Below, piece after piece: positions 1-64,000 of a DNA stretch of 64,000 nucleotides (position 1 is its first letter; each line of letters starts with the position of its first letter). The notes under the pieces are model-generated. The model saw only the letters and a program-made list of their open reading frames with translations. It searched no databases and was not told where the DNA came from. Origin of the DNA: Liolophura sinensis (Eukaryota > Mollusca > Polyplacophora > Chitonida > Chitonidae); assembly GCF_032854445.1 (NCBI RefSeq), contig NC_088300.1:24345608-24409607 (forward strand), read 5' to 3'. A program made the position numbers and the translations under genes.

Positions 1-348
1 ACCAACTGCACTACAATTAGCCAGACATGCCAGATGTAAGAAAATATTTGTACTGAAAAATTCACCAAGAGCTGTGGATTCCCATATATCACTTTCAGAG
101 CTATTTATAACCTGCAACCTAAATAGTTCTGTATTAAAAGTCAGTTGTAATGTTGTGATCTGATCTATCTTAAAACTCTATCTGTTGGTCAAACTTTTGA
201 TATTGCATCTTTTATCAAGGATCTCCTATCTTTAAACATTCATTTAACCATGAACCCAGGTTCAACATGGCATGAAATGAAAACTGTATTGCAAATATTA
301 GCTTATTTTATTCATTAGATACTAGGCTTTTAACGTTATATTCAAGTA

Positions 349-407
<59 letters not shown>

Positions 408-2269
408 AATTACATGTGACAGTGGTGATGCAGTTTTATAAGCTGATGATCCAGAAGGTCTCGAGTATTCTGCAAGTACATGTACATGTAAGTATTTTTG
501 AGTGATTTTCCTGTTTACTAAGTGTTTTGACAACAGTATTTTGAGTATAAAAATTATAGACTTGTTCAGTGACGCCTAATAGACTGTGAGTTATCACGAC
601 ATTTTTCTACTCAATTCTGTTAAGTTAATGTGCTAGATTATGTTGCTCTTTTTTTAAACGCTAAGAATTTGCCAATATATATGTATGGTAGTGATTTTAC
701 ATCAAATATAGCAGTGGATATTAATTACATTTCCTCAGATAGCAATCACATACTGATGTGGGGTAGAACCCTTGTGATGCATGTCAAAACCATGTGCAAG
801 TTTAATGCAAGTTAATAAATGTATTAGTAAATAGTTTTAAATGCTTTCAGTGGAGTAAGAAGCAGTGTGACTTTTAAAAAAAAAAAAAAAATTAAGCCAA
901 TGCTCACATATGTGCACTGTAGACCATTAAGCACATGGAACTACCATGGATCTATGTGAGGAATAAAAACCCCGTAAAACAATTTCAGGGCATCTCCAGC
1001 CGTCTAGCATCCCAAAGTATCATTTAATATTTTGAAATACATTAAAATATGTTAAAACATAGTAGTAATAAAATATAAACCAGGTTAGAGTCTCCAGGTG
1101 AACTGGCTATTCCTGAAAACAGTCCTCCTTCCATACTGTAGACAGGGGGTTAATCAGCATACATATGTAACACTGACAAGGATCGGGAAAAAGTACTTCA
1201 TAAACTTGTATTAAAACAAAAAACAAAAACAAAAAATTGACACGTTTCAAGTTTTCCATAAAGTTCAGTGAAGCAAAACTGAGCAACCACAGAGGCAGAA
1301 ACTTTCTCCCCCTAATTCTCTCAGCATCCGTTTTAATCTCAGTCAATTCTGTTCTCTGAGATTCAAGGCATAATGCTGGAGGCTGCAGAATGCTGCTCTG
1401 GCTACTTCCGTCTTCCTGTTCTTGCAGAAATTGATTCCGGTGTAACCCCAGATAATTTTATTAACACTGACATTGCCAGGCAGGGATAATCTTTCTTTAT
1501 TTTTTAGATATGCAGTTGGTATGAAACTACGGCTAAGCTAGAAAAAAAAAAACAGCCCCAAAGCTCTGGCATTTTCACTTTTTTCTCCAAAAAAAAAAAA
1601 AAAAAATACCCAAAAACTTTATTGCTGGTAAAATACTGGCTGTATTACCTGTGTTGTTCGCCAGAAACTTAATGACTGTAAATAATCTGTTGGGCCTTGA
1701 ACATTGTAAAATTTTTCTTACAGTGTACATGTACATACACATTTACACAAAATGTCACCATGTAACTTATATTGCAATTTCACACAATATAATGCCATGG
1801 AAAATTGTTAGTTCTTGAAACGTTACAATACATTTACTTCATAAATTGTTGCATGAGAACATCAGTTATTTATTGTCAGAAAGGAAAACTGTGCCCAGGG
1901 ACTATAAACCTATGAGTACTAAGTATCATATCATTTTCTTCTAACTTTCATGACCATCGAGAAATTCCAGACTGCTGTTCAGAGATTTACAGGTTACCCT
2001 AGGTGATACATGTACAAGTATTTCTACCACATTTTTCTAGCTTTAACACCAGTAATACAAAAATTCACAGTGTTCCATCGACAAGTCCTGTCCAGTACTT
2101 ACAGCACCAGGGAGCACATTTTTCTAGCTTTTACCCCAGTATTACAAATATTAAAGGAGAAGAAAATTCAAATATCAATCAAATACCATTGAAAAGAGTA
2201 TGCTTTTCCTCGCAGGAAAATTCTAATATGTACCTCAACTTGATAAATTATTAATAAAATCAGGCCCAA
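1..2269. other. no gene seen
   Basis: AT-rich, with poly(A) runs and the TA tract at 352-404. Around 2010-2150 a short direct repeat (ACATTTTTCTAGCTTT) occurs twice. No exon could be supported. Confidence 0.4.
352..404. repeat. (TA)n microsatellite
   Basis: Uninterrupted TA run of about 53 bases. Confidence 0.95.
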
Positions 2270-3240
2270 AATCGGCTGCGGGCGACTCCATTTTGCCTAA
2301 AAACTAGTCCCGAAGTATTCTGTGTTAGGAGGAGAATTGCCGTCGGAAACCGCCGAAGTGCAGTTCATACATTTCCGGAGGAAGTCTTCTTCCCTTGAAG
2401 GTAGCGAACAGTACAGTTCGTTTTCTGCTTGGTGTTGGGGAAACCAGATTGTTGAACGTAGGTTTCGAGCTTACACGAACAAGCTGGCAGTTTTAACGAC
2501 TCTCATTGGCTGACAGGCAGCATAAATTACAGGATGTTCAAGATGAAGGACGCGATGGACTCAGCGATTTATGTCAGCTTTGCCGTTTTTAGGCTTTACG
2601 TGTATGGCGAGGAAAAATTGCAAAATTATGCGGCAGACACCACCAGACAGAAATAAATGTGCTCTTTTCAGTCTATAATGTCATGTTTTTAGGTTTTCTT
2701 CTCCTTTAACAATGTGTTATGGGCAAGTCTGTCCATTGACAACTGGGAGATTATGCAATCACACGATGTATTGCTCTGTAAAACTTCTGATTCATTTCTA
2801 CCCGAGAAATCCGGCTGAATCATCAAGCTACCTGCAACAGGTAGGCTACAGTGGACGCTAGGTATGAGACGGCGCGGCGTGTGGCGAACGCACCAGGATT
2901 CTGAACGACTGAAGACATAGCGTAAAAATGATCTGAAAACTTGGGGCTGTTCTGACAACACTGCCGTAAGGCTGTCAAAATCGCGGGCAAACAAACAAAA
3001 TCTTACCTCAGTTGTGCTGTGTTTGTTTAAAAGCAGCAGCTCACTGTATTCGCTGAAGGTTGAGTCTGTGTGTTAAAAAGCCAACAGGAAAACACTGCAA
3101 TGTTGACTTTAGGCTCGCTGATCTCGTCGACTGTGTCGCAAGCCGATAGCTACCTATCTGCCATCAGTGGACGGTGTCAGGTCTCGCTGGCAACGTGAGG
3201 TCGCGAGACTAGTCCAGATAATGTCTCGAAGGCCATAAAT
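2270..3240. other. CpG-denser stretch, no gene recognised
   Basis: CG dinucleotides are visibly more frequent than in the AT-rich surroundings (for example CTGCGGGCGACT and GACGGCGCGGCGTG). This could mark a promoter or an untranslated first exon of a gene not visible here. The minus-strand frame 2689-2994 (101 codons) matches nothing I know. Confidence 0.25.
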
Positions 3241-3730
3241 AGCTGATTATATACCTATATATGCCTGGAAGACCACCTGCTTATTATGTGCTCTTCACAA
3301 GAAAAACAGACCCACTGGACCGATAGCAAATAGGCTTACGTCTTCCCTATATAAACTGATATAAAACATGTAAGATATCAGTATATATAGGCCTACGGAT
3401 TTCTTTGAAGAAATTAAAACCCATGTGTGTATTCTATTAACATTGGATGTAGAATGTTCTACCTCCAAGGATTTCTAAATATATGAATATGTATATTGTA
3501 CGCCTATATGTTTATTGAAGGGAAAGGTATACGCCCACCCCACCCTCAACCACTCCTCTTATTCTACCAATGTTTGTTTTTGTGCATGTAAAGATTCGCC
3601 AAGGAATATGTCGCTTTTCCCACATCCCTGACACCCTGCAACTAAAGGCAGTGCAGATACAGGCACGCTACAGAAAAGGCGCATACATTTCAGCTCTATT
3701 AGCCTACGGACATGCGTGCGGTTAATCTTC

Positions 3731-3731
<1 letters not shown>

Positions 3732-3824
<93 letters not shown>
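3732..3824. repeat. (TA)n microsatellite
   Basis: TA run of about 93 bases followed by (ATA)n. Confidence 0.95.
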
Positions 3825-3829
<5 letters not shown>

Positions 3830-3841
3830 CAATAATAATAA

Positions 3842-4095
3842 TAATAACAATTTGTTAATTTTAACAAAAAGTCTGTTGTGTGAGCGATGTTATAATGTAT
3901 TCTGTTATATTCAACATAATATCCTAAAAAAACCCTCTTAATTTCAACTTTAATTTTTAATTTTCCTTGTGTGAGTGAGGCTATATTGCATTCTGTTATG
4001 TCCAATATAATATCTTGTGAGTCTGTCTCAGTCCTTATGTAGAATTAAATGGATACGTGTGTTTAACATTAACAGAATAATACACAAATTATTAC
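3842..4095. repeat. dispersed repeat shared with ITIH intron 2
   Basis: AAAAAGTCTGTTGTGTGAGC and TATTCAACATAATATCCT recur at 21236-21400 and 47590-47760 (AACAGAAAGTCTGTTATT). An unclassified interspersed element. Confidence 0.5.
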
Positions 4096-4270
4096 ATGTA
4101 TAGCATCATTCAGACAACATATACATTATGTTAAATTTAGCAGATTACTTTTTTTCTTTTTTTTAGACCACAATATGCCGATGGCGCTAACAAAAACCGT
4201 TCTTTATAACAATTCTATAGAACGTCATGCTTTTAACTGAATTTCATTATAAAAGTTATAACGAGCTTTA

Positions 4271-4612
4271 GTGAGTGAGTGAGTGCTTAGGGCTTATCGT
4301 CGTACTTAACAATTTTTCAGACATATGACGACGAAAGAGCCCTCAGAACGCATGTACGTGTAATATACCTCCTTGTTGCACCGCGGATTTCCACCACCCT
4401 TTTATCTAGTGCTGCATCACTGAGGCGATTTACCAAAGGCAAGTAAGGCGCCCCGCCCGAGCCATAATACTGATACGGCTCAGCCAGTCGTTGTACTATC
4501 CCCTTAATGCTAAGCTTCAAGTGAGGAAGCTATAACTTCTTCCTTTAAGGTGTTAGGTGTGACCCGACCCAGGATTGACCCTGCCTACCGCCCCCGAAGC
4601 GGATGCTCTACA
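4271..4612 (-). mobile_element. SINE family 2 (GTGAGTGAGT end, tRNA-like head)
   Basis: One end has GAGTGAGTGAGTGCTTAGGG and an AACAATTTTTCAG core, and the other a tRNA-like head (read on the minus strand). Same family as 9928-10260, 12804-13158, 30761-31072 and 60791-61453. Confidence 0.7.
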
Positions 4613-5612
4613 AAAAGAATTTCAGTGCGCGGTTAGTTTTGGATCATAGCAATGAAATCCCATAGAACAAGGTTAAATAAATATAATGCTGAAAAATGGT
4701 CGTTCTTTAATTGGAACAATCCTCAAATTATATACATGCTGTTCATCTGTGTCAACAGGGAGACAGACCTTGATTGACATACCTGCACACTCAAAAAATC
4801 ACATAAGATAACAGGCTTTCTATTAAATTTAACAGATTCTTTAGAGCTCCCCAAACTCATTATGCATTGATTCTGATTGTGTTTATACTTGCTGACCTTC
4901 TGTTTGTATGACAATTAAATTTAGCCCAGACTACCGTTAATAATAGGCTACTTGTATTCTTGTTCGCGAAGCCTTTGCGATATAAATCTGTCGAAGATGA
5001 GCGTAAGACCTTTTGCGCAGTCTATATAACAGTCTAAGAAAAATATGGTGCGGATATATATACATGTACATGTGAGAAAGTTCGTCATAAACCTGCCCAG
5101 GGTCGGTGGTTTGCCTAGGCACTTTCACCGTTGCATATTAAGCATATTTTCTTGATTTTATTTATTCATCACGATGGAATTACAACCATGATTAAATAAA
5201 GCTCTTAGGGAGCTAGCTCTAGCCCCTGACAATGGAAAAGATATACTTAAATAGCAAACCAAGCAGACGTGATATATTATAGTAGACAACGCAGAGTATT
5301 AAATAATCAGTTGTGGTAATGTAATGTACATGTATGTGCTACATACCAAACGAGTAGAAACTAAATTTGCAATAAATATTTTTTGATCTCAGATTTAAAT
5401 AGAAAAGCTGAAGGAACTAGCCGTGGGTTTGTTGGCAATTTATTCCATTCCCGTGGGCATGATATATATGATATGGCATAAGACAATGCACTCAAGTAAA
5501 ATATATAAATATTACATCTTATTTCATGCACACTGACACTGAATCAGTAAATGAGTCATGGTATTTGACTACTTTCACAGTGGCTAATTTCCACATCCCT
5601 TAACCTACTCTC

Positions 5613-5653
5613 CGTGTGTGTGCGCGCGCGCGTGCGCGTGTGTGTGTGTGTGT
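5613..5653. repeat. alternating GT/GC tract
   Basis: GTGTGTGTGCGCGCGCGCGT followed by more GT. Pure alternating purine-pyrimidine, able to adopt Z-DNA. Confidence 0.85.
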
Positions 5654-5818
5654 TCGCCAGTGGGAATATTTTTGACAAATAATGTATATTTGAGATAGAG
5701 TAGCGTAAACATTATATCGTCAGTATATAACCAGTGGCCTTCAGATCTTCGCAAAGACACAAACAACATACATACATATATATCGTATATCTGTACATAT
5801 TCCTTGGCGAATCCTTAC

Positions 5819-5877
5819 ATTAAACGCTGGAGTTTCCATCTATATTTGCTTCAGAGATTAAACGCTGGAGTTTCCAC
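5819..5877. repeat. 39-bp direct repeat, two units
   Basis: ATTAAACGCTGGAGTTTCCA at 5819-5838 and again at 5858-5877. Confidence 0.85.
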
Positions 5878-6532
5878 CAATGTTTGCTCCATCGATTACA
5901 CACCGCTGCTATACACCAACCACATCAAGGTTTAATTCTTTCTATTTCGATTGCGAGAGTATAGAGTTACCCTGGAAGCACCTGCTTGAAGACCCTGAAG
6001 AGCGACCAGGAGATATAAGATTCTCAGGTTTTTCCAACATGCTGCTTTTGAGCGTAGGCTTTGCCTATCTTTGGAACGAGTACCTTGACGTGTCTCACAA
6101 TCATTAACTACATCCACTGTAAAGTTTTTGTTTCTCGCAGATTTCGTGGTAAACTTTTCCATGCAGCTACATGAAATGCTAATTTTAATCTTGAAAAAGA
6201 CGGCATAAAATTCTCTAATTTTCTTGGAGCCTTCGCTTATAACCGCACTTTTGACATCTATGTTGTCAATGTCCATGTCAAGCGGTGGAAGTGGAGGAAA
6301 GAGCGAGGGTCGTACGGGGAGGTAGGGGAAAAGGGTGTGTGGACGTTGGGGTTTTACACCTATTTTTCCCGCTCACATGTCACTGCTGCCAAATTGCTTG
6401 TCTTAATACTTTTGAAAATTACCGAACTTCACTATTCTCGGTAATTTCTTTTCAAATTAGCGGTGAACAGAAGTCGAAAGGCTGTTAATTTGGGCAGTCT
6501 TAATGACTCTGTGTGGGTAACTGTGTGTGTCA

Positions 6533-7003
6533 TATATATATTGAAACGCATTAAAAACGCACTAGAGATAAAAAGCGCAAATGACGCTAAACTAAATTTT
6601 ATTTGGCGTTGACTGTGTATTACATTCACACTCAGATAAGTCATCCAATGACATGTCATTGGAAAGCACACAATTTAAATGTAGAGGAAATGGAACATAC
6701 AAGAGGTTCAGAGACAAAATCAGTACCGGGTATGACCACCACTGTTTGCAATGCATGTCACACAACGCCTTGTCATGGAAACTATCAGTGTCTAGGATAA
6801 CAGTTTATGGTATCCTACGCCAATCACACTGTAGGACAAGTGCGAGATCTCTAACGTTGGCGATTTGATATCGACATGCAATGCGCTGTCCCAGGTATTC
6901 CCACAGGTGATTGATGGGCGATACACCGGGAGATACATGTAAGGCAGGCCATGGCATAACAGGTATATTATTCTCTGCCAGGAAGCCCACGTGCATATAC
7001 AAC
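6533..7003 (-). mobile_element. Tc1/mariner-type transposase relic
   Basis: The minus-strand frame at 6805-7002 reads FLAENNIPVMPWPAL, then SPINHLWEYLGQRIA, the end of a Tc1-family DDE transposase. After a one-base frameshift MTRRCVTCIANSGGHTRY follows, ending at TGA 6720-6722, as expected for a Tc1 C-terminus. The catalytic Glu of the PIE-HLW motif is Asn and the N-terminal part is missing, so the copy is dead. Possible 3' end near 6533. Confidence 0.75.
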
Positions 7004-7032
7004 AGGGTGAAGAGAAAAGACGTGCTGAAACT

Positions 7033-7125
7033 AAGCTTAATCTGGGATGAACTTAAGAGATGAGCTTAATCTGGGACGAACATAAGAAATAGGCTTAATC
7101 TAGGATGAACATAAGAGATGAAATT
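7033..7125. repeat. about 30-bp tandem repeat, three units
   Basis: GCTTAATCTGGGATGAACTT type units with small differences. Confidence 0.75.
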
Positions 7126-8264
7126 TAGTTGACTTTAATTTAACTTAGTTTATTTTTTATCCATTCTGCGTTAAGCTAAATCAGTTGGCTACAGGAGGAC
7201 AGTTTTACCCCGCTGTTATGTAGTTAATAATATAAAGTACAATTGCGTGGTGCCGTTCAGTTAAGCTAAATCAATATACCAGCATTCGTTTTCTAAATAT
7301 CACCTTGGTGACTGAAACGTTCGTTTTAATAATTTGATTTTGTAGTTTTAAATTGACCATCGTAATTTCTCCATGTTCACAGAGACCATAGTGACAAAAT
7401 ACGCCAGAAAATCTCTCGATGACGAATTAGGCACCGAACTTTATTAACAGCACTAAGCTTTCTGCCTGTCTGTGGGAGCCTTTAAAAACTGTGTCGTTTA
7501 GTAGAATTATCTGGAAATTGACACAGTCCTGGAATCTTGTATGTCATCACTAGAGTTCTTAAACGATTAGTGTTCTCACCGAGGTGACTGATAGGTCCGA
7601 TGGCCACAAGCTGGCTGTGCATTACGGTATATTACCTCCGTGGTCAGGTGCCCATGCAGTTTCGAGAGATAGACTAAAAGAAAAGAAAACAAATAATTTA
7701 CCCATAGTTACTTCGGGAGCGTGGCGGAAACACACATACTTCGGCCACATAACGTGTTTGTTAATGTTTTCTCTGGAACTCTAACGAGATCATGTTGTAG
7801 AGAAACAAGATATATGACTGCGCGTCACATGGTACCTCACGCTCAAATTGTTAAAAAACAAAACAGTGTTCGGGTGACGTCAACGGAAACAGTAGCCCTC
7901 TTGAGTTTGACAAATAACTCGTGACTCATTGGTTAAAATTAATTACCTAACGGCGCTTTCGAGTTTCTCACTGTGTGCATTATTTCTTCCTCTGAACTGC
8001 GATACCTCGGCTATGCAACATCACGAAAATGAAAAATTAGGCTTTTAAAACTTTATGTGGTACACTTCGTTGATGCATATATACATTTTGTCTAGTGTAT
8101 ACCAGCAGTGTGGATATACTGTGATCAATAAGACATAGAACGCGTGGCTGCCATGGGGAGGGTTTTATCGCAATCCGCCCACCCCTTCGTACCTTACCGT
8201 TGTGTCATCGCTTTGTATCTCGAGCTATCACTTCGTTGATCATCGTCCCATCGCTTCGTGCCAA
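7126..8264. other. no gene seen
   Basis: Unique-looking AT-rich sequence without supported exons. Confidence 0.4.
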
Positions 8265-8500
8265 CGTCCCATCGTCTATGTGACATCCTGCCATCGCTTC
8301 TTGAGATCGTTCCATCGGTTATGTGTCATCCTGACATCGCTTCTTGAGATCGTTCCATCGACTATGTGCCATTCTGCCATTCGCTTCGTTTCATCGATCG
8401 TTCAGTGGGCAATGTGTCATCCTGCTATCACTTCGTGCCATCGATCGTTCTGTCGGCAACGTGCCATCCTGCCATCGCTTCGTGCCATCTACGGGCGATA
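8265..8500. repeat. 43-48-bp minisatellite
   Basis: About five units with CATCCTGCCATCGCTTC; starts at 8281, 8324, 8367, 8415 and 8462. Confidence 0.8.
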
Positions 8501-9927
8501 TTACAATGAAGCAATGAAGCTTCCACAGGGTCCGTTTTATGTCACTTTCACTTTTACTTTCTTCTCCCCCAGACTCCATGATGTTTCTCAGTAAGACCTG
8601 CACTCTGATACATGCTCTTTATACACACGAGTACATGTCACGGAAGCTGAGGCAAGCCACGACAGCTTAAAAGCTCGGTACTGGGATACTGGTATAGGCA
8701 TGGCTATGTAGATCGAAGCTTGGATCTACTACGCACCCCAGGGTAATATAAGACCAATTTCAGTACTGGATTGTCACCTTGGTCAGGTTTATATGTGTGG
8801 TGAAAATCGGGATGCCCGGCGCAAACCACCTACTTTTATATAGGTGCTTGATTATAGTTCGAGTGCACTGACGATAATAGTCCATGGGCAATGGCCCAAA
8901 CTTCCACATAATGGTACCACCCAGGTTGGCCAAATCTCTTTGCTATTTTTAAGCTGGTACATGTCTTTAGTTCATGTTTTGATATGATAGCTCTCACAGA
9001 TGGGTAGCTCTGTATGGGTTATGTCCTCTTTAATAAACGTACTTATTGTTCAAAGTGCCAACTCATACATTGCCAACATTCATACCATAACAGCGCTATT
9101 TGAACTTCCAGTCAACTCAGGAACAGTTTACCTTTGTGAATATTTCCTTAACTAATTCAAGCTATTCTTCTCAAACATATTGGCAGATTTTTTGATGAAA
9201 GATAACATTTTAGCCCTCTCTGGAGTGTGAGAGGGGTAAGCTACAGGAGCGAGAAGGACCGCATCAGCAATTTTCTTTGCAGCCAGAAAATGACAGAAGA
9301 CACAAAATAATGTTTTGTAACATTTTAGGGCATTCTGTCATGGTTGTATGAACAATTATCAGCTGACTTCAGGTCTAAATATCCAAATGGTAAATACAAA
9401 ATGATACACAGTAGCGGTCTTTCCACATGACCCCAAATACCAAACACCAAAGGAAACTGGAAGACTTTTGATTCTTTCAGAGGGACTTTCACACTATCAC
9501 TTAACTGTCAGCGGGTGCCATGGATGTTTAACTAATATCTTGTTCCTTAATTTGATGTCTTAGTTGCCTGATGGCTTTAATTATGGAACCCTGGGTGACG
9601 GAAGTCATTGGTTCATTGCAAGGTCAAGCTGCCTTGACTGAGGAGAAGATTTCTTTTCTCATCCGAAAAACAAAGTAGTGTTTCATGCAACTCACTCTGA
9701 AACATGTTTATTTGTGGACGTTTTGACCTTGATGTTAAATTTGTCAGGCGAAGGACTTTTTGATGTAGAGGAGCTATTCATTGAATGTTTTCATTAACTG
9801 CTATAATCTCTTTCTCTTCCTCCCTTGCACTACTTCTGGAGAAATAAATGAATGGTTATGGCTGAACACCGCTATTACTGGAGGAAGACTCCTCTTTGTG
9901 TAAAATCTGGAGCTTCTATTGCACGAT
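8501..9927. other. no gene seen
   Basis: Unique-looking sequence; no repeat or exon supported. Confidence 0.4.
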
Positions 9928-10260
9928 GACGGTTTAGATCGTTTAGGGCGTCCGCTTCGGGGGTGGTATATCCAGGGTCAATTCTGGGTCGGGTCACACT
10001 TGAGACCTTAAAACAGGAAATTGTAGCATTCAACATCAAGGGGATAGTGGATGATATTCCGTATCAGTATAATTTCTCATTTCGGACGACTTACTTGCCT
10101 TCGGTAAGTCCTCTCAGTGAAGCTGCCCTAGATGAAAGAGCGGTGGAAATCCGTCCTGCAACAAAGAGACACATTGCATGCACTCTGGGGACTCCTTCGT
10201 CGTCATATGACTGAAAATTGTTAAATACAACGTTAAACCCTAAGCATCCACTCACTCACT
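9928..10260 (+). mobile_element. SINE family 2 copy
   Basis: Opposite orientation to 4271-4612: degenerate tRNA-like head at left (TAGGGCGTCCGCTTCGGGG), tail CACTCACTCACT at right. Confidence 0.7.
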
Positions 10261-10307
10261 CTAAAGCATGGATCTAGGTCCGTCTGGTGTAGGGCAAAGA
10301 TTCTTTG

Positions 10308-10392
10308 GTTTATTTATTTATTTGATAGGTGCTTTACGCCATACTCAAGAATGTTTCATTTATACGACAGTGGCTAGCATTATGGTGGCAAA
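10308..10392 (-). mobile_element. SINE family 1 tail fragment
   Basis: TTATTTATTTGATAGGTGCT and GTGGCTAGCATTATGGTGG remain. Confidence 0.6.
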
Positions 10393-12088
10393 GATTCTCT
10401 AGTCAAGTTGCTGTTCTAAGTATGCTGCCATGTGCACCTACCTAAGCAAACTGGATAGGAGACACGGGTGTTTTCTTCCATTAGAGAACTGCATCTGCAT
10501 GATATTCCTTGAGACATATTTGTCTGCCACACTGTTGGGATAGTGTGCGCGCTCAATTTTATCTCCAGGGCGAATATGTTGAGATCTATCAAAACACGTT
10601 TCGGGTTGAACGCTCTGGAAGTAGTTGGTGTATCCCTAGAAAATCGTCTACAAGTGATAGTTACAGGTCAATCACAAGCACCTTTGGATAGTACAGTCAA
10701 GTCTTCATCATGGTGAAAATACTACTGAACTAGCAGTCATGTTACATTTTTGGAATTTGTTCAAGTTCAACTCCTCTTGCCTGATGTCCACCGCTCGTCG
10801 TAGAAAGTTCCACGAACCTATAATCTTCTCGCGATATCAAGGATTCAGAGTCATCATGAAAACAATGAAAGACACCGATCCGCTCCAATTGCATAGAGGT
10901 TTCTTATCAACGAATGATATACAGTATCCATTAAGAAATAGTTTGTTTCAGTGTCAATTCAGCCAATGCATTTATGGCTCTATACAAGTATGTGTGTTTT
11001 AATGTACCGGTTTAGCAGTCTGCATTTATCAAGTTGCAAAGACTTTATGTTATATCACGGCTTACAATGTTGTCAGAAAAGACCACTTAAGTATCCAGTG
11101 TTTTAAAGGCAATTTACTGGTTGTAAAAATTTGGAAAAAAAGTATATTGTCTGACATACACTTCATAATAGTGTTTTTTTTTCTTTTGTTTTTTTTTTCT
11201 ACCGTTAACTCAAAGTAGACATTTACACTCTGCAAAGGGTATCAGGGAATAATTTAGTCCTTACTCTTATTGTCTATCGGAACTTTCACTTACCAGTATT
11301 CTTGATGGAAGGTCAAAAAATCTGATCGAAGGTTTGCTCTGACATTGTAGTTTTCAGTCACGAATATGACAGGTAAGGAAATGACACGAACTTTTACTTA
11401 CCTGATCTAATCTACCTTAACTCACCGTATTAATGGGAGCAAATAAAAGTACACAGCTAAGTATACCCTAATTCCTCCTTTTCGCGTATGAAAGAGCAAC
11501 TTTCGGTCCAATTCATGTACATTTTCAATTTGATTTTGGAGACAAAACTACTTTGGCTGAGTTGACCAGTTCCAGGGCTAAACAAAAAATATAGTTTTAT
11601 CAGTCTACACAGAATAATGCCTTCAGAATGTGCTTAAATAAACACCATGTAAACGTGTGAACAGCTTGAAGAATTACAGTATGAACTGTTGATAAACTGT
11701 TATCAACCCAGCTGAAAACCTTGCAAATCTAACATGTAAATGTACAGGCCTGTTGAATATTCAGTTAATAGCGTACAGGAAATGTAGACAGATTGTGGAC
11801 TGCTAAATTGTCTTTGATTCATAATTTAGTCCTTACTCTTAGTGTTTGGCGGAACTTTCACTTACCAATATTCTTGATGGAATGTCAAGAAAGTCTTTGC
11901 TTCATCAACAATCAAATCCGCCGTTTAAATTGGTCTTATTACATTATAAACTGAGAGTTCAAGAGGTACTGACGTCTCTCTTGCTTTTTGTAATTTGCGC
12001 ATAAGGTGATTTTTCATTTCATTTTCATTTTACCAAACTGTGTGATAAAACTACCATTGCAGAAAGGCTATCATGGCTTAATTTACTT
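10393..12088. other. no gene seen
   Basis: A local repeat pair (TAATTTAGTCCTTACTCTTA at about 11250 and 11823, each followed by ACTTTCACTTACCA-like sequence) is the only structure noted. Confidence 0.4.
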
Positions 12089-12454
12089 CTATACTGACCC
12101 TATAAACCAATTAGGTTTGACCACCTCAGGTGGTACCAATATCATGTCTGGCTCATGGATCTCTGGTCCGAGATTGCTCTCGTCCGGTTTAGCAAAATTT
12201 TGCTGCATTCAGCTACAGAAGGCTCCAAATCAACGTCAGAGCGCACTCAATTTAAAAACCTGATACAGATGCCGTGGTAGCTTGTCACTGCGTTTGAAAC
12301 ATCCTTGGCCGAACAAAATTGATTCAGCAGGTCTGGCTGCTTTGCACATCTCAAGGTTTTCCCCAAGCAGCTCAGCGAGTTGTGTTTGTTCTAGGGGACA
12401 CAGCTCCCAGAGTATATTAATGTCAGGAGTTGCTTCCCGTAGTGTTTCGTATTT
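12089..12454 (-). pseudogene. unrecognised coding-like relic
   Basis: On the minus strand one frame reads YETLREATPDINILWELCPL, QTQLAELLGENLEMCKAARP, then SILFGQGCFKRSDKLPRHLY. It meets three TGA codons within 30 bases (12209-12238), then continues in the same frame as MQQNFAKPDESNLGPEIHEP up to a TAG at 12089. The composition is clearly protein-like. TGA arising from CGA by deamination would explain the cluster. The family was not recognised. Confidence 0.4.
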
Positions 12455-12803
12455 TCAAATCTGCTTTCGTGTACATAACCATGTTGATTTCCCAAATAAT
12501 TAATACCCGTGAGGAGTCATAACTCATGCTCTATAGTTTCAAATTTCATTCTACATTTCATTCGTTACGTCCAGGCATTGTGAACTTTTCTCATTCCACA
12601 AAATTATTCCAATAATGGTCACAAAATCAACACAACCCTCCCGATATGGGCTTCCTCGATATGGCACCGAAAGCTTTAAGCACTATCAGCAAAAAAATTC
12701 GACAGAGAATAACAACTGACATGTCGGTATCACATGAAAAATAAAACAAACCGAAACTGATGACCAATACATTTAAATTTACTTAATTATTATTGCCATT
12801 ATT

Positions 12804-13158
12804 ACCGGCCCCGCTTTTACAGTTGGTAAAGCGTCCGCTTCGGAAGCGGTAGGTCCAGGGTCAATCCTGGGTCGAGTCACTCCTAAGACTTTAAAAGTTG
12901 CAGCTTCCTCGCTTGGTGTTCAGCATGAAGGGGATAGTGCAACTACTGGTTGACTCGTATCAGTATAATGGCTTGGGCAGGGCGACTTACTTGCCCTCGA
13001 TAAGGCGTCTCAGTGAAGCAGCACTAGATAAAAGAGCGGTGGAATTAAATCCGTCCTGCAACAAGGAGGCACATTATACGCATTATAAAGATTCCTTCGT
13101 CGACATATTATTGAACAATTGTTAAGCACGACGTTAAACCCCAAGCACTCACTCACTA
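12804..13158 (+). mobile_element. SINE family 2 copy with best-kept tRNA-like head
   Basis: Head has TTACAGTTGGTAAAGCG (box A-like) and CCAGGGTCAATCCTGG (box B-like), body, then tail CACTCACTCACT. It directly abuts the 52-bp minisatellite at 13164. Confidence 0.75.
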
Positions 13159-13163
13159 TGGCC

Positions 13164-13432
13164 ATTATTACCCTGCCAGGCATAGTACACCGGATTACAA
13201 GGGCTATGTATGGGCCTTATCAACCTGTCGGACACAGTACACCGGATTACAAGGGCTATGTACGAACTTTATACCTCTGCCACACATAGGACACCGGATT
13301 ACAAGGGCTATGTATAGGTCTTGTCATCCTGTCGGACATAGTACACCAGAATACAAGGGCTATGTATTGACTTTGTTACCCTGACAGACATGCGACACCG
13401 GATTACAAGGGTTATGTATCGGTTTTACACAG
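13164..13432. repeat. 52-bp minisatellite, locus 1
   Basis: About five units with the core CACCGGATTACAAGGGCTAT. Lies outside the duplication, immediately after a SINE. Confidence 0.8.
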
Positions 13433-14047
13433 AAAAACATTCAGTCGTCAATTTTACTAAGATATGGGTCGTCAGCCGGTTATGACTAACTTATGATTAA
13501 CATTCAAAATTTAAAAAAAAAATTATACACGAAATTAACTCTAGTCGGTTTGACGAACATAAAAATAGTCAAAGTTTAAAACTAGTCTTTCCGGACATAA
13601 CATTAGGCAACATGAATGGTGATCGTACAAGTGACATGTCCCATATAGTAGAAAAATGCGTAAAGAGGATTTTAGTACATTCTTTTGTATTGTTTTCATG
13701 TGAATGTTTATTTCATGTGATAGCTTATGTAATTTGGTGACAACAAAGTACTCTGAGTATTACTAAACCATTGACGTCTATAAGTTAACATCATAGGACT
13801 TTCGGTTTGTGCTTCAGCCATAGTGCTAGGCGTCAAAGTTTCTAATGTCACTGCAGTCTTTACGTTTCGTAGTCTCAACATTACTGCGATTACCTCTACT
13901 GACAGTTATCGAAGAAATCATTTATTAATTCATTTTATTGTTGTTTAACGTCGTACCGGTTTTCAAGAATTTTTCAGTTTGGCCTAGGCCTATATATGCT
14001 ATGGCGGTTATTGGCCTCACCTCCGCTGAGGCAAAATTTTATACGTG

Positions 14048-14115
14048 TGAGTGAGTGAGTGCTTGGGGTTTAACGTTGTACTCAACAATTTTTCAGTCAT
14101 ATAACGACGATTTAT
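14048..14115 (-). mobile_element. SINE family 2 fragment
   Basis: Only the GTGAGTGAGTGAGTGCTTGG end and CAACAATTTTTCAGTCATAT core remain. Confidence 0.6.
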
Positions 14116-14212
14116 ACGTGTGGAAATCGTCGAGAGGTGAGGATAGTAAATATCCTCCAGATGGCAATGACATTTCAAAAAATAACCCCCAAAACAATAA
14201 CAACAAGATCCC

Positions 14213-14214
<2 letters not shown>

Positions 14215-14285
<71 letters not shown>

Positions 14286-14290
14286 GAGAG
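14215..14290. repeat. (GA)n microsatellite
   Basis: GA run with one ACAG interruption at 14277-14280. Confidence 0.95.
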
Positions 14291-15429
14291 CTCCATTTAC
14301 GTAACATCGTAATTGAGGCTAATTAATAGTTACACGGCACTAACGATGCGAGAGAAGTGAAGATCAAAATCGACATGTGTCAAAAAATGTGAGCGCCGCA
14401 ACACTAATGTGAAATAACTGGCTAAATTTTCTAGATATATGCAGGACGTGGCTTGAAGTCCTTCGCCATTAAGGGGTAAACGATTAAATAGAAATTTTCA
14501 GAGATTTTACCAGTTTTGGCATGATATACGCAAGAAATACTACACTGGGATTTGTTGAGCGATGTGTGTTGCCGCCTAATATGAGAATAGTCAAAGTGAC
14601 TGACGTGAGTTAGTCAAGGTAAAAAGGGAGATAATTTGTCCGCTAGGAGGACAAAGGGAGAGTGCACCATTTTTGTTGATCGTCCGTTTTGTCGCTGAAA
14701 TTTTGGAGTTTGTAATCGTGATTTATTTACCACTGTCTATTCATTTACAATGATTTGAGCAGTAGTAATATTTTTTAAACAATAAATATGGGCACACATG
14801 TTTGACGAAAAAGTTAGAAGTTGTCAACTTTTTGGTAACCAACCTACCGTTGTTGTTGTTTTAAGTTTACTCTTAATTGCTACACAAGTGAAAAATTGCC
14901 GATATATTCTCAGAGCGGTAGTGTATAACACTTGTGTCCAAAACATTGTCGTAACACATTTTATACAAATACAAGGCACGAATATCATTTTAAAAAGACA
15001 AATTATACCCAAAATATTTTAATTTTTACAAGACTCAGTTATTAAGACCAGGCAGTTGGTCATTATGAACTAGCTGGTATACCTCCATTTTCAGTTGCGT
15101 ACGCTGCATTTAACTGTCTCATCGTAAATAACGTTTTCACTTTACTCTTGTTAGTCGTCAGTAGTGCTGAAGGTATGTTCGTTATATTTCCGGATGACCA
15201 GTTTTATTACGTCTGCTCAAACATTATTGTTTTATCTTTCCCTTATATAGGTGTAAAAGCGGGAGCTGATGCTTATACCACATATGCTGGGAAAGAAACT
15301 TTTTTGGAGAGATCAAGGTTGGTTAACATATATATGCCTCTTGCCAAAATATGGGTTTTACTTATTTGAATAACTCGTTAAATTAAGCTGCCAGAAATAA
15401 GGAACAATAATAATATGCTCTGAGTAAAT
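14291..15429. other. no gene seen
   Basis: Unique-looking sequence up to the left edge of the duplication. Short frames at 14798-15022 and 15148-15369 have no recognisable features. Confidence 0.4.
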
Positions 15430-15538
15430 AAATTGCAAGCATGCAGCCGTAAGGTGATATATTCCTTGGATAAGTTTCCAATTAATGTTTTTAACTAACT
15501 TGGCACATTTACCGACAAAAGAAGTGGAGACTTAATTG

Positions 15539-15838
15539 CTTCATCCAGACGAGGACTGCCTTATCGAGGTGTTTGTAGATGGATTGGCTGTGTCTAAGGT
15601 GGGGTGTGTTACGGATGCCGTCACTCTTGCAGTCGCATTGTAGGCCTACTACATATTCACCATATCCTATCCAAAGGAGTTGAACAAGACACTTTCGGTT
15701 ATCCAGAGGGTAATCTTAAATATCCAAAACAAGACGAAGATACCACCTCGCGTATTAGTTCAACTAAAACAATTATATGTGTATTTAACAACATACCAAT
15801 TCTATGTCTGTATTTTTCTGTAAACCGTGACTTGCAGT
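15539..15838 (+). pseudogene. decayed gene fragment, copy A (SAMD3-like C-terminus?)
   Basis: Reads HPDEDCLIEVFVDGLAVSKV and on to YYIFTISYPKELNKTLSVIQ, a pattern I associate with the C-terminal part of a large, poorly characterised animal family often annotated SAMD3-like. This assignment is from memory and uncertain. Compared with 39893, copy A has six extra bases that create an in-frame TAG at 15641-15643. No start codon or full gene is visible. Confidence 0.45.
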
Positions 15839-16739
15839 TCTGAGTATAGTTCAATTCTGACAGAAAGTTTTGAAGTTTGTTTGATTTATGCCACTCTTAA
15901 TGGAAAACAAAGCTCAAAATGCAATTAAGCCTCACCAAATAGACAACTGACAATTATGTAACTTAAACTAAAAAAAAAACTTCCTTTTTTTTGGTATGGG
16001 TTTAGCACTTAAATGCATTGAACTGTTTTATCTCTATAAGCTGGTTCTTTCGGAGCTTACTGCCTATATTTGGAAACTCTGTAGTCTAAGGAACTATTGA
16101 AACAGTGAATGTTGCTTAGAGTGCGGACAAGTGTTCGAGACGACAGATTACTTAGATAATGGTCACAAAGGTCGCGATATGACTTGCCCGTTACGTGGAG
16201 TTGGATTTAGAACTAATGCGTTTGAATACGTTTAATTATTGTACCTGTATGCTTAGTTTTCAGTTGTCTGTCTGACGAATCTTAGGTCATTTTGTTAGCT
16301 GAAAGCACTGTGATTACGTACACTTTCTTACCTTGACAGTCTGCACTTAGGCAGTCAAACAAGGTGGACACCATTTGCGCTCTTGTCACTTTGACGGTCG
16401 TAAAATCGTCGTTTCCGAGATAGAATTTTCACTATCGCAAATTAATAACCCCGAAGAACTTGCGTTTATCAGTCTGACTATCTCCGCCGACGAATACTTG
16501 GTCAATTTGACGAACTGCTCTAATTGCACATCTGACTAATATTGGTTAGTCAGTTTGATGAATTTATCCTGGATCAATTTGATGACAACAGAATTTTAAG
16601 AACTTTCAGAATTTGACCATCCAAAATTCGTCCTTATTGTGGATGTATATTGTTCATAGTGGTTATCCTTAAATGGTCGTCTGCGAGGTAGATATTTTAC
16701 CACACTTAATTAGTCAATATGAGAATGCTTTTCAGTGTA

Positions 16740-17400
16740 TCAACCTGTCGGGCACACTACACAGGATGTCTAACTCTCTTAGACATAGAAGACCGGATTA
16801 CAAGGGCTATGTATGGGCTTTATCTACCTGTCGGACATAGTATACAGGATTTCTATCCCTTCCGGAACACCGGATTACAAGGGCAGTGTATGGGTTTTAT
16901 AACCTTCCCATACATAGGACAGCGGATTACAAGACCTATATATGGGCTTTATAACCCTCCCAGACACAGAAGACCGGTTTACAAGGGCTATGTATGTGCT
17001 TTATTCACCTGTCGGACATAGTACACAGGATTACAAAAGCACTGTATGGGCTTTATAACCCTCCCGGACATAGAACACCGGATTACAAGGGCTATGTATG
17101 GGCTTTATAACCCTCCCGGAAATAGAACACCGGATTACAAGGGTTATGTATGGGCTTTATAACCCTCCTGGAAATAGAACACCGGATTGCATGGGCTATG
17201 TATGGGCTTTATAACCCTCCCGGAAATAGAACACTGGATTAAAAGGGCTATGTATGGGCTTTATAACCCTCCCGGACATAGAACACCGGATTACAAGGGC
17301 TATGTATAGGCTGCATAACCCTGCCAGACACAGGACACCGAATTACAAGGGTTATGCATGGGCTTCCATACTTTATTACCCTCCTAGATATAGCATTTTA
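16740..17400. repeat. 52-bp minisatellite, locus 2
   Basis: About twelve units. The period of 52 was measured between successive GGACATAGAACACCGG-type starts (17065, 17117, 17169). Core GGATTACAAGGGCTATGTAT. Confidence 0.85.
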
Positions 17401-17877
17401 TTAGTATTTGATTGGTGGTTTACGCCTTACACAAGAATAGAGAGGTTAAGATACTTGTGAACGACTTACGAGTGACGACTGATGTCATCGTTTTCTGTGA
17501 AATAAAAATGAAAACGACCTGCTCATGAAACATTAATTTTACCTTTAAACTGTAGAAATTAAGCCGAGAAAATGTAATTTTATTTACATGTATTTTTTTT
17601 TTTTTGCACATGGCACTGTGCGATAACCATATATATCGTACGAGCTGCAGTTTTCAAACTAAATCTAACGTGGAAACATGTAAACAGCGCTCTGCTGTGC
17701 GTCATTAGTAACATATATCACCGTTGATTACATGAAAATAAAGCATAGGTTTAAACATTCTGGACGCAATTTGTGTAATTCTAATCGCTTAACATTTTTA
17801 CCGCGCTAACGATCCGAGGTCACCTGGCTCACGCGCATGAGTTGTCGTTGTAGGTCGTTCTTAATTTGTTTAACATT

Positions 17878-17998
17878 TCACTTATACGTCGGTGGCCAGG
17901 ATTATGATGAGAGAAAAATGGTCATGCGCACAGCCCAGGGGAACCCACGACCATCCGCAGGCTGCTGCGAGACTTCCCACACATTTCCCGATATAGGA
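17878..17998 (-). mobile_element. SINE family 1 central fragment
   Basis: TCGGTGGCCAGGATTATGAT and GGGAACCCACGACCATCCG correspond to the middle of the family. A tail scrap lies at 17400-17450. Confidence 0.55.
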
Positions 17999-18483
17999 CA
18001 CTGGGTTTCCAGAGTCATAGCAATATCATAGTGTCATGTGAAAACCACAAAATATGCCAACATAGTCATGAGCCGCCCATAAAATGACACCTACCCCTAA
18101 CCCCTTCGAAATAGGCCTTCTTCTAAAAATCAATGATATAGATAAAAGACCATTTATTTGTTTGTGTAATCTGTCTTTGCATCAGCATCTGAACATTCAG
18201 ATGGAGGATCGTGTGGTACAAGTTTTAAATTATTATGCATGCATACGGCGTAATCCTTCGTGAAAACTTCTAATTAATATATCCCACCGTTAATTAACGC
18301 CATGCTCAAGCTTCAAGAATTATTCACTCATACCATGGCAGTCAATTTTATGGGTGAAACCGGGTGAGCCTGGAATAAACCACCAATTGCTGGCAAGCTA
18401 GCGAACTTTTTCAGGTGTATGAATGTATACACCAACTGGCGGATGACAGTTATTTTGTGATTAACGAACGCTATGGTATAAAC

Positions 18484-18645
18484 TATGCAAACGGCCATAC
18501 GATCGTCCTCGAGCGCTTCTTCTCACTAAACCCAACAAGAATGTACAAATTCCTAGGCCAAGTCAGGGTTTGAACCCGCATTTCGTGCCTGTATGTCGTT
18601 GAGAGGCAAGCACCACATATAACCACTCGGCCACGATCCGTTCTC
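18484..18645 (-). mobile_element. tRNA-Ser/Leu-like SINE or tRNA relic, copy A
   Basis: On the minus strand: GTGGCCGAGTGGTTATATGT (box A of a type II tRNA) and GCGGGTTCAAACCC (box B) in the right spacing. The ends do not pair as an acceptor stem, so it is not a working tRNA gene. Counterpart at 44745-44905. Confidence 0.55.
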
Positions 18646-19449
18646 AACTCATAATGTAAAGACACTGCCTAAAAAATATGAACTGCATTCGAACGCGACA
18701 GGATTTCTTACCATCCGCGAAGCTAAAGTAGAGCCAGATACGCCGTCAGCGGTTTTTGGACTCGTCGCAAAAGGTCCTGTTTAGTTGTGTGCCTGGTCAT
18801 TGCTTTAGCGTTATACATGCGCAATGCGTGCAATTGGATCCAAGATTTGCCTCTGAACTGAATAGTGAAGCAACACTGATTGGATAATACTGCCACACAG
18901 ACAAATAAGTTTGTTGAGACATTATAAATTTCTGCACTAGCTGCTATTTTGCACCTGTATGGTTAAAATCTATCAGAAGTTTGTCTGTGTTGTATAGAAC
19001 TGAAAACTGTTTGCCCAGTGTCACTATACCCAAGCCCCTAGAGGCTACCACGATAAACAAAATGCTTTAACTTCACTTCAAGCAATAACAGTTTTAAAAA
19101 ATGCTAGCTCAACTTTTTTTTGGTAAAGAGAAAAAACGTACAAACTGGCATGGAAAGACGCGAATTTTGTTTTGGATATATATATATATATATAAATTTT
19201 AAAGCTGAAGTTTTAAAGTGAGGTCGTATTGCGGATGTAGGTGCCAGGCACTGAGAGAGAAGGCAAAAGTCACTCTGACCGACACAGTTCTTATCGGATT
19301 TCATGCTAAGTTCTGAGTGGTGGATACGTCACAAAGGTCTGTATGAAATTCCACCCTAAAATAGAATTTATCCTATTCACATCGTTCAGACGCTATCATC
19401 CCCGTTACATGGCCATCTAGGTTTCTCATGTAAGGCGTTTCTTGAAGAG

Positions 19450-19457
19450 TGACGTCA
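19450..19457. promoter_or_regulatory. CRE-like octamer upstream of ITIH copy A
   Basis: Perfect palindrome TGACGTCA about 500 bases before the start codon, kept in copy B at 45811-45818. A CREB/ATF family site is possible; the match is to the consensus only. Confidence 0.3.
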
Positions 19458-19882
19458 TTTGCTGGATAATTCCAAATTTGAATCCGGACTTTTATTGGTC
19501 ATATTCGGACGAAAAGGCAGCTTATCTAATGAAATAAAACCTCCACTTTTTCCAGTTATCTTTGGTGTCTCTCTTTCTATATCATGTTTTCTGAATTTGT
19601 GACCTACGAATGAGAAAAAAATCAATTTATTTAGATTTATAGACATGAAAACCAGTGGATTCACCGAACACTTGTGATAAATCTGGCCTACATGACCACA
19701 GCGCAAGTCAAACAGCTCAAGGTTACGATACCTCGAATCTGAGCCGGATGCAAGACACAAATATGTGGATTTGTTTACTTTGGAACCCGATACTTCATGT
19801 ACATGTACCAGCTGGCAACGCCCACACAATTAACAGATGTCTGATTCGATCTACCATTCTCAGATTTCAACTGGACATCAGC

Positions 19883-19890
19883 TATATAGG
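19883..19890 (+). promoter_or_regulatory. TATA-like box upstream of ITIH copy A
   Basis: TATATAGG lies about 65 bases before the start codon, at a spacing that would give a 5' UTR of roughly 35-40 bases. The same element precedes copy B (46239-46247). No experimental support. Confidence 0.35.
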
Positions 19891-19951
19891 AAGTCTCGCG
19901 GCTTTCTATACTGTAAGACAGTTTTGTCTGTAACGAGATCACGAAGTCATC

Positions 19952-20014
19952 ATGGCAGGCTACCAAATACTTCTACTTATCGGTGTATTTATTATATCAA
20001 TTTGTACAGCAAAG
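19952..20014 (+). CDS. ITIH copy A exon 1: signal peptide
   Basis: Encodes residues 1-21, a hydrophobic signal peptide ending in ICTA before K21, which is a good signal-peptidase site. The start ATG lies in a strong context (A at -3, G at +4). Donor GTAAGG, intron phase 0. Confidence 0.88.
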
Positions 20015-23000
20015 GTAAGGAACAGCTGATATAACTCATGGTTCATTACACTTTGTGGTCTGACTTTTAATGAAGAATATACTGGTGAAGCGATTTTTAA
20101 TTTCAATTTTATTTTAAAATATATACAGGGGAGAATATTTAATCTTTTTACTACGTTTATTATATGGTATCACATTCCTTATTTAGCTTGTAAGGTACAT
20201 GTACTTGACGGAAGAGAATATTGAGGATGATTTCTAATGTAATACAGAATATGGATATGTGTAACTTTCCCCCGGGTCTGCCTAGTTTCCTCCCACCATA
20301 ATGCTGGCCGCCGTCGCATAAGTGAAATATTCTTGAGTATGGCGTAAATCACCAATCAAATAAATAAATAAATATGTATAACAGCGTATATAATGACATC
20401 GCTTTCTCTTTAAGTATAAGAATTGAATGAACTCGTCACAACAACAATCACCGGAAACCATAATTATTATTACATCGATTTCAGAAAGTTTGAGTGGAAA
20501 TTTGAGTCACTGAACAAGTTTTATTTACATACTCCTGAGTAAAGACACTCTTTTAAAATTGAAATATATACAATATTGAATCTAACATGTTGGCAGTAGA
20601 AGAGGAGGGAAAGTTTCTGTAATAGTAGGTAAAGACTTTCTGAAATGTTAGGAGCTTCACATATTACGAAATTATCAGAACATAATCTAGCACTGTCTTA
20701 TGTCAAATTAACATTTCAGATGCTGTGTTCCGAATTACAAACATATAACTGACATTATGCTATAACATGCAAACAACAATTATATTCAGCGTAACATTTT
20801 AATATATTACCACTCATATTTTACTGCATGGAACACTTTGTATTTTAATTCTTGCCATAGGAAATGTTGATATTTAACCATCTGAGTTTTACAGAGTGAA
20901 CTCAGTGATTCATTTAATTATTTGTAGGAGGCCGATTTCTCCGTTGAAAAGCTTCATGTTAATTCTATTATAACTCATCGCTTCGCCACCACTCACGTGA
21001 CAAGTGTGTTGGTGAATTTAGGGTATTCCCCAAAAGAGGCCATCTTCGATATTCGACTGCCAAAAGGTGCATTCATTTCCAACTTCTCCATGTAAGTATT
21101 TATCTATTTATTTACTTGATTGTTGTTTGCCGACAAGTTCGGGACATTACGATGGATGTCAGTAGTGTGGGTGGAGCTTTGGCTCTCTATGTAAGTCGCT
21201 TTCGCATGTATACTTAGAAAATTAATTTGTCAGTTGTAACAGAAAGTCTGTTATTTAAGCGATGCTAGAATGTAGTCTATTATTATGATATAATACTGTG
21301 TCATATTCAGCAAAATATCCTGTTAGTCTAATAGAATCTCTGTGTTGAATTAATATAATAAGTACATCTTTATGTTGAATTAATAGAATAAGTGCGTCAA
21401 ACATCGGTCGTCTTCGGTGTTAAATTTTAAAAGGCAACCATTGGTTTTCGTGTCTTAAAAACACATTGAAATTCAACGTCACTGAATGTAGAAAACGCAC
21501 TTTGGATCCTTGGATCCAACTTTTCCGTTTTCACATAAATGATTTTATATGCATTGCAAAAAAAACTATAGACTGGATAATAAAGCCTTCACCTAAAACT
21601 GAAATTCACCACAATGTATGGTGGAAATGTTATCGCTGTGGCGTTAAATCATAAAGATTCAATCGTCCTGGAAAACGATAAAACCCGGAACAGAGGTACA
21701 GCATAGAGAGTATGTGCTATAGAGAAAAGTGGCCAATGTTATTATGTAAAAGATAGATGAAACGCTTGGCTTTTATTTCTTAATAGGTAGTATATGATAT
21801 GGTCTAACATAAAAATTACAAAAAGGTTTCAGATTTGCTCTTGGGGTGTAAATATGGCCTTAATGCGCAGATTTCGTAAGGGCCCAATTTCCGGATATTT
21901 TCGACCACTGACGGAAAATATGCATAAAACAAAGGGGTAATGAATAAAATACGCCTCAAAAAGACTTTTTACTATTTTTGTTTTTCTTGGCATACCTTTC
22001 GTCATATTCCTTAAACCCATACTCTTCCGTTTATAGTACCTTTTCATGTATCCTTTATAGGGCCATTACTTGGAAATGAAACTTCGGCGTCCATCTTATG
22101 TGAGAGATTTGAGATTGTCGTTTATGTTTTCACCAGGACCATCGAGGACAAAGTTTACGTGGGTTACATAGAGGAAAAAGAGGCTGCTCAGAAAACGTAC
22201 GACGCTGCCGTGGAACGTGGTCAGTCTGCGGGTCATATCAGGGCAAGGTACGATCCTAATGGGTATTCATAGTAAGTCCTACATAACAGGATCACGTTAC
22301 TGTTAGATTATTGTTTAGGTTCTTCGCTAAAATCATATATCCACCTAATTATTTTTACACGAAAAAGGCGACATATTATCATAAGAGTATCAAGCAACAA
22401 ATTCAAACCTTTTGGACTGTCTTAAATCAGTATTTATTTCTTCAAGTTCTTTGTGATATCATTGGAAACTGATAACTGCTAATATTCCCTTGACATCATT
22501 GAACAGTGATGAATGCTTATCTCGTCCTAATCTCATTGAAAACTGATGACTGCGTATCCTGCCTGACATCAGCGAAAAGTGATGACCGCTTATCTCCCCC
22601 TGACATCCGCGAAAAGTGATGACCGTTTATCTCCCCCTGACATCAGCGAAAAGTGATGATCGTTTATCTCCCCCTGACATCAGCGAAAACCATGAAACCA
22701 TTGAAAAAATAAATGACTGCATGTTTATCCCTGACAAAATCACTTGTGTTTTTTAAAACTTACATGTAAATTTTTTTGTAGTTGGGGATATACTTTAACC
22801 AGAGAATTGGCTGTGTATGAATCTCATATTTGATGTTTATAGCTTGATGTAAATGACCTATTGTAAATAGCCCATTATAAGCAGAATTTCAGCGATTTTC
22901 TTAGAAACCTCGGCTAAGCAATTCATGCTCGCTTCATTGCATTTCCAGAGAAAGCAACAAATTCGCAGCCTCTGTCAATGTTGCGGCAGCCATGAATGTT

Positions 23001-26000
23001 ACCTTCGAACTAACGTACCAAGAACTGCTGGAAAGACGACTGGGCCTTTACGAACACGTGGTCTACATTGACCCGGGTCAACCCGTAGCTGACATGAAGG
23101 TCGATGTGTACATCGTGGAATCTCGCGTGATCACAGAACTGAGCGTCCCACCAATAAGCAATGACCTTATCACAGATGTCATTATAGATGGTGGGTTCCT
23201 TGAGACGCTGATCTACTGTTAGATAACTGTTCTTGCATTGCTTTTATGTTCTTAATTGTAGCTCCATTAACTGCAGGCTATACTTTTCGTGCATTCATGT
23301 TAACCGACCTCATGCTATCAGCTTGTTAAAAGTAAAGACCCAAAAGGAATATATTTCTGCTGCAAAAGCGCATTGTGGGTTTTAACTACTGTGGGTTCTA
23401 ACTAGCTGAATATTTTTGAAATACAGCTTGCTGACAGTTTTTTTGTGGAAACAATAGCCTACAGACTTCGAGTCTTCAAATGGATGTATCCTGTAGCCAT
23501 CATTACACTGGAGATGGTGATAGTTCGACAAGAGTGCCATATAGCTTCCTTTACATCGTCCATTCGCAAATGACCTCAAAGAGGAAATTTTCTGACTGCA
23601 CCGTTTTCCAGGTCTTGGTGGCAACATAGCGGGTAGACAACACTCGTACAGAGCGTTTTAAGTCGTCTTGCTTGCTCTGTCGATGTAAATATAAGTATGT
23701 ACATCACATGTGGGAAAGTTCATCAGATGCTTGCCAAATTTTACTTCGGCCACTCCGTAAAAATGAACTATCCTTGAGTGCGGTTTTGAATAGGCCTACT
23801 AGTCAATCAGTCTATCAATCTTGTATATTTAACAATGTTTCCGCAATGTTTCAGACACAAATGAGTACGCCCGAATTGACATACTGTCAGAATCTTCGGC
23901 TCACATCGCTTTCTCCCCGACACCAGAAGAGCAGAGGCACTTCTCCGAGCAGGGGGTTTCCGGACAATTTATCGTCAATTATGACGTGGAGCATGAAATG
24001 GACGGCGTTGGAGAGATTCTGGTGCGTTCGTTCTGTCCTACATGAATCTTATTATTGATTTACAGATTGTTAGTTATAGAAATTTTACTTACACTGTGCC
24101 GATCAGTTGTAAGGAAACCCGACTGCCCCGGTTAAACCACCAACCTTTGACGAAATTACAGACGATCTTTCGTACCTGCATGTCACCTAGAGGCTCACAC
24201 GCTATATTGTTGGAAGACAACGTAAGACTGTGCAAACGGACGCACGTGCCATCAAGGTGCCTGTACGAACAGTGACAATGGAAGGCGTGTGCAGATTCCC
24301 TATCCAGGGCTGGTATCGAACCAGCACCTCATTAGCTCCTGACTATGAATTGTGCACCTCTCTCATTAGGCTGTATCCCGTTGTTTGCATTCTGTGATGT
24401 TTAAATCTCTTTGTGAATAGCCTATGTTTATAAATCCGCATAGCCTGTATCTAAAAATCTGAATACCCTATGTCAGCGATGCAAGCAAACCAAGTTTGAC
24501 TTCAACTTAACAATATTAAGGCATAGGCAGGTATTTGGATTATCACTACGTCTTTACCAAATCTCTACAATATCTTGCTTTAGTAAACATCACGTTTCTA
24601 GTTATTTAAAATATCATTTTGCTGGTTCCTCTCCAGTCGAACGTGGGAAGGCCTGCCATCAACTAGCGGATGGTCGTGGGTTTCCACCCGGTTTCCTCCC
24701 ACCATAATGCTGACAGCCGTTGTATAAGTGAAATATTCTTGAGTGCGGCGTAAAACACCAATCAAATAAATCAATAAATAAATCAATCTAAGTCTAATTT
24801 TTTTCACTTGAAATTAATACAAAAGTAGGTTAGCCCCCAATATCCAAAGCGAAGTTTAATTGGCATTGTGGACACGAATAATGTATTCATTTGTTGATCA
24901 TTAACTTAAGGAGTTTGTTATGTGGTTTCCTCCACATGGCTTTCCGGTTTCCTCCACCCATAAACTTGACTGCCGTCATATAAGTGAACAGTTCTTCTGC
25001 ACGGATTTAATCACCAATCAGTGAATTAATATCCTGTGTGTATGATGGTGCACATTTGAAACTTGTAAGGCCACAAACGCAAATTACCAACGAATATACA
25101 ATATCTTGAAGGCGATAACTGGTTAGACATGCAACTTCTAGGTTTCGTCTCATATCTAGGTGGCATTAGGCCATATTCATTCATTCTTTTATTCTCCATT
25201 CTCCAGGTAGTGGATGGCTATTTCGTCCACTTCTTCGCTGCCGGATGGCTCGAGCCTCTAAGCAAACGATTGATGTTTGTCATGGACACCAGCGGGTCAA
25301 TGAGCGGGATTAAGATTCGCCAGATGAAGCAAGCTTTGGTGACTATCTTGAATGAACTTAGCCCGGATGATGAGTTTGGAATTCTCACTTTCAGCAGTGG
25401 TGTTCAAAAATGGAAAGGCGGAGAGATATTACCAGCCAGTCTCCAAAACATTGAACAAGCTAAACTTCATGCTGAAACCTTGATAGCTTCTGGGGGTGAG
25501 GCCTTTGGCTTTAATTTTGTTGCACAAAAGTACGACCCGTTAAAATGAAAAAAGTAATATAATTTTATAAAATTGTATGCAGCATTTATGTCAGCTTTAT
25601 ACAATGCCTTATGCTCCCTAAGACAATAATAACGTGATCATTTTGCTATTGCAGCAGAAAATGATATCCAATAATTTAAAATTGTTAATAAAATGTGGCC
25701 ATTAAAATGAGCATTTATATGATATATATATATATTTTTTTGCAGGTACGAATATTAATGCCGCTTTGCTTCTTGGACTTGACTTGTTATCCGGCGACTC
25801 AGACAAATCAAACATGTTGATTTTCTTGACGGATGGTCAGGCTACATCTGGTGTTACCTCTTCGAGGAAAATTCTGGAAAACATCAAGACTTCAAATGAC
25901 GATGTGTCCATTTTTTCGTTGGCGTTTGGTAGTGGAGCAGATTTTAGTCTACTTCAGAAAATCTCTGGTCAAAACAATGGCCTAGCCAGAAAGATTTATG

Positions 26001-29000
26001 AAGATGCTGACGCTACGTTGCAACTCACAGGATTCTACGATGAAATCTCGTCGCCGTTGTTGTCTGAGTTGAAAATAACCTACCTTGGAGATGTCGATAA
26101 CAGTTCCCTAACTGAGAACACGCTCCATTGCCTGTTCGATGGGGCAGAGATGGTTGTGGCCGGTCGACTATCGCTGGACAACAACAGCAACAGTGTTCCC
26201 ACCATCGACATTAATATAGAAGGGAACCTCGTGGATTCGACTCTTGTGATTGACCAGACGTTCAATATGACCGATACTACCCTAGAGGATATTCCCACAG
26301 CATCAGCCGAGGATATCCAAGAATTCACCCACAGGCTCTGGGTGTACCTGACCATAAAACAATTAGTAGCCACCACACGGCAGGCTTCAGATCCGCAAAA
26401 AGTGCAAGAGGCCAAAAACAAGGCTAAGGAATTGGCCTTGAAGGTAAACCAGCCCTACATAACGTGTACAGCTAATCCACAGAGCAGTTTTAGCTACATT
26501 AATAGAAAACTAACAAAAGAATTTATTAAGGCTTATCCGACTATCAACTGAAAAATAGATTCATTTATTTATGAACCATGTAATCGTTGTCTGGGTTCTC
26601 TGACGTCACATGACGTTTCGTTTATGTTGAGCAAAATTAGATCCACTTTTGTCCAATTTTGGACTATTCTGTAAAACGGAATTATTGTGAATCAAAAATG
26701 TTTACATGGCTTCACCGAGACGAATTACAGACCAAATTCGAGTTTTTGGTCGTTTTGCCCATTTCCAATAAAATTATGACCGTTTTTTTTCTTTTAGAGG
26801 CTTTGGCATAGCTATTATTCTGACGACTTGAATCGGTAGGAACATTATTGAACGCCTTGTTTGACTAAGGTATAGATCTCTGCTTTGGCAAATTCGCCTG
26901 AGGTCAAAGATACGGAATCAATCGGTATAGGTATATTGTTGTTTATAAATTAAGTTGAAATTAGTACAGTTAATTCTAGTATGATACAGTATTTCGTGCA
27001 TACTCTAACTTATGTTGAGGAGTTTAGAAATCGGGGTTTGCATTTTCAGTACAACTTTGTGACACCGTTCACATCGATGGTTGTGACGAAACCCGGAGAC
27101 GGCGACGAAGAAGACAAGGAGGTGATGGGCGGCAGACGGCAACATGATAAAGACGATGTCTTCTACGAAGGTAATATAGAATTCCAACATATGTCAACAT
27201 ATGTAACCGATATAAACGAGAAAACAATCTTTATAGATGCCGCCAAGCAAGTCCAAACAACCGTTAGCAGTTAATCAATAAACCCTAGGCTGTATCCACC
27301 TATCACGGCAATTGCCAGTAATAACAGTTGCAAGTGCCACTCGGCATAGACGATATTCTACACATCTCTTCCATAGGCATAGGGCGGACAAAACTTAGGC
27401 CGTGATTATTTGAACAAGGGAGAAGCTGAGAGCAATTATAATGTCTTTGTTAAGAGATAAAAAATCTCTTGTTACATGTGATGTTTGTAGACGTAATTCA
27501 TCTTTGTGAACAGTTTCTTAATAAGCCAATATAACAACTTTTACCCCACCTCTATGCTACCACAACTCTCTCAACATTCCACATGAGTTATTTTCATAGT
27601 TTTAGTCCTGTATTCTTAGAATTGTTCGCTCAAATCAAGAACAGAACATGATCTCCATAAAGACCTTGAAATTAACAAAACAAACATCTTCAACTGCATA
27701 TATCATAATCAATGAAAAAAAGTGATTAACTATGATATTGCCTTTACGCCGTTGCCACAGTATCCTGAAATACTACTGTATGCATCATTTTGTTTATGTT
27801 CATTCATGTTTTTCGACGTAATATCTCTTCCTGATGCCGTTGTCAACAACTCTAGTGTGTGGCTGATTAGTTCGAATGTAAAAAATGAAAATTGTTTTGG
27901 ACTTTTTGGATTACTAATTTAAAAAAAAGTATGCAAATTTTCATGAGGATCTTTAATTGTTTTTCAGATTTGATTTCTCGTGAGTATTATCAAAGTTTTT
28001 TTTCATTTGTTTACACATTACATTTATTTCCTAAATAAGTTTACAAGCTAATGCTAATGTATGAAACGGTTGTTCATCCGTAATTATTATCATTCAGCTG
28101 TTTGTTACTTGTTCAAGTGTATAATTATTTAGTATTTATATACAATTATGAAATTAATCATGCTACTTTACAATTTTTTTTCACAAGATGTTTTTTTTTA
28201 TATTGTCTCACGCAATATTATGAAAACAAAAAATGTACTTTTCACTCATGCGGATGCTTCTGCTACATTTCTCAGACTACGACTTACAACCTATGCCAAT
28301 TCAGCCTCCACAATACGGAGGTAAGTGGATTACCAAATATCAAGAGATACCGGAGATTTTTTAGCAAAAAATCCAGATTCGCCAATGAAATCATATTTTC
28401 TGTAGTTACCGAGAATAGTTCAAATCATTGCCCTTTAGTAAATATCACACTCGTATTTGTTCTATTTATGGTGTTAAAAAGATTCTAAACATTGAAACAT
28501 AATAATAATAGGAAACAGATTTTGAACAGTAACGCATTCACAGACTGGCTGATATTTTGTGAAAGCTAATTATTTGGGCTATTGTTAAGCAACAGTCAAA
28601 CTCGATTGGATTTTTTTTCCCAAAAATCTCAGGTATAGCACGCGTTGTCACTCACCTGTACAAAGATTTAATGAGCTGTGATTTATATCTAAACGGTATT
28701 GAACTATTGATCTAAACGGGAATATGCTATATCATGTCGCTTACTATAAATGTACGATAAAGGACAAAATCGAGTCGCCATTATATTATTGAGATACCGT
28801 ACATAATTGACTTTCCAGACCACTAAATGGGACACTGATAGGCTGGACAAAGAGGTGTAAATCGTAGCAGAATCACACAGATTTCTGCTGTTTCGCTGCG
28901 GTGATTGTGATACACTTTCAAAGTGTTATAGGAAAACTTATAAATACGGTACTGTCGACCAAAATGTGTGATGTAGAACAGAAAAGAACAAAGAAAACAC

Positions 29001-32000
29001 GGCTTTTTTAAAGGCGGGTCGAGTTCCATATATTGTTGATGATTTTTCTTTAACTATACACTTCTGTGAACTTCTTTTAAACTTTTATTGTAATTTTCTA
29101 CCCCAAAACTACTTATAATCTTGCCTTACTACATAATCTGTGTTTTCACTGGTATTCAATTTGTCCAGCTGAAATTGACTTTTTTGCCTATAGGTCCGTC
29201 ATCTGGGTCTACATTCCATAGTCGAGGTAAGCCATGACAAGTCTCACGTGCGAACCACATAAGACATATGTCATATTTGCATAAAGCAAGTGGTTTTCAG
29301 CACCTCCGACGCCTATGAGGCTATTGGCACCGAACTTAAGGTCATTTTTTCACACATTCGTATGCTCTTAGGAACAGGACATTAACTTCCAAGTCAATAG
29401 GTGCTGAACTAGCTGCGGAATATCGCGTGTCTCCAGCATGACGTTTTACTGAGGCCGCACTTCATATAAATGCTTCGGTAAAACAACCGGTATACTTCAA
29501 CACCGTAAACCCCAAGCAAACAAGTTAATTTACTCTGGAAAACAGCTGTTTAATATTTTAACAATTCGGTCCACTCGACTGTCCATACAAACGTCGTGAT
29601 TGTGTGAATGACTTCTGCATGGTTGTTTCTCTGAACTTTTCAGAAAGTGGTGATATCATTATAATAATGCGAATGCTCTCTGTCCCCAGGATATCCGAGC
29701 CTGCCAGGATTACCTGGACTGAGTGGTCCATCCGGCTTAAGGCCTCGTTTGATGCTCAGTGAGTCTATGTTTTATCCATGAACAAACTGTACTTCTATAT
29801 AAATAATATTTATCAATAGGACTATACATTTATAATACTTAAATGCTTCACTGTTTAAAATTTCAACGTCGGGAAGGAAGTAGTAAGAACAACAGCATAA
29901 ATAGTCTCAGAAACTAAGTCCCTGTGTATTTCTTTGTTCGTCTTTTAGTGCAAACTTGTTCCCAGAGTTTCCTCATTAGTTTCCAGGTGTATTTATAGGA
30001 TTAGTTTCCAGACGTTTTACAATATCAGTTTCCACGTGTATTTATAAGATTGGTTTACACGTGTATTTATACGATTGGCTTCCACGTGTATTTATAAGTT
30101 TGGTTTCCACGTGTATTTTAAGATTAGTTTTCTCGTGTATTACTATATGTTATAAATACCCTGATAGTATATATAAAGTGTATTAAAAGTCTTCAGGAAA
30201 GATAATGATGTCCAGAGCACTTGTTTATGTATGTCTATATGTTATAGGTGTATACATATATATATCATTCTATCACAGCTCTGAAGTAATGTGCTCTATC
30301 ATTTTTTGCTACAGACAAGAAAAGGAAACCAGCATATAGCTGTAAGTATACCAGTAATTTAATCCTAGCTTTATGTTCCATTTGAATTATAGAAACGTTT
30401 ACAAGTGCTTTAGTAACTATCAGATTTATTTGAAACTAAACGTTTCGTTAATAGGCCACTCAACAGGGAAAAAAACTGTATTGCAAACATGCAGAATAGT
30501 TCAAAATGTTTCGTCTTACCTGGGGCTAAAATAACAGTCTTAGTTCCAGTTCTCGCATAAACGGAGTATGAGTTGAGGTATTCAAACCAGCGTTATCATA
30601 TCACTAATTAGCGCAGTTAAGATTGTCATAGGCTCCATATTGTGATTAAGTTTTCTGTTACCTATCCGAATGTACTACTGCGTGGGTAGGTATCGTGAAC
30701 GAATAATTAAGGCGCTTACCCTTCAATCGCCAGGTACATCAGGCTCAGGTTCAAACCCGGTCGTACAATTTTTCAGTCATATGACTGCGAAGGAATCCTT
30801 AGAGTGCATTTGACGTGCTTCCTTGTTGTAGGACGTATTTCCACCGCTCTATTATCCAGTGCTGCTTCACTGAGGACAAGTAAGCCGCCCCGTTTGAGCT
30901 GTTGTAATGATACGGATCAACTATTAATTGCACTATCCCCTTAATGCTGAACGCTGAGCGAGGAAGTTACAACTTCCTCTTTTAGGGTCTTAGATGTGAC
31001 TCGACCCAGGATTGACTCTGGATCTACCGCTCCCAAAGCGGACGCTCTACCAACTTGGCTATCAGGACCGGTCCTTGCTACCTTTAACACATGGCTACGA
31101 ATAAGTTCAGTGTATAGCAACGTTAAAATAATATATCTGTTGTATAATGTGTGTTTATTATGCTAATTGTGCTGTTATAGCCCTTTTTGGATAACTTTTT
31201 TTTAGTTTGCAATCCACTCTTTTCCTATACTATTAGTGGTATTTTTTTTTCTCAAGTTTATAGAGTATACTTTGATATCGTTGTTTAGCTGTGTGTTTTG
31301 ATATGTTCTTGTAGTTCCTCAATACACTACGATTAGACCAGTGTTTCACACTTGGGCTTCAAGGACAGCAGCAACAACAACAACAACAGGTTGGTAAGCT
31401 CATGCACCACTTGTGGCCCTGAGAGTATAGCGGAACTGGTGATCAAGAAAGACTTGATCAAAACTTGATCATTACTACTTTAGTGTTTTAGTATTATCAG
31501 TTTTCGCCTTGTTTAATTTTCAGTGCTTATATGTTTTATAGATACTAATAATACTGCTAATAAAAAAACTGTCACCACCGTTATGATGTGAAAAATTTTA
31601 ATTTGATATCAAATGAACAAAAGTGAAACAAAGGACCTCTTGCAACTGGATAGGATATCGTCCCACTTCCGTGCAGTAGGGAAGTGTAATTTTTTTCATG
31701 CAGAAAAACAAGTAAAACTTACATAAATATTAAGCACAATTACTGAAGACTATGTTTGTGAAAAACTGGATTCATGTAATTTATACTTTTTGTTTTATCA
31801 AAAGACAGACGTAGGGACGAAAGCAAATTTTGCTAACTTAAGGCGTTCTCCAGCGGGAATTCTCTTCATAATGAAAATATGATTAGGTGAATCTAAATCA
31901 TTTCCGCATATTTGGTGTCTAGTTAGTTCATATTTTCATAAATCGACAAAAAAAGGAAAAATAATTTGGAAGTTCAGAGGAACTCTACATTCACCATAAC

Positions 32001-34080
32001 ATTCCATTGCTTCCAACGCATTGTTCCTATTGGTCCAGTGATAATATGCGTACCTTGAAATTGTTGTATTGAACAGGTCAACGAGTCCGATTTCTATCAT
32101 AGCATACTTTTTTTTAGTCGCTGACAAAGTAAGATAATGAAGGGGGCATTAATTTCAACCGGACAAGAAATTTCTTTATTGTATTTCTTCATATATTATC
32201 AAGCAGTATGAAACGTAAGTTTAATACAGTATTCTTTCAATGAAAGCTCAACGCCATTTACTTCAGCGAAACAGTATATCGTACAAATACGTTGAGAAAG
32301 GGGGCATATGCTTATCAGTTTAGCTTCCTAAGACACTGTAATATATTCATGGTACAATTCGTAAGACAAAACTTGTTTGAAATGCCAACATTAGACGAAA
32401 AATGTGTCAATTTATTTATTTGATTGGTGTTTTACGTCGTACTCAAGAATATTTTACTTATACGACGGCGGCCAGCATTATGGTGGGAGGAAACCGGATA
32501 GAGCCCGGGTTAAACCCACGACCCTCCGCAGGTTGCTGTCAGACCTTCATACGTATGGCCGGAAAGGAAGCCAGCATGAGCTGGGCGGAGCGAATGCATT
32601 TGTGTCTCCTGGGTCATTACGCTGCGCTAACGCACTAACCAACTGAGCCACGGAGGCCCCTAGACGAAAAAGTAAACTATCCTATGCATTTAACGGCATA
32701 CTGTAGGCCGTTTAGTAACGAGTATTTTAGCTTGGTGTATTTCATCCGTTACACCTTTAACATAACTTCAACCGCATTTCGCAGACGATCTGTCACTGTG
32801 AGCAGGTTGGCTATCGAACTGAGGGACGATTTTCCGTCTTGTTGCAAGGGGTCCGTTTCTGAAGTATTTTGTATCTGGTTGAATAAAGCAATTCGTATCT
32901 AATTTCTCTTCGATTGTATTTCGGGATCGATGTAAAACCTATATTCAGTACAAGTGGTCTTTTCGGACGAAAGTTGACACCCATCCCTTCGGTAACAATG
33001 ATCTTGTTCCTTTAGACATTTTACAATACGAATAACTGCTTAAGTGATCAAACGGTAATGAGTCTGTGCGATCGAGTACACAGGTAGCATATATTATTAT
33101 ATTATTATAATTTAGGTTAAATGCATATGTTTCGATATAAACAACAAATTTACATTCAAATAAATTTATTAGACTAGCATGATATCCTTACTTGGAACAT
33201 TATTGTGCAACAACGATAATACCAAAAGTTGGTCCCAAATACTCACCATACAATACCATTTCTCTTGAAAAAAAAATATTAAAAATCATATTTACAAATA
33301 AGTTTTGATGCACTTTCATCTGACTTTGGCATCATTTTTATGTTTTTTTCTCCCGTAAAATAACATTGATGGGGTGGACAAAATTTTAAGTTCTATAACC
33401 CCAAAAATAAGCTTTAGGATCTTATTTAAATTTTCGTTCGAGCCAAACAACGTTTTAGCAAAGACGGTGTAGTAATTGAGGTGTCACAAATAGTTTCATT
33501 GGGGATCACAACAATTATAAAACAAGGATAATGTGATAATGTGCCTTGTTGTTGTGATAATGTGCCTTATCCTGGTGATAATGTGTCTGATAATGTGTCT
33601 GATAATGTACCTGACCTTCGTTATATTGTGCCTTGTTATTGTGATAATGTACCGTATCTTTGTGATTATGTACTTTATCCTTCTCATAGAATGATGATAG
33701 TCTCAGTGGACGGTACAATTATCATTTCAAAAAAAATACAACGGTCATTTAACGTTACGGTTAATTTAGAACATGAAAATACCTAAAACATAACTTTCAG
33801 CATAAAAAGAAAGTTTTCCGAGAGAATAAGACTTGAAATTCCAGCATTCCAATGTTATTAATGTTAACTTTGCTGTTCTCTATTATAAAAAAACGCTTTT
33901 CCTTTCTGTTTTGTATTAATGCTCATCAGAGATAAAAGGGTTATGATCAGAATGTAATTATTAATGCATATTAGGTCAATTTATAATGAAAGTAACCAAC
34001 ACGTTTGTTCTCCACACAGCACCTAAGAGACGACCGTATGTCACTACGACTCTTCCACCGAAGGTAGCGAAAGGTAAGCG

Positions 34081-34154
<74 letters not shown>

Positions 34155-37100
34155 TGTTATTATTGTATTCAGAAGATTGGCACTTCTGTGATTTTTCGCA
34201 ATCATTCTGGAAAATAACAAATGCTATTTGAAACAATGAAAGACACTGATAATCATCTTGTTAAACAGCACCACGATATAAATGACGCATTTTGATAATT
34301 TTTGTCCAAGCTTATATAAATGCACAATTATCAAACCGACATGGCTAATAACATCTGATAGCATTTCACTGAGTACATCTTTTCCGGTCATTCTCACTCT
34401 CCAGACGCTGGAGCATCATCACAACGGTCATCATCGTAGTCGTCGTCGTCATTTTCGCAATCGGAAAACAAGCCAGAGTTAATATCAGTAAGAACTGACA
34501 CTGACAGTGTCAGCTTGTGCTATGATGCTCTTCCAGCCAGCCAATGGCATTGCATGATATTTACTTATTTATTTTAAACCCACGACCATCCGGACGTTGC
34601 AGGCAGATCTTTCCACTTACGGCCGGGGAGGAAGCCAGTATGAGCTCGACTTGAACTCACAGCGACCACATTGACGAGAGGCTCCTTGGCCTGTCGCGCT
34701 AACCAACGGATGCCCCTGTAAACACAATATTATGTTGTGGTGTAGCTTTCCACCATCCTGGCCATGCATTATGTCACTTTGAGGTAACTATGAAAATGGC
34801 TTTCTTACATTATGACTTCTGCTTTATTATTGCTTATATTTAGTTTCAGGTTACCTTCCGGCCGTAAATGTACGTTTAAATGACCAACAGTCGCCAGGAG
34901 TGGGGATGAACGTTTGTTTTGACATCCCATTGACCGCCACCAAACCCGAGTACACCATCCTCAGGACTGGGAATACAGGTGAGCAACGAATCACATATCA
35001 GCTTAGAATGTTGTTGAAGTTCAGAGTTGCTCTTAAAAATATATGATTTTTAGACAGTTGCAAACATGAGTAAATAGTTGAAAAACAAAAACTCTTATCT
35101 GCACTATTGTCGTTATTTCTTGGTGCCGAAACACTTTCTTAAAAGTAAATGGCTATCTGCATGCATACAGAAATTCGATTAAGCTAGAAAAGAACTGTCG
35201 CTAGGACTCCTGTAAGGCAAATATGCTCAGAATGTAGCTTTTTAACCAAGATATCGGTTAACAAAGACTGATTATATCCGACGACAACTAAAAAAGCAAC
35301 TGCGTATTGTAACCCACAGTTAGTTAGCGCATAGGTGCGGAAAGTACCGAGTGTTAGCGAAAAAAATGCATTAAGCCAGCTTCATTATCTAGTGGTTTTA
35401 GGTGCCATATTATTCCGATTAATGTACAATTTTTTCATAGTCTTTAAACTCAATTTAACTAAATTTTATATATAAAGTGGCAACTTATTTATGAGTAAAT
35501 AATAAGTCTGGACACTAATCATTTAAAGGAATTCAGCGTTTGCTAAGGAAATGTCTATATAGTAAGTTTGTATGAGTTGAAATTGATGGGACCAGATTAT
35601 TACCACACGACCTGCATAGATCCAATCCGATCCGATGGTCTGGCTAATATACACTGTGGATGGCTCACTGTAGGTTGGCTCACCGACACGCAGACTATTG
35701 TTTGGATTTTTGATGGAAGATTCCAACGTCCAAAAATAAACATTTCCTCGGTGTAACGTTTTAGAATCTTGTATTACAGAAGGGCATTGGTTCATTCCTT
35801 CTCGCATAAAAATTTTGTAAGCTTTCTTCTATTCTTACGATATCAGACAGCAAGGGGAAGTGGGAGAGTAGCTTCTGGTACGCTCCAAAAACAAATCCGT
35901 TAATTTCACATAATACGTTTTCTGAGTGGGGGCATAATCACTCAGTGGTGGCATATTGATACAAATAATTATGTTGTCTACGGCACACTTGCCTTTTTAT
36001 TCCATCAAGAATACTTTTGTTGATAGAACAGCGTATTGTGCTGTCTATAGCATATATAATATGATGTTATTATAACATAACTTGTTATACCATCACTTCG
36101 TTTCTGATATTTTTTTTTCAGATGTATCGGGCAAAGTTTCCCGCGGTTACACCAATGGGAAAAAGTTCGCTCAAATTGACATCAAAACGCCAAACATCAC
36201 AGTAAAGATCACGACCCGAACTTTGCGAATCGACGGGAAAAAAACCATCGCCTGGTGGCAACTTAAAAAAGTTAACATTAGCCAAGGGGAAGTAACCGCC
36301 TCTGGTGGACTGAAGCTCGACCTCGGAGGCGATTTATATGTCACGGTTAATGTGTACGGTATTCAGAGCAGAAGATCTCGTGTCAAGCCTTTCCTCGCCG
36401 TCTCCGTGAACTCAGCTAACTGGGCGTACGTACAACCATCTGGCCTCGTGGGTGAGTATTCCGCTAGCTTTTGTAACCGTCTACATTCAGTAACCAATGT
36501 TACTGGCCAAGGAGGCTATGTTTCGGTTTGTGTGTAAGCCTATCAGCAACTTTATGGGTAAAGTTAAAAACAGGAATTTGGAAGAAAGTTTGGTCACATT
36601 CTGGTCTTAGCCGGGTTATAAGATCCCAAGATCGGGATCCAAGAATTAAAAGTAATTCTTCCCATTATTATCCCTTCTTATCTAGTGTGATAATTTGTAC
36701 ATGTATACATAGCTGTGTTGTCCCTTCCTATCTAGTGTGATAATTTGTACATGTATACATATCTGTGTTGTCCTTTCGTATCTGGTGTGATGATTTGTAC
36801 ATGTATATATAGCTGTGTTGTCCCTTCGTATCTTTTGTGATAATTTGTACATGTATACATAGCTGTGTTGTCCCTTCGTATCTGGTGTGATCATTTGTAC
36901 ATGTATACATAGCTGTGTGGTCCCTTCGTATCTAGTGTGATAATTTGTACATAGCTGTGTTGTCCTTTCGTATCTGGTGTGATAATTTTTACATATATAT
37001 GTAACTGTGTTGTCCTTTCGTATCTGGTGTGATAATTTTTACATGTATACATAGCCGTGTTGTCCTTTCGTATCTGGTGTGATAATTTTTACATGTACAT

Positions 37101-38239
37101 AGCTGTGTTAAATGTTTGTGATCTCGAAGAACCTTCTAGTCGTAATCTGCATTTAATGGATTCGCTTTTTCATTAAGAGTATTTATAATGTCGATTTATT
37201 TTGTCGTCGTTGAGATTTTAAATTTTTATTTTAAGTTTTAAAGAGAGAACAGTTGTTTGTATTTCTTCTGATCTTTTTTTTATTAATGACGACAAATGCT
37301 CACCCTTAGTCATGGTTGTTTAATAAGAAACGCGGAAGGAGAAGATTAAGATAACTCCGTTTTGTTTTGCTTTGCTTTTTTTCCAAACGGCTAGCATAAG
37401 GGTGTTGCACGCTGACGGCACTTTGGTAAAATTTTAAGCTATACATATTCGACTTTGTGTTTTATTACATCTCCCAAATACTTGATTTTTCAAAAAAATA
37501 AAAAGCGTTATAAAGATACGCACGTCCTTATTACTCGTTATTTTTTGCTGTAAAGTAAACACCCATGCATTTTCATGCATTTTTTTTCAAAGTAGTGGGC
37601 TCAATATTTAAAAATATTTATATTTGACTGATGTTTTACGTCGCACTTATATTTCACTTGTATGACGGCTGCCAGCGATACGGTGTGGAGGAAACCGGGC
37701 TCGGGGAAACCCACGACCATCCTCAAGGTGCTGGCAAACCTTCCCACACAGGATGGAAGAGAAAGCCAGCATGGACTGAACTTGAATTCATAGCAACCGC
37801 ATAGGTGTGAGGATCCTGGGTCTTTTCCCTGCGCTTGGACGATGATCACTCGGCCACGAATGCCAGTATATTTAAATCAGAGTCTTGAAAGTTGTCTGTT
37901 CATTTTTATATGAAATAGAAAAGAAAATTAACCATGCTATTAAGATGCTTTCATATATGGCGTCCCTTACTTCATGGTGGAAGTATGTAGAGGCTAAGCT
38001 TTAGGTAGCTCTATGTTTGGGTGAATTGTGTATGTGATTTAACCATGAATATTCATTTTCATTTTTCATATCTAGGGAGAATTTTGAAGTTGAAAGAGCC
38101 CCAAGTGAAAGGAAACCAGCTGGTGTATAGGAAAAAAGTGCAGAAATCTGTTCCTGTGCAAGAATATACTTTGCTGGAAAACGACATTTGTAACCGCATT
38201 ACAGATTCCAACATTGTCACTGAGTTATTAAAACTGTAA
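19952..38239 (+). CDS. ITIH-like gene, copy A (17 exons, 926 aa, complete)
   Basis: Secreted protein of the inter-alpha-trypsin inhibitor heavy chain family. In vertebrates these proteins bind hyaluronan and extracellular matrix; here that role is inferred. Joining 17 exons with GT/AG borders gives 2,781 coding bases with no internal stop: 19952-20014, 20928-21091, 22137-22247, 22949-23190, 23855-24021, 25207-25495, 25746-26443, 27050-27170, 28276-28320, 29194-29226, 29690-29758, 30315-30341, 31315-31389, 34020-34073, 34850-34978, 36122-36451, 38076-38239. Domains: signal peptide 1-20, VIT about 22-150, vWA about 270-450 (MIDAS D276-x-S278-x-S280, T347, D375), Gly/Pro/Thr linker about 619-719, ITIH C-terminal domain about 720-926. 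The length matches vertebrate heavy chains (roughly 900-950 aa). The start ATG has A at -3 and G at +4. The DPHF chondroitin-attachment motif of vertebrate heavy chains is not seen. Sequons include N73, N129, and NIT and NIS sites in exon 16. Gene B is the tandem copy. Confidence 0.9.
20262..20375 (+). mobile_element. SINE family 1 tail copy in ITIH-A intron 1
   Basis: CTAGTTTCCTCCCACCATAA to CACCAATCAAATAAATAAA. 5'-truncated. Copy B counterpart at 46626-46735. Confidence 0.68.
20928..21091 (+). CDS. ITIH copy A exon 2: VIT domain, first part
   Basis: Residues 22-75 plus two bases of codon 76. Acceptor TTTGTAG, donor GTAAGT. Contains the VIT pattern HVNSIITHRFATT followed by DIRLPKGAFISNFS, matching heavy-chain N-termini. 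N73-F-S is an N-glycosylation sequon. Confidence 0.92.
22137..22247 (+). CDS. ITIH copy A exon 3: VIT domain core
   Basis: Residues 76-112. Carries the family hallmark KVYVGYIEEKEAAQKTYDAA followed by VERGQSAGHIRA, nearly identical in style to vertebrate ITIH. Acceptor TTTTCACCAG, donor GTACGA. The intron-exon joints restore M76 and R113. Confidence 0.93.
22441..22690. repeat. 37-bp minisatellite in ITIH-A intron 3
   Basis: CTGACATCAGCGAAAAGTGA units at 22564, 22601, 22638 and 22675, with degenerate units before. Copy B (48831-49030) has fewer units. Confidence 0.85.
22949..23190 (+). CDS. ITIH copy A exon 4: VIT domain end
   Basis: Residues 113-193. Motifs ESNKFAASVNVAA, FELTYQELLERRLG and YEHVVYIDPGQPV are typical of heavy chains. 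N129-V-T is a sequon that copy B lacks (Ser there). Acceptor ATTTCCAG, donor GTGGGT. Confidence 0.92.
23855..24021 (+). CDS. ITIH copy A exon 5: VIT-vWA connector
   Basis: Completes D194 and runs to residue 249, through FSPTPEEQRHFSEQGVSG and IVNYDVEH, the conserved connector before the vWA domain. Acceptor ATGTTTCAG, donor GTGCGT, phase 0 exit. Confidence 0.91.
24112..24430 (-). mobile_element. tRNA-like SINE, only in copy A intron 5
   Basis: Copy B lacks this stretch (junction near 50115). On the minus strand it contains GGTTCGATACCAGC, a good RNA polymerase III box B. An insertion in A or a deletion in B are both possible. Confidence 0.45.
24643..24790 (+). mobile_element. SINE family 1 copy in ITIH-A intron 5
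   Basis: GTGGGAAGGCCTGCCATCAA through GGTTTCCTCCCACCATAATG to CACCAATCAAATAAATC. Counterpart at 50283-50422. Confidence 0.68.
24925..25030 (+). mobile_element. diverged SINE family 1 tail in ITIH-A intron 5
   Basis: GGTTTCCTCCACCCATAAAC then GACTGCCGTCATATAAGTGA. Counterpart at 50822-50930. Confidence 0.5.
25207..25495 (+). CDS. ITIH copy A exon 6: vWA domain with MIDAS
   Basis: Residues 250-345. Contains VDGYFVHFFAAGWLEPLSKR, then the MIDAS DTSGSMSG (D276, S278, S280), a divalent metal-ion site. Acceptor TTCTCCAG, donor GTGAGG. Confidence 0.94.
25746..26443 (+). CDS. ITIH copy A exon 7: vWA second half and following region
   Basis: Residues 346-578. Completes the MIDAS with T347 (GTNIN) and D375 (FLTDGQATSG) and continues to KNKAKELALK. 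Acceptor TTTTTTGCAG, donor GTAAAC. The ending is fixed by the family: LALK joins directly to YNFVTPFTSMVV of exon 8. The frame stays open into the intron up to 26551, but that tail evolves like intron. Confidence 0.92.
26601..26616. promoter_or_regulatory. CRE plus half-site in intron 7 of ITIH copy A
   Basis: TGACGTCA followed two bases later by TGACGT. The same arrangement stands in copy B at 52745-52760. Possible CREB/ATF sites; function unproven. Confidence 0.22.
27050..27170 (+). CDS. ITIH copy A exon 8: conserved FVTP-TSMVV segment
   Basis: Residues 579-618, YNFVTPFTSMVVTKPGDG followed by an acidic stretch. This is the end of the conserved N-terminal body of heavy chains. It exits in phase 1, and every later internal exon is symmetric phase 1. 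Acceptor CATTTTCAG, donor GTAATA. Confidence 0.92.
28276..28320 (+). CDS. ITIH copy A exon 9: Pro/Gln linker micro-exon
   Basis: 45 bases encoding DYDLQPMPIQPPQYG. Acceptor TTTCTCAG, donor GTAAGT. Phase 1 at both ends. Copy B encodes DYDYQPMPIQPPQYG. Confidence 0.8.
29194..29226 (+). CDS. ITIH copy A exon 10: Gly/Ser linker micro-exon
   Basis: 33 bases encoding GPSSGSTFHSR. Acceptor TTGCCTATAG, donor GTAAGC, phase 1-1. Only a broken remnant remains in copy B (55602-55620). Confidence 0.72.
29690..29758 (+). CDS. ITIH copy A exon 11: collagen-like Gly-Pro micro-exon
   Basis: 69 bases encoding GYPSLPGLPGLSGPSGLRP plus four residues. The glycine spacing is reminiscent of collagen, but the run is too short to be a triple helix by itself. 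Acceptor TGTCCCCAG, donor GTGAGT, phase 1-1. Confidence 0.8.
29975..30140. repeat. 25-bp minisatellite in ITIH-A intron 11
   Basis: About six units of GGTTTCCACGTGTATTTATA. Starts at 30028, 30053, 30078, 30103 and 30127 give the period. Missing from copy B. Confidence 0.85.
30315..30341 (+). CDS. ITIH copy A exon 12: basic micro-exon
   Basis: 27 bases encoding NKKRKPAYS. Acceptor TGCTACAG, donor GTAAGT, phase 1-1. The flanking introns align with copy B, but the exon itself is quite different there. Confidence 0.68.
30761..31072 (-). mobile_element. SINE family 2 copy in ITIH-A intron 12
   Basis: From CGTACAATTTTTCAGTCATA to a tRNA-like head at the right end. The GTGAGTGAG end is missing. 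Directly upstream (30748-30758) lies GGTTCAAACCC, an exact box B, from another tRNA-like sequence also present in copy B (57700-57716). Confidence 0.68.
31315..31389 (+). CDS. ITIH copy A exon 13: Thr-rich micro-exon
   Basis: 75 bases encoding FPQYTTIRPVFHTWASR followed by TAATTTTT, a likely O-glycosylated stretch. Acceptor CTTGTAG. The donor is CAG|GTTGGT; the stronger-looking GTAAGC four bases on would put exon 14 into a stop, so the weaker site is preferred. Confidence 0.72.
32409..32660 (-). mobile_element. SINE family 1, full-length copy in ITIH-A intron 13
   Basis: On the minus strand: tRNA-like head GCCTCCGTGGCTCAGTTGGT, central conserved part (CGGCCATACGTATGAAGG), GGTTTCCTCCCACCATAATG, and tail CACCAATCAAATAAATAAA. 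Resembles described molluscan V-SINE or Meta-SINE families; the exact name was not verified. Confidence 0.78.
33519..33680. repeat. GATAATGT tandem repeat in ITIH-A intron 13
   Basis: Irregular 12- and 21-base units starting GATAATGTG. The same array begins in copy B at 63918. Confidence 0.8.
34020..34073 (+). CDS. ITIH copy A exon 14: basic/Thr micro-exon
   Basis: 54 bases encoding APKRRPYVTTTLPPKVAK. Acceptor CCACACAG, donor GTAAGC just before a (TA)n tract. Phase 1-1. Confidence 0.72.
34084..34147. repeat. (TA)n microsatellite in ITIH-A intron 14
   Basis: Begins ten bases after the donor of exon 14. Confidence 0.95.
34559..34716 (-). mobile_element. SINE family 1 fragment in ITIH-A intron 14
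   Basis: Central and head parts only (ACCCACGACCATCCGGACG, GAGGAAGCCAGTATGAGCTC, and a decayed head CGCGCTAACCAACGG-like). Confidence 0.6.
34850..34978 (+). CDS. ITIH copy A exon 15: start of C-terminal domain
   Basis: 129 bases, GYLPAVNVRLNDQQSPGVGM then NVCFDIPLTATKPEY. It aligns with the start of the vertebrate heavy-chain C-terminal domain (the part containing LCFNI), but LPAV stands where vertebrates have DPHF. Acceptor TAGTTTCAG, donor GTGAGC. Confidence 0.85.
36122..36451 (+). CDS. ITIH copy A exon 16: C-terminal domain core
   Basis: 330 bases, residues about 763-872, from DVSGKVSRGYTNGKKFAQID to the VQPSGLVG joint. Contains two sequons (NIT, NIS). The final GLVG corresponds to the GLLGQ motif of vertebrate heavy chains. 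Acceptor TTTTTTTTTCAG, donor GTGAGT. Confidence 0.88.
36660..37115. repeat. 50-bp minisatellite in ITIH-A intron 16
   Basis: About nine units; TCTAGTGTGA at 36681 and 36731 sets the period of 50. Each carries a GTACATGTATAC palindrome-like core. Confidence 0.88.
37617..37862 (-). mobile_element. SINE family 1 copy in ITIH-A intron 16
   Basis: Near full-length: GATGTTTTACGTCGCACTTA to a head ending CACTCGGCCACGAATGCC. Confidence 0.68.
38076..38239 (+). CDS. ITIH copy A exon 17: C-terminal end and stop
   Basis: Final 54 codons including TAA at 38237-38239. Encodes GRILKLKEPQVKGNQLVYRK and ends CNRITDSNIVTELLKL, resembling the vertebrate C-terminus (conserved Cys and a terminal DG-hydrophobic pattern). 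Acceptor CATATCTAG. Confidence 0.82.
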
Positions 38240-38407
38240 CATACGTGTGGTATTAAAGGCTGACAAATGTGTTTACATTGTGCCAAATTAAGACTTACCA
38301 TATAGCTCACATTGGCTGTGATCAGAATATTCAATCTGTAACGAATGATGGCATACCTGTATCGTACCTGTATCGTACCACACAAGTTAAATATTGAGAG
38401 GTTTTTA

Positions 38408-38413
38408 AATAAA
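38408..38413 (+). terminator. candidate poly(A) signal of ITIH copy A
   Basis: AATAAA about 170 bases after the stop codon. It is the first canonical hexamer found downstream; use is inferred. Confidence 0.4.
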
Positions 38414-39487
38414 TAACATCTTCGAAGCAATGCAAAATGTTAAGCGTTCTGAGTGTCTGTTTATCTCTATTGACAACATTACAGTATAAAGTTCCCTGGT
38501 TTTACGGAACCAGTTTTGGGCTAAAGTCCATCTTCTTTGCAAAGAAAAAAAAAACCTTGAATCTATAAGACTACAATAATTTTGGGCTAGAGCCCCTTGG
38601 CTATTTTTTCACGCCAGATGCTGACCAGAAATAGGCAGAAACATTCTCATCTTGAAATCAGTCAGGTCGACGTGCCGCCCTTCATAGAATTCTGTTGGTA
38701 TTGAATCTTAATGACTTTTGGAGAGACGTTTTGGTCTTATCAAATAAAGTGCTTAACCTACAGGTATATGTACGATAATATGATCTGAAATTCCATCCCC
38801 TGAAAAGAGAATTTTTACAAAAAATGTCAGAATCAGGCAATTTTAGCAACTTAGCAATCGTTAAAATTTTCGATCATTTATACTGTTTATCTTCGAGATA
38901 TATAGTGATTATCATATAGATACAAAGGTAAAGTTTGGGCATCGGACGAAAAATAGAGAACAATCGCTTTTATATATGCATAGCACATACTGTCCCAAAG
39001 TACCTGCATGATCAGCCAGGGCCCAATTGTTCAAAACTGTTTAAATCAAAGGTTAATACCAGATTTATCGTCATGACAAGTCTTCAATTTAATACTTAGC
39101 CAAAAAGTGATTGGGTAACAGTAGATTAAATATGAACTAATTCTGCGGCTGTTATATTTCGACTTTTCGCAACTGCACTAGCTGCTGACTTTGGCTAAAA
39201 TCATAAATATAAAAAATGACTTAATACCAGTATAATAGCCAATACACTGTCGAACAACTGGGCCCAGATGTGTAACTAGATGAAGCCGAATTAGATGGTT
39301 CGTTTCCATGGTATATCCCAAACGCTACGTCGGCAAATCACGAACAATTCCCTCATCTCCCGCAGCAGGCCGAATTATATAATGCTGTGTGGACTGGATG
39401 GTCCACGCCGTTATCAATCCAAGGCCCATGGCTCATTCTTCGGAGCAGTCGCAAACTACGACGGGCGTAATTTTCATGAGAAAATAG
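38414..39487. other. no gene seen between ITIH-A and the duplication junction
   Basis: Unique to unit A inside the window (its B counterpart would lie beyond 64000). The frame at 39295-39525 is not recognised. Confidence 0.35.
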
Positions 39488-39670
39488 ATAGTGAGGATAC
39501 ACTTCACTTTGGTAAATGCTCTTGAGGAAGCGTTCGAGAGCTTTGTAGAACGGGCCCTGGCTGTTTTAGCTGCGCAAACATTTTTGAGTGAAAGAACCGA
39601 TAGGAAACTTTGGAGCCGTGTGAGAGCCACGGTTTGGGTCTATGAGAAGGTGACTGTTGAAGGCCATTGA
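39488..39670 (+). other. protein-like open frame near the duplication junction
   Basis: Stop-to-stop frame of 60 codons without an ATG at its start. Composition looks coding: ALEEAFESFVERALAVLAAQ then TFLSERTDRKLWSRVRATVW. Not recognised. It precedes the fragment at 39893 and may belong to the same lost gene. No counterpart was seen in front of copy A. Confidence 0.3.
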
Positions 39671-39892
39671 TCGTCAATGGCACCTAACTCGGCTCTACAG
39701 AGATAAAACCCATTGCAAGAAGTAGGGGAATACATTCCTTTGATAAGTTTCCCCAATTAATGTTTTTGACTAACTTGGCACATTTACCAACAAACCTCAA
39801 GAATAATTCTTTAGCATGATTCATTTTCTTATTTAGATGCGGGAGGATCTCAACCATGCACCCGGTCATTGTGTTTAGTGGAAACTTAATTG

Positions 39893-40189
39893 CTTAATCC
39901 AGACGAGGATTGCCTTATCGAGGTGTTTGTAGATGGATTGGCTGTGTCTAAGGTGGGGTGTGTTACGGATGCCGTCACTCTTGCAGTCGCATTGTACTAC
40001 ATATTCACCATATCCTATCCAAAGGAGTTGAACAAGACACTTTCGGTTATCCAGGGAGTAATCTTAAATATCCAAAACAAGAGGAAGCTACCACCTCGCG
40101 TATCGGTTCAACTAAAACAATTAAATGTGTTTTTAATTTGGCACAGACATGCCAAGCTGCCAGTAATTAGTGGAATGATGACAACATAG
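39893..40189 (+). pseudogene. gene fragment, copy B (SAMD3-like C-terminus?)
   Basis: Open for about 98 codons to TAG at 40187: NPDEDCLIEVFVDGLAVSKV, YYIFTISYPKELNKTLSVIQ, then KRKLPPRVSVQLKQLNVF. There is no ATG start. A possible upstream continuation, HPVIVFSGNLIA (39858-39893), is one frame off, so a frameshift or a missing exon border is likely. It could be a terminal exon or a relic. Confidence 0.45.
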
Positions 40190-41109
40190 CAATTAAATAT
40201 CTGTATTTTTCTGTAAATCGTGACTCACAGTTTTGAGTACAGTTTAATTCTGACAGAAAGTTTGTGTGATTTATGCCATTCTTAATGGAAAAGAGAGCTC
40301 AAAATGGAATTAAGCCTCACCAAATAGACAATTGACAATTACGTAACTAGAAAACACATATTTTTTTGGTATGAGTTTAGCACTTAAATGTATTGAAATG
40401 ATTTATTTCTATAAGCTGGTCAATTTGGAGCTTACTGCCTGTATTTGGAAACTCTGTGGTCAAAGGAACTATTGAAACACTGAATACTGCTTAGAGTGGG
40501 GACAAGTGTTTGAGACGACAGATTACTTAGATAATGGTCACAAATGTCGCGATGAGAGTTGGCCGTCACGTGTAGTTGAATATAGAACTAATGCATTTGA
40601 ATACATTTAACTCATTTGAATACATTTAACAAATAACATTGTACCAGTATGCTTACTTTTCAGTTGTCTGTCTGACGAATCTTAGGTCATTTTGTTAGCT
40701 TTCACTTTCGCTTACAAGCACTGTGATTACGTACACTTTCTTACCTTGACAGTCTGCACTTTGGCAGTCTAACCATTTGCGCTCTTGTCACTTTGACGGT
40801 CGTAAAATCGTCGTTTCCGAGATAGAATTTTCACTATCGCAAATTAATAACTGCGAAGAACTTATCAGTCTGAGTATGTCCGCCGACGAATACTTGGAAT
40901 ACTTGACGAACTGCTCTAATTTCACATTTGACTAACATTGGTTAGTCAGTTTGATGAATATATCCCGGACCAATTTGATGACTACATTTTAAAATTTGGC
41001 CAACCAAAATTCGTCCTTATTATCAATGTATATTGGTCAATGTGATTATCCTTAAATGGTCGTCTGCGAGATAGAAATTTGACCACACTTTATTTGTTAA
41101 AATGATTAA

Positions 41110-41645
41110 GAAATGCTTTTCAGTGGACCTGTCGGACGGACATAGTACACAGGTTTTTATAACCCTCTCAGACATAGAACACCGGATTACAAGGGCAATG
41201 TATGGGCTTTATAACCGTCCCGGACAAAGAACACCGGATTACAAGGGTTATGTATGGGCTTTATAACCGTCCCAGACATAGGACACCGGATTACAGGGGC
41301 TATGTATGGGCTTTATAACCGTCCCAGACTTAAGACACTGGATTAAGGGTAATGTATGGGCTTTATCAACCTGTGGGACAAAGTACACATGATTACAAGG
41401 GCTGTGTATGGGCTTTATAACCATCCTAGACATAGAACACCGGACTACAAGGCTATTTATGGGCTTTATAACCCTGACGTAATTTGCTTAAGAAGTTACA
41501 GTGGCGTCAATGAGCCACATAGGACACCGATATTACAAGAGCTATGTATAGGCCTTATCAAGCTGTCGGACATAGTACACCAGATTACAAGGAGTATTTA
41601 TGGGCTTTATAACCCTGTCAGATATAAGACACAGGATTACAAGTC
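41110..41645. repeat. 52-bp minisatellite, locus 3
   Basis: About ten units of the same family, at the position corresponding to locus 2 in the duplication. One unit is interrupted near 41480-41520. Confidence 0.85.
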
Positions 41646-41974
41646 TAAAGAATTGCCTGGAAAGTGTACATACCAGGATGTGGTGCATAAACTGAAAAAC
41701 AGATTAACACACAAAACTGGCTGATTAAAAACATCTTCCTTATTGGCAGGGATCGATGGCTTAACTGTTACTTCATTAATCCGCAGGAATTATCATTGTG
41801 ACAATAGTATTGCATGCAATTATTGTTGGGAGATAGATTCAACTCGCCTAGTTTCTAGAGTCATAGCAATATGATGGTGCCATGCGAAAACCATGAAAGT
41901 ATATTGTACTGGAACACATCACGGTACCAAACAGAGGACTCTGGAACACGTGGATTTACGCAGTCATTCTCGGC

Positions 41975-44010
41975 AATAACTGCAAGGCCAATAACTTACC
42001 CTCTATGGCATGGGCAACCTCACTAACCTTCCTTCTGTGATATGGACAAGGTCAATAACCTTCCTTCTGTGATATGGATAAGTCCAAAAACGTACCCTTT
42101 GTGATATGGTTAAGGCCAACAGCCTACCCTCTGTGATATGGCCAAGGTCAATGACCTTCCGTCTGTGATACGGATAAGGCTAAGAACCTAACCCCCGTGA
42201 TATGGGCAAGATCAGTAAACTACACTCTGTGATATGAAAAAGATCAGTAACCTAACATCTGTGATATGGACAAGGTCAATAAACTGCCGTCTGTGATAGG
42301 GACAAGGTCAGTAAGCTACCCTCTGTGATAGGGACAAGGTCAATAAGCTACCCTCGGTGACATGGACAAGGTCAATAAGCTACCCTCGGTGACATGGACA
42401 AGGTCAATAAGCTACCCTCGGTAACATGGACGAGGTCAATAAGCTACCCTCTGTGACATGGACAAGGTCAATAAGCTACCCTCTCTGATATGGATAAGGT
42501 CAATAAGCTACCCACTGTGAAATGGACCTTGTCCATAACCTTCCCTCTGTTATGAGGACAGGTAAATAACATACCCTCTGTGATATAGACAATGTCAATC
42601 ACCTACCCTCTGTGATATGGACAAGGTCAATAACCTAACCTCTGTGGTATGGACAAGGTCAATATCCTACCCTCTGTGATATGGGCAAGGTCAATGAGCC
42701 GTTTTCTGTGATATGGACAAGGTCAGTTAGCTACCTTGTGTTATATGGACAAGGTCAATAAGATACCCTCGGTGACATGGACAAGGTCAATAAGCTAACC
42801 TCTGTGATATAGACAAGGTCAATAACCTACCCTCTGTGATATGGCCAAGGTCAATGACCTTCCGTCTGTGATACGGATAAGGCTAAGAACCTAACCCCCG
42901 TGATATGGGCAAGATCAGTAAACTACACTCTGTGATATGAAAAAGATCAGTAACCTAACATCTGTGATATGGACAAGGTCAATAAACTGCCGTCTGTGAT
43001 AGGGACAAGGTCAGTAAGCTACCCTCTGTGATAGGGACAAGGTCAATAAGCTACCCTCGGTGACATGGACAAGGTCAATAAGCTACCCTCGGTGACATGG
43101 ACAAGGTCAATAAGCTACCTCGGTGACATGGACAAGGTCAATAAGCTACCCTCGGTGACATGGACAAGGTCAATAAGCTACCCTCGGTAACATGGACGAG
43201 GTCAATAAGCTACCCTCTGTGACATGGACAAGGTCAATAAGCTACCCTCTGTGATATGGATAAGGTCAATAAGCTACCCACTGTGAAATGGACCTTGTCC
43301 ATAACCTTCCCTCTGTTATGAGGACAAGGTAAATAACCTACCCTCTGTGATATAGACAATGTCAATCACCTACCCTCTGTGATATGGACAAGGTCAATAA
43401 CCTAACCTCTGTGGTATGGACAAGGTCAATATCCTACCCTCTGTGATATGGGCAAGGTCAATGAGCCGTTTGCTGTGATATGGACAAGGTCCAGTTAGCT
43501 ACCTTGTGTTATATGGGACAAGGTCAATAAGCTACCCTCGGTGACATGGACAGGGTCAATAAGCTAACCTCTGTGATATAGACAAGGTCAATAAGCTACC
43601 TTCTGTGATATGGACACGGTCAATAGCCTACTCTGTGTGGTATAGACAAAGTCAATAACCTACTCTCTGTGATATGGACAAGGTCAATAACCCAACCTCT
43701 GTGATATGGGCAAGGTCAATAACCTTCCCTCTGTGATATGGGCAAGGTCAATATCCCAACCTCTGTGGTATGGGCAAGGTCAATAACATAACCTCTGTGA
43801 TATGGGCAAGGTCAATGAGCCACTTTCTGTGATATGGACAAGGTCAATAAACTACCCTATATAATATTAACAAGGCCAATATGCTACCCTCTGTCATGTG
43901 GACACGGTCAGTAAGCTACCCCATATAATATGGACAAGGTCAATAAGCTAACCTCTGTGATATGGACAAGGTCAATAGCCTGCCCTCTGCGGTATGGACA
44001 AAGTCAATAA
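41975..44010. repeat. 32-bp minisatellite block, about 63 units
   Basis: Unit of the form CTGTGATATGGACAAGGTCA plus ATAACCTACCCT. Unit variants repeat in order with a higher-order period of about 703 bases (42135 to 42838). Absent from the matching place in copy A (about 18045). Confidence 0.92.
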
Positions 44011-44233
44011 AAGGGCGTGCAAAGTTGCGGAGTGAACCGACGGGCTTTGGTGAGTAACAGACAGCTCTCCAATATATATATGACGCACCTATTTTCACTA
44101 GTACATACTTCTAGTTCACCGCGCATGCGTATGCTGCACAAATCTATATAAGACATACCATCTAAACGACACTATAAGATTGCCGTCGACCGCTTATTAC
44201 ACCTCGTATAACACGAGAACAGAAGAGGTATTC

Positions 44234-44235
<2 letters not shown>

Positions 44236-44327
<92 letters not shown>
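44236..44327. repeat. (TA)n microsatellite
   Basis: Interrupted once by ATAATA near 44284; at the right end of the extra block of unit B. Confidence 0.95.
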
Positions 44328-44330
<3 letters not shown>

Positions 44331-44744
44331 AACAATCGAAATTAAGAAAACACAAAATGGCACGCCATGAAGCCACAAAATAAGTCAACCTAATCATGAG
44401 CCACCTGTAAAATGACCATTACCCCTAAACCCCTCGAAATAGGCCTTATTGTAAAAATCAGTGATATAGATTTATTCGTTTGGTTAATCTGTCTTTCCAT
44501 CTGCATCTGAACATTCAGATGTTATTATTAATATATCCCAACGTTAATTAACGCCATGTTCTAGCTTCAAGAATTATTCACTTATACCATGGTAGTCAAT
44601 TTTATGGGTGAAACCGGGTGTGCCCGGAATAAACCACCAATCCTTGGCAAGCTAGCTAACTTTTTCAGGTGTATGAATGTATACACCAACTGGCAGATGA
44701 CAGTTATTTTGTGATTAACGAACGCTATAGTATAAACTGTGCAG

Positions 44745-44905
44745 ACGGCCATACGATCGCCCTCGAGCGCTTATTCTCACTAAACCCTACAAGAATGTAC
44801 AAACTCCTAGGCCAAGGCCGGAGTTGAACCCGCACTTTGTGCGTCTAGGTAGTTGAGAGGCAAGCACCACATATAACCACTCGGCCACGGTCCGTTCTCA
44901 ACACA
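44745..44905 (-). mobile_element. tRNA-Ser/Leu-like SINE or tRNA relic, copy B
   Basis: Counterpart of 18484-18645. GTGGCCGAGTGGTTATATGT is kept; box B is slightly altered (GCGGGTTCAACTCC). Confidence 0.55.
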
Positions 44906-46307
44906 TAATGTAAAGACACTGCCGTAAAAATGTGAACTGCATTCGAACGCGACAGGATTTCTTACCATCCGCGAAGCTAAAATCCAGCCAGATACGCCGT
45001 CAGCGGTTTTTGGACTCGATGCAAAAGATCCTGTTTAGTTGTGTGCCTGGTCATTGCGCAATGCGTGCAATTGGATCCAAGATTTGCCTCTAAACTGAAG
45101 AGTGAAGCAACACTGATTGGATAATACTGCCACACAGACAAATAAGTTTGTTGATACATTATAAATTTCTGCACTGCTATTTTGCACCTGGTTAAAATAT
45201 ATCAGAAGTTTGTCTGTGTTGAATAGAACTGAAAACTGTTTGCCCAGTGTCACTATACCCAAGTTCCTATAGGCTACTACGATAAAGAAAATGCTATAAC
45301 TTCACTTCAAGCAATAACAGTTTTAAAAAATGCTAGATCATTTTTTTTTGTTTTTTTTTTTGTTTTTTTTGGTGAAGAGAAAAAAAGTACAAACTGGCAT
45401 GGAACGACACGAATTTTGTTTTGGATATATATATAATTTGAAGGAAAGTGAGGAAAATTAATGCACTCGTGTAACCTTTTGCTGTGGTGAAGGAAAGGGC
45501 TGTTGCAAATTGGTACAGAACATATATGTAAAATAATTATTTTGTTGAGAAAAAAAAAGAGTACAGTAACATAAACACGCGAGGTCGTATTGCGGATGTA
45601 GGTACCAGGCACTGAGAGAGAAGGCAATAGTCACTCTGACCGATACAGTTCTTATCGGATTTCATGCTAAGTTCTGAGTGGTGGATACGTCACAAAGCTC
45701 TGTATGAAATTCCATCCTAAAATAGAATTTATCCTATTCACATCGTTCAGACACTAACATCCCCGTTACATGGCCATCTAGGTTTCTCATGTAAGGCGTT
45801 TCTTGAAGAGTGACGTCATTTGCTGGATAATCTCAAATTTGAATCCTTTATTGGTCCTACTCGGACGCAAAAGCGGCTTATCTAATAAAATAAAACCTCC
45901 ACTTTTTCCAGTTATCTTTGGTGTCTTTCTTTCTATATCATGCTTTCTGAATATTTGTCCTGCAAATGAGAAAAATATCAATTTATTTAGGTATATAGAC
46001 ATGAAAACCAGTGGATTCACCCAACACTTGTGATAATTCTGGCCTACATGACAACAGCGCAAGTTAAACAGCTCAAGGTTACGATACCTCGAATCTGACC
46101 CGGATGCAAGACACAAATGTGTGGATTTGTTTACTCTGGAACCCGATACTTCATGTACATGTACCAGCTGGCAACGCCCACACAATAAACAGATGTCTGA
46201 TTCGATCTATCGTTCTCAGATTTCAACTGGACATCAGCTATATAGGAAGTCTCGCGGCTTTCTATACTGTAAGACAGTTTTGTCTGTAACGAGATCACGA
46301 AGTCATC

Positions 46308-61759
<15,452 letters not shown>

Positions 61760-62710
61760 GTTGGTAAGCTCATGCACCACTTGTGACGTTGAGAATATAG
61801 CGGAACTGGTGTACAGAAAAAAAAATGATCATTACTACTTTATTATTATCAGTTTTCGCTTTAATTAATTTACAGTGTTTATATGTTTATAGATGTACTA
61901 ATAATGAAAAACTGTCAGCACCGTTATGATTTGAAAAATTTTAATTTGATATCAAATGAACAAAAGTGAAACAAAGGACCCCTTGCAACGGGATAGGATA
62001 TCGTCCCACTTCCGTGCAGTAGGGAAGTGTAATTTTTTCATGCAGAAAAACAACTAAAACTTGCATGAATATGAAGCACAATTACTGAAGATTATGTTTG
62101 TGAAAAATTGGAGTCATTTGATTTATACTTCTTGTTTTATCAATTTTGCCATTTGGCGTTTTCCTCTTCGAATTCTCTTCATAATAAAAATATAATTACG
62201 GGAACCTAAATCATTTCCTCATATTTAGTGTCTAGTTGATATTTTCATTAATCGGAAAAAAGACATAATTTGGAGCTTCAGAGGAACTCTACATTCACCA
62301 TAACATCCCATGGCTTCCAACGCATTGTTCGCATTGGTCCAGTGATAATATGCGTACCTTGAAATTGTTGTATTGAACAGGTCAACGAGTCCGATTTCTA
62401 TCATAGCATACTTTTTTTAGTCGCTGACAAAGTAAGATAATGAAGGGGGCATTAATTTGAACCAGACAAGAAATTCCTTTTTTTTGTATTTCTTCATATA
62501 TTATCAAGCAGTATGTTACATAAGTTTAATACAGTATTCTTTAAATGAAAGCTCAGCGCCATTTACGGCGAAACAGTATATCGTACAATTACGTTGAGAA
62601 AGGGGGCGTATGCTTATCAGTTTAGCTTCGTAAGACACTGTAATATATTCATGGTACAATTCGTAAGATAAAACTTGTTTGAAATACCAACATTAGACGA
62701 AAAATGTGTC

Positions 62711-62954
62711 TATTTGTTTATTTTTTTGATTGGTGTTTTACGTCGTACTCAAGAATATTTCACTTATACGACGGCGGCCAGCATTATGGTGGGAGGAAAC
62801 CGGACAAAGGCCGGGGTAAACCCACGACCCTCCGCAGGTTGTTGGCAGACGTTCATACGTATGGCCGGAAAGGAAGCCAGCATGAGCTGGGCGCAGTGTC
62901 TCATGGGTCATTACGCTGCGCTAACGCACTAACCAACTGAGCCACGGAGGCCCC
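62711..62954 (-). mobile_element. SINE family 1, copy B counterpart
   Basis: Ortholog of 32409-32660 carried by the duplication, with a short deletion near 62893. Confidence 0.78.
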
Positions 62955-63917
62955 TAGACGAAAAAGTATACTATCCTATGCATTTAACGGCATAGTGTAG
63001 GCCAATGTTTAGTAACGAATATTTTAACTTGGTGTATTTCACCCGTTACACCTTTAACATAACTTCAACCGCATTTCGCAGACGATCTGTCACTGTGAGC
63101 AGGTTGGCTATCGAACTGAGGGACGATTTCCCATCTTGTTGCAAGGGGTCCGTATTGTATCTGGTTGAATAGTGGAATTCGTATCTAATTTCACATCGAT
63201 TTGGATCGCTGTGAAACGTATATTCAGTACAGGTGTCCTTTCCGACAAAAGTTGACATCCATCCCTTCGGTAACAATAATCTTGTTCCTTTAGACATCTT
63301 ACAATACGAATAACTGCTTAAGTGATCAAACGGTTTATAACAAATATAATAAACCTCAGTTTGGATCATATTTATACTTTTAATATGTTCATAAATGTTA
63401 TCATAATTTAGGTTGAATGCATATGTTTCGATATAAACAACAAATATACATTCAAATAAATTTATTAGACATTCATCATATCCTTATTTAGAACATAATT
63501 ATACAACAACGATAAATACCACAAGTTGGTCCCCAAATACTCACCATACAAAAATATTTCCAAATACCATTTCTCTTGAAAAAAAAATCCAAAAAATATT
63601 AAAGATCATATTTACAAATAAGTTTTGATGCACTTTCATCTGATTTTGGCATCATTTTTATGTTTTCTTCTCCCTTAAAATAACATTGATGGGGTGGACA
63701 AAATTTTAATTTCTAAAACCCCAAAAATAAGCATTAAGATCGTATTTAAAATTTTCGTTGAAGCCAAAAATGGCTTTGTGGAATCGGTCCCAAAATTTTT
63801 GACGATAGCTTGTCCACACGCATTAGTTGTACAGGACTGACAGCGTTTAAGCGAAGAAGGTGTATTAAGGGAGGTGTCACAAATAGTTTCATTGGTGATG
63901 GCATTAATTATAAAACA

Positions 63918-64000
63918 AGGATAATGTGAATTGTCATTGTGATAATGTGCCCTGTTGTTGTGATAATGTGTCTGATCCTGGTGATAATGTACCTGACCCT
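63918..64000. repeat. GATAATGT tandem repeat in ITIH-B intron 13
   Basis: Counterpart of 33519-33680, cut by the window end. Confidence 0.78.

Follow-up and report, generated by a model that had tools for sequence, protein, structure and literature searches.

Symmetric phase-1 exons form a linker, probably exchangeable in evolution, in an ITIH-family gene of the mollusc Liolophura sinensis

In human ITIH4, exons 15 and 16 encode a protease-susceptible linker and are skipped in the brain transcript Tx71, as described in the accessible part of the published account (PMC12455821). The thioester proteins BgTEP2, BgA2M and BgCD109 of a snail and CfTEP of a scallop carry a variable protease-sensitive region with alternative exons, according to the available passages of PMC7016707. 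Gly-rich linkers of extracellular proteins favour phase-1 introns, with a bias towards class 1-1 (PMC8001218, available text). Exons of 27 nt or less are termed micro-exons in the accessible part of PMC8378409, and a cut-off of under 30 nt is also found in the excerpts available from the literature.

The gene described here, referred to as copy A, lies in a 64,000-nt stretch of Liolophura sinensis NC_088300.1 (the window), to which the coordinates refer. It is a single open ITIH-like gene model of 17 exons, with the reading frame unbroken throughout and GT-AG borders at all introns between exons 2 and 17. Pfam matches comprise a VIT domain (PF08487, 8.9e-30) followed by a vWA domain (PF00092, 1.6e-16). 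The best PDB match is ITIH4 (9c4f, 1.7e-116), the alignment continuing past the body into the linker and reaching chain residue 740, and the VIT and vWA body also matches ITIH1 (6fpy, 3.6e-93). A hydrophobic start exon, recognised in copy A and in its neighbour copy B (at 46308-46370) by inspection rather than with a dedicated predictor, points to a secretion signal. The features of copy A are as follows.

19952..20014, + strand, exon 1, putative signal peptide (ATG frame, hydrophobic core, GTAAGG donor), ending in phase 0
20928..27170, + strand, exons 2-8, VIT and vWA body, one open frame, exon 8 ending in phase 1
20928-21091, 22137-22247, 22949-23190, 23855-24021, + strand, exons 2-5
25207-25495, 25746-26443, 27050-27170, + strand, exons 6-8
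28276..28320, + strand, linker exon 9, 45 nt, phase 1-1
29194..29226, + strand, linker exon 10, 33 nt, phase 1-1, in copy A only
29690..29758, + strand, linker exon 11, 69 nt, phase 1-1, with a short stretch of Gly-X-Y
30315..30341, + strand, linker exon 12, 27 nt, phase 1-1, basic (KKRK)
31315..31389, + strand, linker exon 13, 75 nt, phase 1-1, Thr-rich
34020..34073, + strand, linker exon 14, 54 nt, phase 1-1
34850..34978, + strand, exon 15, 129 nt, phase 1-1, where the C-terminal region begins, DPHF motif absent
36122..36451, + strand, exon 16, 330 nt, phase 1-1, aligning weakly with paralogs and on that basis ITI_HC_C-like
38076..38239, + strand, exon 17, carrying the stop codon

The sizes of exons 9-16 and phase 1 at both of their ends reproduce exactly those proposed in the initial annotation (28276-36451), and in size and phase the eight exons are as expected of a cassette-exon cluster, having equal phase and lengths that are multiples of three. 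The name micro-exon given to them is loose, as only exon 12 is as short as 27 nt. The proposal that any subset could be removed without affecting the frame holds: of the 45 ways to join two of exons 8-17 in forward order, none creates a junction stop codon. The linker between the vWA domain and the C-terminal region is indeed Gly/Pro-rich, basic and Thr-rich: in copy A, Gly/Pro residues account for 25% of the linker against 9% of body exons 2-7, Lys/Arg for 14% against 8% and Thr for 13% against 7%. Glycine occupies the split codon in four of the nine junctions from exon 8 to exon 17, and the phase-1 run fits the class 1-1 bias noted for Gly-rich linkers in the available text of PMC8001218.

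Candidate exons (phase 1, length a multiple of three, 9-150 nt) were counted in an 8,951-nt stretch at score floors taken post hoc from the weakest of the proposed exons, using splice weight tables. Nine candidates were identified, seven of them being exons 9-15, and none of 200 Markov-resampled stretches reached that number (mean 1.2, maximum 8). Control counts were zero in five copy A introns (2, 3, 4, 5 and 7); they were 3.5 per 8,951 nt for the 18 kb upstream and 3.9 for the window's minus strand, and weak candidates are therefore not rare. A summed score of 11 or more was obtained for exons 9, 10, 14 and 15, against none in the 18 kb control and two in the 64 kb of the minus strand. The run of symmetric phase-1 exons in copy A is more than chance.

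Exon chaining, blind to the proposed exons, was performed on both copies with four penalties. In copy A, exons 9, 10, 14 and 15 were recovered at all four, exon 11 at three and only with a different acceptor (29644), exon 13 at two and only as a 79-nt form, and exon 12 at none, with one to three further exons added per run, mostly within repeat sequence. In copy B, exons 9, 12, 14 and 15 were recovered at every penalty, as was exon 13 in an 88-nt form only (+4 donor), exon 11 was recovered at three, and one to three extra exons appeared. Exon 13 ends in a tandem donor (CAG/GTTG/GTAAGC), whose +4 site terminates the exon at 31393 with a shifted frame and scores 3.4 against 2.1 for the proposed site, in copies A and B alike. 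A 12-base candidate exon at 27968-27979 (phase 1-1) has good sites and was chained at two penalties, but the stretch is missing in copy B. A 48-nt candidate at 30832-30879 was rejected as it sits in a repeat, and an extra acceptor (TTTAG) six bases upstream of exon 15 as it is not kept in copy B.

Copy B, whose frame is open across 16 exons, provides a partly independent test of the exon structure of copy A. Its features are as follows.

46308..61759, + strand, copy B, exons 1-9 and 11-13 (exons 14-17 are in the stretch L009, outside the window)
46308-46370, 47286-47449, 48510-48620, 49284-49525, + strand, exons 1-4
49855-50021, 51109-51397, 51828-52525, 53498-53618, + strand, exons 5-8
54547-54591, 56214-56285, 57276-57296, 61676-61759, + strand, exons 9 and 11-13
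55599..55620, + strand, exon 10 relic, donor GT changed to AT and no acceptor seen

Exons 9 and 14-16 are equal in size in the two copies (exon 14 of copy B at 539-592 of L009), and exons 11, 12 and 13 of copy B, of 72, 21 and 84 nt, differ by +3 (-6 and +9), a net -6 and +9 bases, all multiples of three. Among the intron indels between the copies, 20 of 75 are divisible by three, and body exons 2-8 carry no indels; triplet slippage accounts for part of the linker changes. The residues of exon 12 differ between the copies, the basic KKRK motif of copy A being replaced, with both splice sites kept, and intron 12 of copy B has an insertion of about 3.4 kb. Exons 11-13, which have weak sites, are supported more by conservation of frame than by splice scores.

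Exon 8 ends in phase 1 in all seven multi-exon copies of the genome, as read from the DNA (the donors of P7p and P2a being weak), and the edges of exon 16 are 1-1 in six of the seven (A, B, P7m, P7p, P2a and P2b), P13 being left out of this count because its exon 16 has stops. Chaining of the linker in P7m, P7p, P2b and P13, with P2a left out, allowed any inner phase between ends fixed at phase 1 and predicted linker exons of 36 and 69 nt in P7m, 84 nt in P7p and 291 nt in P2b, all 1-1. These chains are modest evidence, since a single exon between fixed ends is forced to be 1-1; the 69-nt exon of P7m was lost at a higher penalty, and the P13 chain contained non-symmetric exons, perhaps foreign sequence. 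P2b, whose frame is broken in exons 5 and 7 of the body, may be decaying. Taken in the evolutionary sense, the exchangeable linker of the initial annotation is upheld, because exon 10 is not usable in copy B and other 1-1 linker exons are predicted in three paralogs.

Taken by itself, the C-terminal part of copy A matches nothing in Pfam or the PDB, exons 15-17 giving no Pfam match at E-values up to 10. Exon 16 matches ITI_HC_C (PF06668) in P7m (8e-19) and P7p (1.3e-22) and has no such match in P2b; that of copy A aligns weakly to P7m and P7p (25 and 18% identity, respectively), and its predicted structure, taken alone, is too poor for use (mean pLDDT 53). Heavy chains typically carry a DPHF motif where the C-terminal region begins, and this motif is the heavy-chain transfer site. 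It is present in the predicted exon 15 of P7m and P7p and absent from copies A and B as well as the predicted exon 15 of P2b and P13, and is thus not universal in this gene group.

The locus is likely to be explained as a secreted ITIH-family gene whose phase-1 frame renders the 1-1 linker exons interchangeable. The encoded protein would consist of a signal, VIT, vWA, linker and ITI_HC_C-like end, the linker being a Pro/Gly/Thr/basic spacer, probably unfolded, at the position of the protease-susceptible, proline-rich region of ITIH4. Since exon 8 ends in phase 1 and the later exons are 1-1 in the readable copies, 1-1 linker exons can be added, resized or lost with the C-terminal part unharmed; they vary in number, size and composition between copies A and B and are predicted to do so in three paralogs. 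From its position and composition, we infer that the linker serves as a flexible, glycosylated, protease-cleavable hinge, for which the frame and general composition would outweigh the exact sequence. Use of some linker exons as cassettes at the RNA level as well is less likely.

Some of the proposed exons, candidates being 10, 12 and 13, might be unreal, with a linker that is shorter or joined otherwise, for instance through the +4 donor of exon 13. This is rather unlikely, though the splice sites of exon 10 are missing from copy B, the interior of exon 12 is rewritten there, and exon 13, the lowest scoring of the nine candidates (2.8), has a stronger +4 donor that chaining selects. However, exon 10 of copy A has the second best score, exons 11, 12 and 13 keep their splice sites and a length divisible by three in copy B despite many interior changes, and the +4 form of exon 13, read in the frame of the model, meets a stop in exon 14, which chains avoid only with extra exons (30832-31148 in A, 60894-60985 in B) in wholly or partly repeated sequence. 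The comparison would carry no information on function if copy B were a decaying duplicate, as its unusable exon 10 and the insertion in intron 12 might suggest; its open frame makes this very improbable, and the bodies of the two copies differ by 24 silent changes in 417 sites against 12 replacements in 1,437, a contrast that does not tell which copy is constrained.

Regulated alternative splicing of exons 9-14, yielding up to 64 subsets and many protein forms from copy A, is likewise rather unlikely, because the copies show no special conservation of the intron sequence flanking the linker exons (88 differences in 717 sites, or 12.3%, within 80 bases of exons 9 and 11-14, against 56 in 1,029 beside exons 2-8) and the family frame accounts for the symmetry without any skipping. 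It is consistent with the in-frame joins, with the weak sites of exons 11-13, which would suit partial inclusion, with the enrichment of frame-keeping exon skipping in animals (accessible part of PMC6142364) and with the omission of the same linker region from Tx71. Of the 27 TGCATG sites in the window, 3 fall within 27171-36121, roughly the number expected from the length of that interval. In view of that human ITIH4 transcript (PMC12455821, accessible part), linker splicing would not be new in kind, and the impression that it was undescribed for ITIH proteins goes too far for the family as a whole; for molluscs or the like, no such study was among the open-access papers listed. That the linker is a protease bait shaped by diversifying selection, as suggested for thioester proteins, is improbable. 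Linker exons 9, 11, 13 and 14 carry 17 amino-acid-changing and 5 silent differences and body exons 1-8 carry 12 and 24, giving replacement rates of 0.102 and 0.008 (p = 1.4e-10); the linker rate also exceeds mean intron divergence (513/10,391, p = 0.004) and pooled silent sites (p = 0.043), and KKRK is replaced. Against intron within 100, 200 and 300 bases, however, there is no significant excess (exons 9, 11 and 13; p = 0.24, 0.14 and 0.27), the near flanks themselves being as divergent as given above. Linker divergence is thus close to the local neutral rate, and positive selection, which looked likely against the intron mean but not against the local flanks, is therefore not claimed.

The locus is a clear and young case of an extracellular protein whose phase-1 frame permits its linker to be rebuilt exon by exon, and the neighbouring copy B, without usable exon 10, serves as a natural experiment. 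Were cassette splicing demonstrated, an invertebrate ITIH would stand beside the thioester proteins among secreted proteins that vary an exposed region. More speculatively, and improbably, the linker of the genes without DPHF could be a protease-bait cassette, in which tandem copies and splice forms would place varied cleavable linkers between an unchanged body and end domain. It would then be the ITIH equivalent of the bait regions that mollusc thioester proteins vary by alternative splicing.

Among the known systems, ITIH4 (9c4f) shares with copy A the VIT and vWA body followed by a Pro/Thr-rich linker and a C-terminal domain; copy A would differ in a linker divided among six short 1-1 exons, and differs in a C-terminal part not directly recognised by Pfam. 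ITIH1 (6fpy) is alike in its body, but copies A and B are without the DPHF that P7m and P7p carry in exon 15. The thioester proteins, as described in the available part of PMC7016707, are also secreted mollusc immune proteins with a variable protease-sensitive region; they belong to a different family, and their variation is observed in transcripts, BgTEP2 and CfTEP using mutually exclusive exons. The class 1-1 modules of extracellular proteins (Patthy) have phase 1 on both sides and Gly at split codons, as here, but such modules are folded domains, whereas the units of copy A are short pieces, probably unfolded.

In the gene model of copy A, the first of two neighbouring ITIH-like genes on the + strand, exons 9-16 were recovered base for base as proposed in the initial annotation, namely as multiples of three with phase 1 at both ends (1-1).

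19952-20014, + strand: copy A exon 1, signal peptide (gene model)
20928-38239, + strand: copy A exons 2-17, one open frame

GT-AG borders are present on all introns from exon 2 to exon 17, and the intron phases are 0, 2, 2, 1, 0, 1, 0 ahead of the linker (exons 9-14), followed by nine consecutive phase 1 introns. The product contains VIT and vWA domains, encoded by the body exons preceding the linker, and matches the solved structures of ITIH4 (1.7e-116) and ITIH1 (3.6e-93). The splice sites of exons 11-13 are weak and their borders are predicted from sequence. Exon 13 carries in both copies a tandem donor with sites 4 bases apart (31389-31393 in A, 61759-61763 in B), the second scoring higher than the first (3.4 and 2.1); read in the model's frame, the second donor leads to a stop within exon 14, and its use would be predicted to shift the frame with loss of the C-terminal part. 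At the start of intron 7, the exon 7 frame remains open for 35 further codons (26444-26548 in A, 52526-52630 in B; three residues differ); retention of this intron in either copy would yield a protein stopping ahead of the linker, and the opening is perhaps due to chance. Intron 8 of A holds a candidate 12-base 1-1 exon with good sites (27968-27979), in a stretch missing from B.

The second copy, B, has its first exon at 46308, while its last four exons (14-17) fall immediately outside the window, in the adjoining DNA (L009). Its frame is open across 16 exons, without exon 10. Exons 9, 14, 15 and 16 are identical in size in A and B, and exons 11, 12 and 13 of B remain 1-1 despite their different lengths (72, 21 and 84 nt vs 69, 27 and 75 nt in A). 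The exon 10 donor reads AT instead of GT in B and no acceptor was seen; exon 10, one of the eight exons, is thus usable in a single copy only, with the frame unharmed, through either loss in B or gain in A. An insertion of ~3.4 kb in intron 12 of B (57715-61137) contains two open frames, 59370-59849 and 59853-60374, which are retroelement-like by eye and have no Pfam match. An array of ~63 copies of a 32-bp unit lies between the genes (41983-44010), related 52-bp tandem arrays occur at 13157-13427, 16865-17365 and 41156-41473, and a 1.8-kb match joins 15523-17297 to 39877-41643. No extra gene copies were detected by tblastn within 20 kb upstream and 30 kb downstream of the window.

Aligned differences between A and B amount to 513/10,391 in introns, 35/1,792 in body exons 2-8 and 23/201 in linker exons 9, 11, 12 and 13. 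By codon, replacement and silent rates are 0.008 and 0.058 in exons 1-8, 0.036 and 0.055 in exons 15-17, and 0.102 and 0.085 in linker exons 9, 11, 13 and 14, the linker values excluding exon 12 (unsafe alignment), exon 10 (absent in B) and split codons. The linker thus evolves near the neutral rate with its frame maintained. Its replacement rate exceeds the mean intron rate (p = 0.004) and that of pooled silent sites (p = 0.043); against the local flanks of exons 9, 11 and 13 the excess is not significant (p = 0.14-0.27), and positive selection is therefore not claimed. A Gly-X-Y triplet has been added in exon 11 and ACA units in exon 13, so that slippage by threes accounts for part of the multiple-of-three pattern.

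A genome search with exon 7 identified eight loci, comprising A, B and six paralogs: P7m and P7p (C7), P2a and P2b (C2), P13 (C13) and P1 (C1). The P1 body is a single uninterrupted frame of 707 codons, which closes shortly past the body in a hydrophobic stretch and includes no linker.

C1:40705621-40706361: P1, ITIH-like paralog

The other five have most of the body exon layout in common (tblastn), and their exon 8 reads as ending in phase 1 in the DNA, with weak donors in P7p and P2a. Exon chaining from exon 8 to exon 16 covered P7m, P7p, P2b and P13, with both ends fixed in phase 1 and all inner phases permitted. The chained exons were purely 1-1 in three paralogs.

P7m, predicted between exons 8 and 16: 36 and 69 nt, then exon 15 of 114 nt
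P7p, predicted between exons 8 and 16: 84 nt, then 114 nt
P2b, predicted between exons 8 and 16: 291 nt, then 117 nt

The 69-nt exon of P7m is lost when the chaining penalty is raised. The P13 chain combines a 192-nt exon 15, which is 1-1, with non-symmetric exons, and the otherwise recognisable exon 16 region of P13 is interrupted by stops, possibly through decay or assembly error. Predicted linkers vary in composition among paralogs (Ser-rich, Gly/Arg-rich, Thr-rich). DPHF is found in the predicted exon 15 of P7m and P7p (DPHFV, DPHFI) and is absent from exon 15 of A (34850-34978), B, P2b and P13. ITI_HC_C is recognised in exon 16 of P7m (8e-19) and P7p (1.3e-22), and a weak alignment to these places exon 16 of A as ITI_HC_C-like.

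The symmetric run is probably best explained, on sequence grounds, by a phase-1 frame flanking the linker on both sides and shared across the gene group. Confidence in this reading is lowered slightly by the fixed chaining ends and by P2b, where the frame is broken in two body exons (5 and 7), which may reflect a decaying gene or an assembly error. Such a flanking frame makes the linker exchangeable between genes through time, and in this evolutionary sense the proposed exchangeability stands, exon 10 being usable in A only and the predicted paralog linkers differing. As to the skipping of exons within copy A, the frame permits it, and permission is not evidence; skipping is plausible, and the idea less new, given the precedent of ITIH4 in the available text of PMC12455821. 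In that text the corresponding ITIH4 region is described as susceptible to proteases and as containing a site cleaved by MASP-1; by analogy with this region, the linker might act as a hinge or protease bait. The class 1-1 pattern itself is known for extracellular proteins, according to the available text of PMC8001218, and the linker run is an instance of it.
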